From Mycolicibacterium sp. (GTDB taxonomy: Bacteria; Actinomycetota; Actinomycetes; Mycobacteriales; Mycobacteriaceae): a stretch of DNA of 64,000 nt. Shown piece after piece: positions 1 through 64,000 of this stretch; positions within the stretch are counted from its first letter, which is position 1, and each line of letters begins with the position of its first letter. The position numbers were made by a program, and so were the translations under genes. Below the pieces are notes generated by a model. The model was not told where the DNA came from, did not search any database, and saw only the letters and a list, made by a program, of their open reading frames with translations. Location of the stretch: contig JACJWN010000004.1 in NCBI GenBank assembly GCA_020637165.1, positions 124,001-188,000 of the forward strand. The letters run 5' to 3'.

Positions 1-1
1 C

Positions 2-637
2 CGACCGGTCCCGACGACGACGGTCGGCCGCGAGCCGGTCCCCGTTCTGGTGCTGTCGGTGCTGGCCGCGACCCTCGCCGGTTTCGCCGTCCTTTCCGTT
101 GCGGGGCTCTCGCCGGTGTGGGCGGCACTGGCCGGGGCTTCGGTGCTGGCGGTCCGGTCTCTGTCCCAGGGCCGCAGCACTCCGGCACGGATCCTCCGAT
201 GGATCAACCTGCCCTTCCTGGCCTTCGTCCTGGCTCTCGGGGTCGTGGTCAAGGCGGTGATGATCAACGGACTGGACTCCGCCGCGGCTCGCCTGCTGCC
301 ATCGGGAACCGGGCTGGCCGCACTGCTCGCGATCGCCGCCGTCGCGGCGGTGTTGTCCAACCTCGTCAACAACTTGCCGGCGGTGCTGGTGCTGCTACCG
401 CTTGCCGTGGGAACTGGGCCGGGTGCGGTGCTGGCTGTCCTGATCGGGGTCAACATCGGACCCAACCTGACCTACATCGGATCGTTGTCGAACCTGTTGT
501 GGCGCAACCTTCTCCATCAATATGGCGAGCCCACCAGCGCGCGCCAGTTCAGCGCACTGGGTCTGCTGACGGTCCCGGTGAGCCTGGTGGCCGCGGTCAT
601 CGCGCTGTGGGCCGGCCTCGCCGTCGTGGGTGTCTAG
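2..637 (+). CDS. ArsB/NhaD-type membrane permease, C-terminal part (5' end outside window)
   Basis: The reading frame is open from the left edge, so the N-terminus is missing; only about 211 residues are seen. At least five hydrophobic segments are visible, including the two-asparagine stretch 'SNLVNNLPAVLVLLPLA' and 'GVNIGPNLTYIGSLSNLLW', which are typical of the ion-transporter superfamily members ArsB and NhaD. By position next to the rRNA methyltransferase and cysS it matches M. tuberculosis Rv3578 (arsB2). The expected role is export of arsenite or another oxyanion, or Na+/H+ exchange; the substrate cannot be read from the sequence. It ends convergently with the next gene and an inverted repeat lies between them. 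Confidence 0.8.
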   Translation, partial: RPVPTTTVGREPVPVLVLSVLAATLAGFAVLSVAGLSPVWAALAGASVLAVRSLSQGRSTPARILRWINLPFLAFVLALGVVVKAVMINGLDSAAARLLPSGTGLAALLAIAAVAAVLSNLVNNLPAVLVLLPLAVGTGPGAVLAVLIGVNIGPNLTYIGSLSNLLWRNLLHQYGEPTSARQFSALGLLTVPVSLVAAVIALWAGLAVVGV

Positions 638-643
638 ACCCCG

Positions 644-703
644 GCGAACAGACGCAAAGTGCCCGAAATCACGGCGTGTCGCGGGGATTTTGCGTCTGCT
701 CGC
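644..703. repeat. Inverted repeat with 15-bp arms between convergent genes
   Basis: Arms at 644-658 and 689-703 contain CAGACGCAAA and TTTGCGTCTG as a perfect 10-bp match. They extend outward by four more pairs after one mismatch, and the loop is 30 nt. The element fills the 83-bp gap between the two convergent stop codons. From memory, palindromes of this CAGACGCAAA...TTTGCGTCTG kind recur between genes in many mycobacterial genomes, so it is probably a dispersed small repeat that may also stop transcription from both sides. No U-tract is present. Confidence 0.65.
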
Positions 704-720
704 GCCAGGAACTTACGGGG

Positions 721-1668
721 CTAACGCCGACGCTGGCGGGCGATGTCGGCGAGCACCACCCCGGCGGCCACGGAGGCGTTGAGCGACTCCGCCGGCCCGG
801 CCATCGGGATCGACACCACCGCATCGCAATTCTGGCGCACCAGCCGGGACAGACCTTTGCCCTCCGAGCCGACGACCACCACAACAGGACCGGAACCGTC
901 GAACTCGTCGAGGGTGACATCACCGTCGGCGTCGAGTCCGACGATCTGCAACCCCGCGTCGGCCCACTGCGCCAGCGTCCGGTTGAGGTTGGTGGCCCGG
1001 GCGACGGGCACCCGGGCCGCCGCACCGGCACTGGTGCGCCACGCGACCGCGGTCACCGAGGCCGAGCGCCGCTGCGGGATGAGCACCCCGTGTCCTGCGA
1101 AGGCCGCGACCGACCGCACGATCGCCCCCAGGTTGCGCGGGTCGGAGATGTTGTCCAGCGCCACCAGCAGGGCGGGCTGGGCATCTGCGGTGGCGGATCT
1201 GAGCAGATCGTCGGGGTGGGCATAGGCATACGGCGGGACCTGCAGCGCGATGCCCTGGTGCAGACCGTTGGCGCTGAGCCGGTCGAGGTCATGCCGCGGC
1301 ACCTCGAGGATGGGGATGCCACGGTCGGCGGCCAGGGTGACCGACTCAGTCAGCCGCTCGTCGGCCTCCGCACCGAGAGCCACGTAAAGAGCGCTGGCCG
1401 GGGCGTCGGCGCGCAGGCACTCCAGGACGGGATTGCGGCCGAGGACCGTCTCGGTCTCGTCGGCCGGTTTTCCCGCCGGCTTCCCGGCGGACTTGCGGGC
1501 CTTCGCCGCCGCTTTGCGGGCCGCCGGGTGCCCGGGCCGCATATGCGCCGGCGGGGTCGCGCCCCGGCCCTCCAGGCCGCGCCTGCGTACACCGCCGGAC
1601 CCCTTGGTGGGGCCCTTCTTGGTGCCTTCCTTGCGGACCGCACCACGACGGCGTGAGTTGCCGGCCAC
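721..1668 (-). CDS. rlmB: TrmH/SpoU-family 23S rRNA (guanosine-2'-O-)-methyltransferase, RlmB-like
   Basis: Protein of 315 residues with a basic, low-complexity N-terminal tail of about 75 residues rich in Arg, Lys and Gly. A SpoU substrate-binding domain follows ('[15 protein letters not shown]') and then the SPOUT methyltransferase domain, with motif 1 '[18 protein letters not shown]', motif 2 '[15 protein letters not shown]' and motif 3 '[19 protein letters not shown]'. These are the SAM-binding knot motifs of the family. The GTG at 1668 is preferred: the homologous product starts at 'AGNSRRRG', and the upstream TTG at 1689 would overlap cysS by 20 nt. It lies one base after the cysS stop, at the end of the ispD-ispF-cysS run. 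It probably modifies 23S rRNA. Confidence 0.88.
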
Positions 1669-1669
1669 T

Positions 1670-3085
1670 TTAGGTTCCGTACCCGTCAACCAGGGACCAC
1701 TGCGGGCCGTCGGAGGTGTCGGTCACTTCGATACCGGCTTTCTTGAGGCGATCGCGGATCTCATCCGCCTGTGCCCAATCCCGATGCTGACGGGCGTCGG
1801 CCCGGCGCTGCAACTCCGCCCCGACCAGGACGTCCACGGCGGCCAGTGCGGCCGCGGTCTCGTCTCGCCGCTGCCAGCGCTCGTCGAGGGGGTCGCAACC
1901 GAGGATGGCCGTCATCGCGCGGATTTCGCCGGCCCTTGCCAGTGCCGTGTCGTGGTCCCCCGCCTCAAGTGCGCGGTTGCCCTCGGCGCGGGTGGCGTGC
2001 ACCTCTGCGAGCGCGGCCGGCACCGCCAGGTCGTCGTCGAGGGCGGCGGCGAACTTCTCGGTCCACCTCGTCGGAACCACCCCGCCGACCCGGGTGCGCA
2101 CCCGATGCAGGAACTCCTCGAGACCGGAGTAGGCCCGTGCAGCGTCCTGCAGGGCGGTCTCGGTGAACTCCAGCATCGACCGGTAGTGCGCACTGCCCAG
2201 GTAATACCGCAGCTCCGCGGGCCGGACGCGCTGCAGCACGGCGGGGATGGCGAGCACATTTCCCAGGGACTTGCTCATCTTCTCCCCGCCCATGGTGACC
2301 CAGCCGTTGTGCAGCCAGAAGGCGGCGAATCCGTCCCCGGCGGCGCGGGCCTGGGCGATCTCATTCTCATGGTGCGGGAAAACCAGATCCATTCCGCCGC
2401 AGTGGATGTCGAACTCTGAGCCGAGGTACTCATGCGCCATGGCGACGCACTCCGAATGCCAGCCCGGACGGCCGCGCCCCCACGGCGTCGGCCAGGACGG
2501 CTCGCCCGGCTTGGCGGCCTTCCACAAGGTGAAGTCGCGGGGGTCACGCTTGCCTCCGCCGGCCCCCTCGCCCTGATGGACGTCGTCGATCCGGTGACCG
2601 GATAGCTTGCCGTACTCGGGCAGGCTGAGTACGTCGAAATAGACGTCGCTGTCGCCCTCTAGAACCGAGGGGTAGGCGTGTCCCCTGTTGATCAGCCGCT
2701 CGATGAGTTCCACGATCTGGGTGATGTGCCCGGTTGCACGTGGTTCGGCCGACGGTGGCAACACCCCGAGTGCGTCGTAGGCGGCGGTGAACGCCCGCTC
2801 GTGGGTGGCGGCCCACTCCCACCACGGTCGGCCGGCCTCCGCGGCCTTGGTAAGGATCTTGTCGTCGATATCGGTGACGTTGCGGATGAAGGCGACATCG
2901 AGCCCCTTGGCCGCCAGCCAGCGGCGCAGCACGTCGAAGGCGACCCCACTGCGGACGTGACCGATATGGGGCAAGCCCTGAACAGTGGCGCCGCACAGGT
3001 AGATCGAGGCATGGCCCGGGCGCAGCGGCACGAAGTCGCGCACGGCACCGGAATAGGTGTCGTGCAGACGCAGGCCGGTGGTCAC
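1670..3085 (-). CDS. cysS: Cysteinyl-tRNA synthetase
   Basis: Class I aminoacyl-tRNA synthetase of 471 residues that charges tRNA-Cys. The HIGH-like motif appears as '[11 protein letters not shown]' and the KMSKS motif as '[10 protein letters not shown]'. The zinc-site segments 'YLCGATV' and '[15 protein letters not shown]' are also present. The GTG at 3085 ('TTGLRLHD...') is chosen because it matches the homologous N-terminus and leaves 11 nt after ispF; the open frame continues upstream only as antiparallel shadow of ispF/ispD. The order ispD-ispF-cysS-rlmB is the same as in M. tuberculosis. Confidence 0.95.
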
Positions 3086-3096
3086 GACCTGGCAGC

Positions 3097-3576
3097 TTAC
3101 CGGGAAGCCTCGGCGACCAGAGCGGTTGCGACCGCGGCCATCCCCTCGCCGCGGCCGGTGAGCCCGAGGCCGTCGGTGGTCGTGGCCGAGACCGACACCG
3201 GCGCGCCGAGTAGGTCCGAGAGCAACAGCTGGGCCTCCGCCCGCCGCGGTCCGACTCTGGGCCGGTTCGCGATCACCTGAACTGCGGCGTTGCCGACCGC
3301 GAATCCGGCCTGCCCCAGCAGGGATCGAACATGGGAAAGCATCTGCGCCCCGGTGACCCCGCGCCACTCCGGCCGGTCGACGCCGAACACCGAGCCAAGG
3401 TCGCCGAGTCCCGCGGCCGAGAGCAGTGCGTCGCACAGCGCGTGAATCGCCACATCGCCGTCGGAGTGCCCGGAGCACCCGTCGGCTCCCTCGAAGAGCA
3501 GACCGAGCAGCCAGCACGGCCGGCCCGGTTGGATCGGGTGCACATCGGTACCCAGACCGACCCGGGGCAACTTCAT
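3097..3576 (-). CDS. ispF: 2-C-methyl-D-erythritol 2,4-cyclodiphosphate synthase
   Basis: Protein of 159 residues, normal for the family. It forms the cyclic diphosphate in the MEP pathway for isoprenoid precursors, here feeding polyprenyl phosphate carriers, menaquinone and others. The metal-binding segment '[10 protein letters not shown]' lies near residues 8-17, '[17 protein letters not shown]' follows, and the C-terminal signature '[17 protein letters not shown]' is clear. The start codon overlaps the end of ispD by 4 nt, so the two are translationally coupled. Confidence 0.96.
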
Positions 3577-4235
3577 ACGTCCAGCACCGCCCGGGCCAAC
3601 CGGAGGTCCAGGGGTGTCGTGATCTTGAAGGCCAGCGGATCACCGGCCACGGTGTGCACCGGCGTTCCGAGGTTCTCCACCAGCGAGGAGTCATCGGTGA
3701 CCGCACCCGCTCCGTCTCGTTGGTAGGCCCGCCGCAGCAGTTCGGTCTGGAATCCCTGCGGGGTCTGCACCGCGCGCAGCCCGTCCCGCTGCGGTGTTCC
3801 GAGAACGACCCCGTTGCCGTCGACCGCCTTGATGGTGTCCACGACGGGCAGGACCGGGATGACGGCCCGTAGCCCCTCGCGGAGCGCGGCGACCACCCGC
3901 TGAATCTGACCGACCGGTGTCAACGGCCGGGCCGCGTCATGGACGACGACGAACTCCGGATCGCCCACGGCGACAAGCGCACACCGCACACTGTCGTCAC
4001 GCTGCGGGCCGCCCTCGACGACGACGGCACGTCCGTCGAGGAGAACTGACGTCTCGTGGACACGGTCGGCGGGTGCTGCCACCACCACACGGTCGATTAC
4101 CCCCGATGCGAGCAGGCCGTCCACAGCCCGCTCGAGCATGGTGATCCCGCCCACATCGACGAAGGCCTTGGGGATCCCGGCCCCGAGCCGCTCACCGGAA
4201 CCGGCCGCCGTCACGACCGCGACCGTATCGGTCAC
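3573..4235 (-). CDS. ispD: 2-C-methyl-D-erythritol 4-phosphate cytidylyltransferase
   Basis: Protein of 220 residues starting at a GTG. The nucleotide-binding loop '[18 protein letters not shown]' is at residues about 8-25, '[12 protein letters not shown]' at mid-protein and '[10 protein letters not shown]' near the end. It transfers CMP to methylerythritol 4-phosphate, an early step of the same pathway as ispF. It starts 20 nt after carD, so carD, ispD and ispF probably share transcripts. Confidence 0.95.
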
Positions 4236-4255
4236 AGCAACCCTTCAGAGGGCCT

Positions 4256-5044
<789 letters not shown>

Positions 5045-5563
5045 GTGAACCGCTTGACGAACCGTCTGGTCGCCGCGTCGGCGGGTTTGGCTGCCTGCGG
5101 CCTGATCCTCACCGGCTGCGGCGCGGGCCAGATCTCCCAGACCGCCGACCAGGAGGCCGCTGTCAACGGCACCTCGGCCAACGTCAAAACCATCGCCCTG
5201 CGCAACGTCCACCTGCAGGCCACCCAGACCAGCGACTTTCTGCAACCGGGCCGCACCGTTCCGCTGATGTTCGTGGCGGCGAACGACTCCCCCGACGTCA
5301 ACGACAAGCTGGTGAGCATCACCTCCGACATCGGTTCGGTCGCTCTGACCGGTGACGGGGCCGTCCCGGCCGGCGGGGCGCTGGTCATCGGAGCCAAGGG
5401 TGAGGCCGAGCCGCCGGGCGACAAGGGCGCCCCCGCCGCGGAGGTCACCCTCGCCAAGCCGATCACCAACGGGTTGACCTACGACTTCACCTTCAACTTC
5501 GAGAAGGCCGGCACCACCACAGTGGCGGTGCCGATTGCCGCACCCGAGCTGACCCGCAGCTGA
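5045..5563 (+). CDS. lpqE: Lipoprotein LpqE
   Basis: Secreted lipoprotein of 172 residues. The signal peptide ends in the lipobox LTGC with the acylated cysteine at residue 25. The mature part is an Ig-like beta domain with the pattern '[20 protein letters not shown]' and '[24 protein letters not shown]', which matches mycobacterial LpqE. The GTG at 5045 is chosen because the AGGAGG at 5034-5039 has 5-nt spacing and the signal peptide then has the right length. The biochemical role is not known to me; its fold resembles copper-chaperone-like PCu(A)C proteins, but the Met/His ligands are not evident. Confidence 0.85.
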
Positions 5564-5620
5564 CACCCGCCGCACGGGAACACCCGCGCGCACATCCGGG
5601 GGCTTGTCACAGCGACCGAT

Positions 5621-5626
5621 TAGCGT
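5621..5626 (+). promoter_or_regulatory. Putative -10 element of a leaderless radA promoter
   Basis: TAGCGT fits the TANNNT -10 consensus of mycobacterial sigma A promoters and ends 6 nt before the radA GTG. That spacing would place the transcription start at or next to the start codon. No Shine-Dalgarno sequence precedes this GTG. Confidence 0.45.
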
Positions 5627-5632
5627 CGTCTC

Positions 5633-7084
5633 GTGGCAAAAACTCGCTCGCAGTATCGGTGCTCAGAATGCCGCCATGTTATGGCGAAATGGTTCGGGCG
5701 CTGCCCGGAGTGCGGGACGTGGGGGACCGTCGACGAGGTCGCCGCCCTGAGCGCACCGGGCGGGCAACCGCACCGCGCCGTCACACCATCGACTCCGGCC
5801 GTCCCGATCACTTCCGTCGATCCCGACCGTGCCCGGCATCTGCCGACCGGTGTTGACGAGTTGGACCGCGTGCTCGGCGGTGGGGTGGTACCCGGGTCGG
5901 TGACCCTGCTGGCCGGAGATCCGGGAGTCGGCAAGTCGACCCTGCTGCTCGATGTGGCGCATCGTTGGGCGCAGAACGGTCGCCGCGCACTCTACGTCTC
6001 GGGCGAGGAGTCCGCGGGCCAGATCCGCATGCGCGCGGGGCGGACGGGTTGCGCTCACGACGAGGTCTATCTGGCCGCCGAATCCGATGTGCAGACGGTG
6101 TTGGGCCACATCGAGGCGGTGGACCCGGGCCTGGTCATCATCGACTCGGTTCAGACCATGACCGCGGGCGACGCCGACGGCGTGGCGGGCGGGGTCACGC
6201 AGGTGCGGGCGGTGACAGCCGCCCTGACGGCGGTGGCGAAATGCTCCGCGGTGGCGATGGTTCTGGTCGGTCATGTCACCAAGGATGGCGCGATCGCGGG
6301 GCCACGTTCCCTGGAACACCTCGTCGATGTGGTGCTCCACTTCGAGGGCGACCGCAACACGGCATTGCGGATGGTCCGGGGGGTCAAGAACCGCTTCGGC
6401 GCCGCCGATGAGGTGGGCTGTTTCTTGTTGCAGGACAACGGCATCGAGGGTGTCGCCGATCCCTCGGGCCTGTTCCTGGACCAGCGCCCGCAGCCGGTTC
6501 CCGGTACCGCTGTCACGGTCGCACTCGACGGCAAGCGCCCACTGATCGGCGAGATCCAGGCCCTTCTGGCGGCTCCGGCCAACCCGGCGGCGCCGCGGCG
6601 TGCGGCGGTCAGCGGTATCGACCAGTCCCGGGTCGCAATGATCAACGCCGTCCTGGCCAAGCGCGCCAGCATGCCGATCGGGGCGCTGGACATCTTCCTG
6701 TCGACCGTCGGCGGCATGCGCCTGACCGACCCCTCCGCGGACCTGGCGGTGGCGATGTCGATCGCATCGGCGTTCACCGGCCGCCCGTTGCCGGCCACGG
6801 TCGTCGTGATTGGTGAAGTCGGTCTCGCCGGCGATTTGCGACGGGTGACCGGGATGGACCGCCGACTAACCGAGGCCGCCCGACTCGGCTTCACCACCGC
6901 GCTGGTCCCAGCCGGCTGCGGTCCGGCGCCGAAAGGTCTTCGAACACTCGAGGCGGCCACCATCGGAGAGGCACTGCGCGCCATGCTGGCGATCAGCGAG
7001 CCGGCCCTTGAGCCCGGGACGCGGGAGGGACGGGGACGGGGCCGCTCCCACGATCCCCGCGCGATCAGCGATCGCCCGCTTTAA
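5633..7084 (+). CDS. radA: DNA repair protein RadA (Sms)
   Basis: Protein of 483 residues. An N-terminal zinc finger has Cys10, Cys13, Cys24 and Cys27. A RecA-like ATPase follows with the Walker A loop GDPGVGKST at residues 95-103, and the RadA-specific KNRFG motif is at 252-256. A Lon-like C-terminal domain is present ('[28 protein letters not shown]'). It promotes branch migration in recombination. The last ~25 residues are Arg/Gly-rich and seem non-conserved. In M. tuberculosis and M. smegmatis disA follows radA, but here the next gene begins (its stop codon) 3 nt after the radA stop on the opposite strand. Confidence 0.95.
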
Positions 7085-7087
7085 CGG

Positions 7088-7906
7088 TCAGCCGGCGGGC
7101 GCCGGTTCCGGCGCGGGGACATCCACCGGCGGAGCGGGCATCGGCTCGGCACCCGCCGGGGGCGCCGGCTCGGCCGGCGGCGGGGGCGGTGTCTCGGAGA
7201 GCGTGAACGGCACCGCCGCCGAGCGCAGGTTGCCCAGCTGCACCACCAGGTTGTAGGTCCCCGGTCCGATCGGCTCGCGGGGCAGCGGGCATTGGGGGGC
7301 CGAACCCATACCGGTCCAGGTGACCTCGGTGGTGACCTGCTCTCCGGGGTTGAAGGTCTTGACCAGCGTTTCGTTGGAGGGCGCGCAGTCCAGGTTGGAC
7401 CACAGCCGCTGGTTATCCAGGGAGTAGACGTAGGCGGCGAGCACCGCGGCACCGACATCTCGCTTGCAGGCCACCAGACCGATGTTGGTCACGACCATGG
7501 TGAACTTCGGCTGATCGCCGATGACGTATTGCGGAGCGTTGGTGATCCCTTTGATCGCCAAGCTGGAATCCGGGCAGTCGTCACCGGCCTGCAGCACCGG
7601 CGGCGGCTCGACGGCCGAAGTGGGGGTCGGTGTCGGTTCCGGGCTGGATTCGGCCGGCGGGACGACGGGGCTCTTGTTCTCCGGTTGGGGGACTTGGGCG
7701 GTCTCAGTTTTAGCGGTGTTCTTGGCTGAATCCGACCCCCCGAACAGCGCGAATGCCACACCGACGATCAGGGCGACGGCAAGCGCCGCGATGCCGAGGG
7801 CCAGAGCCCGACGTCGCCTGTACACCTCGGGCGGTAGCGGGCCCTGCGGTTCGATGTCCAGCACGTTCTCACGGTAAGCCCAGCTCACCGAGAGCCGTCC
7901 GACCAC
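7088..7906 (-). CDS. Conserved single-pass membrane protein with Pro-rich linkers (Rv3587c family)
   Basis: Protein of 272 residues. A short cytoplasmic N-terminus ('ENVLDIEPQGPLPPEVYRRRR') is followed by one transmembrane helix at residues about 34-55, then a Pro/Glu/Thr linker (residues ~65-105). The extracellular beta domain carries 'DDCPDSSLAIKGITNAPQY' and 'WSNLDCAPSNETLV' and ends in a proline-rich tail. Cysteines in the outer domain could pair. It matches the M. tuberculosis Rv3587c product by sequence and by position next to canB. The GTG at 7906 is the longest start; GTG at 7888 is an alternative. The function is unknown to me. Confidence 0.8.
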   Translation of the reverse strand: MVGRLSVSWAYRENVLDIEPQGPLPPEVYRRRRALALGIAALAVALIVGVAFALFGGSDSAKNTAKTETAQVPQPENKSPVVPPAESSPEPTPTPTSAVEPPPVLQAGDDCPDSSLAIKGITNAPQYVIGDQPKFTMVVTNIGLVACKRDVGAAVLAAYVYSLDNQRLWSNLDCAPSNETLVKTFNPGEQVTTEVTWTGMGSAPQCPLPREPIGPGTYNLVVQLGNLRSAAVPFTLSETPPPPPAEPAPPAGAEPMPAPPVDVPAPEPAPAG

Positions 7907-7942
7907 GCTCGGCGTGTCGCTGTGTTCGCTGGGCCGCTCGTG

Positions 7943-8584
7943 CTATCCGGCGGGTTGCCCGTCACCCGGTTCGCCGATGTCGCCGAGATGCTCACGCAGC
8001 ACGATCCGACCGTCGGCCAGGTGGTAGGTCACTCCGACGATCGCCACCTCACCGGCGTCGACGCCCCCGGCGATCGCTGTCGACCGGGACAGCAGTTGGG
8101 TCCCGGTCTCGATGACGTGGCGGGCCTCGAACTCGTCCACCCTTGTCATCCCGTCCCGACGACCCAGGATGATGGACGGCGTCACACGTTCGACGACGTC
8201 CCGGACGAACCCGCTGGGCACCACGCCCTCGTCGAGGGCGTCCAGGGTGGCCTTCACGGCGCCGCAACTGTCGTGCCCGAGCACGACGATCAGCGGAACC
8301 CGCAGCACGCTGACCGCGTATTCGATGGAGCCGAGCACCGCAGCGTCGATGACGTGGCCGGCGGTGCGGACCACGAACATGTCACCGAGGCCCTGGTCGA
8401 AGATGATCTCGGCGGCCACCCGGCTGTCGGCGCAGCCGAAGACCACCGCCGTCGGGCGCTGCGCGACGGCCAGGCTGGCCCGGTGCTCGATGCTCTGGCT
8501 GGGGTGCTCGGGGTGGCCCGCGACGAACCGCTCGTTACCCTCCTTGAGTGCCTTCCACGCTTTTGCAGGGCTGGTATTCGGCAT
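7943..8584 (-). CDS. canB: Beta-class carbonic anhydrase
   Basis: Protein of 213 residues that interconverts CO2 and bicarbonate. Zinc ligands are Cys51, His104 and Cys107, and the Asp53-Arg55 dyad lies in 'GCADSRVAAEIIFDQGLGD'; 'GHDSCGAVKATL' carries the second half of the site. The ATG at 8584 gives 'PNTSPAKAWKALKEGNERFVAG', which fits the family N-terminus. The stop is 36 nt from the Rv3587c start. It is divergent from mutY, with the starts only about 50 bp apart, so the two promoters must overlap. Confidence 0.94.
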   Translation of the reverse strand: MPNTSPAKAWKALKEGNERFVAGHPEHPSQSIEHRASLAVAQRPTAVVFGCADSRVAAEIIFDQGLGDMFVVRTAGHVIDAAVLGSIEYAVSVLRVPLIVVLGHDSCGAVKATLDALDEGVVPSGFVRDVVERVTPSIILGRRDGMTRVDEFEARHVIETGTQLLSRSTAIAGGVDAGEVAIVGVTYHLADGRIVLREHLGDIGEPGDGQPAG

Positions 8585-8633
8585 GGCCCCCATTGTGCAT
8601 CGAATGCCCCAACGCCACCCCGGCGGTACGCCG

Positions 8634-9530
8634 ATGAGCATCGCCGCTGACGAACTCGTCGGCTGGTACCGGCTGGCCGCGCGCGACCTTCCCTGGCGAA
8701 ACCCCCAGGTGAGCGCCTGGCAGATTCTGGTCAGCGAGTTCATGCTGCAACAAACACCGGTGGCGCGGGTCGAGCCGATCTGGGTGGACTGGGTGGCGCG
8801 ATGGCCCACGCCGTCGGCGACTGCGGCGGCCGGCGCCGCCGACGTGCTGCGCGCCTGGGGGAAACTGGGATACCCACGTCGCGCCAAACGGCTGCACGAG
8901 TGCGCTACGGCGATCGCCGCCGAGCACGCAGATGTCGTACCCGATGACGTCCACACCCTGCTGGGACTGCCAGGAATCGGCGAGTACACCGCCCGGGCGG
9001 TGGCCTGTTTCGCCTACGGCCGACGGGTACCCGTGGTCGACACCAACGTGCGCCGGGTGGTGGCACGCGCGGTGCACGGTCGCGCCGACGCGGGCCGCCC
9101 GTCACCGGCCCGCGATCACGCCGATGTGGAATCCCTACTGCCCCATGACGACACTGCCGCGGTCTTCTCCGCCGCGCTGATGGAACTGGGCGCCACGGTG
9201 TGCACGGCCCGATCACCGAAGTGCGGACTATGCCCCCTGAGCGTGTGCGCCTGGAGGGAAGCCGGTTACCCGGCGGGGGAGGATCCCCCGCGGCCGGCGC
9301 AGCGCTACGCCGGCACCGACCGGCAGGTCCGCGGGAAATTGCTTGACGTGCTGCGGGCCAGTTCCAACCCGGTGGAACGCGCCGCACTCGACGTGGTGTG
9401 GCTGAGTGACCCCGCCCAGCGCGACCGAGCGCTGGACTCCCTGCTGGTCGATGGACTGGTGGAACAAACCGCCGACGGCCTGTTCGCACTCGCCGGCGAA
9501 GGTGAAGGGCCACGGCGTGACATCCAGTGA
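8634..9530 (+). CDS. mutY: A/G-specific adenine glycosylase
   Basis: Protein of 298 residues that removes adenine mispaired with 8-oxoguanine. The HhH-GPD fold shows the catalytic-glutamate segment 'SEFMLQQTPVARV', the helix-hairpin-helix 'LPGIGEYTARAVACFAYG' with the aspartate in 'VVDTNVRRVVARAVHG', and the 4Fe-4S cysteines in 'CTARSPKCGLCPLSVC'. The ATG at 8634 is preferred; in-frame ATGs at 8604 and 8583 are possible, but the latter overlaps the canB start. The C-terminal NUDIX-like domain of longer MutY proteins is reduced, as in M. tuberculosis. Confidence 0.93.
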   Translation: MSIAADELVGWYRLAARDLPWRNPQVSAWQILVSEFMLQQTPVARVEPIWVDWVARWPTPSATAAAGAADVLRAWGKLGYPRRAKRLHECATAIAAEHADVVPDDVHTLLGLPGIGEYTARAVACFAYGRRVPVVDTNVRRVVARAVHGRADAGRPSPARDHADVESLLPHDDTAAVFSAALMELGATVCTARSPKCGLCPLSVCAWREAGYPAGEDPPRPAQRYAGTDRQVRGKLLDVLRASSNPVERAALDVVWLSDPAQRDRALDSLLVDGLVEQTADGLFALAGEGEGPRRDIQ

Positions 9531-10254
9531 CATCTGGGATGCCCGGACGGCGGCGGCCTATGACACCGACGCCGCGGACATGTTCGGCGACGAGGTCGTC
9601 GGGCCGGCGGTCGATTTCCTCGCCGAGCTGGCCGGTTCGGGCCGCGCCCTCGGCTTTGCCGTCGGTACCGGGCGGATCGCAATCCCCCTACGCGAGCGGG
9701 GAATCCCGGTGACTGGTATCGAGTTGTCCGCCGCCATGGCGGCTCGGCTGCGGGAGAAGGTGGGCGAAGCCGACCTGCCCGTCGTGTTGGGGGATATGGC
9801 CACAACCACTGCCCCCGGTGAGTTCAGCCTCGTATTCCTGCCGTGGAACGGCATTTCCAACCTGAAGACCCAACATGAGCAGGTGCAGTGTTTCCGCAAC
9901 GCGGCCCGCCACCTGGCGCCCGGTGGCCGGTTTGTCATCGAACTCTGGGTGCCGCCTTTGCGCCGATTACCGCCCGGGCAGACGGCCGTCCCCTTCGACG
10001 TCTCCGACGAACACATCGGATTCGACACCTACGATGTGATCCGGCAGATCTGCGTTTCACATCACTATCGCCGCGATGGCGACGGTTCGATCCGCTACCA
10101 GAGCGGCGAATTCCGTTACATCTGGCCCGCCGAGTGCGACCTCATGGCGCAATTGGCCGGACTGGAACCGGAGAGCCGGTTCGAGGACTGGCGGGGCAAC
10201 CCCTTCACCGCCGACAGCGAGAAGCACGTATCGGTGTGGCGTAAACCGGCCTAG
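9517..10254 (+). CDS. Class I SAM-dependent methyltransferase
   Basis: Protein of 245 residues starting at a GTG that overlaps the mutY end by 14 nt. SAM-binding motif I is 'ALGFAVGTGRIAIPL', with the acidic residue after beta-2 in 'VTGIELSAAM'. Motif IV 'FSLVFLPWNGISNL' and 'LAPGGRFVIELW' also fit a Rossmann methyltransferase of the Methyltransf_25 type. The substrate cannot be told. I recall no counterpart at this place in M. tuberculosis, so it may be an insertion. Its stop and the stop of the opposing hydrolase share the palindrome CTAG at 10251-10254. Confidence 0.8.
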   Translation: MTSSDIWDARTAAAYDTDAADMFGDEVVGPAVDFLAELAGSGRALGFAVGTGRIAIPLRERGIPVTGIELSAAMAARLREKVGEADLPVVLGDMATTTAPGEFSLVFLPWNGISNLKTQHEQVQCFRNAARHLAPGGRFVIELWVPPLRRLPPGQTAVPFDVSDEHIGFDTYDVIRQICVSHHYRRDGDGSIRYQSGEFRYIWPAECDLMAQLAGLEPESRFEDWRGNPFTADSEKHVSVWRKPA

Positions 10255-11018
10255 GCTGGCAGGTTGCCGAGAAATGCCTCCACGGCGTCGCGGTAGGCCT
10301 GTGGTGCGGCGTCGTGAACAAGATGTCCCGCCCCGGGTACACGCAGATACGTCGCGCGGTCTCCGGCCATCTCCTGCATCCGGGCCATCTGCCCGGGTGG
10401 GGCCACTGAGTTCCCCGCCTCGATCAACAGCACCGGGGCGCGCACCGCTTGCCACTGCCGCCAGAAGTCTCTGGCCCCCCACTCCGCGGCGATGTCGATC
10501 CACTTCTGCGGCTCGCCGTGCAGGCGCCAACCGGTCGGTGTGCGGTCGAAAGCCTCAAGGAAGTACCTCCCGGCGATCGGCCCGAATTCCGCCAGAACCT
10601 CGGCCTCGGACGCGAACTCGACCGGCAGGGCGTGCAGCCACGGCTCCCAGGGGCCGGTGGTGCGGCCGACGAAATCCGGTGCCATGTCCTCCACCACGAG
10701 CCCGCGCACAAGATCGGGGCGCTCCGCGGCCAGACACCATGAGTGCAGCCCACCCATCGAGTGGCCGATCAGGACAACCGGCGATCCGAGCGACTCGGCG
10801 GCGTCGGCCAGTTCTTCGACGAATCGCTCCGTGCTGACCGGCCCCGGGGCGCTGTCGCCTCGCCCGCGGTGCCAGGGCGCGTCGTAGGTGAACACGGTGC
10901 CCAATTCGGACAGCCAGGGCAGCTGTCGACTCCAGGTGCTGCCGCGCCCCATCAGCCCGTGCACGAGCAACAAGGGGTCGCCGGTTCCGCCACGGAGGGT
11001 CAACGGCTGGGTGCCCAC
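10251..11018 (-). CDS. Alpha/beta hydrolase (Rv3591c family)
   Basis: Protein of 255 residues. The oxyanion segment is 'LLLVHGLMGRGSTWSRQLPW', the nucleophile elbow 'IGHSMGGLHSWCLA' carries the serine, and the C-terminal histidine lies in 'GAGHLVHD'. This makes a complete Ser-Asp-His hydrolase; esterase or lipase activity is likely but the substrate is unknown. The GTG at 11018 is the first good start in this frame and leaves a 54-bp divergent gap to mhuD. Position and sequence fit M. tuberculosis Rv3591c. Confidence 0.84.
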   Translation of the reverse strand: MGTQPLTLRGGTGDPLLLVHGLMGRGSTWSRQLPWLSELGTVFTYDAPWHRGRGDSAPGPVSTERFVEELADAAESLGSPVVLIGHSMGGLHSWCLAAERPDLVRGLVVEDMAPDFVGRTTGPWEPWLHALPVEFASEAEVLAEFGPIAGRYFLEAFDRTPTGWRLHGEPQKWIDIAAEWGARDFWRQWQAVRAPVLLIEAGNSVAPPGQMARMQEMAGDRATYLRVPGAGHLVHDAAPQAYRDAVEAFLGNLPA

Positions 11019-11059
11019 CCGTCCATCTTGCGCGGCGATCGAGGCGGGGTGTGGGACGG

Positions 11060-11065
11060 TACCCT
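11060..11065 (+). promoter_or_regulatory. Putative -10 element of a leaderless mhuD promoter
   Basis: TACCCT matches TANNNT and ends 7 nt before the mhuD ATG. Transcription would start at or very near the start codon. No ribosome binding site is seen in the gap. Confidence 0.4.
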
Positions 11066-11072
11066 TGGCGCC

Positions 11073-11390
11073 ATGGCCGTGGTCAAGATCAACGCAATCG
11101 AGGTGCCCGAGGGCGCCGGTCCGGAACTGGAGAAGCGATTCGCCCGCCGCGCACACGCGGTCGACAACCAGCCGGGTTTCCTCGGGTTCCAACTGCTGCG
11201 TCCGGTCAAGGGCGATAGCCGCTACTTCGTGGTCACCCAGTGGGAGTCCGAGGAGGCCTTCCAGGCCTGGGCGTCGGGCCCGGCCATCGCGGCCCATGCC
11301 GGCGAACGCGCCAACCCGGTGTCGACCGGGGCTTCGCTGCTCGAATTCGAGGTCGTGATGGACGTTGCCGGAACCGACGCCAAGCAGTAG
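11073..11390 (+). CDS. mhuD: Heme-degrading monooxygenase MhuD
   Basis: Protein of 105 residues, exactly the family length, with an ABM (antibiotic biosynthesis monooxygenase) fold. The heme-site residues of the M. tuberculosis enzyme are conserved: Asn7, Trp66 and the axial ligand His75. The enzyme cleaves heme to release iron, making mycobilin in M. tuberculosis. The lpqF frame starts inside its last 26 nt, so the two genes probably form one transcript. Confidence 0.95.
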   Translation: MAVVKINAIEVPEGAGPELEKRFARRAHAVDNQPGFLGFQLLRPVKGDSRYFVVTQWESEEAFQAWASGPAIAAHAGERANPVSTGASLLEFEVVMDVAGTDAKQ

Positions 11391-12717
11391 ACCCCGTCGC
11401 GCGGCGGCACTGGTCTGCGCGCTGCTGGCCACGGTATGCGTGTCGGCCGGGTGCGCGTCGACGCCCACCCCCGCCGCTCACGCGGGTGTTCGGATCGAGA
11501 CCAACACCCCGCAGGGCGTGCGTGCCCGCCAGGTCATGGACATGCTCAACTCCGACTGGCCGATCGGCAAGGTGAGCGTGGCGACGCTGGCCGCCCCCGA
11601 CATGGTGGACCCGATCGAGGCCACCATGGACCGGCTCTGGTGGGACCGGCCCTACACCCTTACCGGGGTCGACATCGGAGCCGGGATGGCCCGGCTGCAC
11701 CTGATCAGCTCGTTCGGAGCCCAGCAGGACGTCGAGTTGCGCACCGACGGCCAGACGATGGTCAGCAGGCTCGTCGTCGACACGACAACACCGACCATCA
11801 AGTCCTGGCAGGACGTCGACACCGCGCTCAACCGCACCGGGGCGCGGTACTCCTGGCAGGTCTCCAAGGTCGACGACGGAAAATGCGAGAAGGTGGCCGG
11901 TACCAACACCACCGAGTCCCTGCCGCTGGCGTCGATATTCAAGACCTATGTGCTCTTCGCCGTCGAGCAAGCCGTGCTGGCGGGCAGGCTTCGGTGGGAG
12001 GACACCCTCACCATCACCAGCGAGGCCAAGAAGCTCGGCTCCTCAGGCTTCGACAACCTGCCGGCCGGCTCGCAGATCACGGTCCGGCAAGCGGCCGGGA
12101 AGATAATCGCTACCAGCGACAACATGGCTACCGATCTGCTGATCGAACGGCTGGGCACCCGCGCCATCGAGCAGGCACTGATCGACGCGGGCCACCACGA
12201 CCCGGCCAGCATGACCCCGTTCCCGACCATGCGGGAGATCTTCTCGGTGGGCTGGGGCAACCCGGACGTGCGCGAACAGTGGAAGCAGGCGGCCGGTCCG
12301 GCCGACCGCGCCGCGCTGCTCGAGCAGGCTGATGCCCGCCCCTACGATCCGGATCCGGAGCGCACGCACTCACCGGGCTCCGCCTACGGCGCGGAATGGT
12401 ACGGCAGCGCGGAGGACATCTGCCGCGTTCATGCTCGTCTGCAGCACGATGCCGTCGGGCCAGCGGCGCCGGTGCGCGACATCATGTCCGAGGTGGCCGG
12501 GATCGATCTGGACCGCACCGAGTGGCCCTATATCGGCGCCAAGGCCGGCAACCTGCCCGGAGACCTGACGTTCAGCTGGTACGCGGTCGATCGGGCCGGT
12601 CAAGCCTGGGTGGTCAGTTTCCAGCTGAATTGGCCGCGCTACCACAGCCCCAACGCCGGCGGCTGGATCATGACGATCATCAAGCAGGTTTTCGGCCTGC
12701 TGCCGCGTCAGCCCTGA
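11365..12717 (+). CDS. lpqF: Lipoprotein LpqF, serine beta-lactamase-like hydrolase
   Basis: Lipoprotein of 450 residues starting at a TTG. Its lipobox SAGC has the acylated cysteine at residue 30. An N-terminal NTF2/Cpl-7-like segment of about 110 residues is followed by a penicillin-binding/beta-lactamase fold with SIFK (Ser190, Lys193), 'TSDNMATDLL' and a KAG triad element ('IGAKAGNLPGDL'). The catalytic set is therefore complete. It acts outside the cytoplasmic membrane, probably on an ester or amide; the substrate is unknown. The overlap with mhuD leaves little choice of start. Confidence 0.85.
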   Translation: MPEPTPSSRPRRAAALVCALLATVCVSAGCASTPTPAAHAGVRIETNTPQGVRARQVMDMLNSDWPIGKVSVATLAAPDMVDPIEATMDRLWWDRPYTLTGVDIGAGMARLHLISSFGAQQDVELRTDGQTMVSRLVVDTTTPTIKSWQDVDTALNRTGARYSWQVSKVDDGKCEKVAGTNTTESLPLASIFKTYVLFAVEQAVLAGRLRWEDTLTITSEAKKLGSSGFDNLPAGSQITVRQAAGKIIATSDNMATDLLIERLGTRAIEQALIDAGHHDPASMTPFPTMREIFSVGWGNPDVREQWKQAAGPADRAALLEQADARPYDPDPERTHSPGSAYGAEWYGSAEDICRVHARLQHDAVGPAAPVRDIMSEVAGIDLDRTEWPYIGAKAGNLPGDLTFSWYAVDRAGQAWVVSFQLNWPRYHSPNAGGWIMTIIKQVFGLLPRQP

Positions 12718-12735
12718 GCGCGCCACAACTGGGAA

Positions 12736-12775
12736 CGATGGCGGGCGGCCACCCGGAGGTGACCGCCCGCCATCG
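12736..12775. terminator. Strong bidirectional hairpin between lpqF and clpC1
   Basis: A perfect 13-bp stem, CGATGGCGGGCGG against CCGCCCGCCATCG, encloses a 14-nt loop in which ACC/GGT can pair further. It lies midway between the convergent stops of lpqF and clpC1. There is no U-tract, as is usual for mycobacterial terminators. Confidence 0.75.
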
Positions 12776-12795
12776 CAAGGGACTCCGCGGCCGGC

Positions 12796-15315
<2,520 letters not shown>

Positions 15316-15525
15316 CGCCTGTTACCTGCCCTCCATCACCTGGTGCGGCGGTAGTCACCGAGCACCTGTGCGTCCACTCTAGTGGGCGGTGCCCAGCGGT
15401 GCTCTCCCCTGCTGACCCGACCCATCCGTCATCACGGACACAGCAGTGCAACGTCGCAGGCAGCCGATTGGTTTCCCGGACCGGCAGGGACGGCTTCGCG
15501 GCGAGCGAAACCCGGGCCGGCCGGC

Positions 15526-15870
15526 TCAGGATGCCGCGTGGAAAGCTTCGATGATCTCGGCCGGGATCCGGCCACGGGTGGACACCTTGTGACCGTTGCG
15601 GCGGGCCCACTCCCGAATCGCCGCGCTCTGTTCGCGGTCGATGGCGGCCCGCCCACCCCGGCCCGGAGTGCCGTTGCGGCCGCGCCGACGGCCTCCGACC
15701 CGGCGGCCCGCGTCGATCCAGTGCTTGAAATCGTCACGCAGTTTTTGGGCATTCTTGGCCGAAAGGTCGATCTCGTAACTGACGCCGTCGATGGAGAATT
15801 CGACTGTTTCATCGGCCGGACCCGAACCGTCGAAATCGTCGACGAGAGTGACCGTCACTTTCTTCGCCAT
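15526..15870 (-). CDS. lsr2: Lsr2, nucleoid-associated xenogeneic silencer
   Basis: Protein of 114 residues. The N-terminal oligomerisation domain ('[27 protein letters not shown]') is followed by a basic linker and the C-terminal DNA-binding domain. That domain carries the AT-hook-like RGR in '[16 protein letters not shown]'. It bridges AT-rich DNA and silences acquired genes. This matters for the lower-GC accessory region at the right of the window. Confidence 0.96.
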
Positions 15871-15996
15871 GAATTTTCCCCGCTCTTTCCGGCCCGCTCT
15901 TTACCGGGCGCACTGGCCGACCGCCGACCGTTATTACTTGCTCGATAATGTGCCATAAACAGGCACCGAATTACAAGAAATTCGAATAAGCGCAGT
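15871..15996 (-). promoter_or_regulatory. AT-rich lsr2 upstream region
   Basis: The 126-bp gap between lysS and lsr2 holds an unusually AT-rich stretch (about 15930-15990) compared with its surroundings. Reading toward lsr2, CATTAT is a possible -10 element. AT-rich DNA in front of lsr2 is compatible with self-binding by Lsr2. Exact promoter positions cannot be fixed. Confidence 0.4.
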
Positions 15997-17538
15997 TCAG
16001 TTGCCGTGGCGTCGAACAATCGGGAACAAAACCGTCTCCCGGATCGACAACCCGGTGAGTACCATCAGCAGCCGGTCGATCCCCATACCGGTTCCCGTGG
16101 TTGGCGGCATCGCGTATTCCATGGCGGCCAGGAAGTCCTCGTCGAGCGCCATCGCCTCGTCGTCACCGGCGGCCGCCGCACGGGCCTGGGCCTCGAGACG
16201 TTCTCGCTGAACGACGGGGTCGACCAGTTCCGAATACCCCGTGGCCAACTCGATCCCGCGGACATAGAGATCCCATTTCTCCGTCACGCCCGCGATACTG
16301 CGGTGCTGACGCGTCAACGGCGTCGTCTCGACCGGGAAGTCCTTGACGAAGGTCGGAGCCCACAAACCGTCGCCGACGGCGTGTTCCCAGAGTTCCTCCA
16401 CCAGCTTTCCGTGGCCGTAACCGCGATCACGGGGAATCTCCACCCCGAGCCGGTCGGCAATGGCGAAAAGGTATTCAGCGGAGGTCTCGGGCGTGATCTC
16501 CTCGCCGAGGGCCTCGGACAATGACGGATACATTTGGATCGACGGCCATTCCCCGTCCAGGTCATAAACAGTTCCGTCCGGCAATGGCACCTGCCGCGTT
16601 CCGATCGCCTCGTCGGCGACGCCCTGAATAAGTTCGCGGATCATCACCGCGGAATCGTCGTAGGTTCCCCACGCCTCGTAGGTCTCGAGCATGGCGAATT
16701 CCGGCGAATGGGTGGAATCCGCGCCTTCGTTACGAAACACCCGGTTGAGTTCGAAGACTTTCTCCAAGCCGCCCACCACGCAGCGCTTGAGGAACAACTC
16801 CGGGGCGATCCGCAGGTAGAGATCGGCGTCGAGGGCGTTGGAGTGCGTCACGAACGGCCGGGCCGCCGCACCCCCGGCCAGTGTCTGCAGCATCGGCGTC
16901 TCGACCTCGAGAAAGCCGCGCCGTTCCAGACCGTTGCGGACCGCGCGGACGACGGCGATCCGCTGGCGTGCAACAGTGCGGGCCTGCGGACGGACGATGA
17001 GGTCGACGTAGCGTTGTCGCACCCGCGACTCCTCGCTCATCTCCTTGTGGGCCACCGGCAGCGGCCGCAGTGCCTTGGCCGCCATCTGCCAGGAATCGGC
17101 GAGCACGGACAGTTCGCCGCGCCGGGAGCTGATGACCTCGCCGTGGACGAACACGATGTCTCCGAGGTCCACCTCGGTTTTCCAGGACTGCAACGCCTCC
17201 TCACCGACCCCGGCCAGGCTGATCATCGCCTGAAGTTGGACTCCGTCGCCTTCCTGCAGGGTGGCGAAGCAGAGCTTTCCCGAGTTGCGGGCGAACACCA
17301 CCCGGCCGGTGACCCCGACGATCTCACCGGTCGCCGTGTCGGGCGCGAGATCGGGGTGGGCGGCTCTGACCTGGGCCAGCGATGCCGTGCGCGGCACGGC
17401 AACCGGGTAGGGCTGGTGACCTTGTTCCAGGAGGCGCTGCCGTTTTCCCTGCCGGATCCGAAACTGCTCCGGAACATCGTCACCGGGTGAATCCGGTGTC
17501 ACCCGGTCGTCGGCCGTCGGCGCGTCAGCATCGCTCAC
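15997..17538 (-). CDS. lysS: Lysyl-tRNA synthetase, class II
   Basis: Protein of 513 residues. The N-terminal OB-fold anticodon-binding domain covers about residues 40-170 ('[26 protein letters not shown]'). The class II core contains motif 2 '[20 protein letters not shown]' and motif 3 '[26 protein letters not shown]'. The GTG at 17538 ('[10 protein letters not shown]...') is chosen because the conserved '[18 protein letters not shown]' then starts near residue 25. coaX ends 37 nt upstream on the same strand. Confidence 0.96.
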
Positions 17539-17575
17539 GGCGTGCCAGCTTAAATGCCCTTTTGACCGTTGTGGT

Positions 17576-18391
17576 TCAGCGGGCGGGCTTGAGCCGTCCC
17601 CGCTGGCCCTCCTGGTTGCGCTCGAAGACCATCCGCAACCCATCGAGGGTGAGGTTCTGGTCGTAGCGTTCCACGGTCTCCAGATCAGGCAGCAGCAACG
17701 GCGCGGTGTGTCCGGTGGCGACCACCGCCACGTCACCGCCGGCGAAGCCGTCGACATCCTCGCGGATGCGGGTGATCAGACCGTCGACCAGTCCGGCGAA
17801 TCCGAATACCGCTCCGGCCTGCATACATTCGACGGTGTTCTTACCGATCACCGACCGCGGCCTGGTGAGTTCGACCCGGCGCAGCGCAGCGGACCGGGCG
17901 GCCGCGGCGTCGGAGGAGAGTTGGATCCCGGGGGCGATCGCACCGCCGAGGAACTCCCCTTTGCCCGAGACCGCGTCCACGCAGATCGACGAACCGAAGT
18001 CCACGACGATAGCGGCGGTCCTGAACTTGGCGTGGGCGGCCAGCGCGTTGACGATCCTGTCGGCGCCCACCTCCTTGGGGTTGTCGACCAGCAGCGGTAT
18101 CCCGGTCCGCACACCGGGTTCGATGAGAACGTGCCGCACCGACGGCCAGTACTGGCCCAGCATGGCCCTGACTTCGTGCAACACCGAGGGAACGGTGGAC
18201 AGCGCGGCCACGCCGGTGAGCCGTTCGGAGTCATCTCCGATGAGCCCTTCGATGGTCAGCGCGAGTTCGTCCGCAGTCACCTCGGGTTCGGTCCGGATCC
18301 GCCAATTCTGGACCACTTTCGCGTGCTCTCCAGATCCGGAGAGCAGTCCGACCACGGTGTGTGTGTTGCGGACGTCGATCGCGAGTAACAC
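17576..18391 (-). CDS. coaX: Type III pantothenate kinase
   Basis: Protein of 271 residues of the ASKHA fold, starting at a GTG, that phosphorylates pantothenate in the first step of CoA synthesis. The phosphate-1 motif appears as '[13 protein letters not shown]', with Arg in place of the usual Gly, as I recall also for M. tuberculosis. '[13 protein letters not shown]' and '[27 protein letters not shown]' are also present. panD ends 2 nt upstream, so the pan genes and coaX form one unit. Mycobacteria also carry type I CoaA, and CoaX is often reported as inactive there. Confidence 0.93.
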
Positions 18392-18393
18392 GG

Positions 18394-18822
18394 CTACCGC
18401 GCAACCCGGGGGGACACCAGTCCGGCCGCGCGGGCGAATTCGTCGTCGGGAACGTGCGCCGGATCATCACCGATGTCGATCCTGCGATTACCCTGGTCGA
18501 CGAACACCACCCGCGGCCGGTGCCGGCGGGCTTCGGCGTCGTCCATCGCCGCGTAGGCGATCAGGATCACCAGGTCGCCGGGGTGCACGAGATGAGCTGC
18601 GGCACCGTTGATCCCGATGACACCGCTGCCCCGCTCGCCGGTGATGGCGTAGGTGACCAACCGCGCGCCATTGTCGATGTCGACGATCGTCACCTGCTCG
18701 CCCTCGAGCAAATCGGCCGCGTCCATCAGGTCGGCGTCGATGGTGACCGATCCCACGTAGTGCAGGTCGGCATGAGTGACCGTGGCGCGGTGGATCTTCG
18801 ACTTCAGCATCGTCCGGAGCAT
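18394..18822 (-). CDS. panD: Aspartate 1-decarboxylase
   Basis: Protein of 142 residues that makes beta-alanine for pantothenate. The self-cleavage site Gly24-Ser25 is visible in '[17 protein letters not shown]'; cleavage creates the pyruvoyl cofactor. The ATG at 18822 overlaps the TGA of panC by one base (TGATG), a termination-reinitiation arrangement. The C-terminal tail after residue ~115, a region linked to pyrazinamide action in M. tuberculosis, is divergent. Confidence 0.96.
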
Positions 18823-19754
18823 CAGTTCCTCCAAGCCATTTCGTGGGAATCGCCCCTGCCCGTCTCCGGTGGCGATCCCCCGGCGGACAGGTCGATGGCG
18901 ATGTTGTCCAGCAGCCGGGTGCCGCCCAGCCGGGCGGCGACGAGCAGCCGGGCGGTGCCGGCCGCCGGCGCGGGCTCCAGCCACGGACCGCGCAGAACCA
19001 GATAGTCGGTGCGGATGGCGGGCACCTCTTCGAGCACTGCCCTGGCGGCGTCGACCACGGCGGCCGGCCCTCCGCCCGCGGCGTACATACCGGCCAGAAG
19101 GGCCGAGGACAGCGCGGTGGCCTGTTCGCGCTCTTCGGCGCCCAGGTAGCGGTTGCGCGACGACATCGCAAGGCCGTCGGGTTCACGAACTGTCGGAACA
19201 CCGACGATCCGCACGTCGACATTGAGGTCGTCCACCATCTGCCGGATCAGGACCAGTTGCTGGTAGTCCTTTTCACCGAAAAAGGCGCGGTCCGGCCGCA
19301 CGATCTGCAGCAGCTTCAGCACAACCGTCAGCACCCCTGCGAAGTGCGTTGGGCGAGAATCACCTTCGAGTTCGGCTCCAAGCGGTCCGGGGTGGACGCT
19401 GGTGCGCGGCCCGGCCGGGTACATGGCCGACGCGGTGGGGGTGAACGCCACCTCGACACCCTCATCGCGCAACAGGTCGAGGTCGTCGTCCAGGGTTCGC
19501 GGGTAGGCGTCGAGATCCTCCCCGGCGCCGAATTGAAGCGGATTGACGAAGATCGACACCACGACCACCGCCCCCGGAACCCGTTTGGCCGCACGCACCA
19601 GGGCCAGATGCCCGTCGTGCAAGGCACCCATGGTGGGCACCAGCATCACCCGGCGACCGGTATGGCGCAGCGCGCGAGTGACTTCTGCCACCCCGTGCGG
19701 TGTGGGATAGACGTTCAACTGCCCGGCACTGAACTGGGTCGCCTTGGAGCTCAT
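18822..19754 (-). CDS. panC: Pantothenate synthetase
   Basis: Protein of 310 residues that joins pantoate and beta-alanine with ATP. The HIGH-like motif is '[15 protein letters not shown]', the '[22 protein letters not shown]' segment binds pantoate, and '[17 protein letters not shown]' and '[10 protein letters not shown]' complete the signature. The start overlaps the upstream DUF2520 gene by 4 nt and the stop overlaps panD by 1 nt. Confidence 0.96.
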
Positions 19755-20686
19755 GGTCGCGATCCGCGCGATAGGAAGTCGGCCAGCACCTCAAGAACCT
19801 CCTCGGGGGCGTGTGCCCGCTGCGCGGTCCGCAGCGAGTCGGCGCAATAGGCCTGCGCCAAAAGGGGATCGGCATCGACAAGGGCGCCGAGGTGTGCCGC
19901 GACGGCAGCGGAGTCGCCCCGGGCCACCGGTCCGGTCAGGGCGCCCTGACCACGTCGCAGGGTGTTCTCCAGCGCGGCTCGCGCAAGGGGGCCCAGAATC
20001 CTCTCGGCCAGCCCTCCGGGGGCGTCGTCCACAAGTTCCTGACCCAGCAGCCCGTGGCCGGCCAGGGCCGTCCGCAGCGCCGCGACCGAGTCGGCGACCA
20101 GGGTCACCAGATGGTTGCTGCCGTGAGCCAGCGCTGCGTGGTAGAGGGTCCGGGCTTCCTCGCGGACCTGGAAGGGTTCCCCCCCGATCTCCAGGACCAG
20201 CGACTGTGCGATTGCGTAGCCGATCTCATCGGCCGCGGTGATCCCGAAACAGGCCTCAGCGAGTCTGGCCACGTCTTCGTCGGCCCCGGTGAAGGTCATC
20301 GCCGGATGGATGGCCAGCGGGATGCAGCCCTGTTCGGTCAGCGGCGCGAGTACCGCTATGCCGTTGGCTCCCGAAGTGTGCGCCACGATGGTCCCCCGGC
20401 GCACCGCCCCGGTCGCGGCCAGCCCGGCCACCAAGCCGGGCAACTCCGCATCGGGGACGGCAAGCAGCAGCAATTCGGCGCGGGCCGCGACCTCCGGCAC
20501 CGGCAGAACCGCGGTGTCTGGTAGCAAGCGCTCCGCGCGTCGCAGGGAGGGGGCCGAGATGGCGCTACAGGCCACCACAACGTGTTCGGCGCGCTCCAGA
20601 GCCATACCGAGCGCGGTCCCCACCCGGCCGGCCGAGACGATACCGACCTGCAGCCGGGCCGGCCGCAAGCCATTGGGGGTCCCCAC
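19751..20686 (-). CDS. Rossmann-fold DUF2520 protein of the pan operon
   Basis: Protein of 311 residues. The N-terminal NAD(P)-binding domain has '[17 protein letters not shown]' at residues about 14-30. The C-terminal all-helical DUF2520 domain includes '[19 protein letters not shown]' and '[17 protein letters not shown]'. The shape is that of a ketopantoate reductase or ProC-like dehydrogenase. Close coupling to panC (4-nt overlap) suggests that it makes pantoate from ketopantoate; this is inference from context and fold. It starts at a GTG. Matches M. tuberculosis Rv3603c. Confidence 0.85.
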
Positions 20687-20695
20687 CGTGACGAC

Positions 20696-20725
20696 CTCGC
20701 TGACGTGAACCTCGCTGGAGTGAAC
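20696..20725. repeat. Two tandem 15-bp repeats in the pan operon leader
   Basis: Units CTCGCTGACGTGAAC (20696-20710) and CTCGCTGGAGTGAAC (20711-20725) match at 13 of 15 positions and lie 10-40 bp upstream of the DUF2520 gene start. They may be a repeated operator; no known factor is recognised. Confidence 0.4.
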
Positions 20726-20788
20726 TTAGGGCGTTCCAGTCCCGAAAACCCGGGTACCAGACGGTCAGCGCAGAGTCTAGCGCCCCGT

Positions 20789-21949
20789 TCAGTCTTCGCG
20801 ACGACGGCGGCCACCGCCGCCGGTCCGTCCGCCGGCCTGCAGTCTGGCCATCAGATCGGCGACCGGCTGGCCGCCGGCGTGCTGGCCCTGCGGTTCGCCG
20901 GCCGGCTCGGCGACGGATTCCTGGGCTTCCTGCACCTGGGGATCTCGGTGCCGACCGGGGGGACCAGCCGGATCGTCTGGCGCGCCTCGGTGCCGGCCGC
21001 GCGGGCCTTCCTGAGCGGCCGGCGGAACGACGGGCTCGCGCCGCCGCGGGGTACGGCCGGCCTCGCCAGTCGCATGGCGCCCGCGGCGTACCTCGGGGGG
21101 CCGCCACGGAGCCTCGGCCGGACGGCGTGGCGCCGGAACCTGCCCAGGCGGAGACGGAGGGGCCGGAGCCGGAGGCGCCTGCACGGTGGACCGCGGTACT
21201 GAAACCGGAGCCGGCCGGGGCCGGGGCGGCGCCGTGGCGGGCCCTGCGGGAACACCGGACGGGACTGTCGGTTCCGCACTCGGGCGACGGTGACTGCCAC
21301 GGTATTCCGGCGCCGGGCGCCGGGGCTCCACCGGCGGGGGCTCGGCCGCGGTGAGCGGTTCCTCCGGCACGTCGATGATCGGGCTCTCGAGAACGACCTC
21401 GGTCTCGGCCGCGGCGACAATTGCCACGACATCCTCGGTGATCGACGTCACACGGCTGCTCTCCACCCGGCCCGGCGCGGCGGGCATCGGAACCGCACCG
21501 CGGTCCCCTTCGAGGGCCGGGCGGTCAGCGAAGTCGGCGCCGACCAACGCCGCCAGTTGGGATCGGAGCGAGGCAAGCTCGGACCGGAGCGCCGCCATCT
21601 CGTCACCCGACTGCGCCTGCAATTGTCGGCGTAGCCGGGCCTCGACCGACAATTCGTACTCGCGGCGGGCCGAGATCTCCCGATCGAGTTGCAGGTCGTA
21701 GACGAACTTCATGTCCCTGGCTCTGGCCCGGTCGAGTTCGCTCTGGCGCCGGTAGATGACCGTCACGAACGCGGCCATCACCGCCGCCCACAGGGACAGG
21801 ATCACCGCCAGCCGCAACAGTTCCACCCGGTCGGTGAAGACCAGGGTCGAACTCGCCAGGATCGCCAAGACCAGCAGACCGGTCAGCAGCGGCCAGCCCG
21901 GCCCGCGGCCGCCGCGGCGGTTCCGGGCGCCGCGGGACAGAACGGTCAT
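20789..21949 (-). CDS. Conserved membrane protein with coiled coil and Pro-rich tail (Rv3604c family, DUF6779-like)
   Basis: Protein of 386 residues. Two adjacent transmembrane helices lie at about 18-36 and 45-65 ('LLTGLLVLAILASSTLVF', 'LLRLAVILSLWAAVMAAFVTVIY'). A charged coiled coil follows at about 70-140 ('RRQSELDRARARDMKFVYDLQ', 'MAALRSELASLRSQLAAL'). The rest is a long low-complexity Pro/Arg/Glu tail. ATG 21949 is chosen because the transmembrane pair then begins the protein. The long tail is probably cytoplasmic. Function unknown; the family lies between the pan and fol genes in mycobacteria. Confidence 0.75.
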   Translation of the reverse strand: MTVLSRGARNRRGGRGPGWPLLTGLLVLAILASSTLVFTDRVELLRLAVILSLWAAVMAAFVTVIYRRQSELDRARARDMKFVYDLQLDREISARREYELSVEARLRRQLQAQSGDEMAALRSELASLRSQLAALVGADFADRPALEGDRGAVPMPAAPGRVESSRVTSITEDVVAIVAAAETEVVLESPIIDVPEEPLTAAEPPPVEPRRPAPEYRGSHRRPSAEPTVPSGVPAGPATAPPRPRPAPVSVPRSTVQAPPAPAPPSPPGQVPAPRRPAEAPWRPPEVRRGRHATGEAGRTPRRREPVVPPAAQEGPRGRHRGAPDDPAGPPGRHRDPQVQEAQESVAEPAGEPQGQHAGGQPVADLMARLQAGGRTGGGGRRRRED

Positions 21950-22016
21950 GGGGGTGACTGTACCGCGTGACAACCGGTTGCCCGCCTCGACAAGCGGCGG
22001 GGCAGCCGCCACATCC

Positions 22017-22493
22017 TCAGTCGGCGTGGGCGTCCTCTGCTGCACTCGGATCCTCCGGGGACTTGCAGCTGTACTCCAGCCACAGCGCCGCGACGACGAG
22101 GGCCAGAGCACTGACAGCGGCGACAACCGCACCCGGGAAATCGGCCGCCGCCACTGCAAGTTCCGCTCGCCGGGACAACAGGAATACGCACACGGCGGCC
22201 CACCAGCCCAGCGTCACGGCTCCCACCCAGACGGAGGCCTTGGCGACCGCGAGGGTGCGCGCCGCCACCAGGGGATGAAGGCGCCCCGCCCCGACTCCGA
22301 TCCGGCCCTCGCGTATCCGGCCGCGCACAGACACCGCCCAACCGGCTTCCACGGCGGCCACCGCCAACAGCGACAGACCGGTCCACAGCGTGATCGGCGG
22401 AAAATACCGGTAGAGCACATGGATGGCCAGATACCCGATCACCGCCACGGCGGCCGCCACGGCAGCCAGATCCCGCTTCCGGGTGAGTCCCAT
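22017..22493 (-). CDS. DUF3180 family membrane protein (Rv3605c family)
   Basis: Protein of 158 residues with four predicted membrane helices (about 8-28, 37-53, 85-105, 118-140). The start ATG overlaps the folK stop as TGATG, so it is translated with the folate genes. Its presence at the end of the fol cluster is constant in mycobacteria, but its role is not known. The C-terminus is acidic. Confidence 0.85.
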   Translation of the reverse strand: MGLTRKRDLAAVAAAVAVIGYLAIHVLYRYFPPITLWTGLSLLAVAAVEAGWAVSVRGRIREGRIGVGAGRLHPLVAARTLAVAKASVWVGAVTLGWWAAVCVFLLSRRAELAVAAADFPGAVVAAVSALALVVAALWLEYSCKSPEDPSAAEDAHAD

Positions 22494-23023
22494 CAGCGAG
22501 CGCCTTCCCCGCCGTAGAGCCTCAGATCGGTCAACCGAACCCCGTCGCGCTCGACGGCGTCCAACTCGTCGAATATCGCCCGAACAGGGCGCCGGAACCC
22601 CCCGACGTTCAGTTCTGCATCGGGTTCCACCTCGAGCCACGGGGCCAGTACGAACGCCCGCTGATGCGCCAGCGGGTGCGGCAGGGTGAGCACCGGGGTA
22701 TCCGCGATGACCTCCTCGCCCCCCTCGACGCAGCAGACCACGTCGATGTCCAGGGTGCGGGGCCCCCACCGCAGCTCACGCACCCGTTCGTTGTCCCGCT
22801 CGATCGCCTGGGCCCGTTGTAACCAGCCGCCCGCGTCGAGCGCCGGATCCTCGGCGACGACCACCGCGTTCAAGAACGGCCCCTGTTCCACCCCGCCCCA
22901 GGCGTCAGTCTCGTAGACCGGTGACACCGCGAGCACACTCCGGCCCAGCGCGTCGACCGCGGCCTGCAGCCTGGCCAGGCGGTCACCGAGGTTGGACCCG
23001 ATGGATAGGACAACCCGGCTCAT
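22493..23023 (-). CDS. folK: 2-amino-4-hydroxy-6-hydroxymethyldihydropteridine diphosphokinase
   Basis: Protein of 176 residues. It transfers pyrophosphate from ATP to the pterin alcohol before FolP. Signature segments: '[17 protein letters not shown]', '[11 protein letters not shown]', 'FLNAVVV' and '[11 protein letters not shown]' with the catalytic aspartates. It overlaps folB by 4 nt upstream and the DUF3180 gene by 1 nt downstream. Confidence 0.95.
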
Positions 23024-23415
23024 AACGCCGCCGGCACCACCCGGCCTCGACCGCCCCGGCGAGAACGTCGGGCGACGACGGCGACATCCTCGAAGGCCAG
23101 CGGAATCGGAGCCTGGGGTTTGTGGACGACAACTTCCACCGCGTGCACCCGGGAATCGGCCATCACATCGTCGGCGATCTCCCCGGAAACCGTCTCGATG
23201 AGGTTCCGCGGCGGTCCGGCGACGATATCGGCGGCCCGTTGGGCCAGCAGGCCATAGTCGTAGGTGTCGCCAAGATCGTCGCTGGCGGCGGCGGCGGCCA
23301 GATCGATCCAGATGGTGATGTCCACGACAAAGTCCTGTCCGTCCCTGCGCTCGTGGTCGAACACGCCGTGGTTTCCGCGGACCTTGAGACCGCGCAGTTC
23401 GATGCGATCAGTCAT
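23020..23415 (-). CDS. folB: Dihydroneopterin aldolase
   Basis: Protein of 131 residues (ATG 23415). Tunnelling-fold enzyme that cleaves dihydroneopterin. '[23 protein letters not shown]' holds the conserved Glu/Gly region, '[15 protein letters not shown]' and '[14 protein letters not shown]' bind pterin, and '[11 protein letters not shown]' carries the catalytic lysine. It overlaps folP by 8 nt and folK by 4 nt. Confidence 0.95.
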
Positions 23416-24253
23416 CTCCACCTCCCGCAGGGTTCTCCCAGGCGTCGAGAACTTTGAGCGCATCGACGCTGGAACGCACATCGTGTACGCGCACGCCCCA
23501 GACGCCATGCAGGGCCGCCAGTGCCGATATGACGGCGGTGGCGGTCTCCCGGCCGGCGGGCGGGCGCGGGGCGCCGTCCGGCCCGGCCAGCAGCGCTCCG
23601 AGGAAACGTTTGCGGGATGCTCCGACCAGCACCGGGATTCCGGTCGCCACGAACTCATCGAGGGCATGGAGCAACATCCAGTTGTGCCGCGCCGTCTTCG
23701 CGAAACCCAGGCCGGGGTCGATGATCAGCTTGCTCAACTCGACGCCGGCGCTGAGTGCGGCGTCGACCGCGGTCAGCAGCTCACCGCGAACCTCGGCGAC
23801 CACATCGCCGTAGGACGGTACTTCGTGCGGACGGTCCGCCCGCACCGAACGCCAGTGCATCAGCACCCACGGCACTCCGGCCCGGGCCACCACGCCGGCC
23901 ATATCGGGATCGGCCCGGCCACCGCTGACATCGTTGACCAGGCTTGCCCCGTGATCCAACGCCGCCTGGGCCACCGCGGCATGCATGGTGTCGACGCTGA
24001 CCGTGATGCCCTGCGCGGCAATCTCCTTGATCACCGGCAGGATTCGCGCGGTCTCCAACGAGGCGTCGATGCGTACCGCTCCCGGCCGCGTCGACTCCCC
24101 GCCGACGTCGATGATCTCCGCCCCATCGGCAGCCAGGGTCAGGGCGTGTTCGACCGCGCTCGCCGGATCCAGATACCGGCCGCCGTCGGAGAAGGAGTCC
24201 TCGGTGACGTTGAGGACGCCCACCACCCGCACTCGCCGAGGACCCTGGCTCAC
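23408..24253 (-). CDS. folP: Dihydropteroate synthase
   Basis: Protein of 281 residues, the target of sulfonamides and PAS-type antimetabolites. Conserved loops: '[14 protein letters not shown]', '[13 protein letters not shown]', 'LVNDVSGG', '[11 protein letters not shown]', '[13 protein letters not shown]' and the C-terminal '[13 protein letters not shown]'. The GTG at 24253 overlaps the folE stop by 4 nt (GTGA) and is the only start that fits the short homologous N-terminus. Confidence 0.96.
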
Positions 24254-24852
24254 TTTCGGAGAATGAGATCCAGCGCCTCGGCTCGAGATGCGTTGTTGGA
24301 CTTGAACAATCCGCGAACCGCTGAGGTCGTGGTGATCGCGCCGGCCTTGCGCACCCCACGCATCGCCATGCACAGATGCTCGGCCTCGATCACCACGATG
24401 ACGCCGCGAGGATTGAGTTTGCGCATCACCGCGTCAGCCACCTGTGCGGTGAGCCGTTCCTGCACCTGCGGCCGCTTGGCGTAGAGATCGACCACCCGGG
24501 CAAGTTTGGACAGCCCGGTCACGCGCCCGTCGGGTCCGGGGATGTACCCGACGTGCGCCATCCCGTGGAAGGCCACCAGGTGATGCTCACAGGTGGAATA
24601 CATCGGAATCTGCTTGACCAGAACCAGTTCTTCGTGCCCCTCGTCGAACGTGGTGTCCAGCACCGTATCCGGGTCGGTGTAAAGCCCCGCGAACATCTCC
24701 CGGAACGCCCTCGCCACCCGCGCCGGGGTGGCGCGCAGGCCATCACGGTCAGGGTCTTCGCCGACGGCGAGAAGCAATTCCCGCACCGCCGCCTCGGCGC
24801 GGTGCTGATCGAACACAGGGGTGTCGAGGGTGATCGATTCGCGCTCAGACAT
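24250..24852 (-). CDS. folE: GTP cyclohydrolase I
   Basis: Protein of 200 residues that opens GTP to dihydroneopterin triphosphate, the entry to folate. Zinc and catalytic residues are in '[21 protein letters not shown]' (Cys88, His90, His91) and '[19 protein letters not shown]'. ATG 24852 gives the usual N-terminus. The ftsH stop lies 70 nt upstream, so folE may be read from its own promoter or from ftsH. Confidence 0.96.
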
Positions 24853-24922
24853 TTGGCCTCCCTCCGCCGTCCTAACTGGCTCTGCCGGTCGACTGGGTCC
24901 GTCGGTCAACTGAGTGTGTCGG

Positions 24923-27250
24923 TCAATTGGGCCGGTTGGTCCGACCGCCATCGTCACCGGAAGCCTCCTGCGGCGCCGGGGCGACCGGCGGCTGCTGATT
25001 GGACCCCGGATGCGGGTGGCCCTGCTGCGGCGGGTACGGCTGCTGGGGCGGGTTCCAGCCCTGCGGCGGCGGATACCAGTGGCCCTGCTGCTGGTGCTGA
25101 GGCGGCGGCCATCCGGGCGCACGCCAACCGGCCGGGGCGCCGTAGTCCGGTTGAGTGGGTCCACCAGCCTGCGGCTGGGCCGGCGCCTGCGCCTGGTGCC
25201 GGCCCCCGGAGTGCGTCCCGTTTCCGTTGCCGGTGTGCGCCCGGGTAGCGTCCTGCTGAGCCTGCGCGGCGGCGCTGGCCTCGGCGATCGCCTTTTTGAA
25301 GGCCGGCTCCGGCATGGGCTTGGGCCACGGCTCGCCGCGCTCGATGGCCAGCTCCCCGGGAGTCTTGATGGGTGGCTTGTCCGAGGGGACGCGGCCGCCG
25401 AAGTCGTCGAACATGGTCAGCCGGGGCCGCTTGCGCACGTTGCCGAAGATGGCCTCCAGCTCGGCGCGGTGCAGCGTCTCCTTCTCCAGCAGCTCCCCGG
25501 CGAGCACGTCGAGGACATCGCGGTACTCGGTGAGGATCGCCCAGGCCTCGGTGTGCGCGGCCTCGATGAGTTTGCGCACCTCGTCGTCGATGTCGCGAGC
25601 GACCTCGTGGCTGTAGTCGGCCTGGGTGCCCATGGTGCGGCCCAGGAACGGATCACCGTGCTCGGTGCCGTACCGGACGGCCCCCAATTTGGCGCTCATG
25701 CCGTACTCGGTGACCATCGCGCGGGCGATCTTGGTGGCCTGCTCGATATCGGAGACCGCTCCGGTGGTGGGCTCCCGGAACACCAGTTCCTCGGCAGCCC
25801 GGCCGCCCATCGCGAAGACCAACCGCGCGATCATCTCCGATCGCGTCATCAGGCCCTTGTCGTCCTCGGGCACCGAAACAGCGTGACCGCCGGTGCGGCC
25901 GCGCGCCAGGATGGTGACTTTGTAGATCGGTTCGATGTCGGGCATGGCCCACGCGGCCAGCGTGTGTCCGCCCTCGTGGTAGGCGGTGATCTTCTTCTCG
26001 GTCTCGCTGATCACCCGGCCCTTGCGGCGGGGCCCGCCGATCACCCGGTCGACCGCCTCCTCGAGCGCGGCGCCGGTGATGATCGTGCCGTTCTCCCGGG
26101 CCGTCAGGAGCGCGGCCTCGTTGATCACGTTGGCCAGGTCGGCGCCGGACATCCCCACCGTTCGCTTGGCCAGGCCGTCCAGGTCGGCGTCAGGGGCCAG
26201 CGGTTTGCCCTGGGCGTGCACCCGCAGGACGGCCTTACGACCGGCCAGGTCGGGGCTGGAGACCGGAATCTGGCGGTCGAATCGACCGGGCCGCAGCAGG
26301 GCGGGGTCAAGAATGTCCGGGCGGTTGGTAGCCGCGATGAGGATGACGCCCTGCCGCTCGCCGAAACCGTCCATCTCGACCAGCAGCTGGTTGAGGGTTT
26401 GCTCGCGCTCGTCATGACCGCCGCCCAGGCCTGCGCCGCGCTGGCGACCCACCGCGTCGATCTCGTCGACGAAGATGATGCAGGGCGAGTTCTGCTTGGC
26501 CTGCTCGAACAGATCGCGCACCCGGGACGCGCCCACACCGACGAACATCTCGACGAAATCCGAGCCGGAGATAGTGAAGAAGGGCACCCCGGCTTCGCCT
26601 GCCACCGCCCTGGCCAGCAGGGTCTTACCGGTGCCGGGCGGCCCGTAGAGCAGCACGCCTTTGGGGATCTTCGCGCCCAACGCCTGGTATCGGCCGGGAT
26701 TCTGCAGGAAGTCCTTGATCTCATAGAGTTCCTCGACCGCCTCGTCCGCGCCGGCGACGTCGGCGAAAGTGGTCTGGGGCATGTCCTTGGTCAGCTGCTT
26801 GGCCCGGGACTTGCCGAAGCCGAATCCCATCCGCCCGCCGGTCTGCATCCGAGAGAACAGCACGAACAGCGCGATCAGCAGCAGCAGGGGAAGCATGTAA
26901 ACCAGCAGCGAGCCCAGGACGCTGGGCTGGTTGACCGCGGTGTTGGTCTTGACGCCCTTGCCATTGAGGGAGTCGAACAGCGGCACCGCGTAGCCGGTCG
27001 GGTACTTGGCGATGACCTTGGTGGAACCGTCAGTCTCGTCGCTGGCGCTCTTCAACTCCAGCCGCAACTGCTGCTCGCGGTCATCGATCTGTGCGGTCTT
27101 CACATTGTCGCCGTTGATCTGGGCCACCGCGACGGAGGTGTCCACCGGCTTGAAGCCGCGGGTGTCGTCATTGAGGTAGAAGAACAACCAGCCCAGCAGC
27201 AGCACGGCGGCGATCACCGTCAAGGTGCGGATAACGTTTTTCCGGTTCAT
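24923..27250 (-). CDS. ftsH: FtsH, membrane-bound ATP-dependent zinc metalloprotease
   Basis: Protein of 775 residues. Transmembrane helices lie at about 8-26 and 115-135 around an extracytoplasmic domain. The AAA+ module has Walker A '[19 protein letters not shown]' near residue 200, '[13 protein letters not shown]', and the second region of homology 'RPGRFDRQ'. The protease site HEGGH is near residue 425. A C-terminal extension of about 135 residues is rich in Gln, Pro and Gly, as in other mycobacterial FtsH proteins. It degrades misfolded membrane and short-lived proteins. It is divergent from ephA across 165 bp. Confidence 0.97.
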
Positions 27251-27415
27251 CGAGCATCGGCCCGCAGGGCCCCGTCCTTCCCATCGCTGCCTGAAGTCTC
27301 TCAGGCTACCGTTACCCCAACGTCGGGCGGGTCCCCGAGGTTTCCCGGTCGTGATCGGCCGCCCGAATCCGGGCGACTTCGCACCTTGCGGTACGGCTGT
27401 GCTTGGCTGAACACC

Positions 27416-28381
27416 GTGGTCACACCGACCGAACAGGTTTTCCGGGTCAACGGGGTCCGGCTGCGGGTGATCGAGGCGGGCCCGCGGGGCGCTCCGTTGG
27501 TGATCCTGGCCCACGGCTTCCCAGAACTGGCCTATTCCTGGCGCCACCAGATCCCCGCGCTGGCTGCTGCGGGCTATCACGTCATGGCGCCGGACCAGCG
27601 CGGTTACGGCGGTTCGTCGCGCCCGGAGGCCGTGGAGGCCTATGACGTCGCCGCCCTGACCGGAGATCTGGTGGGGTTGATCGACGCCGCCGGCGCCGAG
27701 CGCGCGACGCTGGTCGGCCACGATTGGGGAGCGGTGCTCGCCTGGAGCGCACCGCTGCTGCACCCGGACCGGGTGGCCGCGGTGGCCGGCCTGAGCGTTC
27801 CGCCGGTGCCCCGGCCGCTCACCCCACCGACCGAGGCGTTCCGGCGGATCTTCGGCGACAACTTCTTTTATATGCTTTATTTCCAGCGGCCCGGTGCCGC
27901 CGACGCCGAGATGGCCGCCGATCCGCGGCGCACGATGCGGCGGATGCTCGGCGGGATGGGAATGCCCGAGAGCAGCGATGCCGCGCAGCGGATGCTGGCG
28001 CCCGGCCCCGCGGGGTTCATCGAGCGGCTGCCCGAACCGGACCGGCTGCCGGACTGGCTGAGCCCCGCCGACCTGGACCGCTACGTCGCCGAGTTCAGCC
28101 GCACCGGCTTCACCGGCGCCCTGAACTGGTACCGCAACTTCGACCGCAATTGGCGGATCATGGGCCATGCGGCCGCACGGACCATCGACGTTCCGGCCCT
28201 GTTCGTCGGCGGTACCGCCGACCCGGTGCTGGGTTTCACCAAAACCGGCCGCGCCGCGGAGGTGGTCACCGGTCCCTACCGGCAGGTGATGCTCGACGGC
28301 GCCGGGCACTGGATCACCCAGGAACGCCCCCGGGAGGTCAACACCGAGTTGTTGACGTTCCTGTCCGAGGTGAACGCCTGA
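27416..28381 (+). CDS. ephA: Epoxide hydrolase, EphA-like
   Basis: Alpha/beta hydrolase of 321 residues. The oxyanion motif HGFP is in '[19 protein letters not shown]', the nucleophile is Asp103 in '[10 protein letters not shown]', and His298 in '[11 protein letters not shown]' is the base. An Asp nucleophile with HGFP defines epoxide hydrolases. Near-identity of many segments with recalled M. tuberculosis EphA supports the name. The GTG at 27416 is used because '[19 protein letters not shown]' then begins close to the N-terminus. In M. tuberculosis the espACD genes lie between ftsH and ephA; they are absent here. Confidence 0.9.
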
Positions 28382-28406
28382 GGCCTGCGGCCAGACGACC
28401 GCAGGC

Positions 28407-28412
28407 TACGGT
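28407..28412 (+). promoter_or_regulatory. Putative -10 element of a leaderless lpqG promoter
   Basis: TACGGT fits TANNNT and ends 7 nt before the GTG start of lpqG, in the 38-bp gap after ephA. Transcription could begin at the start codon. Confidence 0.4.
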
Positions 28413-28419
28413 GTGCCAC

Positions 28420-29157
28420 GTGCCGATCAGCCCGAAACCCCCGACATCCCGCTACCTCCTGGCCTTCGCCGCAGCGGGATTGGCCGCGACGGCACTGTCG
28501 GGATGCGATGCCGCACCGGCCACCCACACCGGCGCCCGGCAGGTGACGGTGGTGGGCTCCGGTGAGGTCGAGGGGACACCGGACACGCTGACCGCAGATA
28601 TCGGTGTCGAGGTGGTGGCGCCCGACGTCAACACCGCGATGAACCAGGCCGCGGAACGCCAGAGCGCAGTGATCGACGCCCTGAGCGCCCGGGGTATCGA
28701 CGCCGAGGACATCAGCACGGCCGCGGTGAGCCTGCAGCCGCAGTTCGGGGAGAACTCGATGATCACTGGCTACCGGGCGGGCAACTCGATCAAGGTCACA
28801 CTCCGCGAACTCGACGCGGCCTCCACGACACTGGCCACCGCGGTGGCGACCGGCGGCAATGCCGCCCGGATCAACTCGGTGAGCTACTCGATCCGGGACG
28901 ACTCGGCGCTGTTCGACGACGCCCGGGCACGCGCATTCGATGACGCCAGGAACCGCGCGGAACAATACGCCGAACTGTCGGGCCTGACGCTGGGCAAGGT
29001 GGTCTCGATCTCCGAGGCACCAGCCGGATCCCGGCCGCCCACCCCGACGCCGATGCCTGCGCCGGCACCTGCAAGTGCGATGGCCCAGGACGTTCCGTTG
29101 CAGCCCGGCAAGCAGACCGTCGGCTTCGCGGTGACGGTGGTGTGGGAACTCAGCTGA
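28420..29157 (+). CDS. lpqG: SIMPL-domain lipoprotein LpqG
   Basis: Lipoprotein of 245 residues with lipobox LSGC and acylated Cys29. The mature part is one SIMPL (DUF541) domain: 'VTVVGSGEVEGTPDTLTADIGVEV', 'DALSARGIDAEDISTAAVSLQPQ', 'SVSYSIRDDSALFDDARARAFDDA'. Such proteins sit on the cell surface and oligomerise. The function in mycobacteria is unclear. In M. tuberculosis, ephA and lpqG are separated by an esx/PE/PPE cassette; here they are neighbours. Confidence 0.87.
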   Translation: MPISPKPPTSRYLLAFAAAGLAATALSGCDAAPATHTGARQVTVVGSGEVEGTPDTLTADIGVEVVAPDVNTAMNQAAERQSAVIDALSARGIDAEDISTAAVSLQPQFGENSMITGYRAGNSIKVTLRELDAASTTLATAVATGGNAARINSVSYSIRDDSALFDDARARAFDDARNRAEQYAELSGLTLGKVVSISEAPAGSRPPTPTPMPAPAPASAMAQDVPLQPGKQTVGFAVTVVWELS

Positions 29158-29176
29158 CTCGCCGCCCGGCGCCGGG

Positions 29177-29752
29177 TCAGGGCGTATAGACCTTCGGCTC
29201 CAGGGTGCCGATGTAGGGCAGATCGCGGTAGCGCTCGGCGTAGTCCAGGCCGTAACCCACGACGAACTCGTTCGGGATGTCGAATCCGACGTAGGTGATG
29301 TCGACGTCGGCCCGCACCGCGTCGGGTTTCCGCAGCAAAGTGCACACCCGCAACGATTTCGGCTGGCGAGTGGCAAGGTTTCGCAACAACCAGGACAGCG
29401 TCAGCCCGGAGTCGACGATGTCCTCCACGATCAGCACGTCGCGGTCGGCGATATCCCGGTCAAGGTCCTTGAGGATGCGCACCACCCCCGAGGATGAGGT
29501 CGCCGATCCATAAGAGCTCACCGCCATGAACTCCAACTGGGTAGGCAGCGGGATGGCCCGGGCCAGATCGGTGACGAACATCACCGCCCCTTTGAGGACC
29601 GTCACCAGAAGCAGGTCCCGGCCGTCCAGGGTGGATGCGTAATCCCTTGCCACGTCGGCGGCCAACTCGTTGGTCCGGGTTCGAATCTGGTCTTCGGACA
29701 ACAGAACCGACTTGATGTCCCCGGAATACAGCTCATCCGCCGCCACGCCCAC
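29177..29752 (-). CDS. hpt: Hypoxanthine-guanine phosphoribosyltransferase
   Basis: Protein of about 191 residues that salvages purine bases with PRPP. The PRPP-binding loop '[18 protein letters not shown]' is clear; '[19 protein letters not shown]' and '[18 protein letters not shown]' complete the type I PRT fold, and the C-terminal '[17 protein letters not shown]' is HGPRT-specific. GTG 29752 is used; GTG 29746 is equally possible. It follows tilS by 29 nt, as in many bacteria where tilS-hpt-ftsH are linked. Confidence 0.94.
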
Positions 29753-29781
29753 AGCGTGCCATGCCGCCGTCGGCCAGACAA

Positions 29782-30744
29782 TCAGACCGGCTCGCAGCGC
29801 AACGTCAGAACACCCTCGCGTCGCTCGACGAACAACCGGGTGTGCGGCACGCTCCAGCCCACCGCCACCCCGCCTTGGCCCCGCCAACGAGTCACCAGGG
29901 CGTCGACCGCCCGGATCTGGTGGTCGGTGAGGCCGGTGGCACCACCGCCAAGCAACCAGCCGCGGATGACCCGGCGGCGCAGCGCCGCGGGAAGCGTCGA
30001 CAGAGCGCCGATCGCCAGCGCCGTTCCGGAGCGCGCGGCCGCAAGATGCTGTTCGGCCAGCGAATCCAGAACCTCGTTGTCCTCCCGCAGCGCCGAGGCT
30101 GTGCGGGCCAGCGCCTCGGCGACGCCTTGGCCAAGCACGTCCTCGAGCAGCGGCAGCACCTCGGCGCGGAGTCGCACCCGGGTGAAGCGCCGGTCGGAAT
30201 TGTGCGGGTCGTCCCAGGCGATCAGGCCGAGTTCGGCGCAGGCGGCGTGGGTGGCGGCCCGCCGCACACCCAGCAGCGGCCGGTACCAGGGCGGGTCACA
30301 GTCACGCATTCCGGCGATCGACCGCGGACCGGATCCGCGGCCCAACCCCAGAAGCACCGTCTCGGCCTGATCGTCGAGGGTGTGGGCCAACAGCACCGGC
30401 GCGCCCCCGCGCGCCCCCTCCAGAGCTCCGTAGCGGGCGGAGCGGGCCGCAGCTTCCGGTCCACCGCGCGAGCCCACCTGAACCCGCAGCACCCGCGCCG
30501 CCGCACAGCCGAGGTCCATCGCCTGGCGCCGGGCAGTCCGCGCGATGGCGTCCGATCCGGGTTGCAGACCGTGATCGACGATCAGGGCCGTGGTCGGGCG
30601 TACGGTGGCGGCGACCGCGGTCAACGCCAGCGAGTCGGGTCCGCCGGACAGCGCCACGCACCAATTCCGCGCCTCGGAGAGCCGGCTCGCGGCGAAATCC
30701 GCCAACGCAGAGCGCAGCCCCGCTACAGCACCCGGTCGATCCAC
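29782..30744 (-). CDS. tilS: tRNA(Ile)-lysidine synthase
   Basis: Protein of 320 residues that converts C34 of tRNA-Ile(CAU) to lysidine. The PP-loop '[18 protein letters not shown]' is followed by '[22 protein letters not shown]' and '[20 protein letters not shown]'. The GTG at 30744 overlaps the upstream gene by 22 nt and matches the homologous start ('[13 protein letters not shown]'). The C-terminal domain is short, as in actinobacteria. Confidence 0.94.
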
Positions 30745-31811
30745 CGTTGGGGATTCTCGATCTCGGCGTGCAGGGGCAGCGTCTCCGGACCGGACCACAC
30801 GGCGTTGAAGCGCGCCATGCCCACCCGGTCCACGACCTGGTCGACGAAGGCCCGGCCGCGGGTGTACTGGCTGAGCTTGGCATCGACTCCCAGCACCGCG
30901 CGCAGCAGCCGCTGCAGCGGCGGTTGTTTGCGGTGACGCCGTTCGTCGAAGCGGCTCCGGATCAGCTGGACCGAAGGCACCACCGCCGGGCCCACGGCGT
31001 CCATGACGTAGTCGGCGTGCCCCTCCAGCAGGGTGCCCAGAACCAGAAGCTGATCGAGGGCGACCCGCTGGGACTCGGATTGCACGGCGCGCAGCAATCC
31101 CACGATGCCGCCCGGCTCGGAGGTGCCACCGGGTGACCTCCGGTTGCGGACGAAGTCGGCGAGTCCGCCGAGCATCGCAACGACGTCGTCGTCCCGCTCG
31201 GCGGTCAGCGCCGCCAGCGCACTCGACATGTGTCCGGCCAGCCATGGATTGGCGGTGAATTGCACTCGATGAGTCACCTCGTGCAGGCACACCCACAGGC
31301 GGAAATCCTTCGGCGTCAGCCGCAACTGCCGTTCGACGGCGATGACGTTCGGGTACACCAACAGCAGTGCCCCCTGCCCGTCGGCTTGCCCGGCGGCGAA
31401 CGGGTCGTATTGGCCCAGAATCCCGGAGGAGATGAAGGCCAGCACCGCTCCGGTCTGCGCACCGGTGATGCGAGGGGCCACCCGGCCGCTCGGAGTCACT
31501 TCGCCGCCGGTCATCACGCGCATGGAGTCCGAAGCCGAGCGGATCCACTGCTCCCGGTCGACGATGCGCGCCTCGTCCACCGGCGCGCCATCGGACAACT
31601 GGGTCATTTCACGCACCGGCGCCTCCGCGGCACGGGCCGCCCCGGCCAGGTCATCGATGGCCTGTTTGCGGGTGTAATCGGTGGTGGGCGGGCCAGGGCG
31701 GGCCAGCCGGGCACCCACGGTGCCGGCGAACTGCCAGTCGACGGCTCGGCCCAGATTCGGCCCGGATCCGGTCACCGGACGCGGTGGGCGGCGGAGGGGC
31801 TCACGAACCAC
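30723..31811 (-). CDS. Zinc-dependent metalloprotease, DUF2342 (Rv3626c family)
   Basis: Protein of 362 residues with an HExxH zincin motif: His177, Glu178 and His181 in 'WVCLHEVTHRVQF'. A probable third ligand Glu lies in the later helix 'LLEGHADYVMDAVG'. The family is annotated as 'coenzyme F420 biosynthesis-associated' only because of genome distribution. A predicted cytoplasmic or peripheral protein; substrate unknown. It overlaps the dacB-type gene upstream by 11 nt and tilS downstream by 22 nt, so all are co-translated. Confidence 0.85.
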   Translation of the reverse strand: MVREPLRRPPRPVTGSGPNLGRAVDWQFAGTVGARLARPGPPTTDYTRKQAIDDLAGAARAAEAPVREMTQLSDGAPVDEARIVDREQWIRSASDSMRVMTGGEVTPSGRVAPRITGAQTGAVLAFISSGILGQYDPFAAGQADGQGALLLVYPNVIAVERQLRLTPKDFRLWVCLHEVTHRVQFTANPWLAGHMSSALAALTAERDDDVVAMLGGLADFVRNRRSPGGTSEPGGIVGLLRAVQSESQRVALDQLLVLGTLLEGHADYVMDAVGPAVVPSVQLIRSRFDERRHRKQPPLQRLLRAVLGVDAKLSQYTRGRAFVDQVVDRVGMARFNAVWSGPETLPLHAEIENPQRWIDRVL

Positions 31812-33180
31812 AGCCGCAGGTGCGCAGAACGCCGGCCAGCGCGTCCAGCGCGGTCCGGCCCTCCATCCCCGCGTTATTGGAGATGAACGCGAAGGTCAGC
31901 ACCCGACCGCTGGCATCGGTGACGATCCCGGCCAGCGAGTTGGTCTTGGTCAGCGAACCGGTCTTGGCGCGCAGCCATCCGGCTGAGGACTTCACCGGGT
32001 CGCTGCCGTGGAAACGCCCGGACAGGGTGCCGCTGCCGCCAGCCACCGGCAGCATGTCGACCATCGGCCTCAGTTGCGGGTGGTCCGGTCCCGCGGCGGC
32101 ACCGACCGCGGAATTGAGGGTGCGCGCGGTGAGCAGATTGGCCACCGAGAGCCCGCTGCAGTCGACCAGCGATGCTCCGGCCATGTCAATCCCGTTCGCC
32201 GACAACTTGCTGATCACCGCATCGACGGCCCCGGCGAAGCTGGCCGGATGGCCGGTCGCCCTGGCCACCTCACGCCCGATGGTCTCGGCCATCACGTTGT
32301 CTGAGGCGGTCATCATCTGGCGCAGCCGTTCCATCAGCGGGGCGGACTGCACCGAAGCCAGTTGGCGCCCTCCGGCCGGCCCCGGAGCGAAGGTGACCTT
32401 GGCGGGGTCCAGCCCGAGCGCCACCGCCAGGGCGCGGCCGGCATCCAGAGCCGGCGTCGGCGAGCGCCGCGATTCGAAGGTCGTCGGCTGGATGCGACCG
32501 GCGTCGAGCATCACCGACTGGATCGGGGAGATGTCGCCGCCGGCGATATCGGCCGGATCCCAGCCCGGCGCCATATCGGGCCCGGTGAACAGCGAGTTGT
32601 CCACCTGGACGGCGGTCGGCGTGATGCCACTGCTGCGTACCTGATCGGCGAGATCGGAGATCCGGGCCGCGTCCCGGTACCAGGTTTCCTCACCGGGTGG
32701 CGCCGCGGAGAGAACGGGGTCTCCCCCGCCGACGAGAACCACCACACCGGGCATCCGGGTCTGGTCGGCCGCTTGCACGACCGTGGTCAGCCGCGCGTCG
32801 CGGTCGAGGGTGAGCAGCGCGGCCGCCGTGGTCAGGATCTTGTTGGTCGAGGCGGGCTGCATGGGGACGTCGGCGCGCTGTTCCCAGATCTGGGTTCCGG
32901 TGCGGGCATCGGAGATCTCGCCGGTGAGATTGCCGAGGTTGGGATCGGCCACCGCCGCGGCGAGCGCGGCGGTCATACCCGGGGTCGTCGGCACGGCCGC
33001 CGAATCGGCCAGCGGAATCACCGCCGGCCGGGAAGTCGCCGGCGGGCGCGGGGCCGGGACCGAGGCGTTACTCCTGCCTCCCGAGCCGAGCAGGGCCGCG
33101 GCCGCAACGACGGCGGCGACCAGCGCGATCACCGACGCGGCGAGCACCACGTGGCCGCGGTGCCGAGGCTTCCCAAGCAT
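31801..33180 (-). CDS. dacB: D-alanyl-D-alanine carboxypeptidase/endopeptidase, PBP4 (S13) family
   Basis: Protein of 459 residues. An N-terminal signal anchor (about residues 11-31) is followed by a Pro-rich linker and a class C penicillin-binding fold. The catalytic triad is STNK at Ser111-Lys114, 'TASDNVMAE' (SxN) and 'AKTGSL' (KTG). It trims peptidoglycan peptides outside the membrane. ATG 33180 is the clear start, with AGGAG just upstream. Matches M. tuberculosis Rv3627c; divergent from ppa across 118 bp. Confidence 0.91.
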   Translation of the reverse strand: MLGKPRHRGHVVLAASVIALVAAVVAAAALLGSGGRSNASVPAPRPPATSRPAVIPLADSAAVPTTPGMTAALAAAVADPNLGNLTGEISDARTGTQIWEQRADVPMQPASTNKILTTAAALLTLDRDARLTTVVQAADQTRMPGVVVLVGGGDPVLSAAPPGEETWYRDAARISDLADQVRSSGITPTAVQVDNSLFTGPDMAPGWDPADIAGGDISPIQSVMLDAGRIQPTTFESRRSPTPALDAGRALAVALGLDPAKVTFAPGPAGGRQLASVQSAPLMERLRQMMTASDNVMAETIGREVARATGHPASFAGAVDAVISKLSANGIDMAGASLVDCSGLSVANLLTARTLNSAVGAAAGPDHPQLRPMVDMLPVAGGSGTLSGRFHGSDPVKSSAGWLRAKTGSLTKTNSLAGIVTDASGRVLTFAFISNNAGMEGRTALDALAGVLRTCGCGS

Positions 33181-33298
33181 GGCTCTCCTACAGTTTTGTC
33201 CACCATTGTGCCCAACGATGCGGTGACGACGCGAATCCCTCGTTAGGGTTATGGACCGTCGCCAGCGGGCGGCCCGAGGAGCAAGAAGGAGTCGCGCG

Positions 33299-33787
33299 GT
33301 GCAGTTCGACGTCATGATCGAGATCCCGAAGGGCCAGCGCAACAAATACGAGGTCGATCACAAGACCGGTCGGCTGCGTCTGGACCGTTACCTGTACACG
33401 CCGATGGGCTACCCGGCGGACTACGGATACATCGAAGACACCCTCGGAGAGGACGGCGACCCGCTGGACGCGCTGGTGCTGCTGCCGGAGTCGGTGCATC
33501 CCGGCGTCACCGTCGAGGCCCGGCCGGTGGCGATGTTCAAGATGGTCGACGACGCGGGCGGCGACGACAAGGTGATCTGCGTTCCGGCCGGCGATCCGCG
33601 CTGGGACCACATCAGCGATCTCGCCGACGTGCCGAGTTTCGAACTCGAGGCGATCAAGCACTTCTTCATGCACTACAAGGATCTCGAGCCCGGCAAGTTC
33701 GTCGAGGCCGCGAGCTTCGTCGGGCGCGCCGAGGCGGAGGCAGAGGTGGAACGCTCGCGTCAGCGCTTCGCCACCGAAGGGCACTGA
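33299..33787 (+). CDS. ppa: Inorganic pyrophosphatase
   Basis: Protein of 162 residues, the exact family length when the GTG at 33299 is used; AAGGAG at 33286-33291 gives 7-nt spacing. Metal-site aspartates are in '[22 protein letters not shown]', and the active-site Tyr/Lys segments '[15 protein letters not shown]' and '[15 protein letters not shown]' are present. TAGGGT at 33244-33249 may be its -10 element, giving a leader of about 45 nt. Confidence 0.96.
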
Positions 33788-33875
33788 ACCGCGCCGATCA
33801 CCCCTGCGGCCGAGAGTTTTCCTGGCCGTAACTTGCGGTAACCCGGCTGTGTCGTCGGTCTCCGATGCTTAGAGA

Positions 33876-34403
33876 ATGCTGATGCATCAGGGCATAGGGC
33901 TCGACGCCTTCAACGAGCTGCCGACCCGCAAGGCGGTGCATGCGCTGTACGAGTGCTGCAACAGCGTGACGATGGCCTCCGACCTTGCCGGGGGCCGCCC
34001 CTACCCCAGCCACGATGCGTTGTTCCGGCGGGCCGACTCGCTGCTGTTCTCGTTGCCCGAGCAGGCCATCGATGACATCCTCGAGTCCTATCCCAAGGTG
34101 GGAAGCAGACCGGGCAGCGCGCGGTCGCACGCCGAACAGTGCGCGCTGTGGGACGAACATCCCGGTGTGATGAAGCTGCTGTACAGCTCGGCCCGTGGGT
34201 ACGCCGAGAAGTTCGGCTTCGATTTCGTCATGCATCTCGGGGACCGTTCCACGGCGTCGGCGGTGATCACCGCGATCGCCGACCGGATGCACAATGACAC
34301 CGAGACCGAACGCAAAGTGGTCCGCAACGAGATCGCCCGACTCAACCGCAGCAGGCTCGAACGCATGCTCGGGCCGGAGGACGGCTACGACAACTGGGTC
34401 TGA
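33876..34403 (+). CDS. uraD: OHCU decarboxylase (2-oxo-4-hydroxy-4-carboxy-5-ureidoimidazoline decarboxylase)-like
   Basis: Protein of 175 residues, all-helical, matching the UraD family, which decarboxylates OHCU to S-allantoin in urate breakdown. The segment 'VGSRPGSARSHAEQCAL' corresponds to the conserved 'P-R-I-G...S..EQ' region and 'YAEKFGFDFVMHLGDRSTA' to the later signature. The other urate genes (uricase, hydroxyisourate hydrolase) are not next to it, so the true substrate is uncertain. ATG 33876 or ATG 33882 may be the start; no strong ribosome site is seen. Confidence 0.75.
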   Translation: MLMHQGIGLDAFNELPTRKAVHALYECCNSVTMASDLAGGRPYPSHDALFRRADSLLFSLPEQAIDDILESYPKVGSRPGSARSHAEQCALWDEHPGVMKLLYSSARGYAEKFGFDFVMHLGDRSTASAVITAIADRMHNDTETERKVVRNEIARLNRSRLERMLGPEDGYDNWV

Positions 34404-34419
34404 GCCGGAGGCAGCCCGA

Positions 34420-35388
34420 TCAGCGCGAGTCGCTGAACCGCGTTTTGATCAGGCTGGCGACCATGGTCAGGAACAGGGTGAGCACGATCACCGCCAGACT
34501 CAGCAGGGTGGGCATCTCGGGCACGGCGACGGCCCGGCCACCGTTGATGAAGGGCAGATCGTTCTCGTGCAGGGCGTGCAGCAACAGCTTGACGCCGATG
34601 AAGAACAGGATGAAAGCCAGGCCCTGGGACAAATAGATCAGGCGACCGAGCAGATCACCGATCAGGAAGTACAGCTGGCGCAACCCCATCAGCGCGAACA
34701 CATTGGCCGCGAACACCAGATACGGCTCTTTGGTCAACCCATAGATCGCCGGGATCGAATCGAAGGCGAACAGCAGGTCGGTGGTGGCAAGGGCGACGAT
34801 CACCAGGAACATCGGCGTCATCACCCGTTTGCCGCCCCGTTTGACGTAGAGCTTCAGTCCGTGCCAGGTGTGGGTGGAGTTCAGGTAGGTCTTTGCGAAC
34901 CTGACCACCGCGTTGTCGGCATCGTCGCTGTGCTCGGTGTCGCGGGCGAGCTTGACCGCGGTGAAGACCAGGAAAGCCCCGAAGAAGTAGAAGATCCACG
35001 AAAACTTTTGGATGGCAACGGCCCCCAGAGCGATGAACACCCCGCGGAACACCAGCGCCAACACGATCCCGACCAGCAGCGCCTGCTGCTGGTAGATCCT
35101 CGGGACCTTGAAGCTGGCCATGATGATGATGAAAATGAAGAGGTTGTCCACCGAGAGGCTGTACTCGGTGAGCCAGCCCGCATAGAACTCCAGCCCGAAC
35201 TGGCTGCCGTGGTAGTGCCACACCCAGAAGCCGAACAGCAGCGCCAGCCCGACGTAAATGCTGAGCGCGGTGACACATTCACGCCGGCTCGGCTCGTGCG
35301 GCCGGCGACCGAACACGACGACGTCCACCACAAGCACCGCCAGCGTCACGGCCATGGTGACGGCCCATTCGAGCCCGGATACGTTCAC
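34420..35388 (-). CDS. TerC-family integral membrane protein
   Basis: Protein of 322 residues with 8-9 membrane helices. The two signatures 'TEYSLSVDNLFIFIIIM' and 'LATTDLLFAFDSIPAIYG' hold the conserved aspartates thought to bind a metal. TerC proteins are tied to tellurite resistance or, in other bacteria, to Mn2+ export for metalation of secreted proteins. GTG 35388 is chosen because 'NVSGLEWAVTMAVTLAVLVVDVV' begins the first helix. It is divergent from the NRPS operon across 224 bp. Confidence 0.87.
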   Translation of the reverse strand: MNVSGLEWAVTMAVTLAVLVVDVVVFGRRPHEPSRRECVTALSIYVGLALLFGFWVWHYHGSQFGLEFYAGWLTEYSLSVDNLFIFIIIMASFKVPRIYQQQALLVGIVLALVFRGVFIALGAVAIQKFSWIFYFFGAFLVFTAVKLARDTEHSDDADNAVVRFAKTYLNSTHTWHGLKLYVKRGGKRVMTPMFLVIVALATTDLLFAFDSIPAIYGLTKEPYLVFAANVFALMGLRQLYFLIGDLLGRLIYLSQGLAFILFFIGVKLLLHALHENDLPFINGGRAVAVPEMPTLLSLAVIVLTLFLTMVASLIKTRFSDSR

Positions 35389-35598
35389 GCGGTCAGACCT
35401 CCGGCCGTTTCCAACACGCCCGAGGTCTCTTCCGCCGCCGAGGCGGCCCGCGGAACCGGACGGCCGACGGTGGCCGACGTGGTGACGACACCGCGACGAA
35501 GGAATACTCCCCTCTGCGCCCGCCAGTGTGGCAGGCCCAGTTCGTTTCGGCGACACCGGGTCAGCCCCGAGCACGCCCCGCGCCGCGGCCGTTGACCC

Positions 35599-35604
35599 TA
35601 GGAT
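35599..35604 (+). promoter_or_regulatory. Putative -10 element of a leaderless promoter for the NRPS operon
   Basis: TAGGAT fits TANNNT and ends 8 nt before the preferred GTG start at 35613. No ribosome binding site precedes that GTG, which supports leaderless initiation. The 224-bp gap to terC shows no other obvious signal. Confidence 0.4.
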
Positions 35605-35612
35605 TCACAGAC

Positions 35613-38600
35613 GTGGCGCCGCCTCCGATTCCCGCTCAGTACCTGTTATCGGGCCGGGCACCGTCCCCGCGAACACTCGTCGACATCCTGCAGGACACCG
35701 CGGCCCGCTACCCGGACGCAGCGGCCATCGACGACGGCGAGGTCCAGCTGACCTACGCCGAGGTCGTCACCGACATCCGGGCGGGCGCCCGGTGGTTGTC
35801 GACGCACGGGATCGGCAGGGGCGACCGGGTAGGGATTCGGATGCCGTCCGGAAGCTACTCGCTCTACCTGGCGATTCTGTCGGTGCTGGCGGCCGGAGCG
35901 GCCTACGTGCCGGTGGACGCCGACGACCCGGATGAGCGGGCGGCACTGGTGTTCTCCGAGGCCGGGGTCGTGGGGATCCTCACCGAGGACGGGATACTTC
36001 CCGGTACGGGCACCTCACACGGACGGAGCGCCGAGTCGCCCCGGGTCGGCGATGACGCCTGGATCATCTTCACCTCCGGCTCCACCGGAACCCCGAAGGG
36101 TGTGGCGGTCACCCACCGCAACGCTGCGGCCTTCGTCGATGCCGAGGCGCGGATGTTCCTGCGGGACAACCCGATCGGCCCCGGCGACCGGGTGCTCGCC
36201 GGTCTGTCGGTCGGCTTCGACGCATCCTGCGAGGAGATGTGGCTGGCCTGGCGGCATGGCGCCGCCCTGGTGCCGGCTCCGCGCGCCCTGGTGCGCAGCG
36301 GTATGGACTTGGGCCCCTGGCTGGTCGCCCGGGACATCACCGTGGTCTCCACGGTCCCCACCCTGGCGGCACTGTGGCCGGCCGAAGCGCTGGAGGCGGT
36401 GCGGCTGCTGATCTTCGGCGGAGAGGCCTGTCCACCGGATCTGGCAGACCGGTTGGCCGTGGACGGCCGCGAGGTGTGGAACACCTACGGCCCCACCGAG
36501 GCGACCGTGGTGGCCTGCGGCGCTCAGGTCCACCCCGGCACACCGGTCAGCATCGGGCTGCCATTGGCGGGCTGGGATCTGGCTGTGGTTGATTCCACGG
36601 GTACCCCGGTCGCGGTGGGCGACGTCGGCGAGTTGGTGATCGGAGGCGTCGGGCTGGCCCGCTACCTCGATCCGGAGAAAGACGCCGAGAAGTACGCGCC
36701 GATGCCGACACTGGGGTGGACGCGCGCCTACCGCAGCGGCGATCTGGTCCGGCTAGAGTCCGACGGCCTCTACTTCCAGGGCCGCGCCGACGATCAGGTC
36801 AAGGTCGGCGGGCGCCGCATCGAACTCGGCGAGGTGGATTCCGCCCTCGTCAACCTTCCCGGAGTGAGCGGCGGGGCCGCCGCGGTGCGCAAGACCGCCA
36901 GCGGCACCCCGGTGCTCGTCGGCTACATCACCTCCGTCGACCCGAACTTCGACCTGGCGACCGCCCGGGCGCACCTGGCCGAGTCGTTGCCCGCGGCGCT
37001 GGTGCCACGCCTGGTGCTCATCGAAGGCGAGCTGCCCACCCGCACCTCGGGAAAGGTCGACCGCAACGCGCTGCCGTGGCCGCCGCCCGGCGATGTCCCC
37101 GACGTCGGATCGCAACTGGGCGGCACCATGGGCTGGCTGGCAGGGCTGTGGCAGGACGTCCTGGGCACGGTGGTCGACGGGCCGGAGGCGGATTTCTTCG
37201 CCCTCGGCGGCGGTTCACTGTCGGCGGCGCAACTGGTGGTGCTGTTGCGCCAGCGGTTCCCCGGGATGACCGTCGCCCACCTCTACGACCACCCCCGGCT
37301 CGGGTCACTCGCCGGTTTCATCGACGAGACTGCCGCCGAACAGCCGGAACCGATCGCCGTCGAGCCGAGGACGGTCGCGCCGACCCCGGTCGCGGCACAG
37401 GTGACCCAGGTCGCCCTCACGGTGCCGCTGGCCACTCTGACCGCCCTGCAATGGCTGACCTGGCTGGCGCTGCTCAACAACGTCGCGGCGTGGTTGCACC
37501 CGATGCCGTGGCTGTTCACCACACCGTGGTGGCTGGTGGCCGTCGCGTTCGTCGCCTTCATCACCCCACTGGGGCGGATGGGCATCGCGGTCGCCGGCGC
37601 GCGGATTCTGCTCCGCGGACTGAAACCGGGCACCTACCCGCGCGGCGGGTCCGAACATCTGCGGGTATGGCTGGCCGAGCGCCTCACCGAGGCCAGCGGC
37701 GCCGAGAACCTCGGCGGGGCCCCGTGGCTCGTCTACTACGCACGTGCGCTGGGTAACTCGGTCGGAAAGGGCGTGGACCTGCATTCGGCCCCACCGGTCA
37801 CCGGCATGCTGACCCTCGGCCACCGTTGTTCGGTCGAACCCGAGGTCGACCTGACCGGACACTGGATCGACGGCGACCTGTTCCACGTCGGACCCATCAC
37901 GATCGACAACGACGCCACCATCGGGGCGCGAACCACCCTGCTGCCGGGGGCGGTGGTGGGTAAGGATGCCGACGTGGCGGCAGGCTCGTGTGTGGTGCGC
38001 AAGGTCAAGGCCCGGCAGTACTGGAAGGGTTCACCGGCGGTGAAGTCCGGCAAGGCCCGCCACCCGTGGCCCGACCACCGCCCGCCGCGCGCCGTGCACT
38101 GGGTGGTGATCTACGGGATCTCATCGTTGTTGCTCGGTGCGCTGCCACTGACCTCCCTCGGGGTCGGGCTTGCCCTGTTGGCCTGGGCCGGCCGGGACGA
38201 ACCGACTCTGGGTGCAGCCCTGCTGGCTTCGGCCCCGTGGATTCCGGTGGCCACCCTGCTCGCCGCGGTGGTCTACGCGGGAATGACGGTGCTGGGTGTG
38301 CGGATCCTGGCACTGGGCCTGCGCGAGGGCTACCACCCGGTGCGCAGCCGGGTCGGCTGGCAGCTGTGGGCCACCGAACGGCTGATGGACGCCGCACGCA
38401 ACTATCTGTTCCCGCTCTATGCCAGCATGCTCACACCGGTGTGGCTGCGCATCCTGGGGGCGAAGGTCGGCCGCGACACCGAGATCTCGACCGCCCTGCT
38501 CACGCCGAAGTTCACCATCATCGAGGACGGCGCGTTCCTGGCCGATGACACGATGGTGGCCTCCTACGAACTGGGCGGCGGCTGGATTCACATCGCCAAG

Positions 38601-39530
38601 ACAACCGTGGGACGACGGGCCTTCCTGGGCAACTCCGGTATCACCCAGCCCGGCCGGCGCGTTCCCGACGACGGCCTGGTGGCGGTGCTCTCCGCGACAC
38701 CGCCCAAAGCCAAGAAGGGCTCGTCGTGGCTGGGCAGCCCGCCGATCCGGCTGCGCCGAAAAGCCGACAGCGCCGAGGCGTCGCTGACCTACTCGCCGCC
38801 GGCCCGGCTCAAGGCCATGCGCGGGGCCGTGGAGACCTGCCGGCTGCTGCCGATGATCGTGACGTTCGCGATCGGGGTGGGGACCCTGGCGGCACTGCAA
38901 GAGATCGCCGCGCGGGGCGGCTATTGGCTGGCCGCGCTGACCGGCGGAGTGGTGCTGCTGATCGCCGGGGCGGTGGCCGGCGGTACCGCGGTAGCCGCGA
39001 AATGGCTTGTGGTGGGCCGTATCAGAACCGGCGAGCAGCCGTTGTGGTCGTCATTCGTCTGGCGCAACGAAGTGGCCGACGCCTTCGTCGAGACGGTGGC
39101 CGCGCCGTGGTTCGCCCGAGCGGCCACCGGCACCCCGGTGATGAACCTGTGGCTGCGGGGTCTGGGGGCGAAGATCGGCCGGGGAGTGTGGTGCGAAACC
39201 TACTGGCTGCCCGAGGCGGACCTGGTCACCCTGGGCGCGGGCAGCACCGTCAACCGGGGCTGCGTGGTGCAGACCCATCTGTTCCACGACCGGATCATGC
39301 GCATGGACGCCGTCACCCTGGAGGCCGGTGCCACACTGGGACCGCATTGCGTGGCACTGCCCGCCTCGCGGATCGGCGCCGGGGCGACGATCGGACCCGC
39401 CTCGCTGGTGATGCGCGGCGACGAAGTGCCGCCCTCGACACGCTGGCAGGGTAATCCCATCGCGCCCTGGCAGGAGCGCCGGAAGCGGGGCAAGGCCAGA
39501 AAGAAGGAGGCGGCCGAGGCCGACACATGA
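35613..39530 (+). CDS. Pls/PosA-type non-ribosomal peptide synthetase (A-T plus three membrane/beta-helix repeats)
   Basis: Protein of 1305 residues from the GTG at 35613 (an upstream start at 35526 lacks homology). Adenylation domain, residues about 10-490: A3 'FTSGSTGTPKG' near 153, A4 'FDASCEEMW' at 202-210, A5 'NTYGPTE' at 290, A7 'YRSGDLVRL', A8 'GRADDQVKVGGRRIELGE' and A10 'TSGKVDRNAL' with Lys481. A carrier domain follows with the phosphopantetheine serine Ser535 (GGGSLS). The rest is three tandem units of a membrane-helix pair (about 600-670, 828-903, 1079-1135), each followed by a left-handed beta-helix hexapeptide region. No condensation or thioesterase domain is present. This is the architecture of epsilon-poly-L-lysine synthetase. 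Aligning with GrsA by eye, the specificity residues read DAESIGTVVK, close to known lysine codes. It probably polymerises or exports a basic amino acid product. Confidence 0.88.
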   Translation: MAPPPIPAQYLLSGRAPSPRTLVDILQDTAARYPDAAAIDDGEVQLTYAEVVTDIRAGARWLSTHGIGRGDRVGIRMPSGSYSLYLAILSVLAAGAAYVPVDADDPDERAALVFSEAGVVGILTEDGILPGTGTSHGRSAESPRVGDDAWIIFTSGSTGTPKGVAVTHRNAAAFVDAEARMFLRDNPIGPGDRVLAGLSVGFDASCEEMWLAWRHGAALVPAPRALVRSGMDLGPWLVARDITVVSTVPTLAALWPAEALEAVRLLIFGGEACPPDLADRLAVDGREVWNTYGPTEATVVACGAQVHPGTPVSIGLPLAGWDLAVVDSTGTPVAVGDVGELVIGGVGLARYLDPEKDAEKYAPMPTLGWTRAYRSGDLVRLESDGLYFQGRADDQVKVGGRRIELGEVDSALVNLPGVSGGAAAVRKTASGTPVLVGYITSVDPNFDLATARAHLAESLPAALVPRLVLIEGELPTRTSGKVDRNALPWPPPGDVPDVGSQLGGTMGWLAGLWQDVLGTVVDGPEADFFALGGGSLSAAQLVVLLRQRFPGMTVAHLYDHPRLGSLAGFIDETAAEQPEPIAVEPRTVAPTPVAAQVTQVALTVPLATLTALQWLTWLALLNNVAAWLHPMPWLFTTPWWLVAVAFVAFITPLGRMGIAVAGARILLRGLKPGTYPRGGSEHLRVWLAERLTEASGAENLGGAPWLVYYARALGNSVGKGVDLHSAPPVTGMLTLGHRCSVEPEVDLTGHWIDGDLFHVGPITIDNDATIGARTTLLPGAVVGKDADVAAGSCVVRKVKARQYWKGSPAVKSGKARHPWPDHRPPRAVHWVVIYGISSLLLGALPLTSLGVGLALLAWAGRDEPTLGAALLASAPWIPVATLLAAVVYAGMTVLGVRILALGLREGYHPVRSRVGWQLWATERLMDAARNYLFPLYASMLTPVWLRILGAKVGRDTEISTALLTPKFTIIEDGAFLADDTMVASYELGGGWIHIAKTTVGRRAFLGNSGITQPGRRVPDDGLVAVLSATPPKAKKGSSWLGSPPIRLRRKADSAEASLTYSPPARLKAMRGAVETCRLLPMIVTFAIGVGTLAALQEIAARGGYWLAALTGGVVLLIAGAVAGGTAVAAKWLVVGRIRTGEQPLWSSFVWRNEVADAFVETVAAPWFARAATGTPVMNLWLRGLGAKIGRGVWCETYWLPEADLVTLGAGSTVNRGCVVQTHLFHDRIMRMDAVTLEAGATLGPHCVALPASRIGAGATIGPASLVMRGDEVPPSTRWQGNPIAPWQERRKRGKARKKEAAEADT

Positions 39531-40855
39531 AAAACCGCGCCAAGAAGTCCAGCACCCCGCCGGTCATCGATCCCTACCTGCCGAACAACGGGAACTTCGG
39601 CTATCGGGTGTCGCGCTACGAGCTGGACCTGCAGTACAAGGTCAACAGCCATCGGCTTGCCGGTGCGGCGACGATCACCGCGGTCACGCTGGCCTCGCTG
39701 CAGACGTTCACCCTGGACCTGTCGGACGCACTCGGTGTCACCAAGGTCACCGTGAACGGCCGCCGTCCCGCGAGCTTCTCCACTTCGGGCGGGAAACTAC
39801 GGATCCGGCTGGCCGAACCGCTGCCGACCGGATCGGCGTTGACGATCGCGGTGCGCTACGGCGGCTCGCCGAAACCGATCCGGACCGTGTGGGGAGAGGT
39901 GGGTTTCGAGGAACTGACCAACGGCGCGCTGGTCGCCGGACAGCCCAACGGCTCTCCCTCCTGGTTCCCCTGCGACGACCATCCCAGCTCCAAGGCCAGC
40001 TACCGGATTCAGATCAGTACCGACAGCCCGTATTACGCGGTGGCTCCCGGCGAGCTGGTGAGCCGGCGGGTGCGCGCCGGACAGACGGTGTGGACCTACG
40101 AGCAGCCCGAGCCCACATCGACCTACCTGGCCACGCTGCAGATCGGGATGTACGGCCTGCACCGGATTCCCAAGGCCCCGGTGGCCATGCATGCCGTCAT
40201 CCCCGGCCGGCTGCGCGCGAATTTCGATCACGACTTCGGCCGTCAGCCGCAGATGCTCAAGCTGTTCGTCAAGCTGTTCGGCCCCTATCCACTGAGCAGC
40301 GGCTACACCGTCGTGGTGACCGAGGACGATCTGGACATTCCTCTTGAAGCGCAAGGGGTTTCGATCTTCGGCGCCAACCATTGCGACGGCGCGCGCGGAT
40401 CGGAGCGCCTCATCGCCCACGAACTGGCACACCAGTGGTTCGGCAACAGCGTGACCGCCCGGCGCTGGCGCGACATCTGGCTGCACGAGGGTTTCGCCTG
40501 TTACGCCGAATGGCTGTGGTCGGAACACTCCGGGGGCCGGAGCGCCGGGGATCTCGCGGCCGATTACCACCAACGGTTGCTGGCCGCCCCGCAGGATCTG
40601 CTACTGGCCGACCCCGGGCCCCGCGACATGTTCGACGACCGCCTTTACAAACGTGGCGCCCTGGTGGTTCACGCCCTGCGCGGCATCATCGGAGACGACA
40701 GATTCTTCGCGTTGTTGCGTGACTGGACCACCCGGTACCGGCACGGGACGGTCGTCACCGACGATTTCACCGGCCTTGCCGCCAACTACGCCGACGTCTC
40801 GCTGCGGCCCCTGTGGGAGTCCTGGCTGTATTCGACGGGAGTCCCCCCGCTGTGA
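39527..40855 (+). CDS. M1-family zinc aminopeptidase
   Basis: Protein of 442 residues whose ATG overlaps the NRPS stop (ATGA). The zinc site HExxH-x18-E is complete: His298, His302 and Glu321 in 'IAHELAHQWFGNSVTARRW...WLHEGFACYAEW'. The N-terminal beta saddle domain (about 1-200) precedes the catalytic domain. The GxMEN-like exopeptidase loop is replaced by 'LEAQGVSIFG', which keeps a glutamate. The large C-terminal helical domain of full-length PepN is missing; the protein ends after a short helical region. No signal peptide is seen. Coupled translation suggests that it processes or degrades the NRPS product. Confidence 0.88.
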   Translation: MKNRAKKSSTPPVIDPYLPNNGNFGYRVSRYELDLQYKVNSHRLAGAATITAVTLASLQTFTLDLSDALGVTKVTVNGRRPASFSTSGGKLRIRLAEPLPTGSALTIAVRYGGSPKPIRTVWGEVGFEELTNGALVAGQPNGSPSWFPCDDHPSSKASYRIQISTDSPYYAVAPGELVSRRVRAGQTVWTYEQPEPTSTYLATLQIGMYGLHRIPKAPVAMHAVIPGRLRANFDHDFGRQPQMLKLFVKLFGPYPLSSGYTVVVTEDDLDIPLEAQGVSIFGANHCDGARGSERLIAHELAHQWFGNSVTARRWRDIWLHEGFACYAEWLWSEHSGGRSAGDLAADYHQRLLAAPQDLLLADPGPRDMFDDRLYKRGALVVHALRGIIGDDRFFALLRDWTTRYRHGTVVTDDFTGLAANYADVSLRPLWESWLYSTGVPPL

Positions 40856-42156
40856 CCGACGCCGGCGCGCCGTTCGACGCGGTGGGCGCCACCGCCGGGC
40901 CGGCCGCCCGGAGCAGTGTCGCGCGGGTCGGCATCGCCACCGCCGTCACCGCCGTCTGCGGATACGCGGTGCTGTATCTGGCGGCCAGGAAGCTCGAACC
41001 GGCCGGGTTCTCGGTATTCGGGGTCTTCTGGGGCGCCTTCGGCCTGGTGACCGGAGCGGCCAACGGACTGCTGCAGGAGGCCACCCGGGAGGTCCGCGCC
41101 ACCTTGCGTCACCCGCCCGGGCCCAGCCCTCGGAATTACGGCCCCCGGGACTGGGGCCTCCGGGATTGGGGCCCGCACACCCGGCCGATGTGGATCGGCG
41201 CGGGCGTGGGACTCGGTGCGGCGATCCTCATCGCCGGTACCGCTCCGCTGTGGTCGGCGCGGGTCTTCGCCGACGCGCGGCCGCTGTCGGTAACTCTGCT
41301 CTCCCTTGGACTCGCCGGATTCTGTCTGCACGCCACACTTCTGGGCATGCTGGCCGGCACCGACCGCTGGTCGCAGTACGGGTCGCTGATGGTGACGGAC
41401 GCCGTGATCCGGGTGGTCGTGGCCGCGGCCGCCTTCGCGCTGGGTTGGGGACTGGCCGGCTTCCTCTGGGCCACCGTTGCCGGCGCACTGGCCTGGCTGC
41501 TGCTGCTCGCCGCCTCGTCGGGGGCCCGCTCGGCGGCCGGATTGCGCACCGCTGGGAGGACTTCGGCATTTCTGCGCGGGGCCGCGCACGCGATCGCCGC
41601 GGCGGGCGCGAGCGCGGTGCTGGTGATGGGCTTCCCCGTGCTGCTAAAGACGACCTCCGGCGAACTCGGGGCCGCGGGGGGCGTGGTGATCCTCGCGGTG
41701 ACGCTGACCCGGGCGCCGCTGCTGGTGCCGCTGACGGCCATGCAGGGCAATCTCATCGCCTACTTCGTCGACCACCGCAGCACGCGGCTGCGCGCCTTAC
41801 TGGCCCCGGCCGGGATCGTCGCAACCATCGGCGGGATCGGGGTGGTGGGCGCCGCACTCATCGGCCCCTGGCTGATGCGGGTGGCCTTCGGCCCTGAATA
41901 CCGAACCAGCGGTGTGTTGCTGGCCTGGCTGACGGTGGCGGCGGTGTCGATCGCGCTGCTCACCCTGACGGGTGCGGCGACGGTCGCCTCCGCCCTGCAC
42001 CGGGCCTATTCGATCGGCTGGGTGGGGGCGACGGTGGCGGCCGCACTGCTGCTCACCCTTCCGCTATCCCTGGAGTCCCGGACCGTGATCGCCCTTATGT
42101 GCGGACCGCTGGTCGGTATTGGCGTGCACCTGACGGCGCTGGCTCGGGCCGATTAG
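40852..42156 (+). CDS. Polytopic membrane protein, MOP/polysaccharide flippase type (Rv3630 family)
   Basis: Protein of 434 residues with about 12 membrane helices, starting at a GTG inside the M1 gene stop (GTGA overlap). Helices are arranged as in MATE/Wzx-like flippases; 'VFWGAFGLVTGAANGLLQEATREVRA' is typical of the first half. It is the likely counterpart of M. tuberculosis Rv3630. A role in moving a lipid-linked envelope precursor is inferred from the following PpgS gene, which makes polyprenyl-P-GalNAc. No direct evidence for its substrate. Confidence 0.8.
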   Translation: MTDAGAPFDAVGATAGPAARSSVARVGIATAVTAVCGYAVLYLAARKLEPAGFSVFGVFWGAFGLVTGAANGLLQEATREVRATLRHPPGPSPRNYGPRDWGLRDWGPHTRPMWIGAGVGLGAAILIAGTAPLWSARVFADARPLSVTLLSLGLAGFCLHATLLGMLAGTDRWSQYGSLMVTDAVIRVVVAAAAFALGWGLAGFLWATVAGALAWLLLLAASSGARSAAGLRTAGRTSAFLRGAAHAIAAAGASAVLVMGFPVLLKTTSGELGAAGGVVILAVTLTRAPLLVPLTAMQGNLIAYFVDHRSTRLRALLAPAGIVATIGGIGVVGAALIGPWLMRVAFGPEYRTSGVLLAWLTVAAVSIALLTLTGAATVASALHRAYSIGWVGATVAAALLLTLPLSLESRTVIALMCGPLVGIGVHLTALARAD

Positions 42157-42180
42157 CAACGCGGCAGCAGCCTGTAGGTT

Positions 42181-42876
42181 GTGGTCATCGAACAATCCGG
42201 CGTCTGGATCATCGTTCCAGCTTTCAACGAGGCGCGGGTCGTCGGCGAGGTCGTCACGGCCCTGCGGTCGTCGTTCTCCCACGTGGTCTGCGTGGATGAC
42301 GGAAGTCGCGACCACACCGCCGAACTCGCCCTGCGGGCGGGCGCGCACGTGCTGTCCCATCCGGTCAACCTGGGCCAGGGGGCAGCCATCCAGACCGGGG
42401 TGGAGTACGCCCGCCGGCAGCCGGGGGCGTTGGCGTTCGCCACCTTCGACGCCGACGGCCAGCACCGGATCGGCGACCTCGCTGCCATGCTGAAACGGCT
42501 CGGCCGCGGTGACGTCGACATCGTCATCGGAACCCGGTTCGCCGGGTCGGCCGAGAACCGCACCCCGCCCCTGAAACGCCTCGTGCTGCGGACGGCGGCG
42601 CGGCTGAGCCCGAGCAGCCACCGACTCGGACTCACTGACGCGCACAACGGGTTGCGGGTGTTCAACCGTCGGGTGGCCGACCATCTGGACCTGACCATGA
42701 ACGGAATGAGTCACGCCGGGGAATTCGTGAAGCTGATCGACGAGAACGGTTGGCGGGTGGCCGAGGCACCGGTGGAAATCCTCTACACGAAGTACTCCCT
42801 GACCAAGGGCCAACCGTTGCTCAACGGGGTCAACATCGTCTTCGACGGGTTCCTGCGCGGGAGGATGCGCCGATGA
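42181..42876 (+). CDS. ppgS: Polyprenyl-phosphate N-acetylgalactosaminyl synthase (PpgS)-like GT2
   Basis: GT2/GT-A glycosyltransferase of 231 residues. UDP-sugar motifs: 'WIIVPAFNEARVVGEVV', 'VVCVDDGSRDHTAELA', the metal motif 'FDADGQH' and 'GTRFAGSAENRTPPLKRLVLR'. In M. tuberculosis the homologue Rv3631 loads GalNAc on polyprenyl phosphate, the donor for the galactosamine on arabinogalactan. It starts at a GTG 24 nt after the flippase and overlaps the next gene by 4 nt. Confidence 0.88.
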   Translation: MVIEQSGVWIIVPAFNEARVVGEVVTALRSSFSHVVCVDDGSRDHTAELALRAGAHVLSHPVNLGQGAAIQTGVEYARRQPGALAFATFDADGQHRIGDLAAMLKRLGRGDVDIVIGTRFAGSAENRTPPLKRLVLRTAARLSPSSHRLGLTDAHNGLRVFNRRVADHLDLTMNGMSHAGEFVKLIDENGWRVAEAPVEILYTKYSLTKGQPLLNGVNIVFDGFLRGRMRR

Positions 42877-43211
42877 ACTGGATCCAGGTGCTGCTGATCG
42901 CCGCGGTGCTCTCGCTGCTGGTGTACCTGCTGCGTTCGAGGACCAACGCCAAGGCGAAGGCGTGGGTCAAGGTCGGCTATGTGCTGTTCGTGGTCGCTGC
43001 CGTCTATGCGATCCTGCGGCCCGACGACACCACCGTGCTGGCCAACTGGCTGGGCGTGGCCCGCGGCGCCGACCTTCTGCTCTACGCGTTGGTCATCGCC
43101 TTCCTGTTCACCACGTTGAGCACCTATCTGCGGTTCAAGGATCTGGAGGTGCGCTATGCCCGGCTGGCCCGGGCCGTCGCGCTGCAGAACCCGCGCATTC
43201 CGGAACGCTAG
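42873..43211 (+). CDS. DUF2304 membrane protein, PpgS partner (Rv3632 family)
   Basis: Protein of 112 residues with three membrane helices (about 4-20, 34-50, 66-86) and a short charged C-terminus. Its ATG overlaps the ppgS stop. In M. tuberculosis the homologue Rv3632 stimulates the activity of PpgS, probably by holding it at the membrane. The stop overlaps the galE1 remnant on the other strand by 4 nt. Confidence 0.88.
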   Translation: MNWIQVLLIAAVLSLLVYLLRSRTNAKAKAWVKVGYVLFVVAAVYAILRPDDTTVLANWLGVARGADLLLYALVIAFLFTTLSTYLRFKDLEVRYARLARAVALQNPRIPER

Positions 43212-43449
43212 CCCGGCAGGCCCCGGAAATACGCGACGGTGCGCGCAACACCCTCGGCGAGGCCGATCCGGGCGGGCCGCCCGCGTTCGGACTCCGCCTT
43301 GCGCGGATCCAGGCAGGACCGGGCGAGATCACCGAGCCGCGGCGGGGCGACGACGTTGACCGGTGGCCCTCGGCCAACAGCCGGTCCACCAGGGTCGAGC
43401 CGATGAACCCGGCCGCATCGGTGACCAGGGCCCGCATTGCGGCCACCAT
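43208..43449 (-). pseudogene. galE1: galE1 remnant (UDP-glucose 4-epimerase, internal deletion and frameshift)
   Basis: The first ~26 codons from the ATG at 43449 read 'MRALVTDAAGFIGSTLVDRL', the N-terminus of GalE1 with its Gly-rich NAD loop (first Gly changed to Asp). Directly after 'AEGH' the match jumps, in another frame, to the C-terminal part 'APPRLGDLARSCLD...LAEGVARTVAYFRG'. About 240 codons of the roughly 314-residue enzyme are gone, including the YxxxK active site, so it cannot work. In M. tuberculosis galE1 (Rv3634c) lies at the same place. Galactan needs UDP-Gal, so another epimerase gene should exist elsewhere. Confidence 0.85.
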
Positions 43450-43475
43450 ACCGGCGCACCGCCGCGGTCCACCCG

Positions 43476-43481
43476 TACAGT
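43476..43481 (+). promoter_or_regulatory. Putative -10 element of a leaderless promoter (Rv3635 homologue)
   Basis: TACAGT fits TANNNT and ends 7 nt before the ATG at 43489. No ribosome site is seen. Confidence 0.4.
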
Positions 43482-43488
43482 CGTGGCG

Positions 43489-45282
43489 ATGTCAGTTCGG
43501 CCGTCCGCGGGTGCGCTGCCCCCGGTCGCCGCGGCCGCGGCGGCGCTGATCGCGCTGCACCTGATGGTCCGTGCGGTACTGGCCTTCGGCGGCTACTTCT
43601 ACTGGGATGACCTGATCCTGGTCGGGCGGTCCGGAACCCAGCCGCTGCTGTCGGCGTCCTACCTGTTCAACGATCACGACGGCCACGTGATGCCGGCCGC
43701 CTTCCTGCTCGGCGGCGTCATCACCCGGCTGGCGCCGCTGGTCTGGACGTGGCCCGCGGTCAGCCTGGTCGTGTTGCAGCTAATCGCCTCGCTGGCACTG
43801 CTGCGGGCGTTGTGGGTCATCCTGGGTTGGCGACCGGTCCTGCTGGTCCCGCTGAGCTTCGCTCTGTTCACTCCGCTGGCCCTGCCGGCCTTCGCCTGGT
43901 GGGCCGCGGCGTTGAACTACCTACCGATGGTCGCCGCTCTGGCGTGGGTGTGCGCCGATGCGATTCTGCTGGTGCGCACCGGTAACAAGCGTTACGCGCT
44001 CACCGCCGTGCTGGCCTACGGGGCCGGGCTGTCGTTCTTCGAGAAATCCGCGGTCATCCCGTTTGCGGCTTTCACCGTGGCCGCGCTGCTGAGCCACGTC
44101 GAGGGTGACCGGGCCGCCGTGCGGACGGTGTGGCGCCGCGGCAGGCCGCTGTGGCTGGCCGCCCTTGCCCTGACGGCGGCCTGGGTGGCGCTCTATCTGG
44201 TGGTGGTCGACCAGCAACGGTGGAGCTGGGATCTGTCGATGACCTGGGATCTGCTGAGCCGCTCGGTGACCCATGGCATCGTGCCCGGTCTGGTGGGTGG
44301 CCCGTGGGTGTGGCAGCGCTGGGCGCCGGCCTCGCCGTGGGCGGTGCCCCCAATTGGAGTCATGGTGCTCGGCTGGCTGGCGCTGGCGGCGGCGGTGGCT
44401 ACATCGCTGCTGCGCAAACAACGCCTCGGCGCGGTGTGGCTGGCCGCGGCCGGATATGCGGTTGCCTGCCAGGTCCCGATCTATCTGATGCGCTCATCGG
44501 CCTTCACCGCACTCGAGCTCGCGCAGACGCTGCGATATCTGGCCGATCTGGTGCTAATGCTGACGCTGCTGGCGGCGGTAGGGATCTGCGCGCCGAACCG
44601 GCCGGCCCCGCACTGGCTGGACGCATCGGGTCGGCGCACCGCCGTCGCGGCGAGTCTCACGGCCGGATTCGTCGCGAGCAGCTTGTTCTCCACCGCCACC
44701 TTCTTCACCAGTTGGCGCGACAATCCGACCAAGTCCTACATCACCAACGCCGTGCGGGGACTCGCCGCCGCACGGGCGGACTCGGCCGCGCCGCTTCTGG
44801 ATCAGGATGTGGATCCTCTCGTCCTGCAACGGGTGGTCGGTCCGGAGAGCCTGGCGAGCCACATGTTCGCGCTCATCCGCGACCGGCCGGAGTTCGCCCG
44901 CTCCACCCCCCGGCTGAGAATGTTCGATACCGCGGGAAATGTGGTCGACGCCGACGTCACCTGGGTCCGCCGGATAGTTCCGGGGCCGGAGCCGCAGTGC
45001 GGATATTTCGTTGAGCCCGGAGACCCGGTGCGGATGCCTCTGGACGGCCCGCTGCTGCCCGCGGAATGGACCGCCGAACTCAACTACCTGGCCAACACCG
45101 AGGGCAGTCTGACCGTGTCCCTGCCGGTCGGACCGGAGACCAGCGTGGCGGTCAAACCGGGACTCAACCGGGTCTACGTGCGGCTCTCCGGGGCCGGTGA
45201 CACGGTCGTCGCCCGCGCGGACACGGCCGCCCTGGCGGTGTGCCTGGCATCGGGTCCGGTGGGATACCTCGCCCCCCGCTGA
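43489..45282 (+). CDS. Large integral membrane protein (Rv3635 family)
   Basis: Protein of 597 residues. About 11 membrane helices fill the first ~430 residues and an extracytoplasmic C-terminal domain of ~160 residues has beta character ('GPETSVAVKPGLNRVYVRLSG'). The N-terminal loop after helix 1 contains 'YFYWDDLILVGR', an acidic pair where GT-C glycosyltransferases carry their catalytic residues, so a lipid-linked sugar transferase is possible. The family function is not established. ATG 43489 is used; GTG 43483 is possible. Confidence 0.78.
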   Translation: MSVRPSAGALPPVAAAAAALIALHLMVRAVLAFGGYFYWDDLILVGRSGTQPLLSASYLFNDHDGHVMPAAFLLGGVITRLAPLVWTWPAVSLVVLQLIASLALLRALWVILGWRPVLLVPLSFALFTPLALPAFAWWAAALNYLPMVAALAWVCADAILLVRTGNKRYALTAVLAYGAGLSFFEKSAVIPFAAFTVAALLSHVEGDRAAVRTVWRRGRPLWLAALALTAAWVALYLVVVDQQRWSWDLSMTWDLLSRSVTHGIVPGLVGGPWVWQRWAPASPWAVPPIGVMVLGWLALAAAVATSLLRKQRLGAVWLAAAGYAVACQVPIYLMRSSAFTALELAQTLRYLADLVLMLTLLAAVGICAPNRPAPHWLDASGRRTAVAASLTAGFVASSLFSTATFFTSWRDNPTKSYITNAVRGLAAARADSAAPLLDQDVDPLVLQRVVGPESLASHMFALIRDRPEFARSTPRLRMFDTAGNVVDADVTWVRRIVPGPEPQCGYFVEPGDPVRMPLDGPLLPAEWTAELNYLANTEGSLTVSLPVGPETSVAVKPGLNRVYVRLSGAGDTVVARADTAALAVCLASGPVGYLAPR

Positions 45283-45285
45283 CTG

Positions 45286-45801
45286 CTACTGCTCCTCAGC
45301 CGGGCAATCCCCGTCGGCGGACCGGGTCTCGGCAATGATCTCGAGAAGTCCCGTCCGCACCTCCCGGGCCGCCATCGTGGTCGCCACGGCGGCCATCTGG
45401 ATCGCGGTGTCACGGCCGTCGCTGAGCAGATAACTCGCGGCGGTTCCGACGACATCGGCGAACCGGGCGCGCAGCAGGCCCTCGACGCGGGACAGCGCGA
45501 TCTCGGCGTGTGAAAGCGGCACCGCCACCGCCATCAGCCGGAACACGTCGACGTCGATGGTGCGGTAGAGCCATTGGGCCAGCCGGCGCTGATCCAACTC
45601 GATCCCGCCCGGCTTGCGCAGGGCGACCTCGTTGCGGGCCAGCCGCGCCACCATGGATTCCGTCTGGCCCATGCACAGCCGGATGAACCGGGCCGTCAAC
45701 TCCGCGGCGACCACCCCGGCCATCGGGTCGGCCAGTTCGGCGAGGTCGATGCTCTCGGGCTGCGGCGGAAGGTCGGAGCGGGGCGGGGTTGTCTCAGACA
45801 T
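45286..45801 (-). CDS. Hypothetical protein, mostly helical
   Basis: Protein of 171 residues, 3 nt from the convergent stop of the preceding gene. Predicted helices carry 'DPMAGVVAAELTARFIRLCMGQTESMVARLARNEVAL', 'DQRRLAQWLYRTIDVDVFRLMAVAVPL' and 'TAASYLLSDGRDTAIQMAAVATTMAAREV'. The C-terminus is acidic. No signal peptide or membrane helix; no family is recognised. ATG 45801 is preferred over the upstream start at 45855. Codon use looks like that of its neighbours. Confidence 0.6.
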   Translation of the reverse strand: MSETTPPRSDLPPQPESIDLAELADPMAGVVAAELTARFIRLCMGQTESMVARLARNEVALRKPGGIELDQRRLAQWLYRTIDVDVFRLMAVAVPLSHAEIALSRVEGLLRARFADVVGTAASYLLSDGRDTAIQMAAVATTMAAREVRTGLLEIIAETRSADGDCPAEEQ

Positions 45802-46057
45802 GACCACATCGTCCCCGGGGGGTGTGACAGAAACCGACATCCGAGTCGTCGGCAAGGCGGGCCGCTGGCGTCACCGAATTATCGGTGCGCAACACGACGC
45901 TGAAGTAATGCCGCTAGACCCAGCCCGAGGTCGGCAGCACGGCCCGCGGCACCTGCGGAACGTGGAAGCCGATCGTGTCCTGTGATGACGGCCGCGCGTC
46001 GCAGCGAAGTCCGCGACGCTGAAAGGTCGTGACCATCTGGGGCCGTGGCCTCGGCGA

Positions 46058-46444
46058 TCAGGTTCCGTCACGCAGCGGGCGGCCCGCCGGGTCACGCACC
46101 TTTTCGGTCAGGATCAGGACGGCGTCGACGATTCCCCAGATAATCGCGCCGATGCCACAGGTCACCAGGCCGATGATCAACTGCGCAACGCCCAACCCGG
46201 TGTAGCCGAGATAAATGCGGCCTATTCCTACGATCCCGAGAAGACCGAGCAGTTGCAGCAGTCCGGCAACGACCTTGGACTTGTCAGACAGCGGCTCTCC
46301 GGTCACCGGATGCCGGCCGTATGGCGCGGCAGGATCCCAATACTGACCGGGCGGTGGGTTCTGAGGGGGCGGCGGGTACTGACCGGGCGGCGGGTACGGC
46401 GGGGGCATGCCGTTTTCGATGCCTCCGAATTGCGGCTCAGTCAT
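46058..46444 (-). CDS. TM2-domain membrane protein with Pro-rich N-terminus
   Basis: Protein of 128 residues. The first ~45 residues are Pro/Gly/Tyr-rich ('PPPYPPPGQYPPPPQNPPPG'). The TM2 domain then gives two membrane helices: 'VAGLLQLLGLLGIVGIGRIYLG' with the conserved 'G-R-x-Y-L-G' loop, and 'GVAQLIIGLVTCGIGAIIWGIVDAVLIL'. TM2 proteins are small membrane proteins of unclear role. Confidence 0.85.
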   Translation of the reverse strand: MTEPQFGGIENGMPPPYPPPGQYPPPPQNPPPGQYWDPAAPYGRHPVTGEPLSDKSKVVAGLLQLLGLLGIVGIGRIYLGYTGLGVAQLIIGLVTCGIGAIIWGIVDAVLILTEKVRDPAGRPLRDGT

Positions 46445-46840
46445 GTCTCCAGCATGCCACCGACCGCGTTGATCGGGTCGTCGACGCGGGCCGAGATCAA
46501 CCGGCGGCAGAACGACGGGCGAATCTCGCCGAGCCGTGCTCGCTGAAATCGAGCATCGCGGCCAGATCGGCGAAGCCTGAGTGACCCTTCACTTCAGGGA
46601 AACCCGTACAAGTTCATCGGCACGGCGCAACTTGCGTAGCCTTCGGGCCCCTCCACGAGCCACAGGGTTCTACAAACAAGGCAGACTCACCGACGGTGAA
46701 CGCGTCAAACCTGCTTGACTAGATTCCGGGCAGATAGCAGAGGAGGTCCCCCCGAAATTCGGGACGAAACCAACAACCGGACCCCCGCCGGCCCAACGAA
46801 ACTGCCCTTCCGGGGCTGAACCACTAACAGGAGGTAACCC
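46445..46840 (+). promoter_or_regulatory. Upstream region and leader of the first hybrid kinase
   Basis: A gene-free stretch of 396 bp. TAGATT at 46720-46725, inside GACTAGATT, fits a -10 element about 115 nt before the kinase start; the same 9-mer occurs upstream of the second kinase. A small hairpin CCCGAA-a-TTCGGG lies at about 46754-46767 in the leader. A strong ribosome site AGGAGGT is at about 46830-46836. No known riboswitch class is recognised. Confidence 0.4.
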
Positions 46841-49549
46841 GTGCGCACGAGTTACCAGGCTTCGCGGTTGGAAGCGCGGCTGTTGTGGTGGGCGCGTGGT
46901 GCCGTTGCGGCGGTGCTCGGTGTGACGGTGTCGGCATGGGCCGGCTGGATGACCGGCCGGCAGTACTTGACGCGGATATTTGCCAGCTGGCCGGTGATGA
47001 CGCCGTGGACGGCCGTGCTCCTCAGCGCGCTGGGTGTGTCGATCCTGGTTCAGCTGGGAGTCGTTTCGGGCCCACGGGTGTGGTTCGGGCGCGCTGTCGC
47101 CGTGGCTGCCGGCGCTGTGGCGGTGGTTTTCCTCCTTGCGTACGCGACCGGTAGGTCGCCGGGTGTGGACCTGTTGTGGTTCGGTGACGAGGTTCGCGCC
47201 GTGCAGGAGACCTGGCCCGGCCGTCCCAGCCCGCCGACTTCGTCGACGGTGGCGCTGCTGGCGGTGGCGGTTGGGCTGACGTCGGTTGACCAGCGGTGGG
47301 CCCGCGTCGCTCGGGCCATGGGGCTCGCGTTTGCTACCGGTCTGGCTTTCGTGTCGATCGGGGCCTATCTGTTCGGTGCGCTGTCCATCGTCACTGTCAC
47401 GCCGTCAACCGGTGTCGCCATCTCGACGGCCTTGTGCTTGACGTTGCTGGGTCTTGCAGCGGTGCTGGCTCGCCCCGACCTCAATCCCGTGGCCTGGATG
47501 CTGCAGCGGCCTGATCGGGCGTCGCTGGTGCAATTGGCCGGCGTCGTCGGCGCCATCCCGGTCATGATCGCGTTGATTTACGGCGCGCTCGTGCTTCGCC
47601 TTGAGCAAGAGCGGTTGGCGTGGGCCATCGCCGTGTTGTCAGCGACCGCCGTCGCCGGCATCGCCCTGTTTTTCGTCTTCGACCGCGAACGGCGAACACG
47701 GCTGGCAACTGAGGCGCGATTGGAGTCGATCGTCGCCAACGCTCCCAATCCGGTCGCCATTCGAACCCCTGGGGGCGGTTTCGACTACGTGAACCAGGGC
47801 TTCAGTGACATCTGGGGCCAGAAGTATCCAGACCAGATCCTCGGCAAGACGCCACGGGATCTCGCTCCGCTGGACGCGGAGTTGGGCAGGAAGCTCACCG
47901 AAGTCGAAGCGGCGGTGATGAGGGGTGAAACCTCCGCGTTCGAGCACATCTTCCCCGGCTTCGGCGATCCGGTGACGGTCGAGTTTCAGTTATTCCCGGT
48001 GCGCGACGCCAGTGGCAAGGTCGTCAACTTCGGGGCGATCGGAACCGACGTCACCGCGCGCGACCGCCAGGAGCAGGCGCTGCGCCGGGCCACCGCGAGG
48101 GCGAAGGCGGCGATGCGGGATGCCGAGGCGGCGAATCGGGCGAAGACCAGTTTCCTGGCGACGATGAGCCATGAGTTGCGCACTCCGCTCAATGCGATTC
48201 TGGGGTTCTCGGATCTGCTGCGCCGGGATCCGACTCTGTCGTCGGGGCAGCGCGATGAACTGGACATCATCAGCCGCAGTGGCATGCACCTGCTGGGGTT
48301 GATCAATCAGGTCCTGGACATGGCCAAGATCGAATCGGGGCAGACGGTTGCCGAGATGTCGGCGGTCGATCTGCCGATGCTGGTCGACGACGTGGACGCG
48401 ATGATGCGCACCCGGGCGGAGTCCGCGGGATTGCAGTTCGTGGTGGAGGTGGCCGACGATGTGCCCCGCTACATCAGAAGCGACGGGCAGAAGCTTCGGC
48501 AGATTCTGCTGAACCTGGTGGGTAACAGCCTGAAGTTCACCACCGAGGGAGGTGTCAGCGCGCGGGTGAAGACCAGCGGGGACACGGGGTCCAGCACGCA
48601 TGCCGGACTGAGGTTGGTGATCGAGGTCGAAGACAGCGGGGCCGGGATCCCGGCGGCCCAACAGCAGCGGATTTTCGAGCCTTTCGTCCAACTCAATGAA
48701 CGCGGCGGTGCCGGCACCGGATTGGGTCTTTCCATTGTCCGGGAGTACGCGCGACTTCTCGGCGGCACCGTCGAGGTGCGCAGCGAGGTGGGGTCGGGAT
48801 CGCTGTTCCGGGTTAACCTGCCGGTGGAGGTGGCGAAGGCCGAGGAGGTCACGACCGTCGACGAGTCCCGGCACGTGGTGGGGTTGGCCCCGGGCCAGCC
48901 GGACTGGCGGGTCCTGGTCGTCGAGGACGATCCGGTCAACCGCATCCTGCTGGGGGGTCTGCTCGAGGACGTGGGTTTCACGGTGGCCTTCGCCGAGAAC
49001 GGTGCCGAATGCCTCAAGGTTTTCGGTGAGTTCCGGCCGCACTTCATTTGGATGGACCGCCGGATGCCGGTGATGGACGGCCTCGAGGCCACCTCGCTGA
49101 TCCGGGCGCGCGAGGACGGCGGTGAGGTGAAGATCGCGGCATTGACAGCGTCGGTGTTCGAGGAGCAGCGCGAAGAGTGGGTCCGTGCCGGTATCGACGG
49201 TTTCGTCCGCAAACCATTTCGCCAATCGGAGATCTTCGATTGCATGCACCGCCTGCTCGGTGTGGACTACCTCTACCGCGAGCAGGCCCAGCAGAACCAG
49301 GTGCCGTCCGGGGCGGAGCTGTCACGGGAATTGGCGAAGTTACCCGCATCGGTGCGCGCACAACTGACCGAGGCGCTGATCCTCGGCGCCACCGCCCGGC
49401 TGGCCGAAGTCCTGCAGGAGGTTCGGCCCGTCTCCGCCGAACTGGCCGGCACGCTGGAGCAAGCGATCGCGGATTTCAACTACGCCCTCGTGCTCGACGC
49501 GCTCGACGCGGTGGAGCCGGACGGGACCAACGACAGAAGGCCTGACTAG
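46841..49549 (+). CDS. Hybrid sensor histidine kinase (8-TM sensor, PAS, HisKA-HATPase, receiver)
   Basis: Protein of 902 residues. Eight membrane helices fill residues ~15-285. One PAS domain follows (about 293-405, 'LESIVANAPNPVAIRTPGGGFDYVNQGF'). The phosphoacceptor helix has His444 in 'ATMSHELRTPLNAILGF'. The ATPase shows N ('ILLNLVGNSLKF'), G1 ('VEDSGAGIP') and G2 ('GAGTGLGLSIV') boxes. The receiver has Asp739 in 'IWMDRRMPVMDG'. A conserved ~60-residue tail after the receiver lacks a histidine. It is a paralogue of the two other hybrid kinases nearby. The signal is unknown; output may run through the receiver-phosphatase protein downstream. Confidence 0.92.
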   Translation: MRTSYQASRLEARLLWWARGAVAAVLGVTVSAWAGWMTGRQYLTRIFASWPVMTPWTAVLLSALGVSILVQLGVVSGPRVWFGRAVAVAAGAVAVVFLLAYATGRSPGVDLLWFGDEVRAVQETWPGRPSPPTSSTVALLAVAVGLTSVDQRWARVARAMGLAFATGLAFVSIGAYLFGALSIVTVTPSTGVAISTALCLTLLGLAAVLARPDLNPVAWMLQRPDRASLVQLAGVVGAIPVMIALIYGALVLRLEQERLAWAIAVLSATAVAGIALFFVFDRERRTRLATEARLESIVANAPNPVAIRTPGGGFDYVNQGFSDIWGQKYPDQILGKTPRDLAPLDAELGRKLTEVEAAVMRGETSAFEHIFPGFGDPVTVEFQLFPVRDASGKVVNFGAIGTDVTARDRQEQALRRATARAKAAMRDAEAANRAKTSFLATMSHELRTPLNAILGFSDLLRRDPTLSSGQRDELDIISRSGMHLLGLINQVLDMAKIESGQTVAEMSAVDLPMLVDDVDAMMRTRAESAGLQFVVEVADDVPRYIRSDGQKLRQILLNLVGNSLKFTTEGGVSARVKTSGDTGSSTHAGLRLVIEVEDSGAGIPAAQQQRIFEPFVQLNERGGAGTGLGLSIVREYARLLGGTVEVRSEVGSGSLFRVNLPVEVAKAEEVTTVDESRHVVGLAPGQPDWRVLVVEDDPVNRILLGGLLEDVGFTVAFAENGAECLKVFGEFRPHFIWMDRRMPVMDGLEATSLIRAREDGGEVKIAALTASVFEEQREEWVRAGIDGFVRKPFRQSEIFDCMHRLLGVDYLYREQAQQNQVPSGAELSRELAKLPASVRAQLTEALILGATARLAEVLQEVRPVSAELAGTLEQAIADFNYALVLDALDAVEPDGTNDRRPD

Positions 49550-49868
49550 ACCGGCGACACCGTGTCGGCGCCCGGTGCCGTGTCTTCGGGCCGAGTTCAG
49601 CTGCAAATTGGCTAGAGCGCAATTCCGACACCTGCGCGATATCCGCGTCATCAAAACCAGAACGACGCTGCGGAAAAGCGCAACCCACGAAGAGTTTTAG
49701 CTCCGCACATGAGTTGTGGATTCTCGGTCTCCATCTCATTTTCCAGTCGTCTGACCTAGGTCTCATAATTCGCGAGTGCCGAAGATGTCTCCGTACCGAG
49801 ATGGACCCGACTAGATTGCCGATGAGGAATTGGTCTCTGGGGTCCGGGTTTTATCGGAGGTGGTTCTC
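49550..49868 (+). promoter_or_regulatory. Promoter region of the second hybrid kinase, with a perfect 10-bp palindrome
   Basis: No gene in this 319-bp stretch. The palindrome GACCTAGGTC at 49753-49762 lies just upstream of CATAAT (49764-49769), a possible -10, so it may be an operator. A second candidate, GACTAGATT at 49809-49817, is shared with the first kinase leader. The ribosome site GGAGGT at 49856-49861 gives 7-nt spacing to ATG 49869. Confidence 0.4.
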
Positions 49869-51713
49869 ATGACGCCCGTGGTAACAGGTGCTGACGTGAA
49901 CCGGGGTTTCAGCGACCGGCTTGCTGAGTGGCCGAGATGGGCAAGATACCTGGCCAGCGCGGGTGTCGTGGCTATAGCTGCCTTGCTGAGGATCTGGCCG
50001 CTGGGGTCGCTGGGAAATATTCTGGTGTGGCTGACCTTCTACCCGGCTGTGCTCGCGGCCGCCGTTGTCGGCGGGTTCGGCTGTGGCCTGTTCGCCGTGG
50101 GCCTGACGGTTGTGAGCGTTGTCTTCGGATGGCCCCTACTGGTGGCGACGCCGTTCATCGCGACCAGGGCGGACTGGTTGGGCATGGGGGTGTTCATCCT
50201 CAATGGGTTATTGATGTCCGCCGTCGCCGAGGGAATGCTCCAAGCGAATAGGAGAGCACGGGCAGCGAAAGTCCATGCCGAGGCGGCGAACAGGGCGAAA
50301 AGTGCCTTTCTGGCGACCATGAGCCACGAATTGCGCACCCCGCTGAACTCAATCCTAGGGTTTTCCGATCTCCTGCGCCGGGATCCGACCCTGTCGGAGG
50401 GGCAACGGGAGGATCGTGACATCATCAATCGCAGCGGTGCCCATCTGCTGGGGTTGATCAATCAGGTGCTGGATACGGCGAAGATCGAGTCCGGACGAAC
50501 GCGGCTGGAGCCAGGGCCGGTCGACGTTCGGTCCCTGGTTCACGATGTCGACGGGATGATGCGCACCAAGGTCGAGGCGGCCGGACTGCAACTGGTAGTG
50601 GAAGTGGCCGACGACATCACCCGCTATGTCACCGTCGACGAACAGAAGGTCCGGCAGATCATCCTCAACCTCGTGGGCAACAGCGTGAAATTCACGACCG
50701 AAGGTGGGGTGACTCTACGGGTGAAGACGGTTGGCCAACCTCCAAATTCGACTCGGCAAGGATTGCAGCTGGTGATCGAAGTGGAGGACAGCGGTTGCGG
50801 TATCCCCGACGCTGAGCAGCAGCGGATCTTCGAACCGTTTGTCCAACTTCAGGAGGTCGGCGCGCCCGGCACCGGGCTGGGCCTGTCCATCGTGCGGGAG
50901 TACCTCGACTTGATGGGGGGCGGCGTCGAGGTGAGCAGCCGAGTGGGGTCCGGATCGCTGTTCCGGGTATGCGTACCCGTCGAAATTTCACCTTCCGAGG
51001 ACGTCAAACTCGTCAACGAGTCCAACCGTGTTGTCGGACTCGCTCCGGGACAACCGTCCTGGCGGGTGCTGGTGGTCGAGGACGAACCTAACAATCGGCT
51101 GCTACTCGGGCGCTTACTGGAGCAGGTGGGATTTGTCGTTGCCTGCGCGGAGAATGGCGCGGAGTGTCTGAAAGTCTTCCCCGAGTTTCGCCCTGACTTC
51201 ATTTGGATGGACCGGCGAATGCCGGTGATGGATGGCTTGGAAGCCACGACGCGCATCAGGCAGCGCGCCGATGGACGTACGGTGAAGATCGCGGCCCTCA
51301 CCGCCTCGGTGTTCGAAGACCAACGATCGGAATGGCTGGAAGCCGGCATCGACGGATTCGTCCGCAAACCGTTCCGGGACTCGGAGATCTTCGACTGCAT
51401 GGCGCGCCTCCTTGGCGTGGAATACCTCTACCAAGAGCAGCGTGACCAAGCTGATACCCGATCCGTGATCGACTTCACCCGGGAGTTGCCAAGACTGCCG
51501 GCACCAGTACGTACTCAACTAGCCGACGCGCTCGTCCTGGGCGACACCACCCAACTTTCGCCGCTACTCGAGCAGGTCCGCGAGATCAGCCCTGGCTTGG
51601 CGGATCCACTGGCACACCTGATCGCCGACTTCAACTACGCTCCGGCGCTGGAGGCGCTGGAGGCGCTGGAAGCGCTGGAAGCCGATCCAGACACCTCGAG
51701 GGGGCGTTCGTGA
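49869..51713 (+). CDS. Hybrid sensor histidine kinase (short membrane sensor, HisKA-HATPase, receiver)
   Basis: Protein of 614 residues. The N-terminal ~120 residues form about four membrane helices ('FYPAVLAAAVVGGFGCGLFAV'), similar to DUF4118/MASE-type sensors; there is no PAS domain. His153 is the phosphoacceptor ('ATMSHELRTPLNSILGF'), the ATPase boxes are intact, and the receiver Asp448 lies in 'IWMDRRMPVMDG'. The kinase-receiver core is close to that of the preceding gene. The tail after the receiver is conserved and ends in a LEALEALEALEA run. The stop overlaps the next start by 4 nt, so kinase and phosphatase are coupled. Confidence 0.93.
   Translation: MTPVVTGADVNRGFSDRLAEWPRWARYLASAGVVAIAALLRIWPLGSLGNILVWLTFYPAVLAAAVVGGFGCGLFAVGLTVVSVVFGWPLLVATPFIATRADWLGMGVFILNGLLMSAVAEGMLQANRRARAAKVHAEAANRAKSAFLATMSHELRTPLNSILGFSDLLRRDPTLSEGQREDRDIINRSGAHLLGLINQVLDTAKIESGRTRLEPGPVDVRSLVHDVDGMMRTKVEAAGLQLVVEVADDITRYVTVDEQKVRQIILNLVGNSVKFTTEGGVTLRVKTVGQPPNSTRQGLQLVIEVEDSGCGIPDAEQQRIFEPFVQLQEVGAPGTGLGLSIVREYLDLMGGGVEVSSRVGSGSLFRVCVPVEISPSEDVKLVNESNRVVGLAPGQPSWRVLVVEDEPNNRLLLGRLLEQVGFVVACAENGAECLKVFPEFRPDFIWMDRRMPVMDGLEATTRIRQRADGRTVKIAALTASVFEDQRSEWLEAGIDGFVRKPFRDSEIFDCMARLLGVEYLYQEQRDQADTRSVIDFTRELPRLPAPVRTQLADALVLGDTTQLSPLLEQVREISPGLADPLAHLIADFNYAPALEALEALEALEADPDTSRGRS
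51645..51680 (+). repeat. Four tandem 9-bp units near the end of the second kinase gene
   Basis: GCGCTGGAG/GCGCTGGAA is repeated four times in frame and codes for the LEA repeat of the C-terminus. Units 1-2 and 3-4 are identical pairs. Copy-number change would keep the frame. Confidence 0.7.
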
Positions 51714-54700
51714 TTGGCAGCATCGTGGTGGTCGACGATGAACCCGGGACGCTGAGGCTGCTCAAGACCCTGTTGGAGACCGACGGGTACGAGGTGCGGG
51801 CGTTCACCGGCGGTGCCGCGGCTCTACGGTCGATCGGAGTCAAGGCTCCGGACCTGGTCATGCTCGACATCCGCATGCCCGGGCTGAGCGGTTTCGACGT
51901 CTGCGGGATGCTCAAGGCAGACTCCGGCAGCGCCGAAATTCCGGTGATCTTCCTCAGCGCGGCAACCGACATCGACGACAAGCTCCAAGCGTTCGCGAGC
52001 GGTGGAGTCGACTACATCGTCAAGCCATTCGAAAAGGCCGAGGTGCTGTCCCGGGCGAGAACCCACATCGCCTTGGCCCACTCCCGGCGGGAAAACGCCC
52101 GCTACAAGCAACTGATCGACACATCCAACGTCGCCACCGCCATGAGCCGTGTTGACGGCACGCTCTCCGAGGTGAGTAAAGCGGCAGTGGAGTTGTCCGG
52201 ATTCGACATGGACACCGCCCTGCAGATGTCCTGGATGCAGTTCATTTCCGAACCCGACCTCGGGACTCTTCTCGGCGTTGTCGAGGACCTGTTGACGCAC
52301 CGCACCGACAGTTACCGCGGTGAGCACACTCTTATCCACGCCGACGGGAATCCGCGCCGGATCGACATGTCGATCAGCTGTATCCGCGAGCCGGACGGGC
52401 AGCCCGAATACCTCGTCTTCCAAGCCGTCGACATCACGGCTGAGGCGCAACTGAGGGAACACCTCGCAGAGTCCCGCCGATTGCTGGAGGCCAGCGCGGA
52501 CTCGATGCTTGATCCACAGGTCCTTTTTGATGCTGTCCGCGACCACGAGGGCCAGGTTGTGGATCTCCACTATCGCGCGGTGAATCGGGCGGCGTGTCAA
52601 TACCTCCAGACCGAGCAAGCGGATCTGTTGGGCTCCAGCGTCCTGGACAAAACGCCCGGTTTGAAGACCTCCGGCCTGTGGGCGCGCTACCTCCGATGCT
52701 TGGAGGACGGTGAGCCGGTCATCCTCTCCGACTTTTCCTACGACAACGAAATCCTCCACGACACCCGCCGTTACGACATCCGCGCCACCCGCGCAGGCCC
52801 GAACCTCCTCAGCCTGACCTGGACCGATGTCACCGACCGCTACCACGCCGCAGCCAGGCTCGCGGCCTCAGAAGAGCGGTACCGGCTGCTGGCAGAGAAC
52901 TCCGCCGACATCGTCTGTCATCTCCGGGATGGCCGACCGGTCTGGGTGTCCCCGTCCATCGAATCGGCTCTGGGTGCCCCGCCCCAGTTCTGGCTGGGTC
53001 AGGAGTTGTTCGCCTACGCGCCGCCGGAGGACTTGGCCGAGCAGACGACTTTGATGGCCAAGCTCAACGGGGGCGAGGCGGTCAATCATCGCGTCCGTGT
53101 TAAGGGCGTGGATGGCGTCACGCACTGGTTCGACCTTCGCGCACAGCCCTACTATGACGCCAACGGGAACCAAGACGGCGCGATCGCAGCGTTGCGTCTC
53201 GTCGATGCCGAGGTCGCCGCTGAGCGGCAGATCGAAAAGGCCCGCCGTCAGCAGGCCCGCGCCGACGCCCTGTACCGCCGATCGGTGGACAGTTCGGCGG
53301 TCGGGATGTGCCTGGTCGACGCCGAGGGTGGATTCGTTGACGTCAACGGTGCGCTGTGTGAGTTCTTCGGTTACGACGCCCAAACCCTCAAGTCGAAAAC
53401 CTGGCAGGAGCTGACCGCCGAGGAATATCTGCAGGCCGACCTGGACAAGGTCGCCGCTGTTCTGGCGGGCGAAATCGATTCCTACCGCATGGTCAAGCAG
53501 TACATCCACGCCGACGGCCACCTGATCTGGGGCGATCTCTCAGTGTCCTGCGTGCGCGACGACACGGGCCGGTTCGAGGTGTTCATCTCCCAGATCACCG
53601 ACATCACCGCTGAAGTGCAAGGCCGCGAGCTACTCGAGCAGGCCCGCCGGGAAAAGGAACGCGACGACGAACGCTTCCGCCGCTCGGTCGACAACGCGGC
53701 CGTCGGCATGTGCCTGGTCACGCCGGAAGGCCGCGTCACACAGATCAACAACGCGCTCTGTCGTTTGTTGGGACTCCCGCCTGACGTCGCGATCGGGACC
53801 CATTGGCGGGACGTCACCGAGCCCGAATATCTGGAGGAGGAGCAGAGCAACGTGGACGGCCTTCTGGAAGGCCGCATCGACTCCTACCGAATGCTCAAGC
53901 GCTACCAACTTGCCGACGGCCGCGTGATCTGGGGTGACACAACGGTCAGCGCAATCCGCGACGACGACGGGAAGTTGGACTACATGATCACCCTGATCGC
54001 CGACGTCACCGCCCGGGTGGAGGCCGACGAACGGAATCGGCTTCTGGCCCGAAAGCTTCAACAGCAGACCGACCGGCTGAAGACCGAGCTCAACAGTGCC
54101 GCTGATTACATGTCCTCGCTCACACCGACATTCCTGTCGGGTCCGGTCACCGTGTCCGCGCGATATCTGCCGTCTGAGGAACTCGGGGGGGACTGCCTCG
54201 ACTTCTACTGGATCGACGACGACCACCTTCTCGTCAGATTGATCGACGTGTCCGGCCATGGCCTCGAACCCGCACTGTTGGCGGTATCGGTACATAACCT
54301 GATGCGCTCCGGCACACTTGGCCCTGAGATCTTGCTATCACCCGCGGCGGTATTGACCGAACTCAACCGGCTCTTCGAGATGAAGCAGCAAAAAGATCAT
54401 TACTTCACAATGTGGTTCGGTATCTACGAACGGTCCACCCGAACATTGCGCTACGCCAGCGCGGGCGCCCCGCCCGCCCTGGCGTTTAGTTCCACAACAG
54501 GAACCGCGGTCACATCGACTGAGTTGGCCACGCCAGCCGCACCCATCGGGATGTTCGAGGACACCGAGTTCACCTCGGGCACCTACCAGGTTCCGCACGG
54601 GTGTCGAATCCTCGTCCACAGCGACGGCGCGAGTGAGATCGTTCTGGCCGATGGCCGGCAACTGACTCTGGCGGCCTTCAGGGAGCTGGCCGATCGGGTG

Positions 54701-54811
54701 GCCGAATCACAGGACTGGTCCCTCGACGACCTCATCGACGAACTACGCGCCGCGACTCCATCGGGTGAGTTCGAGGACGACTGCTCACTGATTCTGTTGA
54801 AGTTCGACTGA
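51710..54811 (+). CDS. Response regulator with five PAS domains and a PP2C (SpoIIE/RsbU-type) phosphatase
   Basis: Protein of 1033 residues. A receiver (1-120) has the phosphorylatable Asp53 in 'VMLDIRMPGLSG'. Five PAS-like domains follow at about 132-255, 262-385, 390-505, 520-640 and 655-770; the last two are near repeats of each other ('RRSVD..AVGMCLV'). A PP2C phosphatase at about 825-1033 carries 'EELGGDCLDFYWID', 'IDVSGHGLEPALLAV', 'YASAGAPPAL' and 'SDGASE'. Such phosphatases dephosphorylate anti-anti-sigma proteins, so it may link the hybrid kinases to a sigma factor. No anti-sigma or antagonist gene is in the window. Confidence 0.92.
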   Translation: MIGSIVVVDDEPGTLRLLKTLLETDGYEVRAFTGGAAALRSIGVKAPDLVMLDIRMPGLSGFDVCGMLKADSGSAEIPVIFLSAATDIDDKLQAFASGGVDYIVKPFEKAEVLSRARTHIALAHSRRENARYKQLIDTSNVATAMSRVDGTLSEVSKAAVELSGFDMDTALQMSWMQFISEPDLGTLLGVVEDLLTHRTDSYRGEHTLIHADGNPRRIDMSISCIREPDGQPEYLVFQAVDITAEAQLREHLAESRRLLEASADSMLDPQVLFDAVRDHEGQVVDLHYRAVNRAACQYLQTEQADLLGSSVLDKTPGLKTSGLWARYLRCLEDGEPVILSDFSYDNEILHDTRRYDIRATRAGPNLLSLTWTDVTDRYHAAARLAASEERYRLLAENSADIVCHLRDGRPVWVSPSIESALGAPPQFWLGQELFAYAPPEDLAEQTTLMAKLNGGEAVNHRVRVKGVDGVTHWFDLRAQPYYDANGNQDGAIAALRLVDAEVAAERQIEKARRQQARADALYRRSVDSSAVGMCLVDAEGGFVDVNGALCEFFGYDAQTLKSKTWQELTAEEYLQADLDKVAAVLAGEIDSYRMVKQYIHADGHLIWGDLSVSCVRDDTGRFEVFISQITDITAEVQGRELLEQARREKERDDERFRRSVDNAAVGMCLVTPEGRVTQINNALCRLLGLPPDVAIGTHWRDVTEPEYLEEEQSNVDGLLEGRIDSYRMLKRYQLADGRVIWGDTTVSAIRDDDGKLDYMITLIADVTARVEADERNRLLARKLQQQTDRLKTELNSAADYMSSLTPTFLSGPVTVSARYLPSEELGGDCLDFYWIDDDHLLVRLIDVSGHGLEPALLAVSVHNLMRSGTLGPEILLSPAAVLTELNRLFEMKQQKDHYFTMWFGIYERSTRTLRYASAGAPPALAFSSTTGTAVTSTELATPAAPIGMFEDTEFTSGTYQVPHGCRILVHSDGASEIVLADGRQLTLAAFRELADRVAESQDWSLDDLIDELRAATPSGEFEDDCSLILLKFD

Positions 54812-55050
54812 GTCCCGCGACTGTTTTCAAGGGTCTCGGAGGAACTTCAAGCCTTGGAGATCACGATGTCGCCAAGTTCCACCAAGTAGGACGAAGCAAC
54901 GGCCCGCGCGAAGCCGCTGACCCCGGCGGCGCTGGTTCATGTCCCGGGGTGCGGCGTAAGTAGTGGCGGGTGTCTCTCGTGATGTGAGAGGGCCATCGGT
55001 GGATCGAGGATCAGAGCCGACTGCGCGGCACTCGGCGACATCGGCGGCGG
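54812..55050. other. Gap between convergent signalling genes
   Basis: No gene or strong hairpin is seen in these 239 bp. A short open stretch on the minus strand (about 54856-54945) reads like a C-terminal protein end but has no start. Confidence 0.5.
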
Positions 55051-57495
55051 CTATGGGGCCCCTCCCGCTTCCAGCGCTTCGAGCACCACGCCGTAGTTGA
55101 AATCGGCGACGGGGATCGCCAGCGCATCAGCCAGTGCCGGGTTGGTTTCGCGGACTTTGTCGATTGCCCTTGTAATTTCGGAGGACTGCCCTATGACGAG
55201 CGCTTCGGCGAGTTGCGTGCGTACGGTCTCGGGTAGTGCACGCAACCCCGGAGAAAGGTCGATACCGGATGGGGTGTCCGACTGATCGGCCTGGTCCTCG
55301 TAGATGTACTTCACTCCGAGCAGGCTCTTCATACAGTCGAAGACCTCCGATTCGCGGAACGGTTTTCCTACGAAGCCGTCGATGCCGGCGCGTACCCACT
55401 CCTTGCGCTGATCTTCCAATACCGCGGCGGTCAGGGCCGCAATCTTGACCTCGCGACCGCCCTCGCGCTGCCGTATGCGGGAGGTGGCCTCCACGCCGTC
55501 CATCACCGGCATGCGGCGGTCCATCCAGATGAAGTGCGGCCGGAACTCGTCGAAGATTGTCAGGCACTGCGCGCCATTCTCGGCATAAGCCAGCACGAAG
55601 CCGACCTGTTCGAGCAGTCGCCCCAGCACCTGCCGGTTGAGCGGTTCGTCCTCGACCACCAGCACCCGCCACTGCGGCTGACCCGGCGCCAGACCCACCA
55701 CGCGGCGGGACGCGTCCACCGGCGTGATGTCACCGGCTTTCGCCGGCTCGACGGGAATGCTGATCCGGAACAGCGATCCGACGCCCACCTTGCTCGTGAC
55801 CTCGACTTCACCGCCCATCAATCGTAGGTAGTCCGCCACCAGAGCCAGCCCTATCCCGGTGCCAGGTGCCGCGACGTTCTGGAGTCGTACGAACGGTTCG
55901 AAGATCCGCTGCTGCTGGTCCTCGGGGATCCCGGCACCGCTGTCCTCGACCTCGATCACCAGGCGCAACCCGGCCCCGGTTACGGTTTTCACTCGTAGGC
56001 TCACCCCGCCCCCGGCGGTGAACTTCAGGCTGTTGTCGAGCAGGTTGAGCATGATCTGGCGCACCTTCTGGGCGTCGCAGACGATGTAGCGGGCCACGTC
56101 GTCGGCCATCTCCACCACGAACCGCAGCCCGGCCGCCTCGGCCGGGCCGCGCATCATCAACTCGACGTCGTTGACCAGCGCCGGCAGGTCCACCGGCGAC
56201 GGCTCCAGCGCCGTGCGCCCCGACTCGATCTTGGCCATCTCGAGAACCTGGTTGATCAGCCCCAGCAGGTGGGTGCCGCTGCGGTTGATGATGTCCAGAT
56301 CCGCGCGCTGATCGGCCGACGCCGTCGGATCTCTGCGCAATAGATCCGAAAACCCCAGAATCGAATTCAACGGCGTGCGCAACTCATGGCTCATCGCCGA
56401 AAGAAAATCGCTCTTCGCCCTGTTCGCCGCCTTCGCATGCTCTGTAACAGCCCGCAGCGATTCGTTGCTGGCACGCAGATCGGCGGTCATCTGAAGGGCT
56501 AATTCCTCGGCCCGCTGTCGGCGCATGGCCAGCGAGGCGATGATGACAAAAAGCAGTGCGTCGATGACCAACCCGGCTCCGCCGACGATCCACGGCTCCA
56601 ATGATGTGGGGCTCAGTGTTTTGTCTGAAGTGAACCGGGTAGTCCACGTTCGGTCACCAATCGGGAGCGAGTTCTGGGCCACTCGATCCGGTTTGAAGTC
56701 GCTGGCGCGGGGGCTTTCATACAAAAGGCTTTGAGCCGCTGTGTTATCGCCGTAGAAGATCTCAGTGAAATATTCGCGCGCTTCCGGAGGGAGAACGCCG
56801 ACCATAAGATCGCGGGTTCGAAACGCCGCGTAGACCCACCCAATTAAGGCGTTCTCGCGCTGCTCGACGGTGTCGACCGGAGCGCCGTCTCGGTAGTAGG
56901 GAACGTACATGAGGAACCCGCGTTGAATATCGTTCTCGGTCTCCTGGACGAGCTGCACAGGGTCGGACACTGTCGCCAAACCGGTGCGCGCGGCGCTCTG
57001 CATCGCTTCTCGACGGGTCGGTTCCGAATACATGTCGAAGCCGAATGCTCGCTGATTCCGAAAATCAAACGGTTCGATGTAACGGATCGCCGAGTAAGGA
57101 TCGCGATCGCCGGTCGGTTTGATGGCGAAATCCGGAAAGCCCTCTGCGCGAACCCCTTTCTCGAAGTTCGCCTTCTCGTCTGGCGACACAATCACTGCGT
57201 AGCCTAGGGCCTGGATGCCCCTGAACTGAGTCCGCAATTTCAAGCTGTCAGCGAATGTTTTCCACCCGGTCCTGGTGATCGGCGCCTCGCTGCTGCGTAA
57301 GAGCCCGACGGCACTGTCCAAAGCGATGTTGTAGTCCAGCATGCGGTTTGAAATCGCATCATTGGCGCCGCTGACGCTGCTCAGAAATTCTTGTTCTACC
57401 CTGCTGTCAACGGACGTCTTCGAAATGCGCCAAGCGAAAAACGTCGCAACAACCGTCACGACAAGCACCAACCACGCCAGCGCCGAATTCCGCAT
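55051..57495 (-). CDS. Hybrid sensor histidine kinase (CHASE sensor, HisKA-HATPase, receiver)
   Basis: Protein of 814 residues from the ATG at 57495; GTG at 57540 or an upstream start at 57621 are possible. One membrane helix (about 7-24) is followed by an extracytoplasmic CHASE domain (about 35-285, with 'FRGIQALGYAVIV' and 'FGFDMYSEPTRREAMQSA') and a second helix near 295-318. His370 is the phosphoacceptor, the ATPase is intact, and receiver Asp659 is in 'IWMDRRMPVMDG'. The core is paralogous to the other two kinases, while the CHASE part has lower GC than its surroundings. CHASE domains bind small ligands outside the cell. It is convergent with the phosphatase gene. Confidence 0.92.
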   Translation of the reverse strand: MRNSALAWLVLVVTVVATFFAWRISKTSVDSRVEQEFLSSVSGANDAISNRMLDYNIALDSAVGLLRSSEAPITRTGWKTFADSLKLRTQFRGIQALGYAVIVSPDEKANFEKGVRAEGFPDFAIKPTGDRDPYSAIRYIEPFDFRNQRAFGFDMYSEPTRREAMQSAARTGLATVSDPVQLVQETENDIQRGFLMYVPYYRDGAPVDTVEQRENALIGWVYAAFRTRDLMVGVLPPEAREYFTEIFYGDNTAAQSLLYESPRASDFKPDRVAQNSLPIGDRTWTTRFTSDKTLSPTSLEPWIVGGAGLVIDALLFVIIASLAMRRQRAEELALQMTADLRASNESLRAVTEHAKAANRAKSDFLSAMSHELRTPLNSILGFSDLLRRDPTASADQRADLDIINRSGTHLLGLINQVLEMAKIESGRTALEPSPVDLPALVNDVELMMRGPAEAAGLRFVVEMADDVARYIVCDAQKVRQIMLNLLDNSLKFTAGGGVSLRVKTVTGAGLRLVIEVEDSGAGIPEDQQQRIFEPFVRLQNVAAPGTGIGLALVADYLRLMGGEVEVTSKVGVGSLFRISIPVEPAKAGDITPVDASRRVVGLAPGQPQWRVLVVEDEPLNRQVLGRLLEQVGFVLAYAENGAQCLTIFDEFRPHFIWMDRRMPVMDGVEATSRIRQREGGREVKIAALTAAVLEDQRKEWVRAGIDGFVGKPFRESEVFDCMKSLLGVKYIYEDQADQSDTPSGIDLSPGLRALPETVRTQLAEALVIGQSSEITRAIDKVRETNPALADALAIPVADFNYGVVLEALEAGGAP

Positions 57496-57804
57496 GAATC
57501 CGGCGACCGAACCATCTGCCGAGGCGCGCCCTAACCGCACACAACACCGCCATCGGTGAGACGCAGCATCCCCGGTTTCATATCCACAGGCTTTCGGCTG
57601 ATGTCGAAGGGTGGTGCCCAACGTCGGGCTTGGCCGGGTGCGCGCGGCCCCGACAGCGCGAGAGAATGCCGACCGCTAACCCGGATCGGTCCGTGCTTCA
57701 CGGTCAGCAGCGTATCGCTGTGTTTGAAAGCTGGCGGACTTCTCTCGCGACTTGTCAATACCTGCGGATCGGTGTGCTTTTTCGGCGATTTCCTTCGGGG
57801 TTTC

Positions 57805-57897
57805 GCGTCATGTCTGGGCCATGCTTCCATCCCGACCACCGCCCGCATCTACGCCCACCTCCATGGCGACGAGCTCGACACTGCTGCCGACGCCTGA
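57805..57897 (+). pseudogene. Tyrosine recombinase (phage-type integrase), C-terminal remnant
   Basis: The last ~30 codons before the TGA at 57895-57897 read 'CLGHASIPTTARIYAHLHGDELDTAADA'. This is the end of a tyrosine recombinase, with the LGH box and the nucleophile Tyr in 'RIYAHL'. Upstream sequence in this frame has no integrase match, so the rest is deleted or decayed. It points toward the tRNA fragment at 58031, the usual spacing for an integrase and its attachment site. Confidence 0.75.
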
Positions 57898-58030
57898 ACG
57901 ACCTGAGGAGCCGAAGTGAAGGCTGGCGGGCACAAGAGCTGTGCCCAAAGCGTGCCCAGATTCGGGGCACGACAGGCGAATCGACCGGGGGTTCCGACCA
58001 TCAGAACCGGGCTGACGTGCACAGAGCATT

Positions 58031-58069
58031 TGGAGCCGCCTGGGGGAATCGAACCCCCGACCTATTCAT
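58031..58069 (-). other. Partial tRNA-Thr(CGT) 3' end: attachment-site copy
   Basis: On the minus strand the 39 bp read as the 3' part of a tRNA: half of the anticodon stem (ATGAATAGG), the T arm GGGGG-TTCGATT-CCCCC, the acceptor strand AGGCGGC, discriminator T and CCA. The pieces agree with a recalled mycobacterial tRNA-Thr(CGT). The 5' half is absent; the sequence diverges right after the anticodon stem. It is the kind of core left by an element that integrates in a tRNA gene. Confidence 0.7.
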
Positions 58070-58624
58070 AAGGGGTATCAGTCGACCTGCGGTTTCTCCA
58101 CTGTCTCCACTTTGGGGAACGCGCTGGTGAGAGCGTTACCCGCCTCGCCCGGGACTGCAGCGGCTGCGTAAACGCGCTCCGTTTTCGCGGAGTAAACGCG
58201 GACCTGGGAGGGTTTCCGCGGAGCGGGCCGAGGCGGTGACATCGCCGTTGCCCGTCGCCGATCTCGAGGCGGTGGGTGAGCCGGTGACAAGGAGCCCCGT
58301 CGCCGGCGGACCTAGCCCCCCTCGCGCCGCACACCGCCGGCCGCCGCGGCGAACCCCCCGGTGCAACACCCATCCCTGAGCCGTACCGTGGAACCGGAGC
58401 AGATCACACTCCCGGCGACTCCCGGCGACAGCAGCCCGAGCAGGACACTGACCGGCTCACCGCCCAAGGGCCCTCCACCCCGGGGCGCGGCAGTTACGAG
58501 GACGGCGGCCCTACCCGGCCCGCGCAGGGCCGCGCGCCGCACCCGACCGGTGGACACGAACCGGCAGGCTAGAGGCGGCGCGGAACCGTTTACCGCCCTG
58601 TATGTCTTGTGGTCGCGGGCCGTG
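58070..58624. other. Gene-free or degenerate stretch after the att copy
   Basis: About 555 bp of very GC-rich DNA. Several short open frames exist on both strands, but all are Arg/Pro-rich and none has a recognisable family, start site or codon pattern. It may hold decayed element DNA. Confidence 0.5.
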
Positions 58625-60784
58625 TTACGGCCTGAACCCTAAAACGCCGCCGAACGAACCCAGAATGGTGAGACCAGCCTTGAGACTGACCTCGGCACCG
58701 GCCTTAACGAACTCAACGGCTGTCTCCACGGGATGGCTGACGGCATAGCTGAGCGTCTGACCGGGATCACTCCAGTCCGTGTCGACCACAAGACTGCCAA
58801 CATAGCCCCAGGTACTCACCGCGGCGCCAGCAGCGTACAGTAACAGCGACAGTGGGCTTTTGATTTTCACCGCCGACGCCATCACCCCTGCGCCAAACTC
58901 CTGGACGCCGTGGAGAAACAGTCTGGTCCAGTCTTGTTTGTAGCCGTATATGAGGCTGATCACGCCATTTGCCAAGTTAGAGACGCCCTTGAGGCCGATG
59001 GCGCCGGCGAGGGCTGCCGAATTTTTGACCAGATCCAAGTAGGCATCCGACGTCAGGATGTCGTTGAATTCCTTGATGGCCTGCAAGTCCGATGGGTAGG
59101 TCGGTATCGGACCCGAACCCGAACCCCCACCGCCGCCGGTGTCGCTGCCGCCGGTGTACCCGGTGTCGATCACCGAAACCGTGCCGTCGCCCTCGGTGGC
59201 GACATAGACCCTGCTGCCGCCAGGGCTGACCGCCACCGCTTTCGAGTTGTAACCGCCAAGCACGATCGGATCCCCGACAGTCGTGTTGGTGGCCGTGTCG
59301 ATCACCGACACGGTGTTGTCCCTGCCGACGACATAGACCCTGCCGCCGTCAGGGCTGACCGCCACCCCGTATGGCCCGAAGGGTGCAATGCCTACCGGGA
59401 TGGGATCCCCGACAGTCGTGTTGGTGGCCGTGTCGATCACCGACACGGTGCCGTCAACGGGCGTCGCACCCCCAAGCTCATACTCGCCGTTGTTGGCGAC
59501 ATAGACCCTGCCGCCGTCAGGGCTGACCGCCACCCCGTATGGCACAACGCCTACCGGGATGGGATCCCCGACAGTCGTGTTGGTGGCCGTGTCGATCACC
59601 GATACGGTGCCTAAAACTCCAGGAGTATGAGCGGCAGAGTTGGTGACGTACAGACGGCGGCCGTCAGGGCTGATCGCCACCCTGCCCGGCAGAACGCCTA
59701 CCGGGATGGGATCCCCGACAGTCGTGTTGGTGGCCGTGTCGATCACCGATACGGTGCCGTCGTAGGGGTTTGTGACATAGACCCGGCTGCCGTCAGGGCT
59801 GACCGCCAAGCCGGACGAGCCCGACGAGGGCACCTCAATGTCCCCGACAGGGGTGTTGGTGGTCGTGTCAATCACCCGCACCCCCTGGTAAGAACCCTGG
59901 GTGGCGTAGAGCCGACGGCCGTCAGGGCTGATGGCCAAACTACCAAACCCTCGCAGCGGGATGGGATCCCCGACGAGGGTATTGGTCGCCGTGTCGATCA
60001 TAGACACGGCGGGGTTCGGGTCGTTACCAGGCTCCCAGTCCGCAGTTGCGACGTATGCCCGGCTGCCATCAGGGCTGACCGCCAAGGAATTCGGTAGCGA
60101 GCGATCCCCCAAGGACACGGTGGCGATCACTGCGGGGCTGGTGGTTGCCGCAGTCGCAGCAGCCGATGTGGCTGCCCTCGCCGTGGTAGAGCTCCCCGAA
60201 ACTTGGCTATCCCATTCTCGTTGCGCGGAATTCGGAGCCGATGCTGATGTTTCCACCGGCGAAGCGGGGCCTGTGGCGGCCGCCTGGGCAGGTCTGAAAT
60301 CGGCTCGCAAGGGTCGACCCGCGGGCGACAATCCGGCAAGCGGCGCCGCGTTGATCGGCCTTGGGACGTTCATGGGCTCGGGCACCGCCGGCACCGTTGC
60401 GATGGTCGTTGAATCCGCCGACGGGGCCACGAACACCGACGACGCTGACGACGGCAGGGTCACACTGGCCGCCGATGATGCCGCCCGCCGCACGGCGCCC
60501 ACGGGACTGGCGGTGCGGCTGGCGCGGGGCCCCGCAGCACCTGCGCGTGACGCCGGCGAGGGGTTGCTTGCGCCGGTGGTGTGGCGCGCCGAAACCTTTT
60601 GGGCGCTGTCCGATCCGGTGTCGGCGGCGGCGACGCCCGCTCCGCTGGCCAGGGCCGCGCCGACGCCGAACGTCACCGCCCCGGCGCCCAACCAGACATA
60701 TCTCTCGGTCCGGCGGCCCTTGGCCCGGTGCCTCCCCCTCCCCTTCACGGACTTGGCATTCGACCGCGTTGATGCTCGATTCAT
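58625..60784 (-). CDS. Exported YVTN seven-bladed beta-propeller protein
   Basis: Protein of 719 residues. A basic N-terminus is followed by a signal/anchor segment at about 27-55 ('ERYVWLGAGAVTFGVGAAL'), of the kind seen in mycobacterial surface proteins, and a long Ala/Ser/Pro linker to ~215. Seven propeller blades at about 215-550 carry the repeated 'A(V/I)SPDG.R.YV' and 'SVIDTATNTTVGDPIPVG'. A Gly-rich hinge precedes a C-terminal helical domain of ~150 residues ('YLDLVKNSAALAGAIG'). It is probably cell-wall attached or secreted; binding or lactonase-like activity cannot be decided. Confidence 0.85.
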   Translation of the reverse strand: MNRASTRSNAKSVKGRGRHRAKGRRTERYVWLGAGAVTFGVGAALASGAGVAAADTGSDSAQKVSARHTTGASNPSPASRAGAAGPRASRTASPVGAVRRAASSAASVTLPSSASSVFVAPSADSTTIATVPAVPEPMNVPRPINAAPLAGLSPAGRPLRADFRPAQAAATGPASPVETSASAPNSAQREWDSQVSGSSTTARAATSAAATAATTSPAVIATVSLGDRSLPNSLAVSPDGSRAYVATADWEPGNDPNPAVSMIDTATNTLVGDPIPLRGFGSLAISPDGRRLYATQGSYQGVRVIDTTTNTPVGDIEVPSSGSSGLAVSPDGSRVYVTNPYDGTVSVIDTATNTTVGDPIPVGVLPGRVAISPDGRRLYVTNSAAHTPGVLGTVSVIDTATNTTVGDPIPVGVVPYGVAVSPDGGRVYVANNGEYELGGATPVDGTVSVIDTATNTTVGDPIPVGIAPFGPYGVAVSPDGGRVYVVGRDNTVSVIDTATNTTVGDPIVLGGYNSKAVAVSPGGSRVYVATEGDGTVSVIDTGYTGGSDTGGGGGSGSGPIPTYPSDLQAIKEFNDILTSDAYLDLVKNSAALAGAIGLKGVSNLANGVISLIYGYKQDWTRLFLHGVQEFGAGVMASAVKIKSPLSLLLYAAGAAVSTWGYVGSLVVDTDWSDPGQTLSYAVSHPVETAVEFVKAGAEVSLKAGLTILGSFGGVLGFRP
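59268..59760. repeat. DNA repeats encoding propeller blades
   Basis: A segment of about 48 bp beginning GGATCCCCGACAGTCGTG recurs at 59268, 59403, 59562 and 59709, spaced 135-159 bp apart, nearly unchanged. This implies recent blade duplication or gene conversion. More diverged copies flank it. Confidence 0.75.
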
Positions 60785-61842
60785 CTCGACCTCCCCTGCC
60801 TCTGGGAATCACGCGCTCACCTGTGCGGACATCGCCAGCGTTCGCCCAGTATGTGGAAATTAGACCACGCCGCTCGCCTGCAAAGGACCACCGGTGATCA
60901 CCCCGCTAGGAACCGCCCCGCCAGCAAATTCGCCACAGCGCAGCCCAACCCCCGATTGCCCCCGTCAGCGGGGCGAGATCCACCGAGCCCAACCGGTGAG
61001 CCACAAGCAGACTGATGGCTGTAGTGACCGGAACATTCTGTCGCACAATGGATACCGGGCACGTCGCTGCGCCGTTCGTCCGGCCGACCTCCCGCCGCGC
61101 CGGGCATAACCACGCCTATGGGACCAAAGTCACCACTTTGTCCGAACCGTACGGTCGTCTCAAAGAATCCGCAGCCTGACTACACGCACCCGCGTGCCGC
61201 CGGCGCGAGCCGCCCACCAGCACGTCGAAGGTCCCTGAGGCCAAGCGCTGCCCGCAGTGCGGCGTCTACGAGCTGTCACTGAGCGGCGTCTGCCCCGGCT
61301 GCGACGACAACTGAGGCGAAGCCACCCGGCCGAGGTTTCCCACCTTAGGATCCGCCCACGGGCGCGTCCCCTTCCGCGCCGACGCAGTGATCCGCGCCCG
61401 CCTGTCCACCACCTGGCCTCGGAAGGACAGGAACCTTCGGCGCTGGTGTCGTTGGCCGCTGAAATCGCTGCGGCGCATGGATATTCACCGAAAAGAAGTG
61501 ACCTTAGGCCCGTCATCCGTCTTACGGCTGGTTCGGCGACGCCGCCGAGGGGTCCGACTCTCGGCGCCGGGGTGGTTTGGCAAGACCGAAACACTCTGGG
61601 CAGCAGCGCTTTCGGGCCTCAATGGATCGCCAGCCGGTCAGGCCGCCGAGAGCCTCGGGGCAGGTGGTCGGGTGCGCGAAGACGGCAGCGGCCACCGAAA
61701 CCGGACCGCTCAGCGTTTGCTGCTGAGCGCCCTGGCCTATTTTCGCGAACTGGCTCTACCCGTTTGCTCTGGTCAGATGCTTGAATAACCGAACATCAGG
61801 ATGTTTTTCAGGACTTCCGACAACGGACTGGGAGGTGCGGCC
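60785..61842. other. Long intergenic stretch with decayed coding remnants
   Basis: Over 1 kb without an intact gene. It contains the divergent upstream regions of the two surface-protein genes and a zinc-ribbon fragment near 61200-61314. Longer open frames here (for example on the plus strand 61257-61784) are Arg-rich and show no family. Confidence 0.5.
61180..61314 (+). pseudogene. C-terminal fragment of a small zinc-ribbon protein
   Basis: In frame to the TGA at 61312-61314 the sequence reads 'KRCPQCGVYELSLSGVCPGCDDN', a two-CxxC ribbon of the type found in small phage or plasmid proteins. An upstream stop at 61177 and the lack of any ATG, GTG or TTG between show that only the end is left. 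Confidence 0.4.
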
Positions 61843-62068
61843 ATGGGTGCTGGACGGTACGTGGGTCGGGTCAGGGGCATTAGCCGTGGCCCTGGGAGTG
61901 GGTTTCAGGGGTGTCCTCGGCGGTGACGGTCGCCGTGGCGGATACCTCCAGCAGCCCAGGGTCGCCCTCGAACGAGGCCAGTAGGTCCGATGCCCGCCGC
62001 GCCGGGGCGCCGGCGCCCGCCGCCCCGCCCGGCCGGGCAGCCGGCCCGCGTCGTCGGCCGGCCGCGGG
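61843..62068 (+). pseudogene. Frameshifted N-terminus of the VCBS-repeat surface protein
   Basis: ATG 61843 reads 'MGAGRYVGRV', the start typical of a family of mycobacterial surface proteins. An extra A near 61872 moves the continuation 'GALAVALGVG' into a second frame, and near 61901 a further shift moves 'VSGVSSAVTVAVADTSSSPG' into a third. A last shift near 62035-62065 is needed to enter the long open frame. Read together these give an export signal; as it stands translation stops at once. Confidence 0.6.
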
Positions 62069-64000
62069 GTGGGCTCGCGCGGGGCAGCAGTGGCCCAGCC
62101 GCAACCGGCGGCCGCAGCGGCCAACGTCGAAGTATCGGTGCCCGCTGCGGTGCCGCCGCGGCAGCCCGGCCGCTCCGTGGGGCCGCGTCGCGCCGCGGCG
62201 GGACCGCTTTCCTCGATGGTCGAGTCCGATCCTGCAGTGGCGCTGCCCGGCCCGCAGGTCGGCGACACCGATGTGGGCCGTGTGGGGGTGGCCGCCGCGC
62301 TGACACCGCGGCCCGCGCCCGCGGCCATCGCCGCGTCGGTGGGCGAGGACGCGGCCGCGGCCGGTGCAGCGCCCGCCCCGGTCGCCGCGACGGTAACCGG
62401 GTCGGTGGCCGCCGCCCCGGGCGCCTCAGCGGTCAGCGCCCCGCAGTGGTCGGCGAGCCCGTTCGCGCCGCTGGTGCGGGCGGTGATCGGGCTGCTGCTG
62501 ACCCTTGGCGGCATGAACACCACCAACCCGCAGCCGAACAACCCGATCCAGCAGGTGCTGTACTCGCTGGCCAAAGGACTCAGCTCCGCCCTCGACCCGG
62601 CCCCACCGCCGGGCTCCCCCACCGTGGAGGCCGCCGACCCACTCAGCGGGACGGTGGCCGGCTCCCTGGGATTCCCCACCGGCGGAGGGTTGACCTTCAC
62701 CGCCACCGACCCCGCCCAGGGCAGCGTCGAGGTCACCACCGACGGCACCTTCACCTACACCCCCACCACCGAGGCCCGCCAGAACGCCGGCGCGGCGACC
62801 ACCGACACCTTCACCGCCACCGCGCACAACGGCCTGTCCACCAGCTCGGTGACCGTGACCGTGCCCGTCGACCCGGGCACCCCGATTGCCGGTACGGCGA
62901 CGGTCAACACCCCCGACCCCGACAGCGGGACCGTCACCGGCGCAGCGATCTTCAGCGACACCGCCGGACGCACCCTGACCTACAGCACCCCCGCCACCAG
63001 TAACAGCGGCGGAACTGTCAGCCTGAACAGCTCGACCGGGGTGTTCACCTACACCCCGACCGACACCCAACGCCAAAACGCCACCGACACCACCACCGAC
63101 ACCTTCACCGTCACCGCCACCAACGGGGTGCGCACGGCCACCGAAACCATCAGCGTGGCGGTGATACCGGGCGCTGCCGGGCCGCCGTCGGCGGATCCCG
63201 GCGCCCCCATTGCCGGCACCGCCACGATCGGCAGCGCTGACCCGGACACTGGGGTGGTCACCGGCGCCGCGGTGTTCACCAACACCGCCGGGCGCACCCT
63301 GACCTACAGCGGCCCGGCGGTCAGCATCGGCGGTGGGGCGGTCAGCCTCAACTCCTCCACCGGCGCGTTCACCTACACACCCACCGTGGATCAGCGCACG
63401 GCTGCCGGCACCTCAGCCACGCCGGTGACAGATGCGTTCACCATCACCGCCGCCACCGGCGTGTACACGGTGACTGAAACCGTGACCGTGCCTGTTTCCC
63501 CGCTCACGGTGGCCCCGCCCGCTGATCCGACCGCCCCGGTCGCGGGAAGCCCGATCGTCGGCAGTGCTGACCCGGTGACCGGGCTCGTCACAGGCGCAGC
63601 GGTATTCACCAACGTCGCCGGGCACACCCTGACCTATAGCAGCCCGGCGATCAGCACCGCCGGGGGTACGGTGACCATCGACGCATCTACCGGAGCATTC
63701 AGCTACACCCCCACCACCGCCCAGCAGTTGGCGGCGGGCACCGCGGCCACTCCGGTCAGCGACACCTTCATCATCACCGCGTCAACCGGGGTACACACGG
63801 TCGGCGAAACGGTCACCGTGCCGATCGCGCCGCTAACCGCGGCCCTCACCAGCCGCACCGCCCCCTCCGGCCCCGCCGCCGGTCCGTCAACAAGTGCCGA
63901 ACCTCTTGTCATTGATGGGGATTATTTGGCGGGGTTCGATCCGTCGACGGTTGTGTTGCCGGCCCTTGCCACTGCATACAGCCCCGACGGAACTCGGCGC
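62069..64000 (+). CDS. VCBS/cadherin-like repeat surface protein (3' end outside window)
   Basis: The frame is open from 61985 to the right edge with GTG 62069 as first start, giving at least 644 residues. An Ala/Pro-rich segment (about 1-150) leads to a helical patch 'FAPLVRAVIGLLLTLGGMNTT'. Four repeats of ~100 residues follow, each with 'G.VSLNSSTG.FTYTPT' and 'TDTFT(V/I)TA.NG', the VCBS/cadherin-like fold of large adhesins. The last visible part ('LATAYSPDGTRR') looks like the start of a YVTN propeller. The native start and signal peptide seem to be upstream and frameshifted, so the gene may be dead. Confidence 0.72.
   Translation, partial: MGSRGAAVAQPQPAAAAANVEVSVPAAVPPRQPGRSVGPRRAAAGPLSSMVESDPAVALPGPQVGDTDVGRVGVAAALTPRPAPAAIAASVGEDAAAAGAAPAPVAATVTGSVAAAPGASAVSAPQWSASPFAPLVRAVIGLLLTLGGMNTTNPQPNNPIQQVLYSLAKGLSSALDPAPPPGSPTVEAADPLSGTVAGSLGFPTGGGLTFTATDPAQGSVEVTTDGTFTYTPTTEARQNAGAATTDTFTATAHNGLSTSSVTVTVPVDPGTPIAGTATVNTPDPDSGTVTGAAIFSDTAGRTLTYSTPATSNSGGTVSLNSSTGVFTYTPTDTQRQNATDTTTDTFTVTATNGVRTATETISVAVIPGAAGPPSADPGAPIAGTATIGSADPDTGVVTGAAVFTNTAGRTLTYSGPAVSIGGGAVSLNSSTGAFTYTPTVDQRTAAGTSATPVTDAFTITAATGVYTVTETVTVPVSPLTVAPPADPTAPVAGSPIVGSADPVTGLVTGAAVFTNVAGHTLTYSSPAISTAGGTVTIDASTGAFSYTPTTAQQLAAGTAATPVSDTFIITASTGVHTVGETVTVPIAPLTAALTSRTAPSGPAAGPSTSAEPLVIDGDYLAGFDPSTVVLPALATAYSPDGTRR

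Follow-up and report, generated by a model that had tools for sequence, protein, structure and literature searches.

Gene content and domain architecture

The window analyzed here is a 64,000-nt stretch of a Mycolicibacterium sp. contig. It includes a large gene, designated pls, overlapped at its end by the gene for a pldII-like M1 peptidase, with a divergent neighbor on the left and two further genes on the right. The features of this region are, by position in the window and strand:

34420–35574, minus: divergently oriented left neighbor outside the module, a membrane protein of the TerC/Alx metal homeostasis family (TIGR03718, 357.6 bits, cut-off 246.4; longest frame, with a provisional start)
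35613–39530, plus: pls, epsilon-poly-L-lysine synthetase homologue, 1305 aa, A-T-(TM2-C1)(TM2-C2)(TM2-C3) (profiles, repeat comparison)
35691–37073, plus: adenylation (A) domain, residues 27–487 (27–350 by Pfam AMP-binding, remainder from the match to 7WEW)
37134–37322, plus: carrier (thiolation) domain, residues 508–570, phosphopantetheine Ser535 at 37215–37217 (Pfam PP-binding)
37404–39461, plus: NRPS terminal (polymerization) domain, residues 598–1283 (TIGR02353)
37404–38090, plus: repeat unit C1, helix pair 600–618/635–653 (HMM-HMM comparison, hydropathy)
38091–38861, plus: repeat unit C2, helix pair 839–857/878–896 (same evidence)
38862–39482, plus: repeat unit C3, helix pair within 1069–1127 (same evidence)
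39270–39290, plus: Q1220-x-H1222-x3-D1226, proposed catalytic motif, in C3 only (conservation)
39527–40855, plus: pldII-like M1 peptidase, 442 aa (Pfam Peptidase_M1 and M1_N)
40954–42156, plus: flippase-like membrane protein, right flank (labeled by eye; part of the query frame 40813–42156)
42181–42876, plus: ppgS, polyprenyl-phospho-N-acetylgalactosaminyl synthase, right flank (NF058614, 389.8 bits, cut-off 370)

The pls frame is open throughout its 1305 codons, with a coding-frame-like GC content by codon position (0.71/0.54/0.88). An in-frame GTG is also present upstream, at 35526. In the translated protein, a Pfam scan at E ≤ 0.001 gives AMP-binding (27–350), PP-binding (508–570, with Ser535) and Hexapep (762–794) domains and nothing beyond these, so that no condensation or thioesterase domain is seen at this threshold, as the initial annotation had it. 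The profile search that it proposed, with TIGR02353 (Pls/PosA, NRPS_term_dom), matches residues 598–1283 at 745.3 bits (cut-off 423.1) over profile positions 2–695 of 695; this is the one match above cut-off among five in the 3.85 Mb genome. The same genome has two matches to the phosphopantetheinyl transferase family PF01648. Solved hexapeptide transferases match the C-terminal region weakly (best E 2e-5, to a 92-residue stretch of GlmU), and the repeats are thus not of a kind that matches sugar acetyltransferases only, the outcome named in advance as counting against a Pls-type enzyme.

Conservation was counted over 106 aligned Pls rows, after leaving out four partial ones (L080, L105, L106, L108) and the window itself (L001); the rows are not all independent, because at least two genomes are present twice (L018/L039 and L032/L058). 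The carrier Ser535 position is Ser in all 106.

The three C-terminal repeats are genuine, being alike by HMM-HMM comparison (E = 1.5e-14 for C1/C2, 1.8e-15 for C1/C3, and 2.1e-8 for C2/C3). When the units are scanned alone, Pfam Hexapep is found in C1 and C3, in both cases below the gathering score, with no match in C2. Each repeat is predicted to be preceded by a helix pair: in a simple Kyte-Doolittle scan, made without a dedicated predictor, mean hydropathy over the 106 rows peaks at 600–618/635–653, at 839–857/878–896, and in three overlapping windows within 1069–1127. The first helix of the C3 pair extends into the end of C2 as the units are cut here. There is an extra peak at 83–101, inside the A domain, and one at 527–545, in the carrier domain, in the pls sequence itself only. 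The single A domain, the carrier Ser535 and the three helix-pair/hexapeptide units initially described from the sequence are therefore borne out by Pfam, HMM-HMM comparison and hydropathy.

Adenylation domain and downstream peptidase

The A domain is 66.3% identical (323/487) to 7WEW, the solved A domain of an epsilon-poly-L-lysine synthetase. The ten pocket residues, assigned in both proteins by PheA numbering, are D203, A204, E207, S246, I267, G269, T291, V299, V300 and K481 (DAESIGTVVK); 7WEW has the same residue at all ten positions, as does each of the 106 aligned rows. The pocket includes the lysine-type Ala at position 2 (Ala204) and Glu at position 3. Ala at position 2 is described as marking lysine, Met ornithine, and Phe diaminopropionate or diaminobutyrate (PMC10522769); the Met of the PosA delta-poly-L-ornithine synthetase is absent from pls, which has Ala204 in its place.

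The peptidase start codon overlaps the pls stop (ATGA, 39527–39530). All 80 aligned rows retain the His and Glu residues of the M1 zinc site HExxH (298–302), together with Glu321. Where M1 enzymes carry a GXMEN-like substrate motif, the protein has LEAQG, which speaks against the Pls-PldII identity. Among the best 80 of 586 relatives, a peptidase gene lies within 9 kb of pls at 79 loci, and at 73 its distance from the pls stop is at most 60 bases; the one locus without it (L062) stops at a contig edge. An in-frame pldII start at the same offset as here occurs at 54 of these 79 two-gene loci; this count places each pldII start at whichever in-frame start codon lies closest to the end of pls, a choice that favors overlaps. 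Across a sample of the phylum, a peptidase is found within about 1.5 kb of 18 of 19 homologues with a lysine pocket, and of none of the seven without a readable pocket. PldII of Streptomyces is described as an epsilon-poly-lysine hydrolase translationally coupled to pls (PMC9223678), and a synthetase-peptidase operon as a mark of epsilon-poly-lysine synthetases, not of PDAP/PDAB ones (PMC8117764). By analogy, the PldII-like peptidase would degrade epsilon-poly-lysine.

These data bear on whether pls might make a homopolymer of some other diamino acid, such as ornithine, diaminobutyrate, diaminopropionate or beta-lysine. Enzymes of the same family and architecture do make such products elsewhere (PMC10522769), but the pls pocket equals that of the lysine enzyme throughout, including the Ala associated with chain length, and the pldII operon is the context reported for epsilon-poly-lysine (PMC8117764); we consider a different monomer very unlikely. 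The cationic homo-poly-amino acid suggested in the initial annotation can thus be narrowed to epsilon-poly-L-lysine on the strength of the curated TIGR02353 profile, the order of the domains, the pocket and the adjoining operon gene, which also uphold its Pls/PosA assignment. Its other suggestion, an aminoacyl-modified envelope component, gained nothing beyond the neighboring envelope genes.

Flanking genes

The flippase-like protein has no Pfam or NCBIfam match; ppgS functions in envelope glycan decoration. The position of pls beside these genes, along with the finding that 30 of the 80 loci (best 80 of 586 relatives) have a flippase-like gene no more than 9 kb from pls, might suggest that the enzyme's product is an envelope lipid or glycan bearing one or a few added lysines, with no free polymer made. 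However, all 20 genomes tested have a homologue of the flippase-like gene, among them 17 drawn from the 77 genomes without pls, and in other mycobacteria the pls-pldII pair is located elsewhere, for example about 180 kb from the flippase-like gene in one genome (G006). A functional tie of the pair to the right-hand envelope genes was considered and dropped for these reasons. With the entire TIGR02353 polymerization domain conserved as well, lysine addition to the envelope is very improbable.

Distribution and selection

Of 297 genomes sampled from the genus (one per species), 220, or about three quarters, have a pls match. This count corrects any impression that such genes are rare in mycobacteria; homologues were moreover already on record from Nocardia (PMC4035055) and from Corynebacterium (PMC8117764). 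By a cross-table compiled from the listed positive genomes, 218 have both pls and pldII, 76 have neither, two have pls only, and one has pldII only (p = 1.9e-67, a value that overstates independence because the genomes counted share kinship). The two genes are widespread among mycobacteria, and pls falls within a known enzyme family.

In some genomes of the genus, pls seems to be weakened or in pieces. Three genomes have two partial matches each (G069, G200 and G228; best E 7.0e-103, 8.5e-125 and 8.9e-133), and one (G207) has a reduced pls score and lacks the peptidase. In G006 and G132 there is a TGA inside the peptidase match.

Compared with close relatives, dN/dS is 0.14–0.17 for pls (six comparisons) and 0.15–0.19 for pldII (four), indicating purifying selection on both. 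It is accordingly most improbable that pls is a relic, intact by chance with its expression or activity lost, as its absence from 77 of 297 genomes, the few split-looking copies and the reported silence of the native Corynebacterium gene in culture (PMC8117764) could imply, given these ratios and a pocket, carrier Ser and C3 motif unchanged across the 106 rows.

Comparison with known systems

In domain order, in its three TM-pair/hexapeptide units and in the overlapping downstream M1 gene, the locus resembles Streptomyces albulus Pls and PldII. It differs in its mycobacterial host, in having a predicted product, and in its flanking terC and flippase-like/ppgS genes; the PldII-like protein has no obvious signal peptide on inspection by eye, whereas S. 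albulus PldII reportedly lies outside the membrane (PMC9223678). The Pls of Corynebacterium variabile, a relative within the same taxonomic order but in another genus, has a pls-peptidase operon and a lysine pocket too, but its product, unlike the one here, was proven by heterologous expression (PMC8117764). According to that source, the Corynebacterium homologue, 51% identical to Pls, yielded epsilon-poly-lysine when expressed in S. coelicolor; from the native C. variabile gene neither polymer nor Pls protein was detectable, and in C. glutamicum with a plasmid the protein was detectable and the polymer was not, so that only the S. coelicolor host gave polymer. Mycobacterial pls may for this reason be silent too, or need something more. 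Nocardia homologues such as nfa3790, 55% identical to S. albulus Pls, are likewise predicted poly-lysine synthetases with the same module organization, although from another genus and themselves predictions only (PMC4035055). Acinetobacter baumannii PosA shares the TIGR02353 Pls/PosA assignment and the three-repeat C-terminal domain, but makes an ornithine polymer, has Met where pls has Ala at pocket position 2, and is 36% identical to the epsilon-poly-lysine enzyme in its A core (PMC10522769).

Possible function and catalytic site

As read from sequence comparisons (the architecture with its TIGR02353 domain, the identity to 7WEW and the lysine-type pocket, the overlapping M1 gene, co-occurrence and purifying selection), the locus very probably encodes an epsilon-poly-L-lysine synthetase with a coupled PldII-type M1 peptidase (pls-pldII). 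Epsilon-poly-lysine is an antimicrobial polymer used as a food preservative. We found no report in the literature of a mycobacterium making it, in keeping with the initial remark that no such product had been described; about three quarters of the sampled genomes of the genus nevertheless carry a gene that predicts it, nearly always with the peptidase. This raises the questions of whether environmental mycobacteria are makers of epsilon-poly-lysine, and why the pair has been lost in others.

That lysine is the actual substrate, that a polymer forms and that it is exported would follow by analogy with the characterized enzymes. The cytosolic A domain would activate L-lysine as the adenylate and load it onto the phosphopantetheine of Ser535. 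In the membrane-bound C-terminal part, the three repeats could act as one pseudo-trimeric domain, at each step linking the alpha-carboxyl of a lysine bound as thioester with the epsilon-amine of the lysine that follows. The polymer would then be passed across the membrane or released, and the M1 peptidase, probably translated from the same message as pls, would trim or clear it.

The Q1220-x-H1222-x3-D1226 motif is unchanged in every one of the 106 Pls rows; of 27 diverse rows, 26 have it and one is gapped there. With E1201 (E1201...Q1220-x-H1222-x3-D1226), it is preserved even in homologues of 22–31% identity, and it occurs in the third repeat only, which suggests one catalytic site, in C3; we put the chances of this at about even. 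There, H1222 could be the base activating the attacking amine, aided by D1226, Q1220 and E1201. A larger scheme is a good deal more speculative, and we think it improbable as a whole: that the mycobacterial polymer is an internal or envelope-held polycation, not a secreted antibiotic, with its level set by a cytosolic PldII, and that the whole Pls/PosA family polymerizes via a single third-repeat site (E-x18-Q-x-H-x3-D), C1 and C2 serving as scaffold only. The C3 motif does offer a concrete target for work on the chain-growth chemistry of the family. H750 of C1 was also considered as a second catalytic His and dropped: the 106 rows include 78 with His, 24 with Tyr and two with Trp at this position, and it is variable in the diverse rows.

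Architecture of the synthetase

The synthetase gene (pls) is directly followed by a peptidase gene, and the surroundings on both sides were annotated:

35613-39530, +: pls, open frame of 1305 residues
from 39527, +: pldII-like M1 peptidase, ATGA overlap with the pls stop
left surroundings of pls: dacB/PBP4 (TIGR00666)
left surroundings of pls: ppa
left surroundings of pls: OHCU decarboxylase
left surroundings of pls: TerC/Alx protein
right surroundings of pls-pldII: flippase-like protein, no family match
right surroundings of pls-pldII: ppgS (NF058614, exceeds cut-off)
right surroundings of pls-pldII: large membrane protein, no family match

The initial annotation described one adenylation (A) domain and one carrier (T) domain, with no condensation or thioesterase domain, and Pfam agrees: its matches in Pls are limited to AMP-binding, the carrier domain and a hexapeptide stretch. 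The profile search suggested there assigns residues 598-1283 to TIGR02353 (NCBIfam, Pls/PosA terminal domain) with 745 bits, the cut-off being 423. The three tandem helix-pair/hexapeptide units (C1, C2 and C3) are likewise borne out, the repeats being related to one another by HMM-HMM comparison (E = 1.5e-14, 1.8e-15 and 2.1e-8), with a helix pair ahead of each in averaged hydropathy. The host genome (3.85 Mb, 32 contigs) has five TIGR02353 matches, one of them exceeding the cut-off; the rest are short and in the hexapeptide region, as are those in 13 of 14 control genomes, and Corynebacterium glutamicum is the sole control matching at E ≤ 1e-50. The host genome also gives two matches to PF01648 (phosphopantetheinyl transferase), which, going by family, could prime Ser535.

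Substrate

The best solved relative of the A domain is that of epsilon-poly-L-lysine synthetase, PDB 7WEW (E = 2.5e-194; 323 of 487 residues identical). With the ten pocket positions placed by the PheA scheme, both read DAESIGTVVK. The same ten residues are found in all 106 aligned close homologues and in 19 of 26 phylum-sample loci, these being the ones with a readable pocket. L-lysine is very probably the substrate, because the pocket equals that of 7WEW and Ala at position 2 is assigned to lysine; Met there is assigned to ornithine and Phe to shorter diamino acids (PMC10522769).

The peptidase partner

The family, product and operon are already known from Streptomyces and Corynebacterium. 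In S. albulus, translation of PldII is coupled to that of pls, and PldII reportedly is the main enzyme degrading epsilon-PL (PMC9223678); a pls-peptidase operon has been used to separate Pls from PDAP/PDAB synthetases (PMC8117764). The M1 zinc site of the peptidase is conserved in 80/80 aligned rows. Among the named loci surveyed (the best 80 of 586 relatives), 79 have a peptidase within 9 kb of pls; in the remaining one, L062, the sequence stops at a contig edge. Measured from the pls stop to the closest in-frame peptidase start, the window's 4-base overlap recurs in 54 of these 79, with 1-base overlaps in 14, gaps of 4-59 bases in five, and distances of 526-2107 bases in six.

Distribution and descent

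Across 297 genomes of the genus, TIGR02353 is matched at E ≤ 1e-50 in 220 (219 exceed the cut-off) and the peptidase at E ≤ 1e-60 in 219. Both occur in 218 and neither in 76; G207 and G281 have pls without peptidase, and G150 (63% complete) peptidase without pls. Co-occurrence gives a Fisher p of 1.9e-67 (n = 297), with genomes counted as independent despite their relatedness. G069, G200 and G228 have two partial TIGR02353 matches each, G207 a weaker one, and in G006 and G132 a TGA lies inside the peptidase match.

Two TIGR02353 matches are also seen in G030 and G209, as in G069, G200 and G228; the last three have a low best score, as if the copy were split, and G209 has four peptidase matches besides.

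In a tree of 81 rows (quick method, SH-aLRT support), the closest rows to the window protein are mycobacterial or actinobacterial metagenome bins. Together with the ppgS score, which exceeds its cut-off, this gives good support to the initial annotation's view of the host as a mycobacterium. One clade (support 100) unites 32 mycobacterial rows with five loosely named metagenome bins; a Tsukamurella/Williamsia clade adjoins it, and Nocardia and Rhodococcus are more distant. Comparison with near relatives gives dN/dS values of 0.14-0.17 (pls) and 0.15-0.19 (pldII). Two bin labels are doubtful: L057, titled Bifidobacterium breve, sits within the mycobacterial clade, and L067, titled Rhodococcus, is filed under a cyanobacterial family.

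Seventeen of the 77 pls-less genomes in the genus were examined. All 17 carry the flippase-like gene (70-74% identity), and the peptidase query matches just a long M1 paralogue in them (27-32% identical). Around the flippase-like gene, ppa is present in 17/17 stretches and terC in 3/17. In L152 and L157 the site is empty, with ~125 and ~345 bases from terC to the flippase-like gene; in L156, also pls-less, 5.7 kb separates them. In three of six pls-less stretches inspected (L141, L144, L153), ppa and the flippase-like gene have a different membrane protein between them, and in G006 the flippase-like gene is ~180 kb from the pls-peptidase pair. The data fit an old two-gene module that was inherited vertically and lost as a pair on repeated occasions.

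Homologues have been predicted in Nocardia (PMC4035055), with such clusters in 218 of 263 genomes (PMC12153302). For the C. variabile gene, the product was proven in S. coelicolor, and neither in the native host nor in C. glutamicum (PMC8117764). A literature search, thin on subscription papers and so weak evidence, found no epsilon-poly-lysine/NAPAA product ascribed to a mycobacterium; a word check of passages of PMC9964534 and PMC9820752 likewise finds none for mycobacteria. The worth of the finding lies in the breadth and tight pls-pldII pairing in mycobacteria, and in a testable catalytic motif.

Proposed mechanism and the C3 motif

The A and T domains would load lysine, the membrane domain would polymerise it via the side-chain amine, and the peptidase would trim the polymer. 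Sequence matches of the terminal domain to solved chains are limited to short hexapeptide stretches (best E 2e-5); a three-fold model has been predicted (PMC10522769). Conservation was assessed with homologues lacking a readable A domain (22-31% identical) included, the diverse rows being drawn from Actinomycetota alone, leaving out PosA and fungal enzymes. Where the domain is nearly complete (25 rows), invariant polar residues include R684, R897, D978, N1007, R1049, R1070, E1153, T1174, R1182, E1201, Q1220, H1222, D1226 and S1264, with H1222 the sole invariant histidine. E1201, Q1220, H1222 and D1226 are conserved in 106/106 close rows and 26/27 diverse rows, the remaining row being gapped there. 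The C1 equivalent is not conserved (His, Tyr or Trp at the matching place), nor is that of C2 (Tyr985, altered in divergent rows). Because the motif is kept in C3 and not at these matching places, a single active site in C3 is proposed, with H1222 as putative base.

Variant terminal domains occur elsewhere. In L120, L137 and L138 (family f18), frames 860-946 aa long combine a carrier-like motif of the GANSMVM type with a whole terminal domain and lack a recognisable A domain; their identity to the window protein is 23-24%. Genomes G477 and G445 have a frame of this kind plus a lysine-type Pls. In L135 the terminal domain is its own 824 aa frame, and a separate upstream frame has a Pls-like stretch of ~350 residues (36% identical), possibly an A domain split off as a separate protein.

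Other frames in the window

Three consecutive long frames (902, 627 and 1033 aa) occupy 46841-54811, with histidine kinase and response-regulator/PAS matches at domain level, mostly under curated cut-offs. On opposite strands, the open frames 24914-28381 (+; 1155 aa) and 24923-28309 (-; 1128 aa) cover nearly the same stretch; presumably one of the two is open just because of the high GC content.
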